Of a DNA stretch of 64,000 nucleotides, positions 1-64,000 are shown in pieces. Source of the stretch: Chromobacterium sphagni (GTDB taxonomy: Bacteria > Pseudomonadota > Gammaproteobacteria > Burkholderiales > Chromobacteriaceae). The notes below the pieces were generated by a model. The model was given only the letters and a program-made list of their open reading frames with translations. It was not told where the DNA came from and did no database searches. Every line of letters begins with the position of its first letter. Positions within the stretch are counted from its first letter, which is position 1. The stretch lies in the NCBI RefSeq assembly GCF_001855555.1, contig NZ_MKCT01000001.1:1178001-1242000 (forward strand), given 5' to 3'. The translations under genes and the position numbers were made by a program.

Positions 1-733
1 CCACCTTGCTCACCACCGCCACCGGAATGCCCTCGGGGAACATGCCGTCCAGGCCGGAAGTCACCACCTGGTCGTTTTCTTTCACATCCGAGCTTTGCGG
101 CAGATAGCGCAATTCCACCCCGCCACCATAACCATAGAGGATGGCGCGTTCGCCGGTGCGGGCTATCATCACCGGCACCATCTGGTTCTTGTCTATGATC
201 AGCGTCACCTCGGCGGTCAGCGGCTGCACCCGCGTCACTTGGCCCAGCAGGCCGCGCGCGTCCACCACCGGCTGGCCGGCCTGCAGTTTGGCGTCGTCGC
301 CCTTGTCGATGATGATCTTGTACGAGAACGGATCGCGTCCGGTATACAGCGTCTCGGCGATCTGCGCGGAGTCGTCGCGCTGGGCGCGGATGCGGTTCAA
401 CGCGCGCAGTTCGTTCAGTTCGCGCTCCAGCGTCTGCAGGCGGGACAACTGCGCCGACATCTGCAGCTGGCGGGTGCGCAGTTCGGTGTTTTCCTGCTTC
501 AGCTCGGTTTGCGAGGTCAGGTAGTCGCCGGCGTGGCGCACCGCCTGCGCCGGCAGGTTCACCGCGCGCTGCACCGGGTACAGCGCCAGCGACAGGGCTT
601 CCCGCGTCTGTTCCATCAGGCCGTAATGGCTGTCGCCTATCAGGAGCGCGATCGAGGCGACCGCGCTCATCGCCAGGCGAGCAGCCGGAGGCGGCCCGGA
701 GCGGAAGAAGCTGGGGGTGTTGGCGAAATCCAT
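1..733 (-). CDS. mreC: Rod shape-determining protein MreC (3' end cut by window edge)
   Basis: MreC is the bitopic inner-membrane protein that links the MreB filament to the elongasome peptidoglycan synthases in the periplasm. The reading frame starts MDFANTPSFF and stays open to the left edge, so about 244 residues are present and the C-terminus is missing. A single membrane segment lies near residues 20-35 (AMSAVASIALLIGD), followed by a Glu/Gln/Leu-rich coiled coil near 75-115 (TELKQENTELRTRQLQ...LERELNELRALN) and the start of the beta domain, the classic MreC order. It follows mreB on the same strand after 65 nt that contain a 9-bp hairpin. No good ribosome binding site precedes the start, which I placed by family length at the N-terminus. 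Confidence 0.95.
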   Translation of the reverse strand, partial: MDFANTPSFFRSGPPPAARLAMSAVASIALLIGDSHYGLMEQTREALSLALYPVQRAVNLPAQAVRHAGDYLTSQTELKQENTELRTRQLQMSAQLSRLQTLERELNELRALNRIRAQRDDSAQIAETLYTGRDPFSYKIIIDKGDDAKLQAGQPVVDARGLLGQVTRVQPLTAEVTLIIDKNQMVPVMIARTGERAILYGYGGGVELRYLPQSSDVKENDQVVTSGLDGMFPEGIPVAVVSKV

Positions 734-742
734 GGCCACAGC

Positions 743-765
743 CGCCGCGCCTTGACGGCGCGGCG
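743..765 (-). other. Hairpin in the mreB-mreC intergenic space
   Basis: A perfect 9-bp inverted repeat (CGCCGCGCC at 743-751 and GGCGCGGCG at 757-765, loop TTGAC) ends 9 nt upstream of the mreC start. It has no T tract on the minus strand, so it looks more like an RNA stability or translation-attenuating hairpin than a terminator. It could help keep MreC much less abundant than MreB; that role is inference. Confidence 0.5.
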
Positions 766-798
766 TTCGCTCGGTTGGTTAAGGTCCGTTGCTGAAGT

Positions 799-2185
<1,387 letters not shown>

Positions 2186-2473
2186 ATGTCGCTTACGCAC
2201 CAGGATGTCGCACGGATCGCCAAGCTTGCCCGCATCAATGTGAGCGAGGCGGAAATCGCCGCCACGGCAGACAAGCTCAACAATATTTTCAGCCTGATCG
2301 AGAAGATGCAGGCGGTGGATACCGCAGGCATCGAGCCGATGGCCCATCCGCAGGACGTGTCCTTGCGTTTGCGTGATGACGTCGTCACTGAAGCCAACCA
2401 GCGCGAGGCCTTCCAGGCGGTGGCGCCGCAGGTGGAAAAGGGTCTGTTCCTCGTTCCCAAAGTGATCGAGTAA
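2186..2473 (+). CDS. gatC: Asp-tRNA(Asn)/Glu-tRNA(Gln) amidotransferase subunit C
   Basis: Small structural subunit of the GatCAB amidotransferase, which converts mischarged Glu-tRNA(Gln) and/or Asp-tRNA(Asn) to the correct aminoacyl-tRNA. GatC wraps round the GatA-GatB interface. At 95 residues it has family length, and it shows the typical opening ([16 protein letters not shown]) and the conserved LRDDVV segment near residue 70. AACGAGGACGCC upstream supplies a ribosome binding site. It is first in gatCAB; gatA follows after about 80 nt. Confidence 0.97.
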
Positions 2474-2554
2474 GCCCTCTGATCGGCCCCGCGCGGCTTG
2501 GTTCCCTGAATGGGGCCCGGGCCAGACTATCCGGATAGCAAGACCAAAATCGAA

Positions 2555-4006
<1,452 letters not shown>

Positions 4007-4027
4007 AAGATTGAGGACCAGATAAAG

Positions 4028-5455
4028 ATGAAATGGGAAGTCGTAATCGGCATTGAGGTGCACGTGCAGCTCAACACCGTCTCCAAGATTTTCTCCGGCG
4101 CCAGCACCGCCTTCGGCGCCGAGCCCAACACCCAGGCTTCCGCGGTGGAGCTGGCCTTTCCGGGCGTGCTGCCGGTGCTGAACCGCGCGGTGGTGGACAA
4201 GGCCATCCGCCTGGGCCTCGCGCTGGACGCCACCATCAACCAGAAGAACGTGTTCGCCCGCAAGAACTACTTCTACCCCGATCTTCCCAAGGGCTACCAG
4301 ATCAGCCAGATGGAGCTGCCTATCGTCGAGCGCGGCAAGCTGAAGATTCTGGTCGGCGATCAGGAAAAGATCATCGGCGTGACCCGCGCCCACATGGAAG
4401 AGGACGCCGGCAAGAGCTTGCACGAAGACTTCCAGGGCCTGTCCGGCATCGACCTCAACCGCGCCGGCACGCCGCTGCTGGAGGTGGTGTCCGAGCCCGA
4501 CATGCGCTCGGTGGACGAGGCGCTGGCCTATGTGAAGGCGCTGTACGCGTTGGTGACCTGGCTGGGAATCTGCGACGGCAATATGCAGGAAGGCAGCTTC
4601 CGCATGGACGTCAACGTGTCGGTGCGCCCGGAAGGCCAGAAGGAGTTCGGCACCCGCCGCGAGATCAAGAACCTCAACTCCTTCCGCTTCCTGGAGCAGG
4701 CCGCCAAATACGAGATCCAGTGGCAGATCGACACGCTGGAAGACGGCGGCAAGGTGCAGCAGGCGACGGTGCTGTTCGATCCGGACAGCGGCGAGACCCG
4801 CATGATGCGCAGCAAGGAAGACGCGCACGACTACCGCTACTTCCCCGATCCGGACCTGTTGCCGGTGCGCATCGCGACCGAGCAGATCGAGCGCATCCGC
4901 GCCGAGATGCCCGAACTGCCGGGCGCGATGCAGGGCCGCTTCGTCGAGGAATTCGGCGTGTCGGCCTACGACGCCGCGCTGCTGACCGCGAGCCTGCCGC
5001 TGGCGCAGTACTTTGAAGCCGCCGCCCGCGCCTCCGGCCAGGGCAAGTTGGCCGCCAACTGGGTCAACGGCGAGATCGCCGCACGGCTGAACCGCGACGG
5101 CAAGAGCATCGCCGACTGCCCGATTGCGGTCGAGCGCCTGGTGGGCCTGCTGGCGCGCATCGCCGACAACACCCTGTCCAGCAAACTGGCCAAGCAGGTG
5201 TTCGAAGCGTTGTGGGACAGCGAGTTGTCGGTCGATGACATCATCGAACGCGACGGCCTGAAGCAGGTGTCCGACGTCGGCGCCATCGAGAAAATGGTGG
5301 AAGAAGCGATCGCCGCCAACCCGAAGGCGGTGGAGGAATTCCGCGCCGGCAAGGAAAAGGCGCTCAACGCCTTGGCCGGCCAGGTGATGAAGGCATCCAA
5401 GGGCAAGGCCAACCCGACCCAGGTGCAAGATATCCTGAGGCAGAAGCTGGGCTGA
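4028..5455 (+). CDS. gatB: Asp-tRNA(Asn)/Glu-tRNA(Gln) amidotransferase subunit B
   Basis: Kinase-like and tRNA-binding subunit of GatCAB that phosphorylates the misacylated side chain before amidation. It has 475 residues, with the conserved N-terminal [12 protein letters not shown], the [17 protein letters not shown] catalytic-domain signature near residues 78-94, and a C-terminal YqeY-like helical tail ending near [13 protein letters not shown]. It begins 21 nt after gatA. A strong terminator 16 nt after its stop ends the operon. GatB together with gatAC implies that the organism makes at least one amide aminoacyl-tRNA by the indirect route. Confidence 0.98.
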
Positions 5456-5470
5456 GTTTGATACCCGAAC

Positions 5471-5505
5471 AACATGCGGCTTGTTTAAGCCGCATGTTGT
5501 TTTTT
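5471..5505 (+). terminator. Rho-independent terminator of gatCAB
   Basis: Perfect 12-bp stem (AACATGCGGCTT at 5471-5482, AAGCCGCATGTT at 5487-5498) with a GTTT loop, followed by GTTTTTT. It lies 16 nt after the gatB stop. Confidence 0.95.
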
Positions 5506-5733
5506 AAATACAGGCCTGAAATTGGCCGCGGGTAAAGTGTTTCTTTTATTGAAGATACTTATGCTTCAGACAGTTCCATCGGCAATTATTGCCGTCCTGT
5601 TGCATCCCCTGCGATCCGCAATGTTCACATCCCACTTTTACTGATGATTTTAAGTCACTGATTTCTCACAGATTCCATTTTTATACCCTCCCGTAAGTCA
5701 TTGTCGCAAAAGGCGAATTAGAGAATTCCTATG

Positions 5734-5762
5734 TTGACCGTGGGGCGGTTATTTCTTATAGT
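5734..5762 (+). promoter_or_regulatory. Sigma70-like promoter of the dcw cluster (Pmra)
   Basis: TTGACC at 5734-5739 and TATAGT at 5757-5762 are separated by exactly 17 nt, close to the sigma70 consensus. The -10 abuts the first MraZ box, which fits direct repression by MraZ. Confidence 0.75.
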
Positions 5763-5800
5763 GGCGAAAAGTGGGATAAAGTGGGTGAAAGTGGGGCAAA
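5761..5800 (+). promoter_or_regulatory. Four tandem MraZ operator repeats
   Basis: Four direct repeats of exactly 10 bp fill this stretch: GTGGCGAAAA, GTGGGATAAA, GTGGGTGAAA and GTGGGGCAAA. MraZ is known to bind TGGGN direct repeats spaced by 5 nt upstream of mraZ, and E. coli has three. Here there are three exact TGGG boxes plus a first degenerate one (TGGC), lying from the -10 into the start of the transcript. Confidence 0.88.
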
Positions 5801-5848
5801 TGCCCCCCGGAGCGACGGCTCCGTTTTCTCGGTCAGCGGGTTCAAATC

Positions 5849-6295
5849 ATGATTGGTGGCGTCAGTATCCTGTCTCTCGATAGCAAGGGGCGTTTGGCTA
5901 TTCCGGCCAAACACCGTGAGACACTGCTGTCCGCGTTTGGCCACAAGCTGATCGTCACTCTCGAATCCCAGGACCACCTGCTGTTGTACCCCGAACCCAA
6001 CTGGCGCCCGGTCGAGGCCCGTCTGCTTGCCCTTCCCACCGGCAATCCCACGCTGAAACGCTATCAACGGCTGGTGCTTGGCCATGCCGAAACCCTGGAA
6101 ATGGATTCCGCCGGCCGCATCCTGCTGCCGGCCCGGCTGCGCGAGTTGACCGCGCTGGACAAGGATGTCGCCCTGGTAGGCATGGGCAACCGCTTTGAGT
6201 TGTGGAACGCCGAGGAATGGGACAGCCAGACCGCCGACGCGCTGGCTATCGATCAGGCCGATTTGGCCCAACACCTTGGAGATTTCACGCTGTGA
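5849..6295 (+). CDS. mraZ: Transcriptional regulator MraZ
   Basis: Ring-forming DNA-binding protein of the AbrB/MazE fold that represses its own promoter and the dcw cluster. The 148 residues contain the two diagnostic SpoVT-AbrB repeats, with [10 protein letters not shown] near residues 9-18 and [10 protein letters not shown] near 87-96 carrying the family's DxxxR signature. Its probable operators lie 50-90 nt upstream. The start at 5849 ([15 protein letters not shown]) fits the family length. Its stop overlaps the GTG start of rsmH. Confidence 0.96.
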
Positions 6296-7254
6296 GCACC
6301 CCCACTTACGTGCACCGCACGGTATTGCTGGCCGAAGCGGTCGACGCGCTGGCCATCCGCGAGGATGGCGTCTACGTCGATTGCACCTTCGGCCGCGGAG
6401 GCCACAGCCGTTTGATCCTGTCGAAGCTCGGCCCGAATGGCCGGCTGATCGCCTTCGACAAGGACCTGGAAGCCATCGCCGTCGCCGAACGGCTGGCGGC
6501 GGAGGATTCCCGCTTCAACATCGTGCACAACGGTTTCGAGACACTGTCGTCCGAGCTGGCCCGCCTGGGCGCGGCCAGCGTGGATGGCGTGCTGATGGAC
6601 CTGGGCGTGTCGTCGCCGCAGATCGACGATGGCAGCCGCGGTTTCAGCTTCCGTTTCGACGCGCCGCTGGACATGCGTATGGATACCACTCGCGGCGTCA
6701 CCGCCGCCGAGTGGTTGGCAACGGCCGACGAGGCCGATATCAAAGAGGTCATCAAGACTTATGGTGAAGAGCGGTTTGCTCGCAAGATCGCAGCAGCCAT
6801 TGTTGCGCAACGGGGGGAACACCCCATCACGACCACGCGTGAGCTCGCTTTGCTCGTTGGGCAAAACGTCCGTACTCGGGAACCGGGTCAAGACCCCGCG
6901 ACGCGTACCTTCCAGGCGATCCGGATCTTTGTGAACCGGGAGCTGGACGAACTGAAGGCGGCGCTGCCGCAGGCCGCGCGTCTGCTGGGCGAGCATGGCC
7001 GGCTGGCCGTCATCAGCTTCCATTCGCTGGAGGACCGCATCGTCAAGCAATACCTGCGCGACGTCAGCAGCGAGGAAAAGCTGCCGATGTGGGCGATGGT
7101 GCGCGCCGAGGACATGGCCAAGCCGCCGATCGCCCTGGTGGGCAAGGCGGTCCGCGCCGGCGACGAGGAGGTGCGCGAGAACCCGCGCTCCCGCAGCGCC
7201 ATCATGCGGGTGGCCGAGCGCACCGCCGCGCCGTGGCGGGAGGTGGATGCATGA
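6292..7254 (+). CDS. rsmH: 16S rRNA (cytosine(1402)-N(4))-methyltransferase RsmH
   Basis: Methylates N4 of C1402 in the decoding site of 16S rRNA using SAM. The SAM-binding signature [16 protein letters not shown] is at residues 28-43 and FDKDLEAI at 55-62; [13 protein letters not shown] comes late. The best start is the GTG at 6292, in a GTGA overlap with the mraZ stop and 5-9 nt after TTGGAG; it gives a 320-residue protein beginning [12 protein letters not shown]. An open frame extends further upstream inside mraZ but is not needed. The gene was formerly called mraW. Confidence 0.96.
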
Positions 7255-7523
7255 ACAAGCTCAACGCGATGCTGCTGGCGATGACCGTCTTCTCCGCCTG
7301 GTCGGTGGTGACGTCTACCCACGTGTCGCGCAAGCTCTACAGCGACTTGCAGAAGGAGACCAAGTCGGGGCAGCAGCTGGAGGTGGAGTTCGGCCAGCTG
7401 CAGCTGGAGCAGAGCACCTGGGGCGCGCACGCGGTGATTGAAAAGGCGGCGTCCACCCGTCTGGACATGCACACCCCCGATCCGCGCCAGATCCAGGTGA
7501 TTTCGCCCGGAGGGAGGATCTGA
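7251..7523 (+). CDS. ftsL: Cell division protein FtsL
   Basis: Small bitopic divisome protein of the FtsQLB complex. The 90-residue product begins [20 protein letters not shown], giving a cytoplasmic stub and one membrane helix at about residues 5-22, then a periplasmic coiled-coil-like segment ([20 protein letters not shown]) and a C-terminal tail. Sequence conservation of FtsL is low, so the call rests on topology, size and position between rsmH and ftsI. The ATG overlaps the rsmH stop by 3 nt and its own stop overlaps ftsI by 1 nt, implying translational coupling. Confidence 0.92.
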
Positions 7524-9274
7524 TGCGCGCCGGCAGCAGCTATAGCGTTCGCCAGCGGCCGGTGTCGGCCAGCCCGGCCCTGCGCATGACCAGAACCCGG
7601 GTGCGCTGCGTGCTGCTGGTGCTGGCGCTGCTGTTTCTGGCGTTGATCTGCCGCGCGATGTATCTGCAGGTGGTGCAGCAGGATTTCCTGCAGAACCAGG
7701 GCGAGGCGCGTTTCCGCCGCGCGATGACGCTGGAGGCCAACCGCGGTGTGATCACCGACCGCAACGGCGAGCCGCTGGCGATCAGCACCCCGGTGCAGAC
7801 CATCTGGGCCAGCCCGGCCGACATGGAGCCAGTGCCGCCGGCCAAGCTGCGCGAGCTGGCCGCCCTGCTGGACCTGGCGCCGGAGGAACTGGCCGCCAAG
7901 CTGTCCGACCGCAAGAAGGAATTCGTCTACATCAAGCGCCAGATCAGTCCGGAGCAGGCCGACAAGGTGATGGCGCTGGGCATTCCCGGCATCGCCAAGC
8001 AGCAGGAATTCCGCCGCTTCTACCCGGCCGGCGAGATCGTGTCGCACATCATCGGTTTCACCGGGGTCGACGGCAAGGGCCAGGAGGGCGTGGAGCTGGC
8101 GCGCGAGAAGATGCTGGCGGGCCGCGATGGCCGCCGCGTGGTGCTGAAGGACCGCCGCGGCCACATCATCGAGGACATCGCCGCCATCGAGCCGCCGCGC
8201 GACGGCCAGAAGCTGGCGCTGGCGGTGGACCACCGCATCCAGTATCTGGCCTATCGCGAGATCAAGGCGGCGGTGGAGCAGAACAAGGCCAAGGCCGGCA
8301 GCGTGGTGGTGCTGGACGCCCACTCCGGCGAATTGCTGGCATTGGCCAACTACCCGTCGTTCAACCCCAACAACCGCGTCGGGGTGACGCCGGAAATGAT
8401 GCGCAACCGCGGCGTGATCGACCTGTTCGAGCCGGGCTCGACGATGAAGCCCTTGTCGATTTCGCTGGCGCTGGAGCATGGCAAGGCCAGCCTCAACAGC
8501 GTGCTGGACACCCACAGCTATATGATAGGGCCGGCCACCATCCGCGACGTGTCGCCGCAGGCCAGCCTGAACATTCTCGGCATCATCCAGAAGTCGTCCA
8601 ACGTCGGCACCAGCAAACTGGCGCTGATGAGCAGCCCGGAGGACTTCTGGAAGCACTACGACGCGCTGGGCTTCGGCCGCGCGCCCAATACCGGTTTCCC
8701 CGGCGAGGCCGGCGGCCGGCTGCGCGATTGGCACCGCTGGCGGCCGATCGAGCAGGCGACGATGTCCTTCGGCTACGGCGTATCGGTCAGCCTGATCCAG
8801 ATGGCGCGCGCCTATACCATCTTCGCCAACGACGGCGTGATGCTGCCGATCGCGCTGTACAAGACCAGCAACCCAATGCCGGGCAAGCGGGTGATAGACA
8901 TCAAGACCGCGCACGAAATGCGCGACCTGTTGATCGCCAACAGCCAGCCCGGCGGCGGCGCGGTCGGCGGCCGCATCATCGGTTACAGCATAGGCGCCAA
9001 GAGCGGCACCGCGCGCAAGCTGGAGGGCCGCACCTACGTGGCCAACAAGCACCGCGCGCTGTTCATGGGCTTCGCGCCCGGCCATGCGCCCAAGGTGATC
9101 GTGGCGGTGATGATAGACGAGCCTTCCGCCGGCAAATATTACGGCGGCGCGGTGGCGGCCCCAGTGTTCTCGCAAGTGGCCGGCGGCGCGCTGCGAGTGC
9201 TGAACGTGCCGCCCGACGAGCCTTCCAACAACACTTTATTGCCGGAATCGACCCCTGTTCCGGCGGACTTCTGA
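7523..9274 (+). CDS. ftsI: Peptidoglycan D,D-transpeptidase FtsI (PBP3)
   Basis: Septal class B penicillin-binding protein that crosslinks peptidoglycan at the division site with FtsW. A cytoplasmic N-terminus of about 28 residues precedes a membrane anchor (CVLLVLALLFLALICRAMYL), a PBP dimerisation domain and the transpeptidase. The three active-site motifs are present: SxxK at Ser306-Thr-Met-Lys309, SxN at Ser358-Ser-Asn360 and KSGT at 493-496. The length of 583 is standard. It has GGAGGATCTG as ribosome binding site and is directly coupled to ftsL. Confidence 0.98.
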   Translation: MRAGSSYSVRQRPVSASPALRMTRTRVRCVLLVLALLFLALICRAMYLQVVQQDFLQNQGEARFRRAMTLEANRGVITDRNGEPLAISTPVQTIWASPADMEPVPPAKLRELAALLDLAPEELAAKLSDRKKEFVYIKRQISPEQADKVMALGIPGIAKQQEFRRFYPAGEIVSHIIGFTGVDGKGQEGVELAREKMLAGRDGRRVVLKDRRGHIIEDIAAIEPPRDGQKLALAVDHRIQYLAYREIKAAVEQNKAKAGSVVVLDAHSGELLALANYPSFNPNNRVGVTPEMMRNRGVIDLFEPGSTMKPLSISLALEHGKASLNSVLDTHSYMIGPATIRDVSPQASLNILGIIQKSSNVGTSKLALMSSPEDFWKHYDALGFGRAPNTGFPGEAGGRLRDWHRWRPIEQATMSFGYGVSVSLIQMARAYTIFANDGVMLPIALYKTSNPMPGKRVIDIKTAHEMRDLLIANSQPGGGAVGGRIIGYSIGAKSGTARKLEGRTYVANKHRALFMGFAPGHAPKVIVAVMIDEPSAGKYYGGAVAAPVFSQVAGGALRVLNVPPDEPSNNTLLPESTPVPADF

Positions 9275-9278
9275 CACC

Positions 9279-10757
9279 ATGAAGAGTCGTCTGATCGCCT
9301 TGCCGGACTGGGATCCGGCTGCGCTGAACCAGCTGGGCCTGACCATCAAGAGAGTGGAGGCCGACAGCCGCCGCGTGCTGCCCGGCGATGTATTCCTCGC
9401 CTGTCGCGGCGAGTTCGTTGACGGCCGCGATTTCATCCCCGCCGCGCTGGAGAAGGGCGCGGCCGCGGTGCTGTGGGACGACGCCGACGGCTTCGCCTGG
9501 AATCCGGCCTGGCAGGTGCCCAATCTGGCGGTGCCGAATCTGCGCGAGCGCGCCGGCATCGTCGCCGCCCATGTGCTGGGCGAGCCCGCGCGCGACCTGA
9601 CCGTGGTCGGCATCACCGGCACCAACGGCAAGACCTCGATTTCGCACTGGCTGGCGCAGGCTTTCTCCTTGCTGGGCCGGAAGGCCGCGTTGATCGGCAC
9701 CGTCGGCAACGGCTTCTACGGCGCGCTGACCGAAACCACCCACACCACGCCCGACCCGGTGACGGTGCAGCAGAAGCTGGCCGAATATCGCCGCCAGGGC
9801 GCGCACGTGGTGACGATGGAAGTTTCCAGCCACGGCCTGGACCAGTCCCGAGTCAACGGCGTGGCCTTCGCCACCGCGGTGTTCACCAACCTGACGCGCG
9901 ACCATCTGGATTACCATGGTTCGATGCAGGCTTACGGCGAATCCAAAAAGAAGCTGTTCTTCTGGGAGGGCCTGCAGCACGCGGTGATCAACGCCGACGA
10001 CGAATTCGGCCGCCAGCTGGCCGGGGAGATCGACCGCGCGCAGACCCAGGTGGTGACGTATGGCCTCACGCAGGGCGATGTGCGCCCGCTGGCGCTGGCC
10101 GCCACATTGGAGGGCCTGCAACTGACCGTCGCCACGCCGTGGGGCGTGGTGGATGTGCGCACCGGCCTGGTTGGCCGCTTCAACGCCGCCAATCTGCTGG
10201 CCTGCCTCGCCACCTTGTGCGTCAACGGCGTCAGCCTGGCCGACGCCGCCGCGGTGATGGCGCGCATCCAGCCGGCGCGCGGCCGCATGCAGAGCATAGG
10301 CGGCACGCATGAGCCGCTGGTGGTGATCGACTACGCCCACACCCCGGACGCGCTGGAGAAGGCGTTGGCCACGTTGGGTGAAATCCGCCCCGCCGGCGGC
10401 CGGCTGTTTTGCGTGTTCGGCTGCGGCGGCGACCGCGATCCGGGCAAGCGCCCGATGATGGGCGCCATTGCCGAGAAGCATGCCGACGTGACGGTGCTGA
10501 CCAGCGACAATCCGCGCAGCGAGGACCCGTTGGCCATCCTGGCCGACGTGCAGGCCGGCATGAAGCAGGCCGGCCATGTCGATGCCGACCGCGAGGCTGC
10601 CATCCACTGGGCGGTGGGCCAGGCGCGCGTCGGCGACGTGGTTCTGATCGCCGGCAAGGGCCATGAGGAATATCAGGACATCGCCGGCGTCAAGCGGCCG
10701 TTCTCCGACTTCCGCGTGGCGGAAGAGGCGCTCACCGCCTGGGGGCACCAAGCATGA
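9279..10757 (+). CDS. murE: UDP-MurNAc-tripeptide synthetase MurE (meso-DAP-adding)
   Basis: Cytoplasmic Mur ligase that adds the third stem-peptide residue to UDP-MurNAc-L-Ala-D-Glu. The ATP loop GITGTNGKTS lies at about residues 110-119, followed by the central-domain TTHTTPDPV segment. The DNPR motif (TSDNPRSEDP, near residues 408-417) is the signature of ligases specific for meso-diaminopimelate, so the wall should be DAP-type. At 492 residues it has family length. It starts 4 nt after ftsI and overlaps murF by 4 nt. Confidence 0.98.
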   Translation: MKSRLIALPDWDPAALNQLGLTIKRVEADSRRVLPGDVFLACRGEFVDGRDFIPAALEKGAAAVLWDDADGFAWNPAWQVPNLAVPNLRERAGIVAAHVLGEPARDLTVVGITGTNGKTSISHWLAQAFSLLGRKAALIGTVGNGFYGALTETTHTTPDPVTVQQKLAEYRRQGAHVVTMEVSSHGLDQSRVNGVAFATAVFTNLTRDHLDYHGSMQAYGESKKKLFFWEGLQHAVINADDEFGRQLAGEIDRAQTQVVTYGLTQGDVRPLALAATLEGLQLTVATPWGVVDVRTGLVGRFNAANLLACLATLCVNGVSLADAAAVMARIQPARGRMQSIGGTHEPLVVIDYAHTPDALEKALATLGEIRPAGGRLFCVFGCGGDRDPGKRPMMGAIAEKHADVTVLTSDNPRSEDPLAILADVQAGMKQAGHVDADREAAIHWAVGQARVGDVVLIAGKGHEEYQDIAGVKRPFSDFRVAEEALTAWGHQA

Positions 10758-12115
10758 TGAGCCTGCAGCAAGCCGCCCGCCACGCCCAAGGCAGCCTCGT
10801 CGGCGTCGATGGCGCGGTGTCGCGGGTGATCACCGACAGCCGTCTGGCGCAGCCCGGCGATTTGTTTGTCGCGTTGAAGGGCGAGCGTTTCGATGCCCAT
10901 GATTTCGTCGCCGAGGTGACGGCCAAGGGCGCCGCCGCGCTGGTGCGCGCCGATTTCCAGCTTGCCGGCGCCAGTTTGATCCGAGTGGACGATACCCGTC
11001 TGGCGCTGGGGCGTCTGGCCGCTGGCTGGCGCGCGGGGCAGCCGGCCGTGGTCGTCGGCGTCACTGGCTCCAACGGCAAGACCACGGTCAAGGAAATGCT
11101 GGCCGCCATCCTGAGCGCCCATGCCGGAGATCAGGCGGTGCTAGCCACCGCCGGCAATTTCAACAACGACATCGGCCTGCCGCTGACCCTGCTGCGACTG
11201 AAGCCGCAACACCGCTACGCGGTGATCGAGATGGGCATGAACCATCACGGCGAGTTGAGCTACCTCGCCGGCCTGGCCCGGCCGCAGGTGGCGCTGGTCA
11301 ACAATGCGATGCGCGCCCACTTCGGCCATTTCGGCACCACCGAAGAAGTGGCCAGGGCCAAGGCGGAAATTTTTGAAGGACTGGTCGACGGCGGCGTGGC
11401 GGTGCTCAACGCCGACGACGCCAATCTGGCATTGTTCCGCCAGCGTGCCGGTCGGCATCGTCAGTTGAGTTTCGGCCTGGGTCCAGACGCCGAGGTCGGC
11501 GCACGCGATTTGCAAATGGACGCGCTGGCAAGCCGCTTCATCCTGACCTCGTCTGTCGGCGAGCAAACAGTGTCGTTGCCGGCGCCGGGCGAGCACAACG
11601 TCCGCAACGCGCTGGCCGCCGCCGCGGTGGCGCTGGCGCTGGAAGTGCCGCAGGCCGCCATCGCCACCGGCCTGGCCGCCTTTGCCGGCGCCAAGGGGCG
11701 CTTGCAGCTGAAAACCGCGCCGAGCGGCTTGACCGTGCTGGACGACAGCTACAACGCCAATCCGGATTCGATGAAGGCCGGCCTGGACGTGCTGTCGCGC
11801 CTGCCGGCCCCGCGCTGCTTCGTGATGGGCGATATCGGCGAATTGGGCGACGCCGCGCCGGCGCTGCACGCCGAGGTCGGGGAACATGCGCGCGCGCGCG
11901 GCATCGAACAGCTCTTCGCGCTGGGCGAGCTGTCGCGCGCGGCTGTCGCCGCCTTCGGCGCCGGCGCGCAGCATTTTGATTCGATTGACGAGTTGTTGGA
12001 GTGCCTGGATAGCCGGCTGGCATCGGGTACCGCCGTTCTGGTCAAGGGGTCGCGCTTCATGCGCATGGAACGGGTGGTGGAACACCTGATGCACGCAAAC
12101 ACAGAGGGAGTATAA
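10754..12115 (+). CDS. murF: UDP-MurNAc-tripeptide-D-Ala-D-Ala ligase MurF
   Basis: Adds the D-Ala-D-Ala dipeptide to UDP-MurNAc-tripeptide in the cytoplasm. The 453-residue protein has a MurF-type N-terminal domain ([20 protein letters not shown]), the ATP loop [14 protein letters not shown] near residues 96-109, and the conserved [12 protein letters not shown] in the C-terminal half. ATG at 10754 overlaps the murE stop. Its substrate dipeptide can be supplied by ddl further down the same cluster. Confidence 0.97.
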
Positions 12116-12116
12116 G

Positions 12117-13202
12117 GTGCTGCTTTGGTTGGCTGATCTGTTGGGCTCGCACATCCGGGCCTTCAATGTTTTCAATTACATCACGCTGCGCGCGGTGATG
12201 GCGGCCCTGACTTCGCTGGCGATTTCGCTGCTGCTGGGGCCGTGGGTGATCCGCAAGCTGACCGAGCTCAAGGTGGGCCAGGCGGTGCGCAACGACGGCC
12301 CGCAGACCCACCTGGTCAAGGCCGGCACTCCCACCATGGGCGGCTCGCTGATCCTGCTGGCCATCACCATCACCACGCTGCTGTGGGCCGACCTGTCCAA
12401 TAAATATGTGTGGCTGCTGCTGGCGGTGATGCTGGGCACTGGCGCACTGGGTTTCTACGACGACTGGCGCAAGGTGGTATACAAGGACCCGAAAGGGGTA
12501 TCGGCCAAGTTCAAGATGGGCTGGCAGTCGGCCATCGCCATCGGCGCCGGGGTGTTCCTGATCGCCACCGCCAAGCTGCCGGCCTCCACCGAATTCATCG
12601 TTCCCTTCTTCAAGACCGTGTCCTACCCGCTGGGCGCGGTGGGCTTCTGCGTGTTGACCTATCTGGTGATCGTCGGCACTTCCAATTCGGTCAACCTCAC
12701 CGACGGCCTGGACGGCCTGGCGGCGCTGCCCACCGTGATGGTGTCGGCCGGCCTGTCGATTTTCGCCTACGCCGCCGGCCACGCGGTGTTCTCCAAGTAC
12801 CTGGGCGTGCCCTTCATTCCCGGCGCGCACGAGGTGGTGGTGTTCTGCGCGGCGATGTGCGGCGCCTGCCTGGGGTTTTTGTGGTTCAACGCCTATCCGG
12901 CCCAGGTGTTCATGGGCGACGTCGGCGCCTTGGCGCTGGGCGCCGCGCTGGGCACCGTCGCGGTGATCGTGCGCCAGGAAGTGGTGCTGTTCATCATGGG
13001 CGGCCTGTTTGTGGTGGAGGCGCTGTCGGTGATGATACAGGTCGGCTCGTTCAAGCTCACCGGCAAGCGGGTGTTCCGCATGGCGCCGCTGCATCACCAT
13101 TTTGAATTGAAGGGCTGGAAGGAGACGCAGGTGGTGGTGCGTTTCTGGATCATCACCATGATGCTGGTGCTGGCCGGCCTGTCCACGCTGAAGCTGCGCT
13201 GA
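12117..13202 (+). CDS. mraY: Phospho-MurNAc-pentapeptide-transferase MraY
   Basis: Polytopic inner-membrane enzyme that forms lipid I from UDP-MurNAc-pentapeptide and undecaprenyl phosphate. The 361 residues, about ten membrane helices, match E. coli MraY (360). Active-site motifs visible are GFYDDWRKV near residue 112 (the Asp pair), [13 protein letters not shown] near 195-207 and the late PLHHHFE. It uses a GTG start at 12117, one base after the murF stop and 5 nt after AGAGGGAG. Confidence 0.98.
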
Positions 13203-13213
13203 GGATCGCGACG

Positions 13214-14575
13214 ATGGATTACGCCAATCGACAAGTGATGGTGGTGGGGCTGGGAGGCTCGGGGCTTGCCGCCGCGCGCTACCTGGCCGCCCACGGCGCG
13301 CGCGTCGGCGTGGCCGATGCCAATCCGTCCGACGAGCGGCTGGCCGAACTGGAACGCCTGCTGCCGGGCACGGCGGTGAAGCGCGGCGAGTTCACCGCCG
13401 ACACCTTCGCCGGCATCGACTTGCTGGTGGTCAGCCCCGGCGTGCCGCTGGCCAATCCGGCCATCGCCGCCTACCGCCGCGCCGGCGGTGAGGTGGTGGG
13501 CGACATCGAGATCCTGGCGCGCGCGATCCGCGGCGACGGCAGCAAGGTGATCGCCATTTCCGGCTCCAACGGCAAAAGCACCGTCACCAGCCTGGTGGGC
13601 CACCTGTGCGAGGCAGCCGGCCTGGATGCCATCGTCGCCGGCAATATCGGCCTGGCGGTGCTGGAGGCGCAGCTGGCGCGGGAACAGAGCGGCAAGCGTC
13701 CGGACGTATGGGTGCTGGAGCTGTCCAGCTTCCAGTTGGAGTCCACCTTCAGCTTGCAGGCGGACGCCGCCACCGTGCTGAATATTTCCGAGGACCATCT
13801 CGACCGCTACGCCGACCTGCTGGATTACGCCCACGCCAAAACCGCCGTGTTCAACGGCCAGGGCGTGCAGGTGCTGAACCGCGACGACGCGCTGGTGCGG
13901 GCGATGGTGCGCCCCGGGCATCAGGTGAAGTGGTTCTCGCTGAATGGTGCGGCCGACTACGCGCTGGCGCGCAACGGCGGCTACCACTTGAGCGTGGCCG
14001 GCGAGAAGGTGTTCGACTGCGCCGACATGCCGCTGCAGGGCCTGCACAACGCCGCCAACGCGCTGGCCGCGCTGGCCTTGTGCCAGGGCATAGGCCTGGC
14101 GCTGCCGGCCCTGCTGGAGGGACTGAAAAGCTTTCGTGGCCTGGCGCACCGGGTGGAGCTGGTAGACGAATTCGACGGCGTTGCGTTTATCGATGATTCC
14201 AAGGGAACCAATGTGGGCGCCACCGAGGCGGCGCTCAACGGCATGATCCGCCAGGTGGTGTTGATCGCCGGCGGCGACGGCAAGGGCCAGGACTTCGCGC
14301 CGCTCAAGCCGGCCTGCCAGCGCATCGCGCGCGCGGTGGTGCTGATCGGCCGCGACGCGCAGCGGATCGAGTCGGCGCTGGCCGGCTGCGGCCTGCCGCT
14401 GGAGCGCTACGCCACGCTGGAAGAGGCGACGCGGCGCGCGGCGGCGCTGGCGCATCCGGGCGATGTGGTGCTGCTGTCGCCCGCCTGCGCCAGCCTGGAC
14501 ATGTTCCGCAATTACGCCCATCGCGCCGAGGTGTTCATCGCCACGGTGGCGGAGTTGAAGGCGGCGCGGCGATGA
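13214..14575 (+). CDS. murD: UDP-MurNAc-L-alanine:D-glutamate ligase MurD
   Basis: Adds D-Glu to UDP-MurNAc-L-Ala. The 453 residues include an N-terminal Rossmann-type fold ([17 protein letters not shown]), the ATP loop [13 protein letters not shown] near residues 115-127, and [10 protein letters not shown] in the centre. GAGGATCGCGACG supplies the ribosome binding site, 11 nt after the mraY stop. The order of murD after mraY and before ftsW is that of the canonical dcw cluster. Confidence 0.97.
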
Positions 14576-15729
14576 ACCGCAACCCGGCGCGCCATTATGT
14601 GGCGATCACTCCGCTGGACGAGGCGCTGGCCTGGGCGCTGGCCTTGCTGCTGTCGATCAGCCTGGTGATGGTGTATTCGGCTTCCATCGCTTACGCCGAG
14701 GCTGACGCGGCGACGCAGAACCGCTACTTCTACCTGATCCGCCACGTGGTGTTCATGGTGATCGGACTGGCGGCGGCATACGCGGCCTTCCAGATTCCCA
14801 CCGGCTTCTGGCAGAAGTATTCCGGGAAGATTTTCCTGATCGGGCTGGTGATGCTGGTGCTGGTGCTGATTCCCGGCATCGGCAAGGTGGTCAACGGTTC
14901 GCGGCGCTGGATCAATCTGCTGGTGCTCAATCTGCAGCCGTCGGAGGTGATGAAGTTCGCCACCGTGCTGTACGCGGCGGACTACACGGTGCGCAAGAGC
15001 CACCTGTTGCACAGCATCAAGGAAGGCTTCCTGCCGATGTTCGCGGCGATGGTGGTGGTGGCCTTTCTGCTGCTGCGCGAGCCGGACTTCGGCGCGCTGA
15101 TGGTGGTGATGAGCATCGCGATGGGCCTGCTGTTCCTCGGCGGCATCAATATGCGCATCTTTTCGGGACTCGCGGCGATGGCGGTGGTGGCGATCGTGTT
15201 GCTGATCGTTTCCTCGCCGTACCGTCTGAAGCGGGTGCTGGGTTTCATGGACCCGTGGGACGACCCGTACGGCAAGGGTTATCAGCTGAGTCACTCTCTG
15301 ATCGCCATCGGTCGTGGAGAATGGTTTGGCGTGGGGCTGGGCGGCAGCATCGAGAAATTGTTCTACCTGCCGGAGGCGCACACCGACTTCATCATGGCGG
15401 TGATCGCCGAGGAATTCGGCTTCGCCGGCATCTGCGTGGTGATCGGCCTGTACGCCTGGATCGTCCGCCGCGCCTTCCACATCGGCGTGGAGTCGAAAAA
15501 GCTGGAGCGCTACTACCAGGCGCTGGTGGCGCAGGGCATAGGCATCTGGCTGGGCATCCAGGTGTTCTTCAACATCGGCGTCAACATGGGCCTGTTGCCC
15601 ACCAAGGGCCTGACGCTGCCGCTGATGTCGTTTGGCGGCTCGGCGATGCTGATGAATCTGATAGCCGTGGCGGTGCTGCTGCGGGTGGATTATGAAAACC
15701 GCCGCATCATGCGCGGCTACAAGGTTTGA
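14572..15729 (+). CDS. ftsW: Peptidoglycan glycosyltransferase FtsW
   Basis: SEDS-family polymerase that makes septal glycan strands from lipid II together with FtsI. The 385-residue protein is almost wholly hydrophobic with about ten membrane helices and the SEDS signatures [18 protein letters not shown] and a terminal-region [22 protein letters not shown] overlaps the murD stop. A central Asp in EPDFG corresponds to a conserved SEDS position. Confidence 0.97.
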
Positions 15730-15734
15730 TAGAG

Positions 15735-16817
15735 ATGACGAATCGAACGGTCATGGTGATGGCGGCAGGCACGGGTGGACACATCGTCCCCGGCCTCGCC
15801 GTGGCCAAAGAGCTGCAGCAGCGCGGCTGGAAAGTGGTGTGGCTGGGCACTCAGCGCGGCATGGAGAACAAGCTGGTGCCGCCGTCAGGCATCGTACTGG
15901 AGCGGCTGAATTTTCACGGCGTGCGCGGCAAGGGCCTGTTCGGTTCGCTCAAGGGCGCGCTGCAGCTGGCGGGCGCGTTCTGCAAGAGCGTGGCGCTGAT
16001 GTTGCGCCATCGTCCCGACGTGGTGCTGGGCATGGGCGGCTATGTCTGCCTGCCCGGCGGCCTGGCGGCGGCGCTGTTGTGGAAACCGCTGGTGCTGGTC
16101 AACGCCGACGCCAGCCTGCTGCTGAGCAACAAGGCGCTGCTGCCGTTCGCCAAAAAGCTGGTGTGCGGCTTCGACGGCAGCGCGGCGAAACAGGCGAAGG
16201 CGCTGGTCACCGGCAATCCGGTGCGAAGGGAAATCGAGCGGATCGCGGATCCGGCCGGGCGTTACGCCGGCCGCGGCGGTCCGCTGAAGGTCTTGGTGGT
16301 GGGCGGCAGCCTGGGCGCCAGGGTGTTGAACGAGACGCTGCCGCAGGTGCTGGCGGCGCTGCCGGCCGACAAGCGTCCGCAGCTGGCGCACCAGACCGGC
16401 GAGGCCAACTACGTCGCCGTCAGCGCCGCCTACGCCGCCGCTGGCCAGCAGGGCCAGGTGGAGCTGCTGCCGTTTATCGACGACATGCCGAAGCGGCTGG
16501 CCGAGTGCGATCTGGTGATCTGCCGCGCCGGCGCCATCACGGTCAGCGAATTGTGCGCCGCCGGGGTGCCCAGCATCCTGGTGCCGCTGGTGGTGTCAAC
16601 CACCGGCCATCAGCGCGACAACGCCGAGTGGATGGCGAAGGAAGGCGCGGCCTGGCATCTGCCGCAACAGGAATTGACCGTGGACAGGCTTGCCAGCCTG
16701 TTGGCGGGGCTGGACAGGGACCAACTGGCGGCCAGGGCGGCGCGCGCGCGCGCGCTGGCTCGGCCGGGCGCGGCCGGCCGGGTGGCCGATCTGTGCCAGG
16801 AATTGGCCGGGGAATGA
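15735..16817 (+). CDS. murG: UDP-GlcNAc:lipid I N-acetylglucosaminyltransferase MurG
   Basis: Peripheral membrane GT-B enzyme converting lipid I to lipid II. The glycine-rich GTGGHIVPGLAVAKEL lies at residues 11-26, and the C-domain donor site includes a GGSLGARVLNE loop and the RAGAITVSEL segment. I take ATG 15735 (MTNRTVMVMAAG), which gives 360 residues; an in-frame TTG at 15726 overlapping the ftsW stop is possible but adds only three residues. Next is a 40-nt gap with a hairpin, then murC. Confidence 0.97.
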   Translation: MTNRTVMVMAAGTGGHIVPGLAVAKELQQRGWKVVWLGTQRGMENKLVPPSGIVLERLNFHGVRGKGLFGSLKGALQLAGAFCKSVALMLRHRPDVVLGMGGYVCLPGGLAAALLWKPLVLVNADASLLLSNKALLPFAKKLVCGFDGSAAKQAKALVTGNPVRREIERIADPAGRYAGRGGPLKVLVVGGSLGARVLNETLPQVLAALPADKRPQLAHQTGEANYVAVSAAYAAAGQQGQVELLPFIDDMPKRLAECDLVICRAGAITVSELCAAGVPSILVPLVVSTTGHQRDNAEWMAKEGAAWHLPQQELTVDRLASLLAGLDRDQLAARAARARALARPGAAGRVADLCQELAGE

Positions 16818-16819
16818 AT

Positions 16820-16840
16820 AGGCGCCGGAGAGAAGCGCCT
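16820..16840 (+). other. Short hairpin between murG and murC
   Basis: Inverted repeat AGGCGC (16820-16825) / GCGCCT (16835-16840) with a 9-nt loop CGGAGAGAA. It has no T tract. It sits just after the murG stop and could tune expression between the genes; function is unknown. Confidence 0.3.
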
Positions 16841-16857
16841 GATTACGAGACACAGAC

Positions 16858-18249
16858 ATGAAACACAGGGTCAAACACATACATTTCGTCGGCATCGGCG
16901 GCGTCGGCATGTGCGGCATCGCCGAGGTGCTGCACGGGCTGGGCTACACCGTGTCCGGTTCGGACATGGCCGACGGCGCCACCACCAAGCGGCTGGCGGC
17001 CGAAGGCGTGCGCGTGTTCTTCGGCCATGACGCCACCTATATCGAAGGCGCCGACGTGGTGGTGACCTCCACCGCGGTGAAGGCGGACAACCCGGAAGTG
17101 CTGGCGGCGCGCGACAAGCGCATCCCGGTGATTCCGCGCGCGATGATGCTGGCCGAGCTGATGCGCTTCAAGCAGGGCATCGCCATCGCCGGCACCCACG
17201 GCAAGACCACCACCACTAGCCTGACCGCGTCGGTGCTGGGCGCGGCAGGGCTGGACCCCACCTTCGTCATCGGCGGCAAGCTGACCGCCGCCGGCGCCAA
17301 CGCCAAGCTGGGCTCGGGCGAGTTCCTGGTGGCCGAGGCCGACGAGTCCGACGCGTCCTTTCTGCATTTGAGCCCGGTGATGGCGGTGGTGACCAATATC
17401 GACGCCGACCACATGGACACCTACGACCACAGTTTCGACAAGCTCAAGCAGGCCTTCGTCGATTTCCTGCAGCGCATGCCGTTCTACGGCCGCGCGGTGC
17501 TGTGCGTTGACGACCCCAATGTGCGCGAGATCCGCGGCCGCATCAGCAAGCCGGTCACCACCTACGGGCTGGACGACAGCGCCGACATCTATGCCGAGAA
17601 CGTACAGGCGGCGGCGGGCCAGATGCATTTCGACGTGGTGGTGAAGAACGGCGCCACCACCCGCTTCCCGGTGGTGCTGAACCTGCCGGGCCGCCACAAT
17701 GTGCTCAACGCGTTGTCGGCGATCGCCATTGGCCTGGAGTGCGGCGCGGACATCGCTGCCATCCAGAAGGGCCTGGCGGAGTTCGCCGGCGTCGGCCGCC
17801 GCTTCCAGCGCTACGGCGAAGTGAAGGCCAAAGACGGCGGCAGCTTCACCTTGGTAGACGATTACGGCCACCACCCGGTGGAGATGGCGGCCACCTTGTC
17901 CGCCGTGCGCGGCGCGTTTCCGGGGCGCAGGCTGCTGCTGGCGTTCCAGCCGCACCGCTACACCCGCACCCGCGACCTGTTCGAAGACTTCGTCAAGGTG
18001 CTGTCCGGCGTGGACGCGCTGCTCCTGGGCGAAGTGTACGCCGCCGGCGAAGCGCCCATCGTCGCCGCCGACGGCCGCGCGCTGGCGCGGGCGGTGCGGG
18101 TGGGCGGCAAGGTGGAGCCGCTGTTCGTCGAGAGCATCGCCGAGCTGCCGCAGGCGATTGTCGACGCCGCCCGCGACGGCGACGTGGTGCTGACCATGGG
18201 CGCCGGCTCGGTGGGCGCGGTGCCTACCAAGGTGCTGGCGCTGGCCTGA
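16858..18249 (+). CDS. murC: UDP-MurNAc:L-alanine ligase MurC
   Basis: First Mur ligase, adding L-Ala to UDP-MurNAc. The 463 residues start with the nucleotide-binding fold [18 protein letters not shown], then [12 protein letters not shown] near residues 112-123 as the ATP loop, and a [13 protein letters not shown] motif near 338. It is followed directly by ddl; murB, which lies between these genes in some gamma- and betaproteobacteria, is not here and must be elsewhere. Confidence 0.97.
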
Positions 18250-18262
18250 ACAGGAATTTTCC

Positions 18263-18283
18263 GCCCGCGCGGCTGGCGCGGGC
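18263..18283 (+). other. Hairpin between murC and ddl
   Basis: Perfect 8-bp stem GCCCGCGC (18263-18270) / GCGCGGGC (18276-18283), loop GGCTG, in the 51-nt murC-ddl gap. Without a T tract it is unlikely to be an intrinsic terminator; RNA processing or partial attenuation is possible. Confidence 0.35.
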
Positions 18284-18300
18284 TTGCTGAGGACAGATAG

Positions 18301-19212
18301 ATGAAGCAGTACGGCAAAGTGGCGGTGTTGATGGGCGGAGGCTCGTCCGAGCGCGAAGTGTCGCTGATGAGTGGCAACGGCGTGCTCTCGGCATTGCTGG
18401 CCAAGGGCGTGGACGCCCACAAGTTCGACCCGGCGGAAAAGCCGCTGGCGGCGTTGAAGGAAGAGGGTTTCAGCAGCGTGTTCAACATCCTGCACGGCCC
18501 GTTCGGCGAGGACGGCACCTTGCAGGGCGCGCTGGAGGCATTGGGTGTGCCGTACACCGGCTGCGGCGTGATGGCTTCGGCCATCTGCATGGACAAGTGG
18601 CGCACCAAGCTGTTGTGGAAGGGCGCCGGCCTGCCGATCCCGGCGTTCGAACTGCTGAACGACGACAGCGATTTCGCCGCCGTCGAGGCGAAGCTGGGCC
18701 TGCCGATTTTCGTCAAGCCGTCCACCGAGGGCTCCAGCATAGGGGTGACCAAGGTCAAGCGGGCGGGCGAACTGAAGGCGGCGTATCAAGAGGCGCGCAA
18801 GTACGACGGCATCGTCATCGCCGAGCAATTCATCGGCGGCGGCGAGTACACCTGCGCGGTGATAGACGACGTGGCCTATCCGACCATCAAGATCGAGCCG
18901 GCCACCGAGTACTACGACTACCAGGCCAAGTATTTCCGCGACGACACCGTTTACCGCTGTCCGTCCGGCCTGGCGCCGGAGGTGGAGGCGAAGGCGCGCG
19001 AACTGGCGCTGCAGGCGTTCAAGGTATTGGGTTGCCGCGGCTGGAGCCGGGTGGATTTCCTGATGGACGAGGCAGGCGGCATCTATCTGCTGGAAGTGAA
19101 CACCAATCCGGGCATGACCAGCCACAGCCTGGTGCCGATGGCGGCGCGGGCGGAAGGCATCAGTTACGAAGACCTGTGCCTGAAGGTATTGGATACGGTG
19201 CATGTGGGATAA
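18301..19212 (+). CDS. ddl: D-alanine:D-alanine ligase
   Basis: ATP-grasp enzyme joining two D-Ala molecules for MurF. The 303-residue protein has the short DdlB length, with N-terminal [17 protein letters not shown], the ATP-grasp [14 protein letters not shown] near residues 140-153, and the metal/nucleotide site [14 protein letters not shown] near 263-276. GAGGACAG precedes the start. Its 3' end overlaps the ftsQ start by 11 nt, the usual arrangement in this cluster. Confidence 0.97.
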
Positions 19213-19927
19213 CCATCGGCTGCTCAGAAGCCTGGCCAATATGATGCTGGGCGCTGCAGCGCTGATGTTGCTGTATGCGGGGGGATTCTGGCTGACGCAC
19301 GCGCCGGTGTTCCCGGTGAAGAAGATACGGATTCAGGGCGACATGAACCGGGTGACGGCGGAACAGCTGAAATTCATCGCGGAGCATGAGCTGGCCGGCA
19401 CCTTCTTCACGCTGGACATCGACAAGACGCGGTCCGCCTTCGGCAAGCTGCCCTGGGTGCGAGACGCGCAGGTGAGGCGGCGCTGGCCGGACGCGCTGGA
19501 CATCACGGTGGAGGAGCATGTGGCGCTGGCGCGCTGGGGAGAAAACGGTTTGGTCAACACCCGCGGCGAGCGTTTCGACGCCGCCAGCGACGCCAAGCTG
19601 CCGGTGTTTTACGGGCCGGCCGGCGCCGAGAAGGACATGACGGCGATGCTGACCGATCTGCGGCAGGCGCTGCAGCCGTCGGGCCTGGCCCCGCGCGAGT
19701 TGTGGCTGTCGTCGCGGCGGGCGTGGAAAGTGGTGCTGGATAACCAGCTGCAGCTGGAATTGGGACGTAACGACGCGGCGGCGCGCGCAGAGCGCTTCGC
19801 CACGTACTGGAAAAGCCGGTTGGCGTTGTTGCCGTATCACATCGAATACGTAGACATGCGCTACCCGAACGGATTCGCTGTGCGGATGCCTGATTACAAG
19901 GCGCCGCCGGTCAAGGGAAACAAGTGA
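19202..19927 (+). CDS. ftsQ: Cell division protein FtsQ
   Basis: Bitopic divisome protein that recruits FtsL-FtsB and downstream synthases. The 241-residue product has a short cytoplasmic tail, one membrane helix (residues about 13-31, [20 protein letters not shown]), a POTRA domain ([20 protein letters not shown] through the [14 protein letters not shown] motif) and a beta domain. The start at 19202 lies inside ddl. Its cytoplasmic tail is short (about 12 residues), as in other Neisseriales-like FtsQ proteins. Confidence 0.95.
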
Positions 19928-19946
19928 TTAGGCGTTGGAGCGACAG

Positions 19947-21191
19947 GTGAGCAAACCAAAGGAAAGCAAGAACATGCTGGTTGGCCTGGACATCGGCACC
20001 TCGAAGATCGTGGCGATCGTCGCGGAGGTGCTGGAGGACGGCCAGCTGAATATCGTCGGCATGGGACACACGCCGTCGCGCGGCTTGAAGCGCGGCATGG
20101 TGGTGAACATCGAGTCGACGGTGCAGGCGATCCAGCGCGCGCTGGAAGAGGCCGAGCTGATGGCCGACTGCAAGATTCACGAGGTGTTCGTCGGCATCGC
20201 CGGCAGCCACATCAAGAGCGTGAATTCGCACGGCATGGTGGCGATCAAGGATCGCGAAGTCACCAAGATGGACATCGACCGCGTGATCGAAACTGCGCGC
20301 GCCGTGACCATTCCGCCCGACCACCAGGTGCTGCACATCCTGACCCAGGAATACAGCATCGACGGCCAGGAGGGCGTGCGCGAGCCGCTGGGCATGAGCG
20401 GCGTGCGGCTGGAAGCCAAGGTGCACATCGTCACCGGCGCGGTGTCCGCCGCGCAGAACGTCACCAAGTGCGTGCGCCGCTGCGGTCTGGAAGTGTCCGA
20501 CCTGGTGCTGCAGCCGATGGCCTCGGCCATCGCGGTGCTGTCGGAGGACGAGAAGGATCTGGGTGTGTGCCTGATCGACATCGGCGGCGGCACCACCGAC
20601 ATCGCCGTGTACGTGGGCGGCGCGATCCGCCACACCGCGGTGATCCCGATCGCCGGCGACCAGATCACCAACGATATCGCGATGGCGTTGCGCACGCCCA
20701 CCAAGGAAGCCGAGGACATCAAGATCCAGCACGGCGTGTCGCTGGTGGCGATGGCCGATCCGGCGCAGATGATTGAAGTGCCGGGCGTCGGCGAGCGCGG
20801 TCCGCGCCAGATGTCGCGCGCCACGCTGGCCGAAGTGATAGAGCCGCGGGTGGAGGAGCTGTTCCAGCTGGTGCAGCAGGAGCTGCGCCGCAGCGGCTTC
20901 GAGGAATTGCTGTCGTCGGGGATGGTGCTGACCGGCGGCGCCAGCCTGATGCCGGGGATGGTGGAACTGGCCGAGGAGGTGTTCCACCTGCCGGTGCGCG
21001 TCGGCGTGCCCAAGTACGTCGGCGGCCTGGCCGAGGTGGTCAAGACCCCACGCTTCTCCACCGGCGTCGGTCTGCTGTTGTATGGCAAGGACCAGATCCA
21101 GGGTTATGCGGGTCCGCACAGCAAGACGGAATCGGCTGGCGTGGGACAGTTGTTCGGCAAGATGAAGGCCTGGTTCGCCGGGAACTTCTAA
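19947..21191 (+). CDS. ftsA: Cell division protein FtsA (actin-like FtsZ tether)
   Basis: Actin-family ATPase that attaches FtsZ filaments to the membrane. I place the start at GTG 19947 (SKPKESKNMLVGLDIG) because GGAG lies 6 nt upstream; a TTG at 19935 in frame lacks a site. This gives 414 residues. Phosphate loop GLDIGTSKI is near residues 12-20, CLIDIGGGTTDIAVY near 206-220, and the C-terminal amphipathic membrane-targeting helix (GKMKAWFAGNF) ends the protein. It precedes ftsZ by 94 nt. Confidence 0.96.
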   Translation: MSKPKESKNMLVGLDIGTSKIVAIVAEVLEDGQLNIVGMGHTPSRGLKRGMVVNIESTVQAIQRALEEAELMADCKIHEVFVGIAGSHIKSVNSHGMVAIKDREVTKMDIDRVIETARAVTIPPDHQVLHILTQEYSIDGQEGVREPLGMSGVRLEAKVHIVTGAVSAAQNVTKCVRRCGLEVSDLVLQPMASAIAVLSEDEKDLGVCLIDIGGGTTDIAVYVGGAIRHTAVIPIAGDQITNDIAMALRTPTKEAEDIKIQHGVSLVAMADPAQMIEVPGVGERGPRQMSRATLAEVIEPRVEELFQLVQQELRRSGFEELLSSGMVLTGGASLMPGMVELAEEVFHLPVRVGVPKYVGGLAEVVKTPRFSTGVGLLLYGKDQIQGYAGPHSKTESAGVGQLFGKMKAWFAGNF

Positions 21192-21285
21192 GCGGCAAGG
21201 AAGCGCCGGCACGCAGGTGCGGCGGCGCGGTAATTCGGGCGCAGTAAACACGGTTAGTGGCTCATCTTATGTTGAGGAGAGGAAA

Positions 21286-22476
21286 ATGAGCGGAATGGTA
21301 TTCGAAGTGATGCAGGAAACGGCCAGCTCGGCCGTGATCAAGGTGATCGGCGTCGGCGGCGGCGGTTGCAACGCCATCGACAACATGATCGTGGGCAATG
21401 TGCACGGCGTGGAATTCATCTGCGCCAACACCGACGCGCAGTCGCTGCAGCGCAACCGTGCGCCGCAGAAGCTGCAGCTGGGCACCAATCTGACGCGCGG
21501 GCTGGGCGCCGGCGCCAATCCGGAAGTGGGCCGCAGCGCGGCGCTGGAAGACCGCGAACGCATCGCCGAGACCCTGCGCGGCGCCAATATGGTGTTCGTC
21601 ACCGCGGGCATGGGCGGCGGGACAGGTACAGGGGCTGCGCCCGTTGTTGCCGAAGTGGCTAAGGAAATGGGCATCCTGACCGTAGGCGTGGTCACCCGTC
21701 CGTTCGACCACGAAGGCAAGCGCATGAAAGTCGCGCAGAACGGCATCGAAGACCTGAAGAAGCACGTCGATTCGCTGATCGTGATCCCCAACGAGAAGCT
21801 GATGGAAGTGCTGGGCGACGACGTCACCATGCGCGAAGCGTTCCGCGCCGCCGACGACGTGCTCAAGGGCGCGGTGGCCGGCATCGCCGAAGTGATTACC
21901 TGCCCGGGCCTGATCAACGTCGACTTCGCCGACGTGCGCACCGTGATGTGCGAAATGGGCCTGGCGATGATGGGCTCCGCCTACGCTTCCGGCATCGACC
22001 GCGCCCGCGTGGCGGCGGAACAGGCGGTGGCCAGCCCGTTGCTCGACAACATCACGCTGGAAGGCGCGCGCGGCGTGCTGGTGAACATCTCCACCGCGCC
22101 GGGTTGCCTGAAGATGAGCGAGTACCGCGAGATCATGGGCATCGTCCGCCAGTACGCCGACGAAGAGGCGCAGATCAAATTCGGCACCGCCGAAGTGGAA
22201 GACATGCCGGAGGACACCATCCGCGTGACGCTGATCGCCACCGGTCTGGGACAGAAGAAGTCCTCTTCCCGCAACGAAGACCGCCCGGAATACATCAAGA
22301 TCGTCAAGACCGGCACCGATGACCGCGCGGTGGAAATGGTCAACTACGAAGACCTGGACGCGCCGGCCATCATGCGCACCGGCCGTCGCCGCTCGTCGCC
22401 GTCGCTGGACTTTTCCAATCCGGAAGTCAGCGAGAGCTACGACATCCCGGCCTTTCTGCGCAAGCAGGCCGACTGA
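21286..22476 (+). CDS. ftsZ: Cell division protein FtsZ (tubulin homologue)
   Basis: GTPase that assembles the Z ring. From ATG 21286, which has the strong site GAGGAGAGGAAA, the protein has 396 residues and starts MSGMVFEVMQETAS. The tubulin signature GMGGGTGTGAAPVV is at about residues 107-120, and the C-terminal conserved peptide (DIPAFLRKQAD), which binds FtsA and ZipA, ends the protein. The linker is short. It is the last dcw gene before lpxC. Confidence 0.99.
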   Translation: MSGMVFEVMQETASSAVIKVIGVGGGGCNAIDNMIVGNVHGVEFICANTDAQSLQRNRAPQKLQLGTNLTRGLGAGANPEVGRSAALEDRERIAETLRGANMVFVTAGMGGGTGTGAAPVVAEVAKEMGILTVGVVTRPFDHEGKRMKVAQNGIEDLKKHVDSLIVIPNEKLMEVLGDDVTMREAFRAADDVLKGAVAGIAEVITCPGLINVDFADVRTVMCEMGLAMMGSAYASGIDRARVAAEQAVASPLLDNITLEGARGVLVNISTAPGCLKMSEYREIMGIVRQYADEEAQIKFGTAEVEDMPEDTIRVTLIATGLGQKKSSSRNEDRPEYIKIVKTGTDDRAVEMVNYEDLDAPAIMRTGRRRSSPSLDFSNPEVSESYDIPAFLRKQAD

Positions 22477-22540
22477 GAGGGAACGGATAGAGAAACGCTA
22501 TTCATCCTAGCGAATCAATCAATAAAGCATAGGCAGTCGC

Positions 22541-22551
22541 TATGCTAGAAT
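22541..22551 (+). promoter_or_regulatory. Possible extended -10 promoter of lpxC
   Basis: TGCTAGAAT (22543-22551) has the extended -10 form TGnTAnnnT in the AT-rich 106-nt ftsZ-lpxC gap, 32 nt before the lpxC start. No clear -35 accompanies it. A separate lpxC promoter would be expected because LpxC levels are set independently of division genes in other bacteria. Confidence 0.35.
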
Positions 22552-22582
22552 CGGGTTTTCCCGTCTGGTTGAGTAGCCTGAA

Positions 22583-23500
22583 ATGATACTGCAGCGCACG
22601 CTGAAACAAGCGATCCGCGCCACGGGCGTCGGTCTGCATTCCGGCGAGCGGGTGAAGCTCACCCTGCTGCCGGCGCCGCCCGATACCGGCATCGTTTTCC
22701 GTCGTACCGACTTGCCCGAGCCGGTCGATGTGAAAGCGCAACCCTCGCTCGTGAACGACACGCGCCTCTCCTCCACGCTGGTGACGGACACCGGCGTGCG
22801 TGTCGGCACGATCGAGCATTTGATGTCGGCGTTGGCCGGCTTCGGCATCGACAACCTGATCGTCGAGGTGACGGCGGCGGAGATCCCCATCATGGATGGC
22901 TCCGCCGCGCCCTTCGTCTACCTGTTGCAGTCGGTCGGAGTGGTCGAGCAGCACAAGAAGAAGCGCTTCATCCGCGTCAAGGAGGCCGTGTCGGTCGCCG
23001 ACGACCGCGGCGTGTGGGTCCGGCTGGACCCGCACGACGGTTTCAAGGTCACGCTGTCCATCGATTTCAACCATCCGGCGTTCAATCTGGCGCCGCAGAC
23101 GGTGGAGGTGGACTTCGCCCATCATTCCTATATCGACGAGATCAGCCGCGCCCGCACCTTCGGCTTCATGCACGAGGTGGAGTACATGCGCAGCCACGGC
23201 CTGGGCCGCGGCGGCAGCTTGGACAACGCCATCGTCATCGACGACGAGTACGTGCTCAATCCGGAGGGCCTGCGCTTTCCGGACGAGTTCGTCCGCCACA
23301 AGATCCTGGACGCCATCGGCGACCTGTACATCGTCGGCCATCCGTTGATCGCGGCCTTCTCCGGCCACAAATCCGGCCACGCGATGAACAACAAGCTGCT
23401 GCGCAAGCTGCTGGAAACGCCGGACGCCTGGGAGTTCGCCAGCTTCGACGACCCGCTGGACGCGCCGTCCAGCTTCCACCAGCTGCCGCGCGTAGAGTAG
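22583..23500 (+). CDS. lpxC: UDP-3-O-acyl-N-acetylglucosamine deacetylase LpxC
   Basis: Zinc amidase catalysing the first committed step of lipid A synthesis in the cytoplasm. The 305 residues contain the zinc ligands His79 ([12 protein letters not shown]), His239 and Asp243 ([10 protein letters not shown]), plus the catalytic-region [13 protein letters not shown]. Numbers match the E. coli enzyme almost exactly. It follows ftsZ as in many proteobacteria, and the presence of lpxC shows that the cell makes lipid A. Confidence 0.98.
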
Positions 23501-23504
23501 CGCC

Positions 23505-23687
23505 ATGTTCGGTTTCTGGCGCTTGTGGCTGCTGGCGACCATTCTGGCGCTGGGTTGGGCTCTGGTCTGCTTCGCGCTGACCGGCGACCGCGGCTACCTG
23601 CGCCGCATGCGCGGCATTGCCCGCTGGAGCGGCGGCCTGCTGGCGATCGTGGCCTGCTTCTGGCTGATTTTCCGCCTGCTGCGCTAA
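23505..23687 (+). CDS. Small two-helix inner-membrane protein, unknown function
   Basis: The 60-residue product consists of two hydrophobic helices (about residues 5-24 and 42-57) joined by a basic loop (DRGYLRRMRGIARW). It begins 4 nt after the lpxC stop and its own stop lies inside the loop of a terminator, so it looks like the real last gene of the lpxC transcript. Topology by the positive-inside rule would put the loop in the cytoplasm. I do not recognise a named family. The tight spacing makes a membrane-linked accessory role conceivable, but nothing in the sequence proves that. Confidence 0.7.
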   Translation: MFGFWRLWLLATILALGWALVCFALTGDRGYLRRMRGIARWSGGLLAIVACFWLIFRLLR

Positions 23688-23702
23688 CGCAGCGGGCTTT
23701 TT
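23675..23702 (+). terminator. Rho-independent terminator after the lpxC unit
   Basis: GCTGCG (23678-23683) pairs with CGCAGC (23688-23693) around the loop CTAA, with three further pairs outward including one G-U, followed by CTTTTTC. The loop contains the stop codon of the 60-aa gene. Confidence 0.85.
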
Positions 23703-23735
23703 CACGTCCATTTTCTGATTATTGAGGAGCCGCGG

Positions 23736-24209
23736 ATGGCGGAGCTTACCCATTTCGACGCTTCCGGCCAGGCGCATATGGTCGATGTCGGCGCCAAGGG
23801 CGTCAGCCGGCGCCGCGCGGTGGCTGAGGGTTTCATCCGCATGTTGCCGGCCACTTTCCAGTTGGTGCGGGGCGGCGGACACAAGAAAGGCGATGTGCTG
23901 GCCATCGCCCGCGTCGCCGCCATCATGGCGGCCAAGAAGACCTGGGACCTGATCCCGCTATGCCATCCCATCGGGTTGACGCGGCTGGCTGTCGAGTTCG
24001 AACTGCTGGACGCGGAGTCGGCGGTGCGGATCGTGGTGACGGCCGAATGCAACGGCCAGACCGGGGTGGAGATGGAGGCGCTGACTGCGGTCAACATCGG
24101 CCTGCTGACCATCTACGACATGTGCAAGGCGGCGGACCGCGGCATGGTCATCGACGGCGTCCGCTTGCTGGAGAAGGCGGGCGGCAACAGCGGCGAGTGG
24201 AAGGCCTAG
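23736..24209 (+). CDS. moaC: Cyclic pyranopterin monophosphate synthase MoaC
   Basis: Converts the MoaA product (3',8-cyclo-7,8-dihydro-GTP) to cyclic pyranopterin monophosphate in molybdenum cofactor synthesis. The 157 residues include the conserved opening [21 protein letters not shown], the [16 protein letters not shown] segment near residues 68-83 and the [10 protein letters not shown]...YDMCKAAD signature near 109-131. GAGGAGCCGCGG is the ribosome binding site. No other moa gene is adjacent. It converges on the CNP1-like gene. Confidence 0.97.
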
Positions 24210-24239
24210 GGCGGAAGCCTGCGCGGCAGGCGTTCCGCC
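24210..24239. terminator. Convergent hairpin between moaC and the CNP1-like gene
   Basis: Long imperfect stem GGCGGAAGCCTGC (24210-24222) against GCAGGCGTTCCGCC (24226-24239) with a GCG loop and one bulged G, 13 pairs. No T tract follows on either side, so termination efficiency is uncertain, but its position between two convergent genes fits a shared terminator. Confidence 0.55.
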
Positions 24240-24248
24240 GTCAGGCTG

Positions 24249-24761
24249 TCAGGATCCCTTGCGCAGCGATTTCAGCGCCTCGGCGGCGTCGCGCGGAGCG
24301 CTGTGCGATGGGCACAGCAGCTCGCGCAGTTCGCGCCTGAGCTTGTCGCCGTAGCCGATGTCCTGCCACAAGGGCCGCATCGGCTCGATCCAGCGCTGGT
24401 TGACGCTGTCGCCGAAGCCGTAGGCGCGGTACTTGTTGTCCTTGCATTGGATGCCCTCGACGCTGAGGTTCTCCACCGCGTTGGAGCTGAGCACCTTGCC
24501 GATGTAGCGCACCACGCCGTCCTTGCCCACACTCAGCGACTTGCCGTCGACGAAGAAGCGGTTGCTCTGCAGCCAGTCCGGCTTCACTTCCACCCAATCC
24601 GCGCTCTGCGGATAGCCGGGCAGCGCGTAGGCTTCCTCCTGCCACGGCTTGTCGTCGTCGCCGAAGGCGTAGTTGTCGTTCTTGATGACCCGGCCTTCGG
24701 CGTGCGCGGCCAGGCTCAGGCATAGCGCCAGCAGGGCCGGCAGGGTATGGATGACTTTCAA
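24249..24761 (-). CDS. CNP1-like family exported protein
   Basis: The 170-residue product has a clear signal peptide (MKVIHTLPALLALCLSLAAHA, cleavage before EGR) and a mature domain with the pattern LPGYPQSADWVEV...NRFFVDGKSLSVGKDGVVRYI...ENLSVEGIQCKDNKYRAYGF that I associate with the CNP1-like family of betaproteobacteria, whose biochemical role is not established. The start codon is TTG, preceded by GGAG at a spacing of 9. It lies 15 nt downstream of the NRDE gene, so the two are probably cotranscribed. Confidence 0.75.
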   Translation of the reverse strand: MKVIHTLPALLALCLSLAAHAEGRVIKNDNYAFGDDDKPWQEEAYALPGYPQSADWVEVKPDWLQSNRFFVDGKSLSVGKDGVVRYIGKVLSSNAVENLSVEGIQCKDNKYRAYGFGDSVNQRWIEPMRPLWQDIGYGDKLRRELRELLCPSHSAPRDAAEALKSLRKGS

Positions 24762-24776
24762 TTCGGGTGCTCCGGA

Positions 24777-25541
24777 TCAGCGCGCCTGGCCGGCGCGCAG
24801 GTTGTAGTTGCGGCGGTCGGTTTCTCGGCCCGCCAGGCCCCAGCTCAGTTCGGAAAACTGGATGTCGCCGCGGCTGGACACCGTCAGCAGCATCGAGGCG
24901 CGGGTGCCGTAGTCGCGGCCCTGGATGAAGATGGGCGACAGCGTCTTCTCCAGCGCCAGGCCGATGCGGGTATTCGGCAACTGGCCGGGACCGGCGGGGG
25001 TGGGGTCGGATAATGCGGCATAGGCCTGGTCTTCCGTCGGCAGCCGCCGGAATTCGCGCAGGTACTCCGCCAGCCGCTGGCTCTTGAACCACGGCGTGTC
25101 CAGTGTGGCGTTGGACAGCGTGTGGACGCCCGGGGTGACGCGCGCGATCTGCGCGGTGCGGCTGTGGAAGAAGAACAGGTCCGAGGTATGGCCGAACAGC
25201 AGGTTGAACGGCGCGTAGCGGTGATGTTCGGCGCGCAGCCAGTCGGCGAAGGTGAACGGGTCGTCGTCGCCGACGACGAAGCGCTCCACCAGCTCGCCGC
25301 GCGAGCGCTCGGCCTTGGCCGGGAAGCCGTCGCGGAAATTGGTGACGGCGGCGAAGCGGTTGCGCCCGTCCACCATCATCCAGCTGCCGCCGGATTGCAG
25401 GTCGCGCCCGCCCAGCGTGTGCGGGTATTCCGGCCACCAGTCCAGCGGCGCGGCGGGGCGGGCGTAGTATTCGTCCCGGTTGGCCAGCAGTACCAGCTGG
25501 CCCATGCCCGGCGTCTTGTAGGCAAAAGCGATGATGCACAT
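24777..25541 (-). CDS. NRDE / TANGO2 family protein
   Basis: Member of the NRDE family, whose eukaryotic relative is TANGO2; the fold resembles N-terminal-nucleophile hydrolases. I start it at ATG 25541 because family members begin Met-Cys (here MCIIAFAYKT), with Cys2 as the presumed nucleophile. The eponymous LLANRDEYYARP is at about residues 17-28, followed by WWPEYPHTLGGRDLQSGGSW. Length is 254 residues. An open frame extends upstream but has no family similarity. The enzymatic activity in bacteria is not known. It precedes the CNP1-like gene on the same strand. Confidence 0.85.
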   Translation of the reverse strand: MCIIAFAYKTPGMGQLVLLANRDEYYARPAAPLDWWPEYPHTLGGRDLQSGGSWMMVDGRNRFAAVTNFRDGFPAKAERSRGELVERFVVGDDDPFTFADWLRAEHHRYAPFNLLFGHTSDLFFFHSRTAQIARVTPGVHTLSNATLDTPWFKSQRLAEYLREFRRLPTEDQAYAALSDPTPAGPGQLPNTRIGLALEKTLSPIFIQGRDYGTRASMLLTVSSRGDIQFSELSWGLAGRETDRRNYNLRAGQAR

Positions 25542-25664
25542 GTTGAAGACCGATTTGGGTGAGGCTTGACGACTGGCGTAAACTATACGGCTACCACCGG
25601 TCCGCACTGCGTGCAGGGCCCGTATTCATTCATTGTAACGCGATATGGCTCAGGACACCGGCCC

Positions 25665-25895
25665 ATGACTCCCGACAAGCACATTGATCTTTCCGGCCTC
25701 AACTGCCCGCTACCCATCCTGCGCGCCAAGAAGGCGCTGGCCGACATGGCGAGCGGCAGCGTGCTGGAGGTGATCGCCACCGACCCGGGCGCGCCCAAGG
25801 ACTTCGAGGCCTTCTGCCGCCAGACCGGCAACGGCCTGCTCGAATCGACCACTACCGGCGAGGGCAAGTTCCGGATGGTGCTCAAGCGCAAATAA
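25665..25895 (+). CDS. TusA-family sulfur carrier protein
   Basis: A 76-residue TusA/SirA-fold protein with the diagnostic CPxP motif ([17 protein letters not shown], residues 8-24), whose Cys carries persulfide sulfur in the family. The remainder ([35 protein letters not shown]) matches the family throughout. It could serve tRNA thiolation or another sulfur relay; no tus partner gene is adjacent, so I do not assign tusA itself. Start ATG 25665 follows CAGGAC. A terminator lies immediately downstream. Confidence 0.88.
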
Positions 25896-25902
25896 GCAGA
25901 CA

Positions 25903-25932
25903 GGCGACGGCTTTTCCGTCGCCATTCTTTTA
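25903..25932 (+). terminator. Terminator after the TusA-like gene
   Basis: Perfect 8-bp stem GGCGACGG (25903-25910) / CCGTCGCC (25916-25923) with loop CTTTT, followed by ATTCTTTTA. It separates the TusA-like gene from pyrC. Confidence 0.85.
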
Positions 25933-25959
25933 TCCCTAGGATACGCCAAGCCACCGACC

Positions 25960-26994
25960 ATGCAGACACTCACCCTGATCCGCCCCGACGACTGGCACCT
26001 GCACCTGCGCGACGACGCCGCGCTGGCCGCCGTGCTGCCCGACACCTGTCGCCAGATGGGCCGTGCCATCGTTATGCCCAATCTCAAGCCGCCGGTCACC
26101 ACCGTGGCCGCCGCCGCCGCCTACCGCGAGCGCATCCTGGCGGCGCGCCCGGCCGGCAGCGCCTTCGAGCCGCTGATGACGCTATACCTGACCGACAAGA
26201 CCAGCCCGGATGAAATCCGCTTGGCGAAGTCCAGCGGTTTCGTCCATGGCGTCAAGCTGTATCCGGCCGGCGCCACCACCAACTCAGACCATGGCGTCAC
26301 CGATGTTGCCCGCGCGATGCCGGCGTTGCAGGCGATGGCGGAGGTCGGCATGCCGTTGCTGGTGCACGGCGAAGTGACGGCGGCGGAAATCGACGTGTTC
26401 GACCGCGAGGCGGCGTTCATCGAGCAGGTGATGAAGCCGCTGCTGCAAAAGCTGCCGGATCTGAAAGTGGTGTTCGAGCACATCACCACCCGCGAGGCCG
26501 CCGAGTTCGTCGCCGCCGCGCCGGCCAATGTCGCGGCTACGATCACCGCCCACCACCTGCTGATGAACCGCAACGCGCTGTTCGTCGGCGGCATCCGTCC
26601 GCATCATTACTGCCTGCCGGTATTGAAGCGCGAACTGCATCGACAGGCGCTGGTCAAGGCAGCCACGTCGGGCTCGGCCAAGTTCTTCCTCGGCACCGAC
26701 AGCGCGCCGCACGCCAAGGGCGCCAAGGAGGCGGCCTGCGGCTGCGCCGGCATGTACACCGCCAATGCCGCGATAGAACTGTACGCCGAGGCCTTTGAGG
26801 CGGCCGGCGCGCTAGACAGGCTGGAGGCATTCGCCAGCCTCAACGGTCCGGCCTTCTACGGCCTGCCGGCCAATCCGGACCGCGTCACGCTGGTGAAGGA
26901 AAGCTGGACCGTGCCGGCCGAGCTGGCGTATCCGGGCGATATGCTGGTGCCGCTGCGCGCCGGCGAGGAGATCGCCTGGCGTTTGCAGCGCTGA
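25960..26994 (+). CDS. pyrC: Dihydroorotase (PyrC type)
   Basis: Zinc amidohydrolase that interconverts N-carbamoyl-aspartate and dihydroorotate in pyrimidine synthesis. The 344 residues match the short homodimeric E. coli class. Metal ligands are visible: HLHLRDD (HxH, residues 13-19), the carboxylated-lysine segment [17 protein letters not shown] near 90-106, later His residues in VHGEV and FEHITT, and [11 protein letters not shown] carrying the catalytic Asp near 248. It stands alone between two terminators. Confidence 0.98.
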
Positions 26995-27010
26995 TTGCAG
27001 AAATGCAGTC

Positions 27011-27040
27011 GCAAAAAGCCGCTTTTGGGCGGCTTTTTGC
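27011..27040. terminator. Terminator after pyrC
   Basis: Perfect 12-bp stem GCAAAAAGCCGC (27011-27022) / GCGGCTTTTTGC (27029-27040) with loop TTTTGG. The T-rich right arm followed by ATTTTAT makes it a terminator for pyrC; the symmetric A/T arms mean that it could also act in reverse. Confidence 0.92.
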
Positions 27041-27249
27041 ATTTTATGCGATTGGGACGGGGGAATTAGCGAAAGCAGCATAGCCTGCAAATCAGGGGAT
27101 GATGATCCGGCTGGGAACGCAGCGGCGGCGGACGTCTTTGCATCATGATATTTGCTCGGATCAGGCAATAGCATTCGACATGGCTACATGTCGTGCGTAT
27201 AAAAAGACATGCATAATCAAGCCATTGATTTGCATTGATAGTCTATTGT

Positions 27250-27264
27250 CGGACAAATTGTCCG
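27250..27264. promoter_or_regulatory. Candidate operator palindrome upstream of oppA
   Basis: CGGACAA A TTGTCCG is perfectly symmetric with 7-bp arms. It is centred about 50 nt upstream of the candidate oppA -35. The cognate regulator is unknown. Confidence 0.35.
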
Positions 27265-27303
27265 GCGTGAGAAAAATGAATGGCACATTATGGGTTTTGG
27301 GGC

Positions 27304-27333
27304 TTGAAGTATTCAAAACCCTCTGCGCATAAT
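27304..27333 (+). promoter_or_regulatory. Candidate oppA promoter
   Basis: TTGAAG (27304-27309) and CATAAT (27328-27333) are 18 nt apart, about 85 nt upstream of the oppA start. Both hexamers match four or more consensus bases. Confidence 0.45.
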
Positions 27334-27417
27334 CTGCGGACCCACTCTGGATACAATCGAGTGAAAAAATTCGAACAACCCGTTGTCACGGGATGCTACA
27401 GAATCAGGAGAGTAGAG

Positions 27418-29031
27418 ATGTCTAATAAGCAATCGCTGCAGGTGATCGCCGCCGCCGTCGCGCTGGCCATGGCCTCGGGTTCCGTGTTTGCCGCCAAGGT
27501 GCCGGCCGGCGTCAAGTTGGCCGCCAAGCAGGAATTCACCCGCAACACCGGCTCCGAGCCGGAAACCCTGGATCCGGTGGTGGCCGAATCGGTTCCCGCC
27601 AACACCATCACCGCCGATCTGTTCGAAGGTCTGACTGGTCTGGACGCTTACGGCAAGGTTGTGCCCGGCGTGGCCGAAAGCTGGAAGCAGACCGACGCCA
27701 CCACCTGGGTGTTCCACCTGCGCAAGAACGCCAAGTGGTCCGACGGCAGCGGGGTGACCGCCGGCGACTTCGTCTATGGCTGGCAGCGCTTCGTCGATCC
27801 GAAAACCGCTTCGCCGTACGCCACCACCTACGGCATGTTCATCGTCAACGGCAAGGAAATCGCCGAAGGCAAGAAGCCGGCCGCCACGCTGGGCGTGAAG
27901 GCGGTGGACAAGTACACGCTGGAAGTGAAGACCCCGTATCCGGTGTTGTTCCTGCCGTCGCTGGTGGCCAATACCCAGCTGGCCCCGCTGCCCAAGGCCG
28001 TCATCGACAAGTACGGCAAGGACTGGACCAAGCCGGGCAAGATGGTCAGCAACGGTCCGTTCCAGCTGAAAGACTGGCAGGTCAACAGCAAGATCATCAC
28101 GGTGAAGAACCCGAGCTACTGGGGTGCCAAGGATGTGCAGCTGACCAAGATCACCTATCTGCCGATCGAGGACAGCAACGCCGACGTCAAGTTGTATGAG
28201 TCCGGCCAAAACGATTATGTGCAGCAATTGCCGCCGGGCACCTTCGACAAGTACAAGGCCCAGTATCCGAAGGAAATCCGCAACGCCGAATTCCTGGCGC
28301 TGCGTTACTACTCCTTCAACAACAAGGACCCGCTGCTGAAGGACGTGCGCGTGCGCAAGGCGCTGTCGATGGTGATCGACCGCGACATCCTGGCCAAGAA
28401 GATCACCGCCGATGGCCAGATTCCGGCTTATAGCGTGATGGTGCGCGGCATCTCCGGCGCCGACGCCTCCACCTACGACTGGGTGAAATGGCCGATGGCC
28501 AAGCGGGTGGAAGAGGCCAAGAAGCTGTTGGCCGAAGCCGGCGTCAAGCCTGGCACCAAGGTCACCTTCACCTACAATACCAACGACTATCACAAGAAGA
28601 TGGCGATCTTCGCCGCTTCCGAGTGGAAGTCCAAGTTGGGACTGAACACCGAGCTGGAGAGCCTGGAGTTCAAGGTGCTGCTGAAGAAGCGCCATGACGG
28701 CGACTACCAGATCGCCCGCAACGGCTGGAACGCCGACTACAACGACGCCACCACCTTCCTGGCATTGGTGCAGTGCAATAACGACCAGAACGACAACAAG
28801 AACTGCAACGCCAAGGCGGAAGAGCTGATCAAGCAGGGCAACCAGTCGCTGGACCCGGCCAAGCGCAAGCAGCTGTTCTCCCAGGCCACCAAGATGATCA
28901 TGGACGACTACCCGATGCTGCCGTTGCTGCAATACACCGCGCCGCGCCTGGTGAAGTCCTATGTGGGCGGCTATGGCAAGAGCCCGCTGGATCGTTACCA
29001 GGGCAAGGACCTCTACATCATCGCCCACTGA
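27418..29031 (+). CDS. oppA: Oligopeptide ABC transporter, periplasmic binding protein
   Basis: Extracytoplasmic peptide receptor of the Opp importer. The 537-residue product starts at ATG 27418 behind CAGGAGAGTAGAG; the open frame continues upstream but that part is not OppA-like. A signal peptide (SLQVIAAAVALAMASGSVFA) is cleaved near Ala25. The SBP family 5 signature is present: NTGSEPETLDPVVAESVPAN, DLFEGLTGLDAYGKVVPGVAESW and FHLRKNAKWSDG. It is followed by permeases and ATPases on the same strand after 146 nt containing palindromes, consistent with higher expression of the binding protein. Confidence 0.93.
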   Translation: MSNKQSLQVIAAAVALAMASGSVFAAKVPAGVKLAAKQEFTRNTGSEPETLDPVVAESVPANTITADLFEGLTGLDAYGKVVPGVAESWKQTDATTWVFHLRKNAKWSDGSGVTAGDFVYGWQRFVDPKTASPYATTYGMFIVNGKEIAEGKKPAATLGVKAVDKYTLEVKTPYPVLFLPSLVANTQLAPLPKAVIDKYGKDWTKPGKMVSNGPFQLKDWQVNSKIITVKNPSYWGAKDVQLTKITYLPIEDSNADVKLYESGQNDYVQQLPPGTFDKYKAQYPKEIRNAEFLALRYYSFNNKDPLLKDVRVRKALSMVIDRDILAKKITADGQIPAYSVMVRGISGADASTYDWVKWPMAKRVEEAKKLLAEAGVKPGTKVTFTYNTNDYHKKMAIFAASEWKSKLGLNTELESLEFKVLLKKRHDGDYQIARNGWNADYNDATTFLALVQCNNDQNDNKNCNAKAEELIKQGNQSLDPAKRKQLFSQATKMIMDDYPMLPLLQYTAPRLVKSYVGGYGKSPLDRYQGKDLYIIAH

Positions 29032-29177
29032 GCGTGATGCAAGCGGCCAGCGCTAGCGCTGGATGAACAGAGGCCGGAGGCCCGCCTGGCGGACTCCGGC
29101 CTGCGATGTAGATTGGCGGTCAGTCCGGCCCGCGCCTAGGCGCGCGGTCGCCCTGCGCCTGCCAAGCGGAGTTTGAT
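29032..29177 (+). other. Three palindromes between oppA and oppB
   Basis: This 146-nt gap holds CCAGCGCTAGCGCTGG (29047-29062, perfect 16-bp palindrome), an inverted repeat AGGCCGGAG (29071-29079) / CTCCGGCCT (29094-29102), and GCGCCTAGGCGC (29132-29143, perfect 12-bp palindrome). None is followed by a T tract. Such hairpins downstream of binding-protein genes commonly protect the upstream mRNA and lower downstream expression; that is the likely role here. Confidence 0.6.
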
Positions 29178-30098
29178 ATGTGGTCTTATACTTTCCGACG
29201 CATTCTGGCGACGATCCCCACCTTGCTGGCGGTCATCACGGTCTGTTACCTGCTGCTGCACCTGACGCCGGGCGGCCCGTTCGACGGCGAGCGCAAGGTG
29301 TCCGCCGCGGTGCTGGCCAACCTGCAGGCCAAGTACCATCTTGACCTGCCGCCGTGGCAGCAATACCTGTATTACCTCAACAGCCTGCTGCACGGCGATC
29401 TGGGCGCCTCCTTCCGTTATGCGGACTGGAGCGTCAACGATCTGGTGAGCAAGGCCTTGCCGGTGTCCGCCAGCATAGGCGGCGGAGCCATCCTGATCTC
29501 GCTGGTGCTGGGCGTGCTGTTGGGCACCATCGCCGCGCTGCGCCAGAACAGCCTGATCGACTACCTGGTGATGCTGTTCGGCAATATCGGCGGCGCCTTC
29601 CCGTCCTTCGTGTTGGGGCCGGTGCTGGTGATGATCTTCGCCATCTGGCTGAAATGGCTGCCGGCTGGCGGCTGGGACAATTTCAATCCCAAGTTCATGA
29701 TCCTGCCGGTTTCGCTATTGGTGTTCATCAACGTTTCCACCATAGGCCGGGTGATGCGCGGCAGCCTGATCGAGGTGCTGAACAGCAACTTCATCCGCAC
29801 CGCGCGCGCCAAGGGCCTGCCATTGCGCACCATCGTGCTGCGCCACGCGCTGAAACCGGCGCTGATGCCGGTGGTGTCGGTGATCGGCCCGCTGGCCATC
29901 TCCTCCATCACCTCGGCGGTGGTGACCGAGACAGTGTTCGGCCTGCCGGGTCTGGGCAAGCTGATCGTCAACGGCGCATCCAACCGCGACTACACGCTGG
30001 TGCTGGGACTGGTGGTGCTGGTGACGGTGATCACCGTGTTGTTCAACCTCCTCGTCGACCTGGCCTACGCGCTGCTCGACCCCAAGATCCGTTACTGA
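29178..30098 (+). CDS. oppB: Oligopeptide ABC transporter, permease (OppB type)
   Basis: Inner-membrane channel subunit. The 306 residues have six predicted helices, an N-terminal YTFRRILATIPTLLAVITVCYLL segment and the binding-protein-dependent permease (EAA) loop around RTARAKGLPLRTIVLRHALK (about residues 204-223) that docks on the ATPases. The HLTPGGPFDGER sequence after helix 1 is typical of OppB. It precedes the second permease by 13 nt. Confidence 0.93.
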   Translation: MWSYTFRRILATIPTLLAVITVCYLLLHLTPGGPFDGERKVSAAVLANLQAKYHLDLPPWQQYLYYLNSLLHGDLGASFRYADWSVNDLVSKALPVSASIGGGAILISLVLGVLLGTIAALRQNSLIDYLVMLFGNIGGAFPSFVLGPVLVMIFAIWLKWLPAGGWDNFNPKFMILPVSLLVFINVSTIGRVMRGSLIEVLNSNFIRTARAKGLPLRTIVLRHALKPALMPVVSVIGPLAISSITSAVVTETVFGLPGLGKLIVNGASNRDYTLVLGLVVLVTVITVLFNLLVDLAYALLDPKIRY

Positions 30099-30111
30099 GG
30101 GGGATTCCGCA

Positions 30112-31026
30112 ATGATAAAGACAAAACAAGCCGCCGCGGCCGTGGCGCTGGAAAACGGCCTGAGCGAAGCCGCGGTCGAAGGCCGCAGCCTGTGGCGCGA
30201 CGCCCGCATCCGCTTCTTCCGCAACAAGGCGGCGGTGGTCAGCCTGGTGATACTCAGCCTGATCACGCTGGCCTGTATTTTCGGTCCGATGCTGCTGTCC
30301 AGCGGCTATGCCGACACCGACTGGGATGCGATGAGCGAGGCTCCGACCCTGCACAATATGCACCTGTTCGGCACCGACGCGCTGGGGCGCGACCTCTTGG
30401 TGCGCTGCCTGGTGGGCGGCCGCATCTCGCTGATGGTGGGCCTGTTGGCCACCATCGCCTCGGTGATCCTGGGCATCGTCTGGGGCGCCACCGCCGGCTT
30501 CCTGGGGGGCAAGATCGACTCGCTGATGATGCGTGTCGTCGACATGATGTACGCGGTGCCCTATCTGTTGATCGCCATTCTGATGGTGACCCTGCTGGGC
30601 CGCGAGTTCTACCTGGTGGTGCTGACCATCACCGTGTTCTCGTGGATGGACATGGCGCGGGTGGTGCGCGGCCAGGCGCTGGCGATCAAGTCCAAGGAGT
30701 ACGTCGAGGCGGCGCACGCCATCGGCGTGTCCACGCCGGTGATCATCTTCCGCCACATCGTGCCCAATCTGCTGGGCATCGTGGTGATCTACACCACGGT
30801 GACGGTGCCGGGCGTGATCCTGACCGAGTCGGTGCTGTCCTTCCTGGGCCTCGGCGTGCAGGAGCCGATGACCAGCTGGGGCGTGCTGATCCAGGACGGC
30901 GCCGGCGTGATGGACTCCACGCCGTGGATCCTGCTGTTCCCGGCCGGGATGTTGTCGCTGACGCTGTATTGCGCCAACTATATCGGCGACGGTCTGCGCG
31001 ACGCGCTGGACCCGAAAGACCGCTGA
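30112..31026 (+). CDS. oppC: Oligopeptide ABC transporter, permease (OppC type)
   Basis: Second channel subunit. The 304-residue protein has the cytoplasmic N-terminal extension usual for OppC (GRSLWRDARIRFFRNKAAVVSL), six helices and the periplasmic HLFGTDALGRDLLVRCLVGGRISL signature of OppC/DppC proteins. The EAA loop is at EYVEAAHAIGVSTPVIIFRHIVP. It begins 13 nt after oppB with GAGGGGGATT as ribosome binding site. Confidence 0.93.
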   Translation: MIKTKQAAAAVALENGLSEAAVEGRSLWRDARIRFFRNKAAVVSLVILSLITLACIFGPMLLSSGYADTDWDAMSEAPTLHNMHLFGTDALGRDLLVRCLVGGRISLMVGLLATIASVILGIVWGATAGFLGGKIDSLMMRVVDMMYAVPYLLIAILMVTLLGREFYLVVLTITVFSWMDMARVVRGQALAIKSKEYVEAAHAIGVSTPVIIFRHIVPNLLGIVVIYTTVTVPGVILTESVLSFLGLGVQEPMTSWGVLIQDGAGVMDSTPWILLFPAGMLSLTLYCANYIGDGLRDALDPKDR

Positions 31027-31052
31027 CCCCCGCAGGATAGATGAGGCAAGCC

Positions 31053-32054
31053 ATGAGCATTCTGAAAGTAACTAACCTCGGGGTTCAGTTCCAGACCAAC
31101 GACGGCGTGGTCAATGCCGTCAACGGCGTGAACTTCGAGCTGAACAAGGGCCAGACCCTGGGCATCGTCGGCGAATCCGGTTCCGGCAAGAGCCAGACCG
31201 TGCTGGCGATGATGGGCCTGTTGGCCAAGAACGGCAAAACCAGCGGCGAAGCGTTGTACCACGGCCAGAACCTGCTGACGATGGGCGCCAAGGATTTGAA
31301 CAAGATCCGCGGCGATCGCATCTCGATGATCTTCCAGGACCCGATGACCTCGCTCAACCCCTACCTGACGGTGGAGCGGCAGATGACCGAGGTGCTGGAG
31401 CTGCACAAGGGCCTGAGCCGGCGCGCCGCCAAGAAGCGCGCGATCGAGCTGCTGGACGCGGTGCGCATTCCGGAAGCCGCGCGCCGGGTGGGAATGTATC
31501 CGCACGAGTTCTCCGGCGGCATGCGCCAGCGGGTGATGATAGCGATGGCGCTGCTGTGCGAGCCGGAACTGCTGATCGCCGACGAGCCCACCACCGCGCT
31601 GGACGTGACGGTGCAGGCGCAGATCCTGACTCTGCTGAAAGACCTGCAGCGCGATTTCGGCACCTCCATCATCATGATCACCCACGATCTTGGCGTGGTG
31701 GCGGGATTGTGCGAGAACGTGCTGGTGATGTACGGCGGCCGGGCGATGGAGTACGGCCAGGCCGACGACATCTTCTACCACCCGAGCCATCCCTACACCA
31801 TAGGCCTGTTGGGCGCGCTGCCGCGGCTGGACCACGATGGTTCGGAGCTGGTCAGCATTCCCGGCAATCCGCCGAATATGGCCAATATGCCCAAGGGCTG
31901 CCCGTTCTCCGAGCGTTGCGTGCACAGCAGCGCGCGCTGCGTGAGCGAACTGCCGCCGCTGGCGGCCAGCAGCCTGAACCCGCAAATCCTGCGGGCCTGT
32001 CACAAGCCGGCGGAAGAGCTGGTCAAAGCCGCCGAGGAGGTGACGCATGTCTGA
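31053..32054 (+). CDS. oppD: Oligopeptide ABC transporter, ATPase (OppD type)
   Basis: Cytoplasmic ATPase that powers import. ATG 31053 (MSILKVTNLGVQF), 6 nt after GAGG, gives 333 residues. Walker A GESGSGKSQT is near residues 35-44, the signature FSGGMRQRVMIAMAL near 151-165 and Walker B LLIADEPTTALD near 171-182. The C-terminal oligopeptide-transporter region has four spaced cysteines (GCPFSERC...ARC...ACH), the pattern that carries an iron-sulfur cluster in some OppD/DppD proteins. It overlaps oppF by 8 nt. Confidence 0.94.
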   Translation: MSILKVTNLGVQFQTNDGVVNAVNGVNFELNKGQTLGIVGESGSGKSQTVLAMMGLLAKNGKTSGEALYHGQNLLTMGAKDLNKIRGDRISMIFQDPMTSLNPYLTVERQMTEVLELHKGLSRRAAKKRAIELLDAVRIPEAARRVGMYPHEFSGGMRQRVMIAMALLCEPELLIADEPTTALDVTVQAQILTLLKDLQRDFGTSIIMITHDLGVVAGLCENVLVMYGGRAMEYGQADDIFYHPSHPYTIGLLGALPRLDHDGSELVSIPGNPPNMANMPKGCPFSERCVHSSARCVSELPPLAASSLNPQILRACHKPAEELVKAAEEVTHV

Positions 32055-33039
32055 AGCAGTCAAACAGCCGATCCTGTCGGTGCGCAACGTCAAGGTGCAT
32101 TTCCAGGTCAAGGGCGGCGACGCCTGGCCGTGGAGCCCCAGAAAGACCCTGAAGGCGGTGGACGGCGTCAGCTTCGACCTCTACGCCGGCGAAACGCTGG
32201 GCGTGGTGGGCGAGTCCGGCTGCGGCAAGTCCACGCTGTCCCGCGCCATCCTGAATCTGATCCCGGCCACCGAGGGCGAGATCGTGTGGATGGGCAAGGA
32301 CCTGCGCCAGGGCAGCGACAAGGACTGGCTGAGCGTCCGCAAGGATATCCAGATGATTTTCCAGGACCCGCTGGCGTCCTTGAACCCGCGCATGACCATC
32401 GCGCAGATCATCGGCGAGCCCTTGCGCGTGCACAAGCCGGAGCTGTCGGCGGACGAGGTGATGAAGCGGGTCAAGGCCATCATGAAGCGGGTGGGCCTGC
32501 GTGAGCAGATGATCAACCGCTATCCGCACGAGTTCTCCGGCGGCCAGTGCCAGCGCATAGGCATCGCCCGCGCGCTGATCCTGGAGCCCAAGCTGATCAT
32601 CTGCGACGAGCCGGTGTCGGCGCTGGACGTTTCCATCCAGGCGCAGATCATCAACCTGTTGAAGGAGCTGCAGCGCGAGATGGGCCTGGCGCTGATCTTC
32701 ATCGCCCACGATCTGGCGGTGGTGAAGCACATCTCCGACCGCATCCTGGTGATGTATCTGGGCCGCGAAATGGAGCTGGCCAAGAAACACGCGCTGTACG
32801 ACGTGCCTTCGCACCCGTATACCCGCGCGCTGCTGTCGGCCATCCCCATTCCCGATCCGCGGCTGGAAAAGAACAAGGTGATCCAGATCCTGCAAGGCGA
32901 TCTGCCCAGCCCGATCAACCCGCCGTCCGGCTGCGTGTTCCGCACCCGCTGCCCGCTGGCGGTGGAGCGCTGCGCGCAGGAAGTGCCCAAGCTGCGCAAG
33001 CTGTCCAGCGATACCCAGTCGTCCTGCCTGCTGGCCTGA
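32047..33039 (+). CDS. oppF: Oligopeptide ABC transporter, ATPase (OppF type)
   Basis: Second ATPase. The 330 residues include Walker A GESGCGKSTLS, signature FSGGQCQRIGIARAL and Walker B LIICDEPVSALDVS, with the C-terminal cysteine cluster (CVFRTRCPLAVERC). GAGGAGGTGACGC is a strong ribosome binding site, located inside oppD. The gene closes the operon and a terminator follows. Confidence 0.94.
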   Translation: MSEAVKQPILSVRNVKVHFQVKGGDAWPWSPRKTLKAVDGVSFDLYAGETLGVVGESGCGKSTLSRAILNLIPATEGEIVWMGKDLRQGSDKDWLSVRKDIQMIFQDPLASLNPRMTIAQIIGEPLRVHKPELSADEVMKRVKAIMKRVGLREQMINRYPHEFSGGQCQRIGIARALILEPKLIICDEPVSALDVSIQAQIINLLKELQREMGLALIFIAHDLAVVKHISDRILVMYLGREMELAKKHALYDVPSHPYTRALLSAIPIPDPRLEKNKVIQILQGDLPSPINPPSGCVFRTRCPLAVERCAQEVPKLRKLSSDTQSSCLLA

Positions 33040-33060
33040 GGCCGGTTCATCCATCAGTCG

Positions 33061-33100
33061 CCGCCGCCCTTCCTCTCGGATCGGCGGCGGTTTCGTTTTC
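33061..33100 (+). terminator. Terminator of the opp operon
   Basis: Stem CCGCCGCC (33061-33068) / GGCGGCGG (33083-33090), 14-nt loop, then TTTCGTTTTC. It starts 22 nt after the oppF stop. Confidence 0.8.
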
Positions 33101-33159
33101 ATGCTTGCGCGCTGGTCCAGCTGGTATGCTTGCAATGTGAATTATCACGGGAGAGGGCG

Positions 33160-33582
33160 ATGGCAAAGGATCTTCCCGTCACGCTGGCCTGCCGTTTCAC
33201 GGCCAGCCAATGGACGGAGCAGTTGCTGCAGCAAACCGACGGCGCCGGAGAGCTCAAGCGCGCCAGCATCGTCAACGCGCTCAGCGGCAACCTGGAGGGC
33301 GAGGGCTGGCTGGAGTACCAGCTGCTGTATCCGCAGGCGGCGGGCGGCGACGTGCCTTTCATCGGCTATGAGCGCGTGGTGGCGCGCTGGGGGGAAAGGC
33401 GGGGCAGCCTGGTGCTCAAGCACGACGGCATATATTCGCCGGAGCATGGTGTCAGCGGAACGCTGACCGTAGTGCCCGGCAGCGGCAGCGGCGACTTCGC
33501 CGGTCTGGCAGGCGACGGCCGCATCGTCGCCAGGGCGGGCGAGCATGGCGGCGAATATCTGCTGACGCTGCGCCCGGCCTGA
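33160..33582 (+). CDS. DUF3224 domain-containing protein
   Basis: A 140-residue cytoplasmic protein with the DUF3224 pattern: a first strand block (KDLPVTLACRFTASQW), GNLEGEGWLEYQLLYP, then FIGYERVVARWGERRGSLVLKHDGIY and the closing LTVVPGSGSGDFAGLAGDGRI. This repeats the family's lipocalin-like beta-barrel organisation; its function is not known. The start at 33160 follows GGGAGAGGGCG. It is a single-gene unit after the opp terminator. Confidence 0.8.
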   Translation: MAKDLPVTLACRFTASQWTEQLLQQTDGAGELKRASIVNALSGNLEGEGWLEYQLLYPQAAGGDVPFIGYERVVARWGERRGSLVLKHDGIYSPEHGVSGTLTVVPGSGSGDFAGLAGDGRIVARAGEHGGEYLLTLRPA

Positions 33583-33821
33583 AGCGCGGCGGACCGTGTT
33601 GGAAATGCGTCATAAATCCCGCCTCCCTGGCGGTTGGGGCTAGCTTTTTGCCTGATTCTTTTGAGTTTTTCACGAGCAATGGTTAGGATCTTGACCTTCT
33701 AGGTAGAAATATTTCAGGCGATGCTGTCACCGGCATCGCTGCTCGCCGCCGCCGCGGCGGGAAGTCAAAGCCAATGCCGCCAGCCGACTGCTGGCGGCTT
33801 GTCGTTTCATCGGAACCAGGA
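33583..33821 (+). other. Intergenic region with hairpin upstream of the ComB-like gene
   Basis: No gene is seen in these 239 nt. A perfect 9-bp stem GCCGCCAGC (33776-33784) / GCTGGCGGC (33790-33798) with loop CGACT, followed by TTGTCGTTTC, sits 24 nt before the next start. It may be a terminator for upstream transcription or an attenuator of the downstream gene. Confidence 0.4.
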
Positions 33822-34550
33822 ATGCACTACGCGCAACAAGAATATTCGGTGCGCCTGCAATGGGGCATGGAGGCCGCGCGGCAGTTAAGCCGGCTGGCGG
33901 AGCATTGCGTAGTTATCGATGTGTTGTCGTTCAGCACCTGCGTCGACATCGCCTGCGGCAGAGGCGCTCAGGTGCTGCCCTACCGCCACCAGGCCGATGG
34001 CGCCCAGGCTTTCGCCGACGAGAGCCGCGCGCTGCTGGCCGGCAAGCGCAGCCATGCCAAGCCGTCCCTGTCGCCGGTTTCGCTGCAGACTCTTGCCGCC
34101 GACAGCCGGCTGGTGTTGCCATCGCTCAACGGCGCGGCGATCAGCCTGGCCAGCGAGGCGGAGCAGACCCTGGCCGGTTGCCTGCGCAATGCCGATGCCG
34201 TGGCCGAATATCTGAATCGGCAGGGCGGTTCGGTGCTGTTGATCGCCGCCGGTGAGCTCGGCCCGGATGGCCGGCTGCGCTTCGCCTACGAGGATTTCCT
34301 CGGCGCCGGCGCCATCATCCGGCAATTGGCCGGCGGCAAGTCGCCCGAAGCGCTGGCGGCGGAGGCCGCCTTCACGCTGGCGCGCCACGATCTGGAGCGC
34401 CAGCTGGCGCAGGGCATGTCCGGTTGCGATTTGAGCCAGCGCGGCTTTGCCGGCGATGTGGAGCTGGCGGCGCAACTGAGCGTCAGCGGCTGCGTGCCGG
34501 TGTTGCGCGACGGCGCGTATCGCGCGCCCAGCCTGGGCGCCGCCGCCTGA
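33822..34550 (+). CDS. 2-phosphosulfolactate phosphatase (ComB) family protein
   Basis: The 242-residue product from ATG 33822 (MHYAQQEYSVRLQWG) carries the ComB-family features: CVVIDVLSFSTCVDIACGRGAQVLPY near residues 30-55, an LVLPSLNGAAIS segment near 106-117 and a central LLIAAGELGPDGRLRFAYEDFLGAGAII near 142-169. In methanogens ComB dephosphorylates phosphosulfolactate in coenzyme M synthesis. No other coenzyme M or sulfonate gene is nearby, so the substrate here is open. AGG precedes the start closely. Confidence 0.8.
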   Translation: MHYAQQEYSVRLQWGMEAARQLSRLAEHCVVIDVLSFSTCVDIACGRGAQVLPYRHQADGAQAFADESRALLAGKRSHAKPSLSPVSLQTLAADSRLVLPSLNGAAISLASEAEQTLAGCLRNADAVAEYLNRQGGSVLLIAAGELGPDGRLRFAYEDFLGAGAIIRQLAGGKSPEALAAEAAFTLARHDLERQLAQGMSGCDLSQRGFAGDVELAAQLSVSGCVPVLRDGAYRAPSLGAAA

Positions 34551-34632
34551 CGCGGATGCCGGCGCGCCGCCGACCGGCTAACATGGCGGGATGGCGCGCG
34601 ACCGCGTTGCCGTTTCCCTGCTGGAGAGTCCC

Positions 34633-34983
34633 ATGCTGCCTGCCAAAATGGTTACCACCACTTTCGATCTGCCCGGCTACCGGGTGACGGCCAATCTGGG
34701 GGTGGTGCGCGGCATCACCGTGCGCTCGCGCTCGATTGTCGGCAATTTCTTTGGCGGCCTGCAGTCGCTGTTCGGCGGCAACATCACCATCTATACCAGC
34801 CTGTGCGAGCAGGCCCGCTCGGAAACCTATGCGCTGATGTGCGAGCACGCGGCGGCGCTGGGCGCCAACGCGGTGATCGGCATGCGCTACGACGCCACCG
34901 ACGTGATGGCGGGCTTGACCGAGGTGCTGTGCTACGGCACCGCGGTGCGGGTGGAGCCGCTGGACGCGGCTCGCCAGCTCTAG
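34633..34983 (+). CDS. UPF0145 / YbjQ-family protein
   Basis: A 116-residue protein of the YbjQ family, predicted to form pentamers of unknown function. Family features are [31 protein letters not shown] (about residues 21-51), the helix [27 protein letters not shown] and the C-terminal YGTAVRV strand. Start ATG 34633 has GGAGAG upstream. Its stop overlaps the stop of the convergent GNAT gene. Confidence 0.85.
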
Positions 34984-35909
34984 CCCGGAGCGGCCGTGGT
35001 CTGCAGTTCCAGTTGGTGCAGCCGCTCGGCCTGGGCGTCGCAAAACCGGATGGCGTCGCCGCGCTGGCCGCGCAGGAACAGCAGCAGCCAGCCGTCGCCG
35101 GCGTCCGGCAGCAGGCCGCCGAAGCCGAAGCCGGCCTGCCGCAGCGCGGGCAGCAGCGCCAGCGCGTCGGCGCTCAGCGCCAGCTTCAGGTAGAGCAGCT
35201 GGCCGGCGGGCAGGGTGGCGATCTCCGCCAGCCGTGCCGCGGTCGGCTGGTGGACCGTGATCTCCAGCCGCTGGCCGTGGCGGGCCAGACTCAAGCCGGG
35301 CAATCTGGCCGACGGAGCGACGGCGGCGCGCTGTCCGAAGGCCTGCTGCAGCGGCCGCAGCCATTCGCGCCATTCGGCGGGCCAGGCCAGGTCAGGCAGG
35401 GGGCGCGGCTGCAGCGGCAGGCAGCCCAGCACGATGCTTTCCGGTTCCGGCTTGCCGAACGGCGAGTCGACGTAGTCCAGCATCAGCGCGCTGGTGTGGA
35501 AGCCCAGCGTTTGCGCCACGTACTGGCTCTGCGGATGCGAGCATACCTGTTTGATGGTCAGCAGCGCGACGCCCTGCACCGCCGCGGCCGCGCGCAGATG
35601 GCGTCCCAGCAGACTGGCCACGCCCTGGCCGCGCGCGTCCGGGTGCACCACGTTCAACGCCAGTTCGGCCTGCCCCGGCCGCGCCGGGTCTTGCCACAGC
35701 GTGGCATGGCCCACCAGCCGGCCATCCAGCAGCGCCACCGCCGAGCGCCATTGCCCGCTGGCGTTGCGTTGCTGGATCTGGCTGGGCAGATAGACGTCGG
35801 GATAGACGTAGTGGTCGCCGTAGACGGCGCGGAACAGCGCGCTGACCGCGGCGGCGTCTTCGGCCTGGTAGTCGCGCGCCCAGGCGGAGGCGGGGTGGCG
35901 GGCGCTCAT
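34980..35909 (-). CDS. GNAT-family N-acyltransferase, last gene of the lux-like operon
   Basis: The first 150 of 309 residues form a GNAT fold: [19 protein letters not shown], then [24 protein letters not shown] (residues about 82-105), whose RGQGVAS loop is the acetyl-CoA pyrophosphate-binding motif A. The second half (about 160-309) is a less conserved beta-rich region that I cannot assign. The start overlaps the stop of the upstream PaaK-like gene (ATGA), which places it firmly in the same operon and suggests that it acylates the pathway's intermediate or product. Confidence 0.8.
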
Positions 35910-37168
35910 GGCTGCGCCTCCTCAGGCTGGTAGTCGCGCCGGTCCACCACCCGCATCAGCTTGCCGGAGCGCGGATGGGTATGCATCTGCTCCGGACTGG
36001 TCTGCGATACCTCCAGTTGCAATTGTCCGGCGGCGCACAGCGCCGCGATGGCGTGCTGGGCGGCCAAGACGTCCTGGCGCAGCGCGGCGCAGTCCAGTTG
36101 CCGGCGGCTGGCCAGCAGCAGGCCGAGGCAATCCATGCCTTGCCGCCGTTCGATCACCAGCTGCCAGGCCAATAGCTCGGCGTGTCTTTCCAGCAGCGGC
36201 GCTAGCTGCTGCGGGAACAGCGACAGGGTGCCGACGCGGATGCGGTGGCCGTTGCCGGCGCGGCCCTGCAGCGCGAACTTGCGCCCAGGGCCGGGTGGCT
36301 CGCGCCAGCAGGCCAGGTCGCCGGTGGGGTAGCGGATCACCGGCATTAGCCGGCGCTGCAGATTGGTCAGCACCAGCAAGCCGCTGCGGCCGGTTTCTTC
36401 AATCGTCTCGCCGCTGGCCTCGTCTATGATTTCCACCAGGCTGTCGCCGTCGAACACCCGGTGCTCGCCGTGGCGGCAGCCGGGATCGGCGTAACCTATC
36501 AGGCCGGCGTCGACGCTGGCGCAGCCTACCGAGGCGATGCGCGCCTGCGGGAAAGCCTGCTTCAACAGCGCGATCTGCTCGCCGAACAGGCTCTCGCCAC
36601 CGTAAAGCACGGTGTCCACCTCGTCCAGCGTTGTGTTCTTGCCGGTCAGGTGGTGGGCGAAGCGCAGCAGCTGCGCCGGCACGCCGGCCAGCGCGTTGAT
36701 CCGGTGCTGGGCGATGGCGTCTGCCAGCGCCGCGTCGTCGACATTGCAGGTGAACGGAAACTCCACCACCGGCAGCGGCGCGTGCGACAGCGCGCCGTGG
36801 ATGAACAGCAGGCTGGTGTAGAGGTCGCCGGCGAAGAACAGATTGGCGACGCGGTCGCCGGCCTTCAGCTGGCGGGCGATGCCGCGGCCGAAGGCCTGGA
36901 CGAAGGCCTGCCATTCGGCGCGGCTGAACACCGACAGCTTGCCCTCGCTGGTGGAGCCGCCGGTCTTGAACACGTGGCCGTCCTGCAGCGGCGCGCTCAG
37001 CACCGGCCAGCTGCGCAGTGTTTGCGAGCCGCGCCAGTAGTCGGCAGGGTCCGCCAGCGGCAGGTCGGACAATGTCCAGCCCTGGTCGGGCAGCGAGCGG
37101 TACAGCTCGCGGTAGAACGGCGAATGATGCAGGGCGTGGTCGACTAATTGTTTTAGTTTGGAATTCAT
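35906..37168 (-). CDS. PaaK-like adenylate-forming enzyme
   Basis: The 420-residue protein resembles phenylacetate-CoA ligase (PaaK): N-terminal HHSPFYRELYRSLP, the P-loop-like VFKTGGSTSEGKLSVFSRAEW near residues 65-85, the central TVLYGGESLFGEQ near 187-199, LLVLTNLQRRLMPVIRYPTGDLACW near 266-290 (the RY.TGD motif binding AMP ribose), and a C-terminal domain ending HPRSGKLMRVVDRRDY. Such enzymes activate a carboxylic acid with ATP and usually pass it to CoA. It starts 45 nt downstream of the LuxC fusion and overlaps the GNAT gene. Confidence 0.83.
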   Translation of the reverse strand: MNSKLKQLVDHALHHSPFYRELYRSLPDQGWTLSDLPLADPADYWRGSQTLRSWPVLSAPLQDGHVFKTGGSTSEGKLSVFSRAEWQAFVQAFGRGIARQLKAGDRVANLFFAGDLYTSLLFIHGALSHAPLPVVEFPFTCNVDDAALADAIAQHRINALAGVPAQLLRFAHHLTGKNTTLDEVDTVLYGGESLFGEQIALLKQAFPQARIASVGCASVDAGLIGYADPGCRHGEHRVFDGDSLVEIIDEASGETIEETGRSGLLVLTNLQRRLMPVIRYPTGDLACWREPPGPGRKFALQGRAGNGHRIRVGTLSLFPQQLAPLLERHAELLAWQLVIERRQGMDCLGLLLASRRQLDCAALRQDVLAAQHAIAALCAAGQLQLEVSQTSPEQMHTHPRSGKLMRVVDRRDYQPEEAQP

Positions 37169-37213
37169 GATTGCGGCTTTGGCGCCGGCGCCGCGAGGAC
37201 GCCGGCGCGGGGG

Positions 37214-39616
37214 TTAACGGCGCAGGTCCATCACCAGCGGCGTTTTGCCGCTGTGCGGGTGGCGGCGGAATTCGGCGGCCGGGGTGGCGGTGACTTCCAG
37301 TTGCAGCAGGCCGCCGCCTATCACTTCGTTCAGCATCGGGTCCTGCAGTAATTGGGTGCGGATCCGGTTCGGATCGCCGTCGGCCAACAGATGAATGCGG
37401 TCGCAGCCGCTGTTGGCCTGGTCCACCAGCCACTGCAGCGGCAGGCCTATCTCCTGAGTCAGTTCGCCCGGGTTGACGAAGATGGTCGCCACCCGCAGCA
37501 AGGCGCCGTGGCGGCCGGTGAGCTGAAAGCGCGGCGTGGCCAGGCCGCAGGCGCAGCGGCCGGACAAGCAGCGGCCCAGGTCGCCCAGGTCGTAGCGCGC
37601 CACTTGCTGCGCTTCGCGTTCGCGCGAGGTGAACACCAGGCGGCCGATCTCGCCGGTGGCGGCAGGACGGTCGCTGTCCTGCTCCAGAACTTCCAGCCAT
37701 TGGATATCCGCCAGCAGGTGGAATTCGCTGTCGGCGCCGTGCGGGCAGCCGTGGCCGAGCGGACCGGCGTCCACCGAGCCGTAGATGGCGGAGCGGATCA
37801 GCTCCACGCCGAAGCTGCCGATGTAGGCGCGCTGGCCGTCGCTGATGTGCTCGCCGCCGAAGAACACCTTGCGCACGCCGCCGTAGCGGCGCAGCAGCTT
37901 GTGTTCGCATTCGAATAAGCGGTGCAGGGTGCCGGGCATGCCGACCAGGGTGTTGATCTTTTGTTCGACGATGAAGCGGGCGATTTCGCCGAAGTCGTCG
38001 TCGGACGGGCCGCCCATCGGGTATTGCACCGCGCCCATCTGGTCCAGGATGGTGAAGAAGCTGAGCATGCCGCCGTACAGTTTGCCGCCGTACAGCAGGT
38101 TCATCACCCGGTCTTCGGCCGGGTTGAGGCCGGCGGCGAACAGGCCGTCGGCGGCCGCGCGCATCTGGCGGCGGTAATCGCGGTAGCTGAAGCCGGCCAG
38201 CTTGGGCGCGCCGCTGCTGCCGCCGCTGCGGAAGAACAACTGGGCCTTGTCGTTGGCGCCCTGGCGCTGGAAGTCGGATTTGTCCATCACCGGCAGCGCG
38301 TCGAGGCCGGCCGGGGCCGGCGGCGGGGCGTCCAGCTGGACATGGCAGCCGGCCTGGCCGGCGTCCAGGCTCACCGATACCCGGCGCGACAGCCGTGCCA
38401 GCGCGTAGACGCCGTCGTGCGGTTCGCCGTGGTAGCCGTCGTGCATGCGGCCGGCCGGCGCGATGCGGCTGACGCCGGCCGCCAGCAGCATGCGGCTCAG
38501 CTCAGGCAGCTGCGCCGCCGGGGCGATCAGGCCGCAGCTTTGCAGATGGGTGCGCCAGGGGCGCAAGATGGCCGCCAGTTCGGCGCGCGGAGCCGGCCGC
38601 ATCTGCAGGGTGCGGAACAGCGGCGACGGCGCCAGTTCCCGGCGCGTGTTCCACGCCAGCCGCCAGCCTTCGCCCCGCAGCACTTCGCCGTCCAGCTGGG
38701 CAAAGGTCTGATCCAGCCGCTGGAAGGCCATCTGGCTGCTGATCTCGGCGGCTTCCTGGATGTCCGGCGTCAAGGCCGGCCACAATGGCGCGCGGCGGGC
38801 CAGCGCGGCGGCCATTTGCGCGGCGGCGCGGCGCAGCGTGGCCGGGTCGTCGCTGTCGACCAGCAGGCATTGCGGGCTGGAACAGGCTTGTTGGTCGTGG
38901 CGGCAGATGTCGTCGGCCAGCGCGTCGAGCTGCTGCTCGCCAGCGGCGGGGTCGAGGTAGGAGAAGCTGATGCGGTGGCCCCAGTCTATCCAGCGGCAGC
39001 CGGCCGGCAGCTGCGCGCGAATGGCGGACAGCGCGCCGTCGCCGCCCCAGGCGGACACCGCGTCGGCGTCGGCCAGCAGTCGGCCCAGCTCGCCGCTTGG
39101 CAGCGGCAGCACCGCGATGCGGGCGGCCAGCCGGCCGCTGCGGTCGTGATGCAGGAACTCCGCCAGCAGCCGCGCGCTCAGGCCTTGGTCGCTGGTGCTG
39201 GGCCGCAGCCAGTTGATATTGCCGGCCAGCAAGCTTTCGAGCACCGCCATGAAGGGCAGCAGCGGGGCGTTGGCCGGGGTGATATGCACCACCAGGCCCA
39301 GCGGCTGCCAGGCCTCGAAGCGCGGCTGGCGGTAGTCGTGCCGGCGCAGCGAGAACGGCTGTTCGCCCAGTTCGCGTTCCAGCTTGGTCTCCAACGCCTC
39401 GCGCTGGCAGAAGCCGGCGAGCGCGGCGCGGCCGGCCTCGTCCAGCAGCGGGTGCTGGCTGGCGCTGGACAGCGCGTCGGCGAAGCGCTGCGCGCAGTCC
39501 ACCACCAGGTCAGGCATCGGCGTTTGCGCCAGCGTGGCGGGCAGTTGCCGGCGCAGGTCGGGCAGCAGGACGGCGAGATCAGCGGCGGCGTGCAGGGTGC
39601 CGTGGCTCAGGTACAT
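37214..39616 (-). CDS. Fusion: LuxC-like acyl-CoA reductase + PaaK-like adenylation domain
   Basis: The 800-residue protein begins at ATG 39616, behind AAGGAGTCC, 2 nt after the LuxE-like stop. Residues 1-420 are LuxC-like: LGLVVHITPANAPLLPFMAV near 107-126, the nucleophile Cys245 in HDQQACSSPQC, and VSRIAPAGRMHDGYHGEPHDGVY near 382-404. LuxC reduces an acyl-enzyme to aldehyde with NADPH. Residues about 435-800 are a PaaK-like adenylation domain: FFRSGGSSGAPKLAGFSYRDYR near 461-482, a VFFGGEHISDG block and ARYDLGDLGRC (AMP-binding), ending HPHSGKTPLVMDLRR. The open frame extends further upstream but overlaps the LuxE gene. Normal LuxC is about 480 residues and lacks this fusion. Confidence 0.85.
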   Translation of the reverse strand: MYLSHGTLHAAADLAVLLPDLRRQLPATLAQTPMPDLVVDCAQRFADALSSASQHPLLDEAGRAALAGFCQREALETKLERELGEQPFSLRRHDYRQPRFEAWQPLGLVVHITPANAPLLPFMAVLESLLAGNINWLRPSTSDQGLSARLLAEFLHHDRSGRLAARIAVLPLPSGELGRLLADADAVSAWGGDGALSAIRAQLPAGCRWIDWGHRISFSYLDPAAGEQQLDALADDICRHDQQACSSPQCLLVDSDDPATLRRAAAQMAAALARRAPLWPALTPDIQEAAEISSQMAFQRLDQTFAQLDGEVLRGEGWRLAWNTRRELAPSPLFRTLQMRPAPRAELAAILRPWRTHLQSCGLIAPAAQLPELSRMLLAAGVSRIAPAGRMHDGYHGEPHDGVYALARLSRRVSVSLDAGQAGCHVQLDAPPPAPAGLDALPVMDKSDFQRQGANDKAQLFFRSGGSSGAPKLAGFSYRDYRRQMRAAADGLFAAGLNPAEDRVMNLLYGGKLYGGMLSFFTILDQMGAVQYPMGGPSDDDFGEIARFIVEQKINTLVGMPGTLHRLFECEHKLLRRYGGVRKVFFGGEHISDGQRAYIGSFGVELIRSAIYGSVDAGPLGHGCPHGADSEFHLLADIQWLEVLEQDSDRPAATGEIGRLVFTSREREAQQVARYDLGDLGRCLSGRCACGLATPRFQLTGRHGALLRVATIFVNPGELTQEIGLPLQWLVDQANSGCDRIHLLADGDPNRIRTQLLQDPMLNEVIGGGLLQLEVTATPAAEFRRHPHSGKTPLVMDLRR

Positions 39617-39618
39617 GT

Positions 39619-40749
39619 TCAGGACTCCTTGATCAGTTCGGAAGCGGCCATCGCGCAGCTGCGGCTCTTGCTGGTGCCGGCGCGGCCCAAGAGTTCGAAC
39701 CAGTCGGTGGCCAGGCCGCAGCCGCATTGCCCGGCCGGTTGCAGCACAGCCAGGTCGCTCATCACCATGCTGTGCGCCGGGCTGGAGGTGATGTAGGGCG
39801 ACACCAGATGCAGGAAGCCGGGTTCGCCGTAGGGCTGGCGTTCCAGGGTGGCGGTGTGGCGGATGTAGGCGCGGGCGTAGCTGGGCACATGGAAACGGTG
39901 GTTCGGGCATTCGACATAAGGCACTGGATGCTCGACCGCGCCGTAGCCGTCGCGGCAGCGCGCGTCCGGCAGGCCCAGTTGTTCGCCCAGCCGGCGGTAC
40001 AACTCCAGCTTGGGGATGGCCTGGTCGGCGTGGGTTTTCCAGCCGCCGCCGAGGAAAACCAGCGAATCCGGATGCAGCTGCAAGGACGGCAAGCCCATTT
40101 CCTGCATCCGTTCCAGCGTGAACCACAGGAAGGCCGGGAAGCCGAAGATGCGCACCGGCAGGCCTTCGGCGGCGAACTCCTGCAGCGCGCGGATGGCGCC
40201 GAAGGGATCGAACTCGTTGCCCTTGCCGTTGTGGCGCAGCGCGTAGACGGCGCGCTTGACCGGCGCGTACTTGCAGAGGAACTGGTCGGTGTAGGCGGTG
40301 CCCAGCGTGATGGCGCCGGCCGGCTCGTAGCTGAGCAGCAGGTAGTTGGCGGGCTGCTCCGGGGTGTTCCAGCCGTAGTGCTCGAAGATGCGGTCCACCA
40401 TGCGCTGGGCGGCGCCTATGCTGCGCGCGTCGTAGCGCATGCGGCTTTTCTGGCCTGTGGTGCCCGACGAGGTCAGTTCCAGCGCGTCCTCGCCGGCCTT
40501 GCTCAGCAGCAGCTTGCGCTTGAAGTAATTGGCGAAGATGGGCGGCAGCTGCGACCAGTCTGACAGGCCGGCCAGCCGCTCCGGCGTCATGCCGTTCTGT
40601 TGCCGCCAGCGGCGGTAGCCGGGGCTGTGCTCGCAGTGGTAGTCGACCAGTTCGCGCATCGCGGCGTCGAACAGGCGGTCGCATTCGGCGTCGGCGCGAT
40701 AGGGATGCTCCAGGCTGCAAAGCGCTTCGACATGGGCAAGTGTGTTCAT
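39619..40749 (-). CDS. LuxE-like acyl-protein synthetase
   Basis: The 376-residue length is that of LuxE (about 370). Features are the N-terminal VDYHCEHSPGYRRWRQQNG, an ATP-binding ELTSSGTTGQKSRMRYD near residues 91-107, NYLLLSYEPAGAITLGTAYT, a FLGGGWKTH motif near 231-239, DGYGAVEHPVPYVECPNHRFHVP and a C-terminal FELLGRAGTSKSRSC. In luminous bacteria LuxE adenylates a fatty acid, takes it on a cysteine and hands it to LuxC. Here the partner is the adjacent LuxC-PaaK fusion. GGAG precedes the start; the exporter gene ends 30 nt upstream. Confidence 0.86.
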   Translation of the reverse strand: MNTLAHVEALCSLEHPYRADAECDRLFDAAMRELVDYHCEHSPGYRRWRQQNGMTPERLAGLSDWSQLPPIFANYFKRKLLLSKAGEDALELTSSGTTGQKSRMRYDARSIGAAQRMVDRIFEHYGWNTPEQPANYLLLSYEPAGAITLGTAYTDQFLCKYAPVKRAVYALRHNGKGNEFDPFGAIRALQEFAAEGLPVRIFGFPAFLWFTLERMQEMGLPSLQLHPDSLVFLGGGWKTHADQAIPKLELYRRLGEQLGLPDARCRDGYGAVEHPVPYVECPNHRFHVPSYARAYIRHTATLERQPYGEPGFLHLVSPYITSSPAHSMVMSDLAVLQPAGQCGCGLATDWFELLGRAGTSKSRSCAMAASELIKES

Positions 40750-40779
40750 TGTGACTCCGGTGTCGATGGGAAAGAGGGA

Positions 40780-42036
40780 TCAGACGGGGCTAGGCTGCGC
40801 TTGCGGCGCGCGCAGCAGCCGCCACAGCAAAGGCGCGGCCAGCACTGCGGCCAGGCTGATGCCGGCGGCGAAGCGTTGCGGGCTGGCGCCGGCGTCCAGC
40901 CAGGCCAGCAGCGCGGCGCCGCCTCCCAGCGTCGCGGTGGACAGCATGCCCAGCATGGCGGCGACGCTGCCCTTGGCGCTGTCGCTGGCGAACAGGGTGA
41001 GCCGGTACAGCGCGGCGTTGCCCAGGCCCAGGCCGAAGGCGTAGACGGCAAGGCCGGCCACCAGCGCCGGCAGCGTCGGGTGCAGCGGAGTGAGCGCGCC
41101 GATCAGCAGCAAGCCGCAGCCCATAGGCGCCAGCGCCAGCCGCAGCACCTCGGGCAGATTCTTGCGGCCGGCCAGCCGGTTCAGCAGCAGGTTGCCGGCG
41201 ATCACGCCGCCGAATACCGGCAGCTGCCACAGGCCGTATTCCAGATTGCTGTAACCCAGCTGGCGGACCAGCAGCAGCGGCGACAGGCCTATCCAGGCGA
41301 TCAGGGGCAGCGTCAGCAGGCCCAGCGCCAGGCTGCCGCACAGCACGGTGGGATGGCGCAGCAGCGCCAGGTAATTGGCCAGCGCGGCGCGCAGCCGCAG
41401 CGGCGTCGGCGGCTGCATGCTGCCGTCGCGGCGGGGAACGCCCACCGTTTCCGGCATCAGCCGCCACAGGCCCAGCGTCACCAGCAAGGTGGCGCAGCCC
41501 AGCGCGGCGAACAGTTCCCGCCAGGACAGCGCGCCCAGCAGCAGGCTGCCCAGCAGCGGCCCGGCCAGCGGCGACAGCAGCGCGATATTGGCCAACAGCG
41601 CCATCAGCCGCACCGCGTCCTCTTCGGCGAAGGTTTCCTGCAGCGCCGGGTAGCTGACCACCACGATGAAGCCCAGGCCGATGCCCTGGGCGAAGCGCAG
41701 CAGGTTGAACCATTCGATCGCCTGCGCGCCGGAGGCGGCGAAACAGGCGGCGGCGAAGCCCACGGTGCCGGCCAGCAGCAAGGGGCGGCGGCCGAAGCGG
41801 TCGGACAGCGGGCCTATCAGCCACTGAAAGGCGACGCCGCCCAGCAGGAAGGCGTTGAAGGCGGTGGGCACGTGGCGGCTGTCGGCCCGCAGGTCCTGGG
41901 TGACGCGCAGCATGGCCGGCATCACCATGTCGCTGGCGAGGTAGGTGAGCAGCTCGAAGGCGGTGAGCAGCAGGCAGAACAGCAAAGCCTGGCGGCGCGG
42001 GATCGCTAGCAGGGGACGGAAGGTTTCGGCGGACAT
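40780..42036 (-). CDS. MdfA-like MFS multidrug/metabolite exporter
   Basis: The 418-residue product from ATG 42036 (MSAETFRPLLAIP) has twelve hydrophobic helices. Helix 1 reads LLTAFELLTYLASDMVMPAML and keeps the acidic residues equivalent to MdfA Glu26 and Asp34; motif A is QWLIGPLSDRFGRRPLLLAG (about 68-87) and LRFAQGIGLGFIVV resembles motif C/B. MdfA exports cationic and neutral lipophilic compounds by proton antiport. The upstream in-frame extension to 42126 is not MFS-like. It is the first gene of the lux-like operon, so its likely job is product export or self-protection. Confidence 0.85.
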   Translation of the reverse strand: MSAETFRPLLAIPRRQALLFCLLLTAFELLTYLASDMVMPAMLRVTQDLRADSRHVPTAFNAFLLGGVAFQWLIGPLSDRFGRRPLLLAGTVGFAAACFAASGAQAIEWFNLLRFAQGIGLGFIVVVSYPALQETFAEEDAVRLMALLANIALLSPLAGPLLGSLLLGALSWRELFAALGCATLLVTLGLWRLMPETVGVPRRDGSMQPPTPLRLRAALANYLALLRHPTVLCGSLALGLLTLPLIAWIGLSPLLLVRQLGYSNLEYGLWQLPVFGGVIAGNLLLNRLAGRKNLPEVLRLALAPMGCGLLLIGALTPLHPTLPALVAGLAVYAFGLGLGNAALYRLTLFASDSAKGSVAAMLGMLSTATLGGGAALLAWLDAGASPQRFAAGISLAAVLAAPLLWRLLRAPQAQPSPV

Positions 42037-42429
42037 GGGGAACGGCTTTCTTGCTGCAGCGGCAAATAACGACGGCTGTGGGCGGGCATGGATGGGCGTC
42101 GGCCTGGCGGCGGAGCGTCCCGTCATTCAATCGGCGCACAGGATAGGTCAATAACGCAGATGCAATGCCTGTACTTAAGTATGGTTTTCCTATGCTTGTT
42201 GCTTGATTTTTTACTTTTATGGAATATGACGTCGCTTATTTGTATTTGATTGATATCAATGTGTTCTGGCAAACCGCGCTGCGGCATGGTTGCCGACAGG
42301 AGGAGCCATCCGTTTTCGGGATTGGGGCTTGGCTGGCGCCGGACCGCGGCGCTGAAGGCGGCTGCGGCGAGGGCCATGCTCATGTTATTTTCTGTGGCGG
42401 AGGCGGTTTTCGCCGCAGAAGGACAATCC
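42037..42429. promoter_or_regulatory. Divergent control region upstream of the lux-like operon
   Basis: This 393-nt gene-free region between the exporter gene and the TPR gene is AT-rich from about 42130 to 42270, unlike the flanking GC-rich genes. It holds a perfect FNR/ANR box (42246-42259), a minus-strand -10-like CATAAA (42216-42221), a plus-strand promoter-like pair TTGATT (42203-42208) and TATGAC (42225-42230) spaced 16 nt, and the palindrome TACTTAAGTA (42172-42181). Confidence 0.55.
42246..42259. promoter_or_regulatory. Perfect FNR/ANR-type binding site
   Basis: TTGATTGATATCAA matches the FNR consensus TTGATnnnnATCAA at every position. For the minus strand its centre lies about 43 nt upstream of the start point predicted from CATAAA at 42216-42221, close to the -41.5 of FNR-activated class II promoters. 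For the plus strand it would lie just downstream of a possible promoter, a repressing position. Confidence 0.65.
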
Positions 42430-43329
42430 ATGGCGAGGGTGGTGATGAGAGGGTACGGTTTGTGGTCGGCGGCGTGGTTTGCCGCCTGGGCGAATCAGGC
42501 GGCGGCGCTGGACCTGGCTTCGATGTGGAATTTCGACCAGCCGCAGGCCAGCGAGCAGCGTTTCCGCGCCGCGCTGGCGACGGCCAGTCCGGATGAGGCG
42601 CTGATCCTGCAAACCCAGATCGCCCGCAGCCACGGCCTGCGCGGCGACTTCGCCGGCGCGCGGGCGATACTCGTTGCGATCGCGCCGCAATTGCCGCGGG
42701 CCGGCGCCGAGGCGCAGGTCCGCTACCAGCTGGAATGGGGGCGCAGCTGGATTTCGGCCACCCACCCGGCGGCCTTGCAAACCGATGCGGCCAGGGCGGA
42801 GGCGCGGCGCGCCTATCTGCGCGCTTTGGAGCTGGCGCGCGCGGCCAAGCTGGACGCGTTGGCGGTGGATGCGCTGCATATGTTGGCCTTTGTCGATGCC
42901 GAGCCGGCGGCGCAACTGCGCTGGGACCGGCAGGCGCTGGAGCTGGCACTGGCGTCCGGCCAAGCTGAGGCCAGGCAGTGGCAGGCCTCGCTGCGCAACA
43001 ATATCGGCTATGCCTTGTACCAGCAGCGCGATTACCCCGCCGCGCTGGCCGAATTCCGCCAGGCCCTGGCCCTGCGGCAGCAGGGCAAGGATGCCGCGGC
43101 CACCCGGGTGGCGTGGTGGATGGTGGCCTGGACCCTGCACGCCGGGGGCGACGACGACGAGGCGCTGGCCATCCAGTTGCGGTTGGAGCGGGAAAACGAC
43201 GCCGCCGGCGATCCCGACCCCGATGTTTTCGACGAACTGGCCAAGCTGTATCGCGCGCACGGCGATTCCAGCCGGGCGGAGTATTATGTCCGGCGGCGCC
43301 AGGAAGCCGCCGACCACGTTAACCACTGA
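42430..43329 (+). CDS. Exported tetratricopeptide-repeat protein
   Basis: From ATG 42430 (AAGGA 7 nt upstream) the protein has 299 residues. A signal peptide (VVMRGYGLWSAAWFAAWANQ, cleavage near the AAALDL site) precedes a mature part made mostly of helical pairs with TPR character: AARAEARRAYLRALELARAAKLDAL, NNIGYALYQQRDYPAALAEFRQALALR (about residues 193-219) and DVFDELAKLYRAHGDSSRAEYYVRRR. It probably scaffolds protein contacts in the periplasm. It abuts the CDP-diacylglycerol diphosphatase gene with no gap. Confidence 0.72.
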   Translation: MARVVMRGYGLWSAAWFAAWANQAAALDLASMWNFDQPQASEQRFRAALATASPDEALILQTQIARSHGLRGDFAGARAILVAIAPQLPRAGAEAQVRYQLEWGRSWISATHPAALQTDAARAEARRAYLRALELARAAKLDALAVDALHMLAFVDAEPAAQLRWDRQALELALASGQAEARQWQASLRNNIGYALYQQRDYPAALAEFRQALALRQQGKDAAATRVAWWMVAWTLHAGGDDDEALAIQLRLERENDAAGDPDPDVFDELAKLYRAHGDSSRAEYYVRRRQEAADHVNH

Positions 43330-44103
43330 ATGCGATGGATGATGAAGAGACGACTCGTGTTGTGCGCCAGCCTGTGCGGCCTGCTATTGGCCGGCGTGTC
43401 CTACTATGCGGCGGCCGACAGCGACGCCTTGTGGCGTATCGTCGGCGAGCAGTGCGTGCCCAATCAGCAGCAGCAAGGCAGGCCGGACCCCTGCGCCGAG
43501 GTCAAGCTGCAGCGGGGCGTGGCGGTGCTGAAGGACCGCAACGGCGCGCTGCAGTACCTGCTGATTCCCACCAGCCGGGTCAGCGGCATCGAGAGTCCGC
43601 AGCTGCTGCGGGACGGTGTGCCGGATTACTGGCGCGAGGCATGGCAGGCGCGGCGCTACATGGACCAGAAGCGCGGCGCCGCCTTGCCGCGCCAGGCGGT
43701 GTTGCTGGCGGTCAATTCGCAGTATGGTCGCAGCCAGAACCAGCTGCACATCCACATTTCCTGCGTCGACCCCACCGTGCGCCAGCAGATAGACGATCTG
43801 GATGACAGCCTGCCGAGGCGCTGGCGCCAGCTGCCGGTGGAGTTGCAAGGGCACGCCTATTGGGCGCGGCGCGTGGATGCCGATCCGGACGGCAATCCGG
43901 AGGGTGACCCGTTTCGCTTGCTGGCCAACGAACTGCCCGGCGCGGGAACCGAAATGGAGCGCTACGGCCTGGCCCTGTTGCCGGCGCGCTTCGCCGACGG
44001 CGACGGTTTCGTGCTGCTGGCCGGCCGCGCCGATCTGTTCCAGGTGAACCGCGGCTCGGCGGAAGAGCTGCAGGACCATGACTGCAAGGTGCTGGACCGC
44101 TAG
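43330..44103 (+). CDS. cdh: CDP-diacylglycerol diphosphatase (Cdh)
   Basis: Hydrolyses CDP-diacylglycerol to phosphatidate and CMP at the inner membrane. The 257 residues comprise a signal-anchor (KRRLVLCASLCGLLLAGVSYY), the segment PCAEVKLQRGVAVLKDRNGALQYLLIPT, and the catalytic HIT-like SQNQLHIHISCVDP near residues 136-149. Total length matches E. coli Cdh (251). ATG 43330 directly follows the TPR stop; in-frame ATGs at 43339 and 43342 are alternatives, and none has a clear ribosome binding site, implying coupling to the TPR gene. Confidence 0.9.
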   Translation: MRWMMKRRLVLCASLCGLLLAGVSYYAAADSDALWRIVGEQCVPNQQQQGRPDPCAEVKLQRGVAVLKDRNGALQYLLIPTSRVSGIESPQLLRDGVPDYWREAWQARRYMDQKRGAALPRQAVLLAVNSQYGRSQNQLHIHISCVDPTVRQQIDDLDDSLPRRWRQLPVELQGHAYWARRVDADPDGNPEGDPFRLLANELPGAGTEMERYGLALLPARFADGDGFVLLAGRADLFQVNRGSAEELQDHDCKVLDR

Positions 44104-44216
44104 GGTACGCCATCCGCCGCCGGGGAGCCATCCGCGGTATCATCGCGCCCTCTAAATCATGGCGTTGCCGGTTCCGATGCGGGGCCGGGGGCGCCGGCAA
44201 ACGCGAAGGGACAGGC

Positions 44217-44609
44217 ATGAAGCAGTCGTTGGGGCTGGTGTCGCTGGTGGTGCGGGATTACGACGAGGCCATCGATTTTTACGTCAACAAGCTGGGTTTC
44301 GAGCTAAGCGACGACAGCGCGCAGCCGGAGCAGAACAAGCGCTGGGTGGTGGTGACGCCGCCGGGCTCGCAGGCTGGCCTGCTGCTGGCTCAGGCCAGCA
44401 ACGAGCGGCAGGCGGCGTTTATCGGCAACCAGGCCGGTGGCCGGGTGTGGCTGTTTCTCGACACCGACGACTTTTGGCGCGATTACGAGCGCTACCGCGC
44501 GGCCGGCGTGGAATTCGTCCGCCCGCCGCTGGAGCAGGACTACGGCACGGTGGCGGTATTCCGCGACCTGTACGGCAACCAGTGGGATTTAATCCAGCGC
44601 GGGGGCTGA
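44217..44609 (+). CDS. VOC (glyoxalase/bleomycin-resistance) superfamily protein
   Basis: A 130-residue single VOC protein with two beta-alpha-beta-beta-beta modules: LGLVSLVVRDYDEAIDFYVNKLGFEL at residues 5-30 and LDTDDFWRDYERYRAAGVEFVRPPLEQDYGTVAVFRDLYGNQWDLIQ at about 80-126. The DLYGNQWDLIQ ending is typical of the family. Substrate cannot be read from sequence. CGAAGGGACAGGC provides the ribosome binding site. It converges on tcdA with 7 nt between the stops. Confidence 0.88.
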   Translation: MKQSLGLVSLVVRDYDEAIDFYVNKLGFELSDDSAQPEQNKRWVVVTPPGSQAGLLLAQASNERQAAFIGNQAGGRVWLFLDTDDFWRDYERYRAAGVEFVRPPLEQDYGTVAVFRDLYGNQWDLIQRGG

Positions 44610-44616
44610 GCAGGCT

Positions 44617-45402
44617 TTACTTCGCCTTGCGCGGCGGCTTGGCCAAGTCGGTCAGCACCCGCGATGCGGCGAACAGGCCGAAGCTGGCGGTCACCACCAT
44701 GCCGGCGCCGAAGCCGGCGCAGGACAGGCCCTGCGGGCCGCGCGCCGGGTCGGCGTCGCAGGCCTGGGCCTGCGGGTAGATCAGCTGTTCGGTGGAGTAG
44801 ACGCAGGGCACCCGCATCTTCTTGGCGTCGCGCTCGAAGCCGTGGTGGCGGCGCAGGTTGTAGCGCAGCTTGGACAGCAGCGGGTCCTGGGTGACTTCGG
44901 CGAGGTCCGCCAGCTTGATCTTGCTCGGGTCCATCTGGCCGCCGGCGCCGCCGGACACGATGAAGGGCTGGCGGCGCTTCACGCACCAGGCCGCCATCGC
45001 CGTCTTCACCCGCAGATTGTCTATGCAGTCGACGACGTAGTCGTAGCCCTGGCCCAGCATTGCATCCAGATTGTCCTCGGTGACGAAATCCTCTATCTCC
45101 ACCACCCGGCAGGCCGGGTTGATGGCGCGCGCGCGCTCGGCCAGCGCGGTCACCTTGGCCATGCCGTACAGCGGGTCCAGCGCCGGCAACTGGCGGTTGG
45201 TGTTGGATTCGGCGACATTGTCCAGGTCGATCAGGGTCAGCGCGCCGATGGCGCTGCGCGCGAGCGCCTCCACCACCCAGGAGCCGACGCCGCCCACGCC
45301 CACCACGCAGACATGGGCGCCCTGGAAGCGGGCGAGCGCGTCGTCGCCGTACAGACGGGCAATGCCGCCGAAGCGGCGTTCTAGGTCGGCTGAGTGGTCC
45401 AT
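44617..45402 (-). CDS. tcdA: tRNA threonylcarbamoyladenosine dehydratase TcdA
   Basis: ThiF/E1-like enzyme that cyclises t6A37 of tRNA with ATP. The 261-residue protein from ATG 45402 (MDHSADLERRFGGIARLYG) has the nucleotide-binding VCVVGVGGVGSWVVEALARSAIG near residues 31-53, LIDLDNVAESNTNRQ near 57-71, the catalytic-domain YVVDCIDNLRVKTAMAAWC and a C-terminal VPCVYSTEQLIYP...GLSCAGFGAGMVVTASFG. The open frame reaches 45732 upstream but only from 45402 is it family-like. Confidence 0.93.
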   Translation of the reverse strand: MDHSADLERRFGGIARLYGDDALARFQGAHVCVVGVGGVGSWVVEALARSAIGALTLIDLDNVAESNTNRQLPALDPLYGMAKVTALAERARAINPACRVVEIEDFVTEDNLDAMLGQGYDYVVDCIDNLRVKTAMAAWCVKRRQPFIVSGGAGGQMDPSKIKLADLAEVTQDPLLSKLRYNLRRHHGFERDAKKMRVPCVYSTEQLIYPQAQACDADPARGPQGLSCAGFGAGMVVTASFGLFAASRVLTDLAKPPRKAK

Positions 45403-45697
45403 CGGGATAACCTGTTGCGCGAAAAACGGCCAAGGATAACCAAGGCTGCGGCTTGGTGCCAGCCCCGCCGCGTTTCTCCTGCCGGCGGCGGGGGGCCGGT
45501 TTGGGCGCGGTGTGGCGTTTTCGGCCGGCGTGAAGATTTTTTTACAATCCAACTGCTTGATTGCGTGGAACCTTTTCCGCATTGGCCGTATCTTGACTGA
45601 TACGCGTCCGGTTACTGGTGGGCGCGCGTCAGGGACCGGCATGAAGCGCCATCGGCGCGTCCTCCGCCGGCCAACTCTCAGCATTAGGGAGATTCCG
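45403..45697 (+). other. Intergenic region upstream of the zinc-ribbon-like gene
   Basis: This 295-nt divergent gap has an AT-rich patch near 45535-45560. CGTATC (45587-45592) / GATACG (45599-45604) form a short inverted repeat with the 6-nt spacer TTGACT. I see no convincing promoter pair and no gene. Confidence 0.3.
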
Positions 45698-45922
45698 ATG
45701 AAGCAGCAAAGATTCGATATCGATCTGGACAAGCACTACAACGCCACTGTGGTGATCGCCTGCGAAGAATGCGGACGTGAAACGCGCCAACATCTGAGAA
45801 CCATCCTTCCGGACCATCCCCTGCAGTGCAGCTGCGGCGCCGACATCTCGATGGCCGCGCCCGACATCCAGAAAGCCGAACGCCAGGCGGACGCCATCCG
45901 ACAATCGTATCGAATACACTGA
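45698..45922 (+). CDS. Small zinc-ribbon-like protein, unknown function
   Basis: A 74-residue product beginning MKQQRFDIDLDKHYNATVV. Four cysteines are arranged CxxC-x18-CxC (IACEECGRETRQ at about 20-31 and LQCSCGADIS at about 42-51), a likely zinc site. AGGGAGATTCCG gives a good ribosome binding site, and a hairpin terminator lies about 95 nt after the stop. I do not recognise a named family. A nucleic-acid-binding or regulatory role is possible for such zinc ribbons but not shown. Confidence 0.7.
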   Translation: MKQQRFDIDLDKHYNATVVIACEECGRETRQHLRTILPDHPLQCSCGADISMAAPDIQKAERQADAIRQSYRIH

Positions 45923-46016
45923 TTTCAGTCTCTGACAATTGATCACGCTGCAACCGCCGGCAGCCTTAGCCGGCCTTATCGGGCTTAGGCTCGAATCCAG
46001 GAAGCACCAATAGACG

Positions 46017-46040
46017 CGGCGGCCATTCGGCCGCCGTTCC
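46017..46040. terminator. Hairpin between the zinc-ribbon gene and the darcynin remnant
   Basis: Perfect 8-bp stem CGGCGGCC (46017-46024) / GGCCGCCG (46029-46036), loop ATTC, followed by TTCC. It lies between convergent units; the T tract is weak. Confidence 0.5.
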
Positions 46041-46076
46041 GCTTGGATGGCTTTGCGAGGCTGGGAATGGCGCGCG

Positions 46077-46413
46077 CTATTGCGCCAGCTGGGCGTCGTA
46101 TTCGCGAAAACCGTTCTCCACCGCCGGGATGATGTCGAGGAATTCAAAATAGGGCTCGGTGCCTATCTTGCTGTCGCGCAGCGCGTCGATCAGGTAATAG
46201 AAATCCTTGATCGACTTGGTTTCGAACAGGGCGATGTCGCTGCAGCGGCCGGTGAAGGCCTCGGCGTCGAACCAGCGCATGCGCACGGCGGCTATAGCGG
46301 GCGTAGATCGGCTGCAGCACTTCGGCTTCGAAGCGGCGGCGCTCCGGGCGGCTTAGCCGCAACCAGTTGGGGGTGACGCGCAACAGCGCGAAGAAAGCGT
46401 AGGTTTGCTGCAT
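46077..46413 (-). pseudogene. Frameshifted darcynin-family gene
   Basis: Two overlapping minus-strand frames together encode a darcynin-like protein. The first starts at 46413 with MQQTYAFFALLRVTPNWLR and runs to LQPIYARYS; the family sequence then continues in another frame with VRMRWFDAEAFTGRCSDIAL through DIIPAVENGFREYDAQLAQ, ending at 46077. The shift is at about 46293, where one extra base (or two missing ones) separates RY from AVRMRW. AGGAG precedes the start. Everything else is intact, so this is either a recent mutation or a sequencing error. Darcynin has no known function. Confidence 0.8.
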
Positions 46414-46509
46414 GGGTCAGGCTCCTGTGAAAGTGAAACCACGCAAATGTTTGCAGCCCCAACTTTAAGTTGGTTTGCATGAGGAAAAAACTCGTGTTTC
46501 ACTAGACCG
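46414..46509. promoter_or_regulatory. Divergent control region of the darcynin and tetR genes
   Basis: The 96-nt gap has CCAACTT-T-AAGTTGG (46459-46473), a perfect 15-nt palindrome of the size typical for TetR operators, and outer arms AGTGAAAC (46432-46439) and GTTTCACT (46496-46503) that are perfect inverted repeats of each other. The central palindrome is the best candidate operator for the adjacent TetR protein. Confidence 0.55.
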
Positions 46510-47106
46510 ATGCCCTCCATTCCGCAAGCCCGAAAACAGCCGAGTCAGGCCCGTTCCCGCCACGCCGTCGCCGCCATCCTAGAGGCGGCTGCTCGCATTC
46601 TGGCGCGCGACGGCTATGCCGGCATGACCACCAACAAGGTGGCCGAGCTGGCCGGCGTCGCCATCGGCTCGCTGTATCAATACTTTCCCAATAAGCAAGC
46701 GCTGGTGGCCGCGCTGCACCGCCGCCACGGCGAGGAAACGCTGGCCGTGGTGGAGGCTACGCTGCGGCGCGGCGCGGCGCTGTCCCCCAGGCGACAATTG
46801 GCCGAACTGGTATCGGCGGTGCTGGCCCTGCATCAGCGCGAACTGGGCCTGCACCGGGTGCTGGAACGCGAGTGGCCGGCTTTCGACGAGCCGCCGCCCA
46901 GCAATCCGCAGGACGCTGCGCTGCGCGGCTGCGTGGCCGCCTGGCTGGACGGCATCGGCGTCGGCGCCGACCGGGCCGAAGTGCTGCTCAGGATGGCGGA
47001 CAGCCTGATCCACGGCCTGCTGCTGGACGCCGAGCCGCCGCCGGATCTGGCGCAACTGATTAGCGACGCGCTGGCGGGCTTTCTGGGCCTGCCGGCGGAG
47101 AATTGA
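46510..47106 (+). CDS. TetR/AcrR-family transcriptional regulator
   Basis: The 198-residue protein has the TetR N-terminal helix-turn-helix: RHAVAAILEAAARILARDGYAGMTTNKVAELAGVAIGSLYQYFPNKQALV at about residues 17-66. The C-terminal ligand domain (helices such as RRQLAELVSAVLALHQRELGLHRVLEREWPAF) is variable, as usual, and gives no hint of the ligand. It is divergent from the darcynin-like gene over a palindrome-bearing 96-nt region and 18 nt upstream of the threonine aldolase gene. It may repress itself, the darcynin gene and perhaps ltaE. Confidence 0.92.
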   Translation: MPSIPQARKQPSQARSRHAVAAILEAAARILARDGYAGMTTNKVAELAGVAIGSLYQYFPNKQALVAALHRRHGEETLAVVEATLRRGAALSPRRQLAELVSAVLALHQRELGLHRVLEREWPAFDEPPPSNPQDAALRGCVAAWLDGIGVGADRAEVLLRMADSLIHGLLLDAEPPPDLAQLISDALAGFLGLPAEN

Positions 47107-47124
47107 CACCACCTGGGAGTGCGA

Positions 47125-48156
47125 ATGATGAAGTGGATAGACCTGCGCAGCGATACCGTCACCCATCCGACGCCGGCGATGCGCCAGGCGATGTTCGACG
47201 CCGAGGTCGGCGACGACGTCTACGGCGACGATCCCACCGTGATCCGGCTGGAGGCGCTGGCGGCGGACAAATTGGGCAAGGAGGCGGCGCTGCTGGTGCC
47301 CAGCGGCACCTTCGGCAACCAGCTGGCGCTGTTCAGCCACTGTCGGCGCGGCGAGGAAGTGATCGTCGAGGACAGCAGCCACCTGGTCTGGCACGAGGCC
47401 GGCGGCGCGGCGGTGATCGCCGGCGTGCAGCTGCGCACCATCGAGGGCCGGGACGGCGTGATGGCGGCGGCGGACATCGAGCGGCGCATCCGTGTCGGCG
47501 ACGACATCCATGAGCCGCGCACCGGCCTGATCTGTCTGGAAAACGCCCATGGCAACGGCAAGGTGCTGCCGCTGTCGGCGATGGCCGACACCGTGGCGCT
47601 GGCGCGCGCGCATGGCGTGCCGGTGCATCTGGACGGCGCGCGGGTGTTCAACGCCGCCGCCCACCTGGGCTGCGACGTGCGCGAGATCACCCGTCATGCC
47701 GACAGCGTGATGGCCTGTTTGTCCAAGGGCCTGGCCGCGCCCATCGGCTCCATCCTGGCAGGTTCCGCTGACTTCATCGCCCTGGCGCGCCGCAAGCGCA
47801 AGCTGCTGGGCGGCGGCATGCGCCAGGCCGGCGTGATCGCCGCGTCGGGCATCCTGGCGCTGACCGAAATGGCGGCGCGGCTGCCGGAAGACCACGCCAA
47901 TGCCCGCTACCTGGCCGAGCGTCTGGCCGGCCTGCCCTGCATCGACATCCGGCCGGACGAGGTTCACATCAATCTGGTGTGGTTCCGCTTCAACGCCGAC
48001 ATCGACGGCGCGGAACTGATGGCGGCGTTGAAGCAGGCCGGTTTCCTGGCCAATCCGCCGCATCAGGGCATGATGCGCCTGGTCACCCACTGGCAGGTGG
48101 ACCGCGACGATATCGACCGGCTGGTGGAGACCATGCGGCAAGTGCTTTGCGATTGA
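47125..48156 (+). CDS. ltaE: Low-specificity L-threonine aldolase
   Basis: PLP enzyme cleaving L-threonine and L-allo-threonine to glycine and acetaldehyde. ATG 47125 (MMKWIDLRSDTVTHPTPAMR), 7 nt after GGGAG, gives 343 residues. Visible motifs are AEVGDDVYGDDPTVIRLE near residues 24-41, ENAHGNGKVLPL near 138-149, VHLDGARVFNAA near 170-181 and the PLP lysine in ACLSKGLAAPIGS near 199-211. Length fits E. coli LtaE (333). It is 18 nt downstream of the tetR gene. Confidence 0.94.
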   Translation: MMKWIDLRSDTVTHPTPAMRQAMFDAEVGDDVYGDDPTVIRLEALAADKLGKEAALLVPSGTFGNQLALFSHCRRGEEVIVEDSSHLVWHEAGGAAVIAGVQLRTIEGRDGVMAAADIERRIRVGDDIHEPRTGLICLENAHGNGKVLPLSAMADTVALARAHGVPVHLDGARVFNAAAHLGCDVREITRHADSVMACLSKGLAAPIGSILAGSADFIALARRKRKLLGGGMRQAGVIAASGILALTEMAARLPEDHANARYLAERLAGLPCIDIRPDEVHINLVWFRFNADIDGAELMAALKQAGFLANPPHQGMMRLVTHWQVDRDDIDRLVETMRQVLCD

Positions 48157-48206
48157 GCGGCGAGAGCCGGCTATAAACAAAGCGTGAATCGATGGGAGCT
48201 GGCCGC

Positions 48207-48941
48207 ATGTGGCATCGCTTGCTGTCTGGCGCGCTGCTGGCGGCCGGGCTGTGCAATCCCTGGCTCCAGCCGGCGGCGGGAGAGGTCCGCGCCGCCGGGC
48301 TGGACGAGGTAAAGATCTATACCGACGACGATCCGCCCTACGTGATGGTGGCGGCGGACGGCGCGGTGGCGGGCGGCACCACGGTGGAGAAGGTGACGCG
48401 GGTGATGCGCAAGGTGGGGCTGCCTTTCAGCGCTCTGCAGGCGGTGCCTTGGGCGCGCGCCTACCAGGAGGCGAAAACCCGCCCCTACGCGATGGTGTTT
48501 CCCATCGCCAAAACCCGCGAGCGGTTGAAATACCTGGACTTCACCTTCAAGATCATCGATGCCGAGGTTTATTTCTATTGGCGGAGGAGCCGCGCCGATA
48601 TCCAGCTGGCGTCGCTGGACGACGCCAAGAAATACTCGGTGTGCGTGGTGCGCAACGACTACCGGCAGGAATATCTGGAGAGCGAAGGCTTTCTCAAGCT
48701 GGACACCGCCGGCGACACCACCGAGAACGTCAGGAAATTCCTCGGCGGCCGCTGCGACCTGATCGTTTCCACCGAGACCGGCATGCTCAGCAAACTGAAG
48801 GCGCTGGGCGCGGAACGGGCGCAACTGGCGCGCGGAATGAAGTTGGACAAGCTGGACAGCGCCCTGTACGCGGCATTCAACAAGAACACTCCGCCGGAGG
48901 TGATCGCCCGCTTCAAGGCCGCCGCCGCCGAGGTGGAGTGA
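48207..48941 (+). CDS. Periplasmic solute-binding protein (SBP family 3 type)
   Basis: From ATG 48207, 8 nt after GGGAG, the product has 244 residues. A signal peptide (MWHRLLSGALLAAGLCNPWL...AAG) is followed by a bilobed binding domain: VKIYTDDDPPYVMVAADGAVAGGTTVEKV, PWARAYQEAKTRPYAMVFPIAKTRERL and FLGGRCDLIVSTETG. The family binds amino acids and similar ligands, but no transporter genes are adjacent, so this may be an orphan receptor. The hydrolase gene follows after 47 nt. Confidence 0.82.
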   Translation: MWHRLLSGALLAAGLCNPWLQPAAGEVRAAGLDEVKIYTDDDPPYVMVAADGAVAGGTTVEKVTRVMRKVGLPFSALQAVPWARAYQEAKTRPYAMVFPIAKTRERLKYLDFTFKIIDAEVYFYWRRSRADIQLASLDDAKKYSVCVVRNDYRQEYLESEGFLKLDTAGDTTENVRKFLGGRCDLIVSTETGMLSKLKALGAERAQLARGMKLDKLDSALYAAFNKNTPPEVIARFKAAAAEVE

Positions 48942-48988
48942 GCGGCGCGGATCGCCGCGACCCGTCGCTTTCCAGGAGATCTGCCGCC

Positions 48989-49762
48989 ATGTTCCACAAA
49001 CTGCTGTGCCTGCTCTGCGCTTGCCTGCTCGCCTGCCCGACGCTGGCCGAGCAACTGGTCAGCGTGGACAGCCGTCCCGGAGTGACGGTGCGCTTCCTGC
49101 TGCTGGAGCCGGCGGGGCCGGCGCGCGCCAGCCTGATCCTGTTCACCGGCGGCGAAGGGCAGCTCAAACTGTCCGACAGCGGCGAACTGGGCGCGGGAAA
49201 GAGCAATTTCCTGGTGCGCACCCGCCAGGGGTGGGCTGACATGGGTTTTAGGGTGGCGGTGGTGGACGCGCCGTCGGATCAACCGCGCGGCCTGCTCGGC
49301 GACTTCCGCGCCAGCGCCGAGCACGCGCGCGACATCGCCGCCGTCGCCGGCTATCTGAAACAGGGCGCGGCGCTGCCGCTGTGGCTGGCGGGCACTAGCC
49401 GCGGCACCACCTCGGCGGTGGCGGTGGCCTTGCAGCTGCCGGACCAGGTGAGCGGCCTGGTGCTGACCTCCAGCATAGACAGCGGCCGCGGCAGCCTGTC
49501 CGGCTTCGCGCTGGAGCGGTTGAAGGTGCCGGTGCTGATGATCCAGCACCGCCGCGACGAGTGCCGCTCCAGCCGCGCTTACGCTCTGGGCGCCATCATC
49601 GACAAGCTGCGTTCGGATCAGCCGCGCGAGCTGATGCTGATGGACGGCGGCAAGAGCGAGGGCGACCCGTGCCAGCCCTGGGCCTGGCACGGCTACCACG
49701 GCATCGAGCCGCGGGTGCTGAAGCTTGCCGGCGCCTGGATGCTCGCCCACGGCGCGCGCTAG
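48989..49762 (+). CDS. Exported alpha/beta-hydrolase-fold protein
   Basis: A 257-residue protein with a signal peptide (FHKLLCLLCACLLACPTLA, cleaved before EQLV). The mature domain has the fold's landmarks: ASLILFTGGEGQL (oxyanion region), the nucleophile elbow LAGTSRGTTSAVAVAL with Ser near residue 136, VPVLMIQHRRDECRSS near 177-192 (acid region) and HGYHGIEPRVL (candidate His). Substrate unknown. AGGAGAT is the ribosome binding site. Confidence 0.82.
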   Translation: MFHKLLCLLCACLLACPTLAEQLVSVDSRPGVTVRFLLLEPAGPARASLILFTGGEGQLKLSDSGELGAGKSNFLVRTRQGWADMGFRVAVVDAPSDQPRGLLGDFRASAEHARDIAAVAGYLKQGAALPLWLAGTSRGTTSAVAVALQLPDQVSGLVLTSSIDSGRGSLSGFALERLKVPVLMIQHRRDECRSSRAYALGAIIDKLRSDQPRELMLMDGGKSEGDPCQPWAWHGYHGIEPRVLKLAGAWMLAHGAR

Positions 49763-49831
49763 CCGGCCGATTTGGCAGCCGCCGCCGCCGGTGCTACCCT
49801 CGCCGCCATTCCTTGAGTTTCCGGTATCGCC

Positions 49832-51865
49832 ATGAACCCGTCCCACGATTCCCATCTCTGGCTGGAAAGCCTCGATTCCGAAGCCGCCGCCGCCTGGGTG
49901 GCGCAGCAAAACGCCCGCACCGAAAGCGTGCTGGACGCCGACCCGCGCTTTGCCGGCCTGCGCGCCGACATCCTGGCCCACCTGCGCGACACCCGGCAGA
50001 TTCCGTACTTCGCCGAGCATGCCGGCTGGCTGTACAACTTTCACCAGGACGAGGCCCATCCGCGCGGCATCTACCGCCGCAGCACGCTGGACGCCTACCG
50101 CGCCGGCAGCCAGGACTGGCAGACGGTGCTGGACATCGACGCGCTGGCCGACGTCGACGAGCGCGACTGGTATCTGGATGGCGTGTCGCACTGCACGGTG
50201 ATGCCGGAGCGGGCGCTGGTGCATCTGACCGACGGCGGCGGCGACGCCACCGTGGCGCGCGAATACGACATCGAGGCGCGGCAGTGGCTGGAGCAGGGTT
50301 TCCGCTTTCCGGAAGGCAAGAACCACATCGCCTGGCGCGATCCGGACAGCGCCTTCGTCTGCCCGGGCTGGAAGGGCGCGCCGCTGACCCGCGCCGGCTA
50401 TCCGCGCGAAGTGTGGCTGGTGACGCGCGGCGCCGACGGCCAGCACGGCTGGACCCAGCTGTTCGCCGCTCCGGAGGACGCGATGATGGTGGCGGCCTGG
50501 CGCTTCCTCGACAGCGACGGCAGCGCGCTGGACCTGATCGAGGCCTCCGACGGCTTCTACCGCAAGACCTACCATCTGCTGGACGGCGCGCTGGAAACCC
50601 ATGCCTTGCCGCTGCCGGACAAGGCGGAGATCGAGGCCTATATCGCCGGCGACTTCATCGTCAAGCTGGCAGAGGACTGGAACTGGCGCGGCGAGCGCTA
50701 TCGCAGCGGCAGCCTGCTGGCGGTGAGCCTGGCCGGCCTGCTGGGCGAGGGCCCGGCGCCGCAGCTGCTGCAGGCGCCTCAGCCGCGACTTGCGGTGGCG
50801 GCGGTGGAAACCACCCGCAGCCTGTTGCTGGTCAACCTGCTGGACAATGTCAAAAGCCGGCTGCTGGCCTTCGCCAAGCAGGACGGCGTCTGGCTGCCGC
50901 GCGCCTTGCCTGTGCCGGAGGGCGGGGTGGTCGAGTTTGCCGACCAGCCCTGGCAGAGCGACATCCTCTACTACAGCTACAGCGACTTCCTCACGCCAGG
51001 CGGCCTGTACCGGCTGGATGTCGCCTGCGGCGAGGGCGAGTGCCTGCGCCAGCAGCCGGCGGCCTTCGACCCCGCGTCCTATGTGGCCGAGCAATGGCAG
51101 GCGCGCGCGCCGGACGGCGAGATGATCCCCTACTTCGTGGTGCGCCGCCGCGACGCGGCGTTCGACGGCGGCGCGCCGACGCTGCTGTACGGCTACGGCG
51201 GCTTCGAGGTGCCGATGCTGCCGTATTACATTGAAAACTTCGGCCCGCACTGGCTGGCCAAGGGCGGCGCCTTCGTGCTGGCCTGCATCCGCGGTGGCGG
51301 CGAGTTCGGTCCGCGCTGGCACCAAGCGGCGCAGGGCGCCAAGCGCCAGGTCAGCTTCGACGATTTCCTGGCGGTGGCGCAGGACCTGATTTCCCGCAAA
51401 CTGACTTCTCCGGCCAAGCTGGGGATAGAGGGCGGCAGCAACGGCGGCCTCTTGGTGGGCGCGGCGATGGCGCAGCGACCGGAACTGTTCGGCGCGGTGG
51501 TGTGCGAGGTGCCGCTGCTGGACATGCTGCGCTACACCGAGCTGCTGGCCGGCGCCAGTTGGATAGACGAGTACGGCGATCCGGACGACGAGGCCGAGCG
51601 CGCAGCGCTGGCGGCCTATTCGCCCTACCATCACCTGCGCGCCGACGCCCGTTACCCGCTGGCGCTGTTCACCACCAGCGGCAGCGACGACCGCGTCCAT
51701 CCCGGCCACGCGCGCAAGATGGCGGCGCGGCTGTTGGAGTTGGGCCATGACGCGCTGTTCTACGAAACCAATGGCGGCGGCCATTCCGGCAACGCTGGCC
51801 AGGACGACACGGCCACCGAACTGGCACGGGTACTGGTGTACCTGTACCAGCGGCTGATGGACTGA
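49832..51865 (+). CDS. Prolyl oligopeptidase family serine peptidase (S9A)
   Basis: A 677-residue cytoplasmic-type enzyme without signal peptide: an N-terminal propeller (DSHLWLESLDSEAAAAWVAQQNARTE...) and a C-terminal hydrolase. The triad is Ser in GIEGGSNGGLLVGA (about residue 535), Asp in TTSGSDDRVHPGHARK (about 621) and His in TNGGGHSGNAG (about 653). The YGYGGFEVPMLPYY and RGGGEFGPRWHQAA segments are typical of S9A. The closest known subgroup is the prolyl oligopeptidase-like hydrolases of proteobacteria. It has its own terminator. Confidence 0.93.
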   Translation: MNPSHDSHLWLESLDSEAAAAWVAQQNARTESVLDADPRFAGLRADILAHLRDTRQIPYFAEHAGWLYNFHQDEAHPRGIYRRSTLDAYRAGSQDWQTVLDIDALADVDERDWYLDGVSHCTVMPERALVHLTDGGGDATVAREYDIEARQWLEQGFRFPEGKNHIAWRDPDSAFVCPGWKGAPLTRAGYPREVWLVTRGADGQHGWTQLFAAPEDAMMVAAWRFLDSDGSALDLIEASDGFYRKTYHLLDGALETHALPLPDKAEIEAYIAGDFIVKLAEDWNWRGERYRSGSLLAVSLAGLLGEGPAPQLLQAPQPRLAVAAVETTRSLLLVNLLDNVKSRLLAFAKQDGVWLPRALPVPEGGVVEFADQPWQSDILYYSYSDFLTPGGLYRLDVACGEGECLRQQPAAFDPASYVAEQWQARAPDGEMIPYFVVRRRDAAFDGGAPTLLYGYGGFEVPMLPYYIENFGPHWLAKGGAFVLACIRGGGEFGPRWHQAAQGAKRQVSFDDFLAVAQDLISRKLTSPAKLGIEGGSNGGLLVGAAMAQRPELFGAVVCEVPLLDMLRYTELLAGASWIDEYGDPDDEAERAALAAYSPYHHLRADARYPLALFTTSGSDDRVHPGHARKMAARLLELGHDALFYETNGGGHSGNAGQDDTATELARVLVYLYQRLMD

Positions 51866-51883
51866 GTCCGCCGCGGCCGCAGT

Positions 51884-51912
51884 AAAAAAAGGGCGCTTCG
51901 ACGTCCTTTTTT
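51884..51912 (+). terminator. Terminator after the S9 peptidase gene
   Basis: AAAAAAGGGCG pairs with CGTCCTTTTTT (one G-U) around a short CTTCGA-type loop, giving an A-tract/T-tract hairpin ending in TTTTTTG, about 20 nt after the stop. Confidence 0.85.
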
Positions 51913-52054
51913 GTCGTCTGCCGACCGGCGGGCGGACGGACGGACTATCGATGCGGATCGCATGGATTCGATTGCTGATTGCCCGCCGCGCGGCGTACCA
52001 TCGGGCATCGGCGGCGCGGCTCGCCGCCGGCACAAAACGATAAAGAGGAAAACC

Positions 52055-54079
52055 ATGCAAGCAAGAAAATTGCTGCCGCTGGCGCTGCTGTTGTGCCTGC
52101 AGGCGGCCTGGGCCGATGGCGGCGGGCTGGATTACGGCAGCTACGGCATAGACTTCAAAGGCATCGACCGCTCGGTGCGCATCCAGGACAACATCTCCTT
52201 GTACGCCAACGGCGCCTGGATGAAACAGACCGAGATCCCGGCCGACCGCTCGTCCACCGGCGTGGCGGAGCTGCTGTACGACCGCAATCAGCAGCGGGTG
52301 CGGGAAATCATCGAGCAGGCCGGCAACGACGGCTCCACGCCGGAGGCGCGTCAGATCGCCGATCTCTACCGCAGCTTCATGGACGAAGCCGCCATCGCCC
52401 GCGCCGGCCTGAAGCCGCTGGAGTCCAAGCTGGCCGCCATCGCCGCGTTGGCTAACCAGCAGCAGGCCATCGCCTATATGGGCAGGCTGCAGAACCAGCC
52501 CGAGGACACGCCGTTCCGCTTTTACGTGGCGCCGGACGCCAAAAACTCGTCGGTCTACCTGGCTGGCGTCAGCCAGTCCGGCCTGGCTATGGACCGCGAC
52601 TACTATCTGGGCAAGTCGGCCGATTTTGCCGCCGCGCGCAAGGCCTATCAAGGCTATTTGACCCGACTGCTGACCCTGGCCGGAGAAAAGCGCGCCGCGC
52701 GCCGCGCCGCCGCGGTGCTGGCGCTGGAAACCCGCATTGCCCGCATCCAGTGGAGCAATGTGGAAAACCGCGACATCCAGAAGACCTACCACAAGGTGCC
52801 GGTGGCTGATCTGGGCACACAGCTGCCGGGCTACGACTGGCCACGGCAACTGGCTGACGCCCAGTTGTCCGCCGCCAAGGATGTCAACCTGGACCAGGCG
52901 AGCTACCTGGCGAAGCTGCCGGCGGTGCTGCTGGCCACCCCGATAGCGGTGTTGCGCGACTATCTGACCCTGCGCACGCTGGACGCCTACGCCGGCTATC
53001 TGGACAAGTCGTGGGCCGCCGCGCGCTTCGACTTCTACGGCAAGGCGCTGGATGGCCGCAGCGTGGACAGGCCGCGCTGGAAGAAGGCGGTGACGCTGGT
53101 GGACGAGGGCATAGGCGAGGCGGTGGGCAAGCTGTACGTGGCCAAGTACTTCACGGCCGAAGCCAAGCGCCAGGCCGACGAGCTGGTGCGCAATCTGCTC
53201 AGCTCCTACGACCAGAGCATAGACAAACTGGCGTGGATGAGCCCGGAAACCAAGCAGGAGGCCCATCTGAAGCTGTCCAAGTACACGCCCAAGATAGGCT
53301 ATCCGGATAGCTGGCGCGATTATTCCAGCTTGGCGATCCGGCCGGACGACCTGGCAGGCAACGTCGCGCGCATTTCCGAGTTCAACTACCGCCGCCAGAG
53401 CCAGCATCTGGGCCAACCGGTGGACCGCAAGGAATGGGGGATGACGCCGCAGACCGTCAACGCCTACTACAACCCGTCCAACAACGAGATCGTGTTCCCG
53501 GCCGCCATCCTGCAGGCGCCGTACTTCGACCCGGCCTACGATCTGGCGGTCAACTACGGCAGCATAGGCGCCACCATAGGCCACGAGATCAGCCACGGCT
53601 TCGACGACCAGGGCCACCAATTCGACGGCGACGGCAATATGCGCAACTGGTGGACGCCGGCCGACGAGAAGCGTTTCCGGGAGGAAACCGCCCGCCTGGT
53701 GGCGCAATACAGCCGCTTCGAGCCGGTGAAGGGCCAGCACGTCAACGGCGAACTGACGCTGGGCGAGAACATCGCCGACAACGCCGGCCTGGAGGTGGCG
53801 TACAAGGCCTACCATCTGGCGCTGGGCGGCAAGGAGGCGCCGGTGATCGACGGCCTGACGGGAGATCAACGCTTCTTCATCGCCTTCGCCCAGTCATGGC
53901 GCAGCAAGGCCCGCGACGCTTCGGTGCTCAAGCAGCTGGTATCCGACCCGCACACGCCGGACCTGTGGCGGCCGATCGGCACCGTCAGCAATATGGACCC
54001 GTTCTATCAGGCTTTCGACGTCAAGCCGGGCGACAAGATGTACCTGCCCAAGGAGCAGCGCTTCCACCTGTGGTGGTAA
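52055..54079 (+). CDS. M13-family zinc endopeptidase (neprilysin/PepO type), exported
   Basis: From ATG 52055 (AAAGAGGAAAACC upstream) the product has 674 residues. A signal peptide (RKLLPLALLLCLQAAWA) is followed by the M13 N domain (YANGAWMKQTEIPADRSSTG) and catalytic domain. Zinc motif HEISH (IGHEISHGFDDQGHQFDG, about residue 510) and the third ligand in GENIADNAGLEVAYKAY (about 569) are intact. The conserved VNAYYNPSNNEIVFPAAILQAPYF precedes them. It probably degrades peptides in the periplasm or outside. Confidence 0.95.
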   Translation: MQARKLLPLALLLCLQAAWADGGGLDYGSYGIDFKGIDRSVRIQDNISLYANGAWMKQTEIPADRSSTGVAELLYDRNQQRVREIIEQAGNDGSTPEARQIADLYRSFMDEAAIARAGLKPLESKLAAIAALANQQQAIAYMGRLQNQPEDTPFRFYVAPDAKNSSVYLAGVSQSGLAMDRDYYLGKSADFAAARKAYQGYLTRLLTLAGEKRAARRAAAVLALETRIARIQWSNVENRDIQKTYHKVPVADLGTQLPGYDWPRQLADAQLSAAKDVNLDQASYLAKLPAVLLATPIAVLRDYLTLRTLDAYAGYLDKSWAAARFDFYGKALDGRSVDRPRWKKAVTLVDEGIGEAVGKLYVAKYFTAEAKRQADELVRNLLSSYDQSIDKLAWMSPETKQEAHLKLSKYTPKIGYPDSWRDYSSLAIRPDDLAGNVARISEFNYRRQSQHLGQPVDRKEWGMTPQTVNAYYNPSNNEIVFPAAILQAPYFDPAYDLAVNYGSIGATIGHEISHGFDDQGHQFDGDGNMRNWWTPADEKRFREETARLVAQYSRFEPVKGQHVNGELTLGENIADNAGLEVAYKAYHLALGGKEAPVIDGLTGDQRFFIAFAQSWRSKARDASVLKQLVSDPHTPDLWRPIGTVSNMDPFYQAFDVKPGDKMYLPKEQRFHLWW

Positions 54080-54108
54080 AAAAGCCGGGCTCCGTGAGGA
54101 GCCCGGCT
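54078..54108 (-). terminator. Terminator of the four-gene exported-protein operon
   Basis: Perfect 11-bp stem AGCCGGGCTCC (54083-54093) / GGAGCCCGGCT (54098-54108), loop GTGA. On the minus strand the stem is followed by TTTTTT, so it terminates the minus-strand operon. The same hairpin follows the M13 peptidase gene directly and may also act there. Confidence 0.92.
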
Positions 54109-54133
54109 GTCGGCATGGCGCGCGGCTCAGCCC

Positions 54134-55462
54134 TTACCACTTGTCCTTGTCGGCGGCGAACATGCCGCCTTCGGACTTGTGCTTTTTGGCGGCGGCCTTC
54201 TTGCCGGCCGCCGGCGCGGAGGCTTCGGCCCTGGCCGTCGGCGCGGTCGCCAGCTCACGTAGTTGCAGGCCGCCCGGGGGCACCTGTTCCAGCGGCATCC
54301 GCACATTTTCCAGATGGCCTTGCGACATCGTCGGCGTGACTTTGTCCACCACCACTTCGCAGCAGTCGTACTCGGCGCGGCCCAGCGATTGCCCAGTCTG
54401 CGGGTCCTTCACTTCCTGGCCCAGCGAAACCAGCTTATAGCGAGAGCCTTCGCGGACGGACTGGCCGCCCTGGCTGAGGATCACGTTGTTGCCGGTGCGC
54501 GAGGCCACGGTGATCGGAAAGGTCCTGACCAGGATGGCGCTGACGATGCGGTCGACAATCTGGCCCTCCATGCCGCGGCGGATGCCGTCGGCGGCGCCGT
54601 CGCCCAGCTTGCCGCTATTGCCGCTGAGCATGCTGGACAGCTGCACTTGGCGGTTGGCCACGTTGATGACGCGCTGGGACAGGTTCCAGCTACCCTTGCC
54701 CTTGTCGTAGCCGAAGGCCGTGATGTGTCCGGTCCAGATCAGGTCCGCGCTGAGCGCCTGGCTGATCTTGGAGCGTTCGGCCGACGGTGTTTGCCCAGAG
54801 CTGATCATGTCCAGCTCCTGCTGCACGTCATCGCTCAGCTCGCGGTCCAGTACCGAGAAACGCCCTGTGTTGGTCAGCGCGTCCAGCGTCTGCTGGTGGA
54901 TTTCGCTGGCAATCTGCGCGGCAGGCACCTGGATGCCGGCTACTTTGAACGCCTCCTTGTCGATGTACACCGGGCCGACCACGATCTTCAGCTTGCCGGC
55001 GCTGGCAGGCTGCGAGAACTTGGCGATCTTGGCTTCGATGGTGGCTTTGTAGCTCTTGCTCAGCAGACCGGGCTCTTCCATCTTCACCAGCTTGAAGCCG
55101 GTGACCACGCCGCCGGACTCCTGCGCGACGTACTCGGTGAAAGCATGGGCGCTCAGTTGCTCGGCGTCCTTGCCGGCGGCGGCGGACAGCACCATCTTGA
55201 CCTGTTCCGAGGCCATGTCGAAGGATGCGCCGTTGGTCTGTTTGATGGCCAGCTTCAGCGCTTCCTCCACCGCTTCGGCGGCGGAGGCGCCGTTGCCGGT
55301 CGCGGTGGCCGCCACCGAGTCCAGCTTGCCTACATCCGGCAACGCCTGGCCTGCGGCGCTGGCCGGCTCAGGCCTGGACGCGCTGGCGGCGTCGTCTTTG
55401 TGCGAGCACGCCATCAGGCCCAGGGCCAGTGTGGCTGCGCCCATCACCTGTCGCAATTTCAT
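54134..55462 (-). CDS. CsgG/LpoB-like outer-membrane lipoprotein
   Basis: The 442-residue protein has a lipobox (LGLMAC, Cys19), so it should be a lipoprotein. A first domain (about 40-150) contains AAEAVEEALKLAIKQTNGASFDM, and the second (about 155-330) resembles the CsgG/LpoB fold: KLKIVVGPVYIDKE, QQTLDALTNTGRFSVLDRELSDDVQQELDM and ALSADLIWTGHITAFG. The C-terminal 50 residues are Ala/Lys-rich. The family includes curli-secretion pores and PBP activators; which role applies is not visible. It is the last gene of a four-gene operon. Confidence 0.72.
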   Translation of the reverse strand: MKLRQVMGAATLALGLMACSHKDDAASASRPEPASAAGQALPDVGKLDSVAATATGNGASAAEAVEEALKLAIKQTNGASFDMASEQVKMVLSAAAGKDAEQLSAHAFTEYVAQESGGVVTGFKLVKMEEPGLLSKSYKATIEAKIAKFSQPASAGKLKIVVGPVYIDKEAFKVAGIQVPAAQIASEIHQQTLDALTNTGRFSVLDRELSDDVQQELDMISSGQTPSAERSKISQALSADLIWTGHITAFGYDKGKGSWNLSQRVINVANRQVQLSSMLSGNSGKLGDGAADGIRRGMEGQIVDRIVSAILVRTFPITVASRTGNNVILSQGGQSVREGSRYKLVSLGQEVKDPQTGQSLGRAEYDCCEVVVDKVTPTMSQGHLENVRMPLEQVPPGGLQLRELATAPTARAEASAPAAGKKAAAKKHKSEGGMFAADKDKW

Positions 55463-55491
55463 GTCGTCTCCTTAGGATGGCGTCGCTGCGA

Positions 55492-56133
55492 TCACAGCGC
55501 CGAAGTGGCGTCCTTGGGAACCGGGATGTCGTTGCTCTTGGCAAAGCTCACCGCCTGTTTCAGCGCCTCATAGAGGTTCTTGCTGTTGGACGGCAGGCTA
55601 GTGACGATGTAAGCGCCGGAAGACAGCTTGGGCAGGTCAAGCGGAGAGGCGGCGGCCAGCGCGTTTTTGAAGCCGCTGAACTGGTTGGCCATCTTGGTGT
55701 ACTTCAGCATGCCCTTGCCCAGCGAGGCGAGGCCATCGGCGTAGGTTTTCTTGGACTCGGCGTCCATGGCGCTGCCGGCATTCTTCTGGCGCTCGCTGAT
55801 GATCTTGGATACATCGCTCTGCACCGAGTCGGCCTTGCTCAGGTTGTCCTTGGTGGCGCCGGAGGTCAGGGCGTCGGCCTCGGCCTTGGCCAGCGCCGCC
55901 GCGTCCTTGGCGCCCAGCGCCGAGGCCATCAGCGACTGCGCCATCAGTACCTGCTTGTTGGCGCCGGTGTAGGACTCCACCAGTTGCTGTTGCTGGCCGA
56001 CCAGATCGCCGCCGCTGGCGTTGCTGCCGGCCGCGCCGGTCAGGCTGGTCACGGCGTCGAACATGCCGGCCTGGGTTTGGATGGAAGTCAGGGTCAGGGC
56101 GGCCAGGGCCGATACGATCAAAGTCTTGCGCAT
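55492..56133 (-). CDS. Exported protein of unknown function
   Basis: I start this at ATG 56133 (MRKTLIVSALAALTLTSIQT), 6 nt after GGAG; ATGs at 56139 and 56154 in frame are alternatives. The 213-residue product has a signal peptide cleaved near QTQA and a mature, helix- and alanine-rich domain (QQQQLVESYTGANKQVLMAQSLMASAL...AALAKAEADALTSG) with no cysteine or membrane segment. No family is recognised. It lies between the FlgT-like and CsgG-like genes, 29 nt from the latter, so it is probably a soluble or surface partner of theirs. Confidence 0.7.
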   Translation of the reverse strand: MRKTLIVSALAALTLTSIQTQAGMFDAVTSLTGAAGSNASGGDLVGQQQQLVESYTGANKQVLMAQSLMASALGAKDAAALAKAEADALTSGATKDNLSKADSVQSDVSKIISERQKNAGSAMDAESKKTYADGLASLGKGMLKYTKMANQFSGFKNALAAASPLDLPKLSSGAYIVTSLPSNSKNLYEALKQAVSFAKSNDIPVPKDATSAL

Positions 56134-56183
56134 TTTCATCTCCAAAATATTCAAATTTTCAGGTGGAACGGGGAAATACCGGC

Positions 56184-57242
56184 TTATTTGATGCCGTTGT
56201 TGGTCATCTGGCTCAGTAGCTCGCGGGCCACTTCTTCAGCTGCCTTTTTCAAAGCGTTGGTTTGCGCCTCTTCTTCGGTGGGGCCGAGACCGGCGGCCTG
56301 GATCGGACCGACTTCGGCCTTGGTTTCCGGGATGGCGTCGCTGGCATCCAGCAGTTTGCCGGTTGCGGCGACCGATACCCGGAACATGCCGGTGGCCGGA
56401 TCGGTGTCGGCCAGGCGCACGTCCAGCGTGCCGTAGGCGATGTAGGGCACCTTGGCGTTCTGCAGGCCGGCGGCGACGTCGCGCTCGGTCTTGGGCTGCA
56501 GGTCATTGCCGGACTTGAAGTCGGCTTCGACGTTCTTGATCTTCAGCAGGCCCTTGCTGTACGGCTCCAGATAGGCGGCGTCCACCACCTTGAAGCCGGC
56601 GCCGGCGAATACGCCGTTGAACACGCTTTTCAGGTAGTTGCTGGGGAAGATGGCGTAGGTCTTCTTGGTGGCTTTGCGGGTGGTGCTGCCGCCGGTTTCG
56701 GCGGATTCGCGGTATTGCGCGCCGCCGCGGCCTGCCTTGCCCTGGGCTTTCACTTCCACCGACTGGTATTCGCGATCATCGAAACGCTGCGAGGAGTCTG
56801 TCTGGCGCGAGACGAAGATGAAGGTCAGCTTGGATTTCTGGCCGTTGTTGGCTTGGGCGACTCCCGACGACGCCTTCACCGCGTTATTCAGTTGCGAGAC
56901 ATTGAGGGTGGCGCGGATGGTGACGGTGTACTGGCCCATGTCCGGACGGTCTTCTTCATTCAGGATGGTGCTGTCCAGGATGTAGCGGTCCGGGTCGGCC
57001 TTCACTTTCTCGCGGATGGCGTCCAGGTTTTGCGACTGGGCATCGCCGGCTTCGGCGTAGTACTTATCGATGGCTTTCAACTGGGCCTGCAGCAGCGCTT
57101 GCGCCCGCACTTCGGGGGTGACTTTCCGGCCGAACAGCGAGGATTCGTATTTGACGGTAGCTTGGCCTTTCGCAGTGGCGGTGGCGGCTAGCGCCTGCCC
57201 GCCGCACAGCAGCATGAGGGCGATGAGAAGGAAGCGGATCAT
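56184..57242 (-). CDS. Exported protein with weak FlgT-like N-terminal domain
   Basis: A 352-residue protein with signal peptide (MIRFLLIALMLLCGGQALAA). Residues about 22-120 (GQATVKY...EVRAQALLQAQLKAIDKYYAEAG...YTVTIRATLNVSQL) have the domain arrangement of the N-terminal FlgT/LPP20-type proteins, though the resemblance is weak. The rest is beta-rich, with KSKLTFIFVSRQTDSSQ, VPYIAYGTLDVRLADTDP and a C-terminal helix (EEEAQTNALKKAAEEVARELL). The start overlaps the stop of the upstream gene (ATGA). Function unknown. Confidence 0.68.
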   Translation of the reverse strand: MIRFLLIALMLLCGGQALAATATAKGQATVKYESSLFGRKVTPEVRAQALLQAQLKAIDKYYAEAGDAQSQNLDAIREKVKADPDRYILDSTILNEEDRPDMGQYTVTIRATLNVSQLNNAVKASSGVAQANNGQKSKLTFIFVSRQTDSSQRFDDREYQSVEVKAQGKAGRGGAQYRESAETGGSTTRKATKKTYAIFPSNYLKSVFNGVFAGAGFKVVDAAYLEPYSKGLLKIKNVEADFKSGNDLQPKTERDVAAGLQNAKVPYIAYGTLDVRLADTDPATGMFRVSVAATGKLLDASDAIPETKAEVGPIQAAGLGPTEEEAQTNALKKAAEEVARELLSQMTNNGIK

Positions 57243-58405
57243 TGACAGGCTTTCAATAATTGTTGAGTGGTGGTGATCTGTTTGTCGATGTCGGGGGCGT
57301 TGGTCGCGGACTTCAGCCAGTCGCTGCGATTGCCCGCCAGATTGTCGGCCAGCTTGGCGAACAGGCCCTTGATCGCGTCGTGATAGGCCGGATAGTCGTC
57401 GATATTGTCCTGGCTGGCTGGAACCAGCTTGACTTCGCCGTTCTTGAAGTCGGCGTCGAGATAGCTTTTGCCGGAAACCGGCTCCTGGATGTTGACGTGG
57501 GCATAGGCACCGTAGATGTAGCTGCTGCCCGCGCTGGCCTCGCCGCTCTTGATGCGGCGGAATTTCGGAATGTCGAGGGCGATGCTGTAATCGGCTTCGG
57601 GCAGCTTGAGCATGAAGACTTCGCCGTCGGAGATGCGCATGGACATGACATTGCCGATGGCATAGCCCTTGCTGTACGGCAGCAGCGGCACGCCAGTCTT
57701 GCTGGACAGGTTTTCCGCGAACAGATCGGCGGCCCAGGCCTCGGCTGTGCCCGGAATCCGGGTCAACTCGGCCGGCAGTGCCTTGCGCGCCTCGTCACCG
57801 ATGTTCACCTTGGCAACTTGCAGAAAACGCGGCACATGTTCCGGAATGCTGGCGTCGCGCATGATGTCAGCGAAACGCTGGATGATGCCCGGCTTGCCCT
57901 GGTCGCCGTAGTACAGCGAGGCAAAGCGCTGCTGCATCTCCTGCGGGCTGGGGTCATGGTCGACCAAGTCCAGATAGGTGAAGCTGAATGGATAGGCGCG
58001 CAGCACGGTCATGTTCTTGAAGTCGAAGAACATCGCCTGGGCTCGGACCTGGGTCATTAGCTTGGCTACGCCGTCGAAGCGTTCTTTGGATACGGTTTCA
58101 CCGGTGATCAGCAGGGTGGCTACCACCGCCTGATCCTGTCCTTTCAGCGTGGTCAGCCCGTTCCGGTTCAATTCGAAATGCTGCGGTTTGTCCTGCGCTA
58201 GCTTGGCCGCCAACTGCTGATTGAGCGGCTTGCCTTGCGTCGCCAATGTTTTTTCCAGCAACAGGCTGTATGGGAAGCGGGCCGGGATGGATTTGCTGTC
58301 GCCGGAATAGGATAGCCCGGCGAAAGTGACCGTAGCGGCATCGCCGAGAACCGGCGCCAGCAGCAGACAGGCCGTCAACAATAGAGAGCGGAGTGAGGTG
58401 TGCAC
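57239..58405 (-). CDS. Exported protein of unknown function, first gene of the operon
   Basis: The probable start is GTG 58405, which puts a signal peptide (HTSLRSLLLTACLLLAPVLG, cleaved near GDAATV) at the N-terminus; ATGs further upstream at 58459 and 58474 would add an unrelated basic stretch. The 388-residue product has no recognised domain. Notable segments are SKERFDGVAKLMTQVRAQAMFFDFKNM, FLQVAKVNIGDEARKALPAEL and KLPEADYSIALDIPKFRRI. It begins about 75 nt downstream of a good promoter and is coupled to the next gene. Confidence 0.68.
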   Translation of the reverse strand: MHTSLRSLLLTACLLLAPVLGDAATVTFAGLSYSGDSKSIPARFPYSLLLEKTLATQGKPLNQQLAAKLAQDKPQHFELNRNGLTTLKGQDQAVVATLLITGETVSKERFDGVAKLMTQVRAQAMFFDFKNMTVLRAYPFSFTYLDLVDHDPSPQEMQQRFASLYYGDQGKPGIIQRFADIMRDASIPEHVPRFLQVAKVNIGDEARKALPAELTRIPGTAEAWAADLFAENLSSKTGVPLLPYSKGYAIGNVMSMRISDGEVFMLKLPEADYSIALDIPKFRRIKSGEASAGSSYIYGAYAHVNIQEPVSGKSYLDADFKNGEVKLVPASQDNIDDYPAYHDAIKGLFAKLADNLAGNRSDWLKSATNAPDIDKQITTTQQLLKACQ

Positions 58406-58483
58406 AGAGAGGTGTTTCCTTGGGTTTGATCGCGGCAGGCGGGGCCTGACCGCGCGCATGGCCAATACATTCAATATGTTGAG

Positions 58484-58511
58484 ATTATACTATTAGGATA
58501 GAATTTTTGAA
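58484..58511 (-). promoter_or_regulatory. Promoter of the four-gene exported-protein operon
   Basis: On the minus strand TTCAAA (58511-58506) and a perfect TATAAT (58489-58484) are separated by 16 nt, in a strongly AT-rich island (about 58470-58545) within GC-rich sequence. Confidence 0.65.
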
Positions 58512-58589
58512 TATTGTAAATATTTTGAAACTAGTATTGTCATGAACTGGGGCAAGGTGAAGGGATGTCAGCTGCGGGGAGGGGAGGGG

Positions 58590-58622
58590 AAATAAGAAAG
58601 CGGCTCCACTGTGGGAGCCGCT
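58590..58622 (-). terminator. Terminator after the YfaZ-like gene
   Basis: Stem AGCGGCTCC (58599-58607) / GGAGCCGCT (58614-58622), loop ACTGTG; on the minus strand it is followed by TTTCTTATT. It ends the YfaZ-like transcript before the next operon promoter. Confidence 0.85.
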
Positions 58623-58648
58623 GTAGCGGGTACCGCCGCGAGGCGGAC

Positions 58649-59179
58649 CTAGAAGCTCAGGCCGGCGCCCAGATAGGCGCCGTCGGCCAGCCGGCGGCTG
58701 CGGCTGTCGTCCTGGCGGCGGATGTCGAAATAGCGGTAGCCGGCTTCCACGCTGACCGGGCCGAGCACATTCCAGCGCACGCCGGCGGAATAGTCGCTGA
58801 CGCGGTTGACGCTGCCGCTGGCGAAACTGTCGGGCGCGTAATAGGCCTGGCCGAACAGATTGATCTTGGGCGCGATCTCGAAATTGGCGCGGCCGCCCAC
58901 CAGCGCGGCGCTGGCGGAGCCGCTGTCAGGCGACAGCGCCATCAGCTTGCCGCCAGCGGCTACCGTCAGCGGCCCCAGCGGCAGCGCGAACTCCAGGCCG
59001 GCGCCGCCGGCGCCGCCCTTGTGGTCGTCATGCAGGTAGTCGAGGCTGATGCCCAGACCCAGGCCGTTGGGGGTGCGGGTGAATTGCTGGGTGCCGTTGC
59101 CGGCGCCGAAGATGTAATCGGCGGCATGGGCGCCGCCGGCCAGGCTGGTCAGCGCCAGCGCGAAAGCCAGATGTTTCAT
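58649..59179 (-). CDS. YfaZ-family outer-membrane protein
   Basis: A 176-residue protein with a signal peptide (HLAFALALTSLAGGAHA, cleaved before ADY) and alternating amphipathic strands typical of a small beta barrel: GLGLGISLDYLHDDH, GGAGLEFALPLGPLTVAAGGKLMA, GRANFEIAPKINLFGQAYYAP, VSDYSAGVRWNVLGPVSVEAGYRYFDIRRQ and a final aromatic residue (GLSF). The pattern and length fit the YfaZ family of enterobacteria and betaproteobacteria, function unknown. AGGA precedes the start; paired inverted repeats flank its promoter. Confidence 0.82.
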   Translation of the reverse strand: MKHLAFALALTSLAGGAHAADYIFGAGNGTQQFTRTPNGLGLGISLDYLHDDHKGGAGGAGLEFALPLGPLTVAAGGKLMALSPDSGSASAALVGGRANFEIAPKINLFGQAYYAPDSFASGSVNRVSDYSAGVRWNVLGPVSVEAGYRYFDIRRQDDSRSRRLADGAYLGAGLSF

Positions 59180-59226
59180 TGGTCACATTCCTGGAGTAGT
59201 TTAAGCAGCAACAGATAGTGACCAAT
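59178..59226. promoter_or_regulatory. Promoter and paired operator-like arms of the YfaZ-like gene
   Basis: On the minus strand TTGTTT and TATCTG (59217-59212) spaced 16 nt form a candidate promoter. ATTGGTCAC (59178-59186) and GTGACCAAT (59218-59226) are perfect 9-bp inverted repeats; one arm lies in the promoter spacer, the other overlaps the start codon. Confidence 0.5.
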
Positions 59227-59241
59227 TGCTAAAAAACAAGT

Positions 59242-59874
59242 TCAGCTCTCCAAATGTTGCTCCAGCGACAGCAGGCGGGTTTTCAGCGCCGCCACCTCGG
59301 CCTCCAGCGCGGCGACGCGGCCGGTGAGGCCGACGTCTATCATCTCGCAGGGCGCGGCGGCTTCCGCCAGCTGCGGCTCGCCGCACAGCAGGTGGCACCA
59401 GCGCGCCTCGCGTTCGCCGGGCTGGCGCTCCAGCTTCTGCACCAGCGGCGGGTATTTGTCGGCCAACGCCGCCAGCGCGGTTTCCACTTCGTCCACGCCG
59501 GAGAAGCCGTAGATGCGGCCGGAGCGGGTGCGGATCTCGGCGCCGGTCTGCGGGCCGCGCAGCATCAGCAAGGCCAATGCCGCCTGCCTGGCGCCGTCGA
59601 TATTCCACTCGTAGCTGAGGCGGTGCTCGTACTTGGCGACGCGGCTGCCGGCCGGCAGCCTCTCGCCCACCAGCCGTTTGGCGATCAGCGCGTCCAGCGC
59701 CGCGCTGATGTCGGCGTCGGACAGCTGCATCACCGGTTCGCGGCTGGTCAGCTGGTTGCAGGCGCTGGAGAGGCCGTTCAGCGTCATCGGATAGGCGTCG
59801 GGCGTCAGCGCCTGCTTCTCCACCAGCGCGCCCAGCACGCGCACTTCGATCGGGTCCAGTTGGTGCGTGTCCAT
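59242..59874 (-). CDS. YceH-family (DUF480) protein
   Basis: The 210-residue protein starts at ATG 59874 behind GGAGGATGT. It has the two winged-helix-like repeats of the YceH/UPF0502 family: LDPIEVRVLGALVEKQALTPDAYPMTLNGLSSACNQLTSREPVM at residues about 5-48 and ARQAALALLMLRGPQTGAEIRTRSGRIYGFSGVDEVETAL at about 95-134, then a C-terminal coiled coil (VAALEAEVAALKTRLLSLEQHLE). The fold suggests DNA binding but no role is established. Confidence 0.9.
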   Translation of the reverse strand: MDTHQLDPIEVRVLGALVEKQALTPDAYPMTLNGLSSACNQLTSREPVMQLSDADISAALDALIAKRLVGERLPAGSRVAKYEHRLSYEWNIDGARQAALALLMLRGPQTGAEIRTRSGRIYGFSGVDEVETALAALADKYPPLVQKLERQPGEREARWCHLLCGEPQLAEAAAPCEMIDVGLTGRVAALEAEVAALKTRLLSLEQHLES

Positions 59875-59938
59875 ACATCCTCCACTGCTAGATTCAATAC
59901 AGACATCATCGCACCAAACCCAGGCCCGGCCCAGCTTT

Positions 59939-61471
59939 TCAGCCCTGCTCGCGGCGCTCCAGCGCCTCCAGCTGGCGCAGGCGGCGGATCTCGCGCTTGC
60001 GGCCGTCGCGCTCCTCCTCATCCAGCGCGCGGTACAGCGACACCGCCATGCCTATCATGATCAGCATGAAGGGCAGCGCGCTGACGATCAGCACCGCCTG
60101 CAGGCCCTTCAGGCCGCCGCTCTGCAGCAGGATCAGCGCCACCGCGGCCAGCAGCACGCCCCAGATCAGCTTGACCTTGTGGCTGGGGTTGAGGCTGCCG
60201 CCGCTGGTGAACATGCCCAGCACGAAGGTGGCGGAGTCGGCCGAGGTGACGAAGAAGATGATCACCAGCGTCATCGCCAGCAAGGACAGCAGGCGGCCGC
60301 CGGGCAAGTGGTCGAACATCACGTAGAGCGCGGTGGAAACGTCGCTCTTCACCGCGCCGACCAGATCGGCGCCGGCGAACAGCTGCAGGTCCAGCGCGGT
60401 GCCGCCGAAGGCGGAGAACCAGACGAAGCTGGCCAGCGCAGGCACCAGGAGCACGCCGACGATGAACTCGCGTATGGTGCGACCGCGCGAGACGCGGGCG
60501 ATGAACATGCCGACAAACGGCGCCCAGGTCACCCACCAGGCCCAGTAGAACAGCGTCCAGTTGGCCATCCAGGTGCCCTGGCTGAACGGCGACATGCGCA
60601 GGCTGGTGCTGGTGAGGTTGCCCAGGTAGTCGCCCAGCGTGGTGGTGAAGGTGTCGAAGATGAAGCCGGTGGGTCCCAGCACCACCACCGCCAGGAACAG
60701 CAGGATGGCCAGCAGGATGTTGAGGTTGGACAGCCACTTGATGCCGCGCGACAGGCCGGTCAGCGAGGACAGCAGGAACAGCAGGGTGGCGATCGCCACG
60801 ATGGACACCGTCAGCAGCGTGGACGGCGCGATGCCGAACAGCATCTTCAACCCGCTCTCGATCTGCAGCGTGCCGAAGCCCAGCGTGGTGGCGACGCCGA
60901 ACACGGTGGCCAGCACCGCCAGCACGTCGATGGCGGTGCCGATCGGGCCATCGACCTTGTCGCCCAAGAGCGGGCGGAAGGCGGCGCTGATCAGGCCGGG
61001 CTGGCCACGGTTGAACTTGAAGTAGGCCAGCACCAGCGCGGTGAGGCTGTACACCGCCCACGGATGCAGGCCCCAGTGGAAGAAGGCGTGGCGCATCGCG
61101 GCGCGGGCGGCGTCAGCCGATTGCGGGGCGACGCCGCTGCTTGCCGGCGTGGCGAAGTGGGAGATCGGCTCGGCCACGCCCCAGAACACCAGGCCTATGC
61201 CCATGCCGGCGGAAAATAGCATGGAAAACCAGCTCAGCCGCGAGAATTCCGGCTCCTCGTCCTCCTTGCCCAGGCGGATGTGGCCGAAGCGGCCAAAGGC
61301 CAGATACAGCGCGAACACCAGGAAGCCGAACACCGACAGCAGATAGAACCAGCCGAAGCGGGAAATGGTGAAGCTCAGCCACTGGCCGGTGGCCGAGGCC
61401 ATCTGCTCCGGAGCCAGCACGCCCCAGAGCGCGAACAATACGGTGAATAACAGCGATAGTCGTAAAACCAT
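59939..61471 (-). CDS. BCCT-family betaine/choline/carnitine transporter
   Basis: A 510-residue polytopic permease with twelve hydrophobic helices. BCCT landmarks are SMLFSAGMGIGLVFWGVAEPISHF near residues 82-105, FFHWGLHPWAVYSLTALVLAYF near 130-151 and the aromatic substrate-site helix WTLFYWAWWVTWAPFVGMFIARVSRGRTIREF near 302-333. This WW/FYWAWW signature fits quaternary-ammonium substrates for osmoprotection, but the exact one cannot be told. ATG 61471 follows AAGGAGTCCTG. A nested palindrome lies just upstream. Confidence 0.93.
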   Translation of the reverse strand: MVLRLSLLFTVLFALWGVLAPEQMASATGQWLSFTISRFGWFYLLSVFGFLVFALYLAFGRFGHIRLGKEDEEPEFSRLSWFSMLFSAGMGIGLVFWGVAEPISHFATPASSGVAPQSADAARAAMRHAFFHWGLHPWAVYSLTALVLAYFKFNRGQPGLISAAFRPLLGDKVDGPIGTAIDVLAVLATVFGVATTLGFGTLQIESGLKMLFGIAPSTLLTVSIVAIATLLFLLSSLTGLSRGIKWLSNLNILLAILLFLAVVVLGPTGFIFDTFTTTLGDYLGNLTSTSLRMSPFSQGTWMANWTLFYWAWWVTWAPFVGMFIARVSRGRTIREFIVGVLLVPALASFVWFSAFGGTALDLQLFAGADLVGAVKSDVSTALYVMFDHLPGGRLLSLLAMTLVIIFFVTSADSATFVLGMFTSGGSLNPSHKVKLIWGVLLAAVALILLQSGGLKGLQAVLIVSALPFMLIMIGMAVSLYRALDEEERDGRKREIRRLRQLEALERREQG

Positions 61472-61874
61472 CAGGACTCCTTGGAGTGGCGGCGACGCCG
61501 GGCCTCGCGCGAGGCGCGTCGCCGTACGGGATGGGAAGATTGACGACTCGAAGGCGAGCGCCGCTGGCGGAGCCGGCAGGGGCCGGGGCATTCCGCGTTG
61601 CCCGGCGGTTCGGGCGGATAGCTGACGGAGTCAGCCTGTTTGCATTTCCGGATGTCGCGCGGTTCGCGAAAATGGCCGGAATTCAGGCTGCTTCCTGTTG
61701 AATAATTGAATAAAATCAATCAATTGTTTTTTAGATTAACATTATTAGCATTTTCTTGTAAACCTTTGCGGCGCAATTGGCGCTATCGCGGCGGCGCAGC
61801 GCGGGCGCTTGACAGCGCCCGGCGGCTTCTCCACCCTGTCGCGTTTCATTGCCAAGCCGCCGCGGGGAGCGCGC
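61472..61874. promoter_or_regulatory. BCCT transporter / tlyA divergent intergenic region
   Basis: About 400 nt without a supported gene. The left part is GC-rich with a nested inverted repeat (61491-61523) and a hairpin GCTGAC-GGA-GTCAGC (61621-61635). From about 61690 to 61765 it is strongly AT-rich, where the promoters of both genes probably lie. TTGAATAAAATCAA (61706-61719) is one base from the FNR consensus. Confidence 0.5.
61491..61523. repeat. Nested palindrome upstream of the BCCT transporter gene
   Basis: Outer arms GGCGACGC (61491-61498) and GCGTCGCC (61516-61523) enclose the perfect 12-bp palindrome CCTCGCGCGAGG (61503-61514). In the BCCT transcript this would fold about 10 nt upstream of the ribosome binding site. 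Confidence 0.55.
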
Positions 61875-62621
61875 ATGATCCGAATCGATATTTTGCTGGT
61901 GGAACAAGGGCTTGCCGCGTCGCGCACCGCCGCGCAGAACCTGATCGCCGCCGGCCGCGTCAGCCACCAGGGCGTGGTGGTGGCCAAGCCCAGCCAGAAG
62001 TTTCCGCCGCACGCGGAATTCGCGGTGGTGGCCGATGCGGCGGACCGCTATGTGTCGCGCGGCGGCCTGAAGATGCTGGGCGCGCTGAAAGCCGCCGGCC
62101 TGAGCGTCGATGGCTGGAGCGCGCTGGATGTCGGCCAGTCCACCGGCGGCTTCAGCGATTGCCTGCTGCAATCCGGCGCGCGCCGGGTGGTGGGGGTGGA
62201 TGTCGGCCACGACCAGTTGCACCAGCGCTTGCGCGACGACGCGCGGGTGCGCTATTTCGAGGGCGTCAACGCCCGCGCGCTGGACCACGCCGCGCTGCTG
62301 GCGGCCAATGATGGCGACGGCTTCGACCTGATGGTGTGCGACGTGTCCTTCATCTCGCTGAGCCTGGTGCTGCCGTCGGCGCTGCCGCTGCTCAAGCCGG
62401 GGGCGCGGCTGCTCAGCCTGGTCAAGCCGCAGTTCGAGGTGGGGCGGGAGGGATTGTCCAAGGGCGGCATCGTCCGCGACGCCAACCTCTATCCGCTGGT
62501 GCAGGACAAGATCAACCGGGTGCTGGCCGAGCAGAACATGCGGGTGCTGGCCTGGTTCGACAGCCCGATCAAGGGCGGCGACGGCAACCACGAGTTCTTC
62601 GTGCATGCCGTACGTCGCTGA
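61875..62621 (+). CDS. TlyA-family RNA methyltransferase (hemolysin-like)
   Basis: From ATG 61875, behind GGGGAG, the product has 248 residues. An N-terminal S4 RNA-binding domain (RIDILLVEQGLAASRTAAQNLIAAGRVSHQGVVV) is joined to an FtsJ-type methyltransferase: the YVSRGGLKMLGAL motif near residues 58-70, SAM-binding ALDVGQSTGGFSDCLLQSGA near 82-101, VCDVSFISLSLVLPSAL near 155-171 and LVKPQFEVGREGLSKGGIVRD near 187-207. TlyA of mycobacteria makes 2'-O-methylcytidine in both rRNAs; whether the target is the same here is not shown. Confidence 0.92.
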   Translation: MIRIDILLVEQGLAASRTAAQNLIAAGRVSHQGVVVAKPSQKFPPHAEFAVVADAADRYVSRGGLKMLGALKAAGLSVDGWSALDVGQSTGGFSDCLLQSGARRVVGVDVGHDQLHQRLRDDARVRYFEGVNARALDHAALLAANDGDGFDLMVCDVSFISLSLVLPSALPLLKPGARLLSLVKPQFEVGREGLSKGGIVRDANLYPLVQDKINRVLAEQNMRVLAWFDSPIKGGDGNHEFFVHAVRR

Positions 62622-62627
62622 GCGGGA

Positions 62628-63104
62628 TCACTCCACGCTGATGTCTTCATCTTCCTGGCTGCGCACGATCAGCAACGGGCAGTGGCTGCGGCGCAGCACG
62701 TCCTGGGCGAAGCTGCCCATGAACAGGTGGGCAAGGCCGCTGCGGCCGTGGGTGCCCAGCACGATCAGATCGGCCTGCTGCGCGCGGGCATAGCCTATCA
62801 GCAGGTCAGCCAAGTCGTGGCCGCCTTCCCAGCTTTTCTCCAGATGGCTGAGCACATTGACGAGGCCGGCGTTGCGCGCCAGTTGCTGCGCGCGCGCCAG
62901 CGCCTCCTGGCCCTGTTGCAGCGCCAGGTCGTAGCCGGGGTCGCCGGCGTAGACGCCCAGGCTGTCCACGACCAGATCGCGCAGGCTGGCGATGTGCACC
63001 AGCGTCAGCCGGGCGTCGCTGAACTTGGCCAGACGGATGGCCTCGTGCAAGGCTTTGTCGGAGTTGTTGCTGCCGTCTATCGCGGCGATGATGTGGCGGT
63101 ACAT
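62628..63104 (-). CDS. Universal stress protein (UspA family)
   Basis: From ATG 63104 (YRHIIAAIDGSNNSDKAL), with AAGGAG upstream, the protein has 158 residues. The UspA fold is clear: N-terminal strand and AIDGS, LTLVHIASLRD near 36-46, and the ATP-binding type motif GTHGRSGLAHLFMGSFAQDVLRRSHCPLLIV near residues 119-149 (G-2x-G-9x-G(S/T)). The intact motif suggests an ATP-binding Usp. It converges on the TlyA gene with 6 nt between stops. Confidence 0.93.
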   Translation of the reverse strand: MYRHIIAAIDGSNNSDKALHEAIRLAKFSDARLTLVHIASLRDLVVDSLGVYAGDPGYDLALQQGQEALARAQQLARNAGLVNVLSHLEKSWEGGHDLADLLIGYARAQQADLIVLGTHGRSGLAHLFMGSFAQDVLRRSHCPLLIVRSQEDEDISVE

Positions 63105-63538
63105 CTGCAGCTCCTTCGAGAAACACCAACTTGGTGGGATGCCTTCAGCATAACCCGGCTTGACTGGCGGCGTCTCGCCGGGAGTGAGCAGGAGTGTTGA
63201 TCCAGAGCAATCAAGCGAGTGTTGCCCTGCAGTTGGAGACGCATGCAATTGGATTGCCGTGTCGGCAGCCACCATATCCTCTTTGGCCTGTGCCGGCAAA
63301 ACAGCCTTGGGGCAGGGGCTTTAAGCCGCAGTTTTTTTGATCGGCGGCTTCCTGACGCAAGGCTGTTTTGTCGGGGTTTCTCGGGCCGCAGGGGGCGCCT
63401 GGGGTGGTCAGGGGGCTGGCGAGAAGTCCCCTGACCCGTTCGGCGGGCGGAACCGCCGTGGAAATCATCGTCCGCGCAGCGGACTCCATCGCCTTTGCAT
63501 TGGCGGCTCCAGACGGTTGCCAAACGCCATGCCTGCGA
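63105..63538. other. Intergenic region rich in inverted repeats
   Basis: These 434 nt between the Usp and glutamine-synthetase-like genes have no gene that I can support. They contain four inverted repeats in a row: a large nested one at 63293-63374, GGTCAGGGG (63406-63414) / CCCCTGACC (63428-63436), GTCCGC-GCA-GCGGAC (63470-63484), and GCCTG-CGAT-CAGGC (63531-63544), the last overlapping the stop of the right-hand gene. A structured small RNA or a degraded mobile element is possible. Confidence 0.45.
63293..63374. repeat. Nested inverted repeat, 13-bp outer and 7-bp inner arms
   Basis: CAAAACAGCCTTG (63297-63309) and CAAGGCTGTTTTG (63358-63370) are perfect complements, extendable outward by four more pairs including one G-U. 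Inside lies AAGCCGC (63323-63329) / GCGGCTT (63344-63350), whose loop carries a run of seven T. Confidence 0.6.
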
Positions 63539-64000
63539 TCAGGCCAGCAAGCCCAGATACTGCCGCTCCCAGGTGGTGACCTGGCGGTGGTAGTCGTTCA
63601 GCTCCACCTCCTTCACCGCCAGATAGGCGCGGCAGAAGTCGGCGCCGAACAGCGTCTCGCCTATCTGTCCCGCCGCCATCGAGGCGCAGGCGGCGTCCAG
63701 CGTGGACGGCAGGCTGGCGGCTTGCTGCTTGAACACATTGCCGTGCGCCGCTTCGTCCGGCGTCAGTCGCTGCTCGATGCCGGCCAGGCCGGCCCCCAGG
63801 CTGGCGGCCAACGCCAGGTAGGGGTTGGCGTCGCAGCCGGGCAGGCGGTTTTCCACCCGCCGCGCCTCCGGGCCGGACACCGGCACCCTGAGGCCGACCG
63901 AACGGTTGTCCAGGCCCCAGCTGAGGTTGACCGGCGCCGCCATGCCCTTGACGAAGCGGCGGTAGGAGTTGGGATTGGGGCAGAACAGCGGCATCAGCTC
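63539..64000 (-). CDS. Glutamine synthetase family protein, C-terminal part (cut by window edge)
   Basis: Only the last 153 residues or so are inside the window; the frame is open at the right edge. Visible are NPNSYRRFVKGMAAPVNLSWGLDNRSVGLRVP, RRVENRLPGCDANPYLALAASLGAGLAGIE and the closing ELNDYHRQVTTWERQYLGLLA. These are the ATP/glutamate-site segments of glutamine synthetase (NRSVGLRVP, RVENRLPGCDANPYL). The C-terminus looks more like the GS-III/PuuA-type gamma-glutamylpolyamine synthetases than like housekeeping GlnA, but the N-terminal half is needed to decide. Confidence 0.88.
   Translation of the reverse strand, partial: ELMPLFCPNPNSYRRFVKGMAAPVNLSWGLDNRSVGLRVPVSGPEARRVENRLPGCDANPYLALAASLGAGLAGIEQRLTPDEAAHGNVFKQQAASLPSTLDAACASMAAGQIGETLFGADFCRAYLAVKEVELNDYHRQVTTWERQYLGLLA

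What the first reader, a model, noticed from the sequence alone, without database searches (positions are those of the whole stretch)
34980..42036. LuxC/LuxE-like aldehyde-forming operon without luciferase
Five tightly spaced minus-strand genes encode an MdfA-like exporter, a LuxE-like acyl-protein synthetase, a LuxC-like reductase fused to a PaaK-like adenylation domain, a second PaaK-like enzyme and a GNAT acyltransferase. Two junctions are only 2 nt apart or overlap (LuxE/LuxC, PaaK/GNAT). The LuxC nucleophile (HDQQACSSP) and the ATP and AMP motifs of the other domains are intact. There is no luxA, luxB, luxD, luxG, acyl carrier protein or PKS/NRPS module. Known chemistry of LuxE-LuxC gives an aldehyde from an activated acid; adding two adenylating domains, an acyltransferase and an exporter suggests a small biosynthetic pathway for a secreted aldehyde-derived or amide metabolite. 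The product is inference.
Basis: partly seen in the sequence, partly recalled or inferred. Interest (0 to 1): 0.9.

Follow-up and report, generated by a model that had tools for sequence, protein, structure and literature searches.

The report
Leupeptin protease-inhibitor operon in Chromobacterium
These five genes are a Chromobacterium copy of the already described leupeptin operon (leupABCD plus its transporter), which very probably makes and exports a small peptide-aldehyde that blocks protein-cutting enzymes, so the finding is real but not a new kind of pathway.

Summary
In detail: five intact, tightly packed minus-strand genes at 34980-42036 encode an MdfA-like exporter, a LuxE-like synthetase, a LuxC-PaaK fusion, a second PaaK-like ligase and a GNAT acyltransferase. 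The pathway is known: they are orthologues, in the same order, of leupABCD and its adjacent transporter, the leupeptin (acetyl-Leu-Leu-argininal) operon of Klebsiella, Photorhabdus and Xenorhabdus. Decisive link: published leupA/leupB typing primers match our K. michiganensis locus exactly, inside the LuxE and LuxC-PaaK homologues, and give the published 1,235-bp product. The four biosynthetic genes stand together in the same order in 79 of 80 loci; the 80th is cut by a contig end. The LuxC cysteine is kept in 92 of 92 rows, the LuxE cysteine in 94 of 95. 15 of 19 Chromobacterium genomes carry the operon, 0 of 42 others of the family. Added here: carriage in Chromobacterium, an empty site in relatives, two chromosomal versions (one with a LuxR-type box), and a tree placing Photorhabdus/X. 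bovienii copies inside Chromobacterium. This strain's product is inferred, not measured. New member of a known kind.

The parts
34980..35909 (-). leupD orthologue: GNAT N-acyltransferase, 309 aa (inferred leucine N-acetyltransferase)
   Evidence: Pfam Acetyltransf_1 2.2e-9; 41% identical to the gene at the K. michiganensis leupD position, 46% to Photorhabdus/X. bovienii
35906..37168 (-). leupC orthologue: PaaK-like AMP-forming ligase, 420 aa
   Evidence: PaaK/DVU_1553-type NCBIfam models to 7.1e-28, all below their cut-offs; PDB PaaK1 3.3e-12; 55% identity to K. michiganensis
37214..39616 (-). leupB orthologue: LuxC-like reductase (about residues 1-415, nucleophile Cys245) fused to a PaaK-like ligase domain (about 420-800)
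   Evidence: Pfam LuxC 2.8e-134; predicted model matches 7xc6 LuxC over 1-414 and PaaK-family ligases over 420-799; Cys245 in 92 of 92 aligned rows
39619..40749 (-). leupA orthologue: LuxE-like acyl-protein synthetase, 376 aa, acyl-acceptor Cys365
   Evidence: Pfam LuxE 7.7e-25; Cys365 aligns with the C-terminal Cys of P. phosphoreum LuxE 7xc6_E and is kept in 94 of 95 rows, L053 having a gap; 69% identity to K. michiganensis LeupA
40780..42036 (-). MdfA/Bcr-type MFS exporter, the 'transporter' next to leupABCD in Klebsiella
   Evidence: NCBIfam MdfA-family NF011931 7.8e-98, below its cut-off; 52% identity to the K. michiganensis transporter; directly upstream of LuxE in 52 of 80 loci
42037..42249 (-). 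upstream intergenic region, presumed promoter (no consensus sigma-70 site and no LuxR-type box found)

Best explanation
It is the Chromobacterium leupeptin operon, transporter-leupA-leupB-leupC-leupD. Shown here: orthology, gene order, kept catalytic residues, wide co-conservation, and identity of the Klebsiella homologues with published leupA/leupB. Inferred mechanism: LeupD acetylates L-leucine from acetyl-CoA. LeupC and the PaaK-like half of LeupB each adenylate an acyl-amino acid or acyl-peptide and couple it to the next amino acid, giving acetyl-Leu-Leu-Arg without an NRPS. LeupA adenylates the C-terminal carboxylate and holds it as a thioester on Cys365. It then passes to Cys245 of the LuxC half of LeupB, where NADPH reduces it to the aldehyde. 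The MFS protein exports the product, which inhibits trypsin-like serine and papain-like cysteine proteases through its aldehyde. The order of the ligation and reduction steps, and whether the C-terminal residue is Arg, Lys or homoarginine, is not settled here.
For: PMC8283571 gives locus tags and primers for leupA-D of strain CAV1374 and an adjacent transporter. Both leup primers match L061 (K. michiganensis DSM 25444) with no mismatch at 8924 and 10158, a 1,235-bp product as published, inside the LuxE and LuxC-PaaK homologues. The published cluster span 315,353-321,183, moved by the leupB_r offset, falls at 8872-14702; the ORFs there run from 8863 (an in-frame ATG at 8872) to 14699. PMC11480411 reports that the leup operon yields leupeptin, a Lys analogue and pyrazinones in K. 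oxytoca/michiganensis, and homoarginine forms in Xenorhabdus/Photorhabdus. The window's LeupA/B/C/D match K. michiganensis at 69/53/55/41% and X. bovienii/Photorhabdus at 79/64-66/62-65/46%. In the LeupA+LeupB tree the window is bracketed by these producer groups. Catalytic residues are kept. Fold.
Against: No metabolite data for this strain. Li et al. 2020 itself was not readable here; its abstract is recalled, and its results were seen only through papers that cite it. LeupD is only 41-46% identical to the producers' copies, and the glycine of its acetyl-CoA motif (recalled; Gly96) is kept in only 39 of 84 rows, though present in the window, K. michiganensis, X. bovienii and Photorhabdus. 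The loci L061 and L004 are of the producer species, but I do not know them to be the published producer strains. 28 of 80 loci lack the adjacent exporter (26 Photorhabdus/Xenorhabdus, one MAG, one cut locus), so it is not part of the core; L004, L015 and L031 are also cut near that point.
Confidence: 0.93

Rival explanations
1. Same pathway family, but this operon's main product is a different peptide aldehyde (another C-terminal residue such as Lys or homoarginine, or other residues or acyl cap).
For: Leup operons are known to give Lys and homoarginine variants. LeupD, the supposed cap-setting enzyme, is the least conserved (41-46%).
Against: LeupA, the step that should read the C-terminal residue, is the best conserved protein (69-79% to the producer species), and the window is bracketed by producer groups in the tree.
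Confidence: 0.2
2. An unrelated LuxE/LuxC pathway: a fatty or aryl aldehyde, or a bioluminescence remnant, rather than a peptide aldehyde.
For: LuxE and LuxC are the families' names; the relation to bioluminescence LuxE/LuxC is clear but distant (7.6e-14 and 6.5e-10 to 7xc6).
Against: Both proteins score far below the NCBIfam cut-offs for bioluminescence LuxC and LuxE (53.9 against 750; 61 against 550 bits). LuxC is fused to a PaaK domain in the 91 locus rows of near full length; the 9 rows dropped for length are cut loci. That set was picked by likeness to the fusion, so it is biased towards fused forms. Klebsiella homologues are leupA and leupB.
Confidence: 0.03
3. The operon is silent or decayed in this strain.
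For: The leup operon is silent in K. oxytoca in ordinary media (PMC11480411); no consensus sigma-70 site or LuxR box upstream here.
Against: All five frames open, dN/dS 0.22-0.46 against C. subtsugae, 15 of 19 genomes of the genus carry it. Silence in a medium is not decay.
Confidence: 0.05

Closest known systems
leupABCD plus transporter, leupeptin biosynthetic gene cluster of Klebsiella michiganensis/oxytoca, Photorhabdus and Xenorhabdus (Li et al. 2020, Angew. Chem. 59:17872, not read; PMC8283571 and PMC11480411, passages read)
   Same: Same genes and order, the LuxC-PaaK fusion, catalytic cysteines kept; transporter first, as in Klebsiella.
   Different: Host is a betaproteobacterium (Chromobacterium); protein identity 41-79%; neighbouring genes differ; Photorhabdus/Xenorhabdus copies lack the adjacent exporter.
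Bioluminescence fatty acid reductase LuxC-LuxE (PDB 7xc6)
   Same: LuxE family with C-terminal acyl Cys, LuxC DQQAC nucleophile, ALDH-like fold.
   Different: No luxAB/D in the operon; LuxC carries a PaaK domain; scores far below lux equivalog cut-offs.
NRPS-made peptide aldehydes of Streptomyces (leupeptin, antipain, chymostatin) and livipeptin (tRNA-using enzyme plus C-minus NRPS; PMC10548850, passages read)
   Same: Product class: peptide aldehyde protease inhibitors.
   Different: Unrelated enzymes; here discrete ligases plus LuxE/LuxC, no NRPS.

Membership tests
leup (gammaproteobacterial leupeptin) gene cluster | Orthologues of leupA, leupB, leupC and leupD in this order | tested here: met
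   same order; K. michiganensis homologues identified as leupA/leupB by exact published primers, C and D by position and the published span.
leup (gammaproteobacterial leupeptin) gene cluster | Adjacent transporter (Klebsiella form) | tested here: met
   MFS exporter directly upstream, 52% identical to the K. michiganensis transporter.
leup (gammaproteobacterial leupeptin) gene cluster | Catalytic cysteines of LeupA and LeupB and core AMP-ligase motifs kept | tested here: met
   Cys245 in 92 of 92 rows, Cys365 in 94 of 95 (L053 gap); core positions of the G-rich, YGSVDAG/GCASVDAG, RYxxGD and SGK motifs kept in nearly all rows. Rows include the window's own locus fetched again and a few genomes fetched twice; 9 short LeupB rows and 14 short LeupD rows, all from cut loci, were dropped.
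leup (gammaproteobacterial leupeptin) gene cluster | Produces leupeptin or its analogues | not testable with these tools
   No metabolomics available.
lux bioluminescence operon | luxA/luxB luciferase genes with luxCDE | tested here: not met
   None in the operon or the five nearest flanking genes scanned; the rest of the genome was not searched for luxAB.
lux bioluminescence operon | LuxC/LuxE above NCBIfam equivalog cut-offs | tested here: not met
   53.9 against 750 bits and 61 against 550 bits.
NRPS peptide-aldehyde cluster | NRPS with terminal reductase domain | tested here: not met
   No condensation, carrier or NRPS reductase domain in the five proteins.

The most novel reading that the evidence does not exclude
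Chromobacterium is an old and diverse home of the leup operon. It holds two chromosomal versions, one under LuxR-type quorum sensing, and a lineage close to the second version gave the operon to Photorhabdus and X. bovienii, nematode- and insect-associated leupeptin makers. The window's version may make its own variant peptide aldehyde.
Probability: 0.35. Interest if true: 0.45.

Novelty: new member of a known kind. Interest (0 to 1): 0.3.

Why it matters
Leupeptin is a protease inhibitor used in laboratories everywhere (recalled), and in K. oxytoca its gene cluster correlates with respiratory isolates (PMC11480411). Finding the operon in 15 of 19 Chromobacterium genomes adds an untested layer to the chemistry of a genus known for insect-active and quorum-sensing strains, and gives a ready source of orthologues for working out how discrete ligases build a peptide aldehyde.

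Tried and rejected
A first literature query with LuxC, LuxE, PaaK, 'gene cluster' and 'biosynthesis' together found 0 papers; the name came from the genus list (Photorhabdus, Xenorhabdus, Klebsiella), which made me recall leupeptin, then from papers. Bioluminescence and NRPS readings were rejected (see membership test). A LuxR-type box upstream of the window's operon was looked for and not found; one-mismatch hits in the window are at chance level (4 found, 5.6 expected). Consensus promoter and terminator scans of the operon were uninformative (0 promoter-like sites; 5 terminator-like sites against 4.0 expected). A look for a dedicated exporter beside Photorhabdus/Xenorhabdus leup genes, at one locus of each and only ORFs of 150 aa or more, found none: the neighbours scanned were an RHS/Tc-repeat protein, a pyocin-like protein, an FAD protein, a phosphate transporter and a pirin.

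Papers linking leupeptin and Chromobacterium: 12 hold both words; by the titles and abstract starts listed none concerns a leup gene cluster. Searches (229 papers, 15 listed; 38 papers, 15 listed) showed none among those listed; one search found two papers on the leup operon, both on Klebsiella. Passages of three Chromobacterium papers (PMC12114271, PMC8062528, PMC5906607) held no mention of leupeptin or LuxE where those words were searched. All this covers only open-licence PMC text and not Li et al. 2020 itself, which may list Chromobacterium. In the structure comparison the LuxC/ALDH rows have rmsd 17-18, so they show the fold only loosely.
Full report
What is there. Five open minus-strand genes lie at 34980-42036. 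In the order of transcription they are an MdfA/Bcr-type MFS exporter (418 aa), a LuxE-family protein (376 aa), a LuxC-PaaK fusion (800 aa), a PaaK-like ligase (420 aa) and a GNAT acyltransferase (309 aa). Spacing is 30, 2, 45 and -4 nt. Family matches are; the two PaaK-like parts are just under the Pfam AMP-binding cut-off and well under the NCBIfam equivalog cut-offs, so they are relatives of PaaK, not PaaK itself. The GNAT and the next gene, a YbjQ-family gene (34591-34983, plus strand), converge with 3' ends overlapping by 4 nt.

Which genome. The window lies in a 4.74-Mb genome in 104 contigs. Genus mates G010 and G016 have leup coordinates that coincide with those of the named records of C. 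sinusclupearum (L002) and C. subtsugae PRAA4-1 (L057), so the genus is Chromobacterium. G018 is a contig of 4,751,080 bases, which I recall as the genome length of C. violaceum ATCC 12472; it carries the operon too.

What it is. One scan of genome contigs with the fusion protein found 131 relatives and kept the best 80 loci: Chromobacterium, Photorhabdus, Xenorhabdus, many Pseudomonas, Rugamonas, Parachitinimonas, one Burkholderia record, Klebsiella michiganensis and two MAGs. LuxE, LuxC-PaaK, PaaK and GNAT stand together, same order and strand, in 79 of 80; the other, L058, is cut by the contig start. The exporter is directly upstream in 52 of 80 (51 by the script's rule, plus L072 where the match abuts LuxE); of the 28 without, 26 are Photorhabdus or Xenorhabdus, one is a MAG (L031) that groups with Xenorhabdus in the tree, and one is L058. 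Because the 80 were ranked by likeness to the whole fusion, more distant or unfused forms would not show.

The name. PMC8283571 (passages read) describes leupABCD, the leupeptin genes of strain CAV1374 (called K. oxytoca there; the paper ties the genes to K. michiganensis), with an adjacent transporter, and gives typing primers leupA_f and leupB_r with a product of 1,235 bp. Both match L061 (K. michiganensis DSM 25444) without mismatch, at 8924 and 10158, which is 1,235 bp, in the LuxE and LuxC-PaaK homologues. The published span and the start of the published 9,264-bp query, shifted by the leupB_r offset, fall on the ORFs of L061 (start 8872 inside the ORF from 8863; end 14702 against 14699; flanking ORF start 6046). 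So LuxE = LeupA, LuxC-PaaK = LeupB, PaaK = LeupC, GNAT = LeupD. PMC11480411 (passages read) reports leupeptin, a lysine analogue and derived pyrazinones from the operon in K. oxytoca, and homoarginine forms from Xenorhabdus and Photorhabdus operons. Both cite Li et al. 2020, which is not held; what I know of its abstract is recalled.

How it works. Cys365 of LeupA aligns with the C-terminal cysteine of P. phosphoreum LuxE, and Cys245 of LeupB lies in DQQAC, which aligns with the same motif of LuxC. PMC12655506 (passages) calls LuxE Cys362 catalytic; I take it for the same residue, allowing for numbering. Cys245 is present in 92 of 92 rows and Cys365 in 94 of 95 (L053 has a gap; its LuxE match stops at residue 347). 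Rows include the window's own locus fetched again and a few genomes fetched twice; rows under 85% of length, all from cut loci in the case of LeupB and LeupD, were dropped. The acetyl-CoA motif of LeupD is looser: its glycine (Gly96) is kept in 39 of 84 rows, among them the window, K. michiganensis, X. bovienii and P. akhurstii. A predicted model of LeupB (mean pLDDT 76, pTM 0.70; the stretch 243-245 with the nucleophile is under 50) matches PaaK-family ligases over 420-799 (4r1m, Z 26.9, rmsd 4.2, 350 aligned) and LuxC 7xc6 over 1-414 (Z 21.1, rmsd 18, 387 aligned). The chemistry follows from these families: activation by LeupA, transfer to LeupB, NADPH reduction to an aldehyde; two ligase domains for two amide bonds; one acetyltransferase for one acetyl cap. 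That three activations, one acetylation and one reduction fit acetyl-Leu-Leu-argininal is an inference; the order of steps is not shown. I recall that in Streptomyces the acid is made first and reduced last.

Distribution and history. In the genus, 16 of 19 genomes have some match at 0.001; 12 are full length, three are cut by contig ends (G004, G009, G017), and one, G011, is a weak match over part of the LuxC half that I do not count, so 15 of 19. In the family 15 of 61 genomes match at 1e-60, all in this genus. In the window type the operon lies beside the YbjQ gene, with a CDP-diacylglycerol pyrophosphatase gene on the other side: 7 of 7 loci with YbjQ examined besides the window (where the TPR gene lies between), plus G009 and G017 next to YbjQ by coordinates. 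G007 and G002 have YbjQ next to the TPR gene with no leup genes, and G011 has YbjQ next to the pyrophosphatase, so the site exists without the operon. The TPR gene at 42250 is found in 3 of 19 genomes only.

Two versions. G001, G004, G005, G006 and G013 have no YbjQ match (G014 has neither YbjQ nor leup), and in the three of these examined none of the window's flanking genes was found nearby. Their operons carry one identical perfect box CTGTCCAATAGGGCAG upstream (about 200 bp in four, 346 bp in G004 by the same reckoning of the exporter start): 5 of 13 Chromobacterium loci examined, 5 of 90 loci in all, up to 400 bases each; the window has none. The consensus CTGNCCNNNNGGNCAG for CviR is recalled. 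It occurs at 15 places in the window's 4.74-Mb genome, against 2 for the reversed control, about 0.001 expected per 400 bases. The five are close relatives, not independent.

Tree. In a LeupA+LeupB tree of 39 chosen rows, Photorhabdus and X. bovienii group with G013 (100/100) next to the other Chromobacterium rows (93/93 for the wider group, just short of the starred level), and a Burkholderia record lies inside the window's group. Holding the eight Chromobacterium rows together is rejected (p-AU 2e-103), and also with the Burkholderia row added (p-AU 0.0004). The groups were named after the tree was seen, K. michiganensis and one MAG are long branches, and five rows have an odd letter make-up, among them L057, L003 and the G013 row. 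Gene transfer between these insect- and soil-linked bacteria is the likely reading.

Verdict. Observation right, interpretation right in kind, pathway known. A new host genus for a known operon, as far as can show.

Noticed in passing
L123, L124, L125, L133, L134 (G013, G005, G001, G006, G004), upstream of the exporter: Identical perfect LuxR/CviR-type palindrome CTGTCCAATAGGGCAG upstream of a second chromosomal version of the leup operon; absent from the window's version.
   Followed up: partly
L126 (G007), L127 (G002), L128 (G011): The leup site without the operon: YbjQ gene next to the TPR gene in two genomes, next to the CDP-diacylglycerol pyrophosphatase gene in the third.
   Followed up: yes
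L003 (record named Burkholderia multivorans WS-FJ9): Complete leup operon nested among Chromobacterium copies in the tree, 71% identical in LeupB, suggesting transfer.
   Followed up: partly
Pseudomonas loci among L035-L081: Many Pseudomonas genomes carry all five genes in the same order (mostly about 50-65% identity, GNAT 36-45%), a separate clade in the tree; their product is not known to me.
   Followed up: no
L053 (Pseudomonas iridis), LuxE gene at about 8871-9911: LuxE match stops at residue 347 and the row lacks the C-terminal Cys365, so this copy may be truncated or frameshifted.
   Followed up: no
window 49832-51865 and 51911-54079: Two adjacent plus-strand peptidase genes, a prolyl oligopeptidase (S9) and an M13 metallopeptidase, 8-12 kb from the leup operon; no link shown.
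   Followed up: no
window 42250-43329: TPR-repeat gene beside the operon, found in only 3 of 19 Chromobacterium genomes, two of which lack leup.
   Followed up: partly
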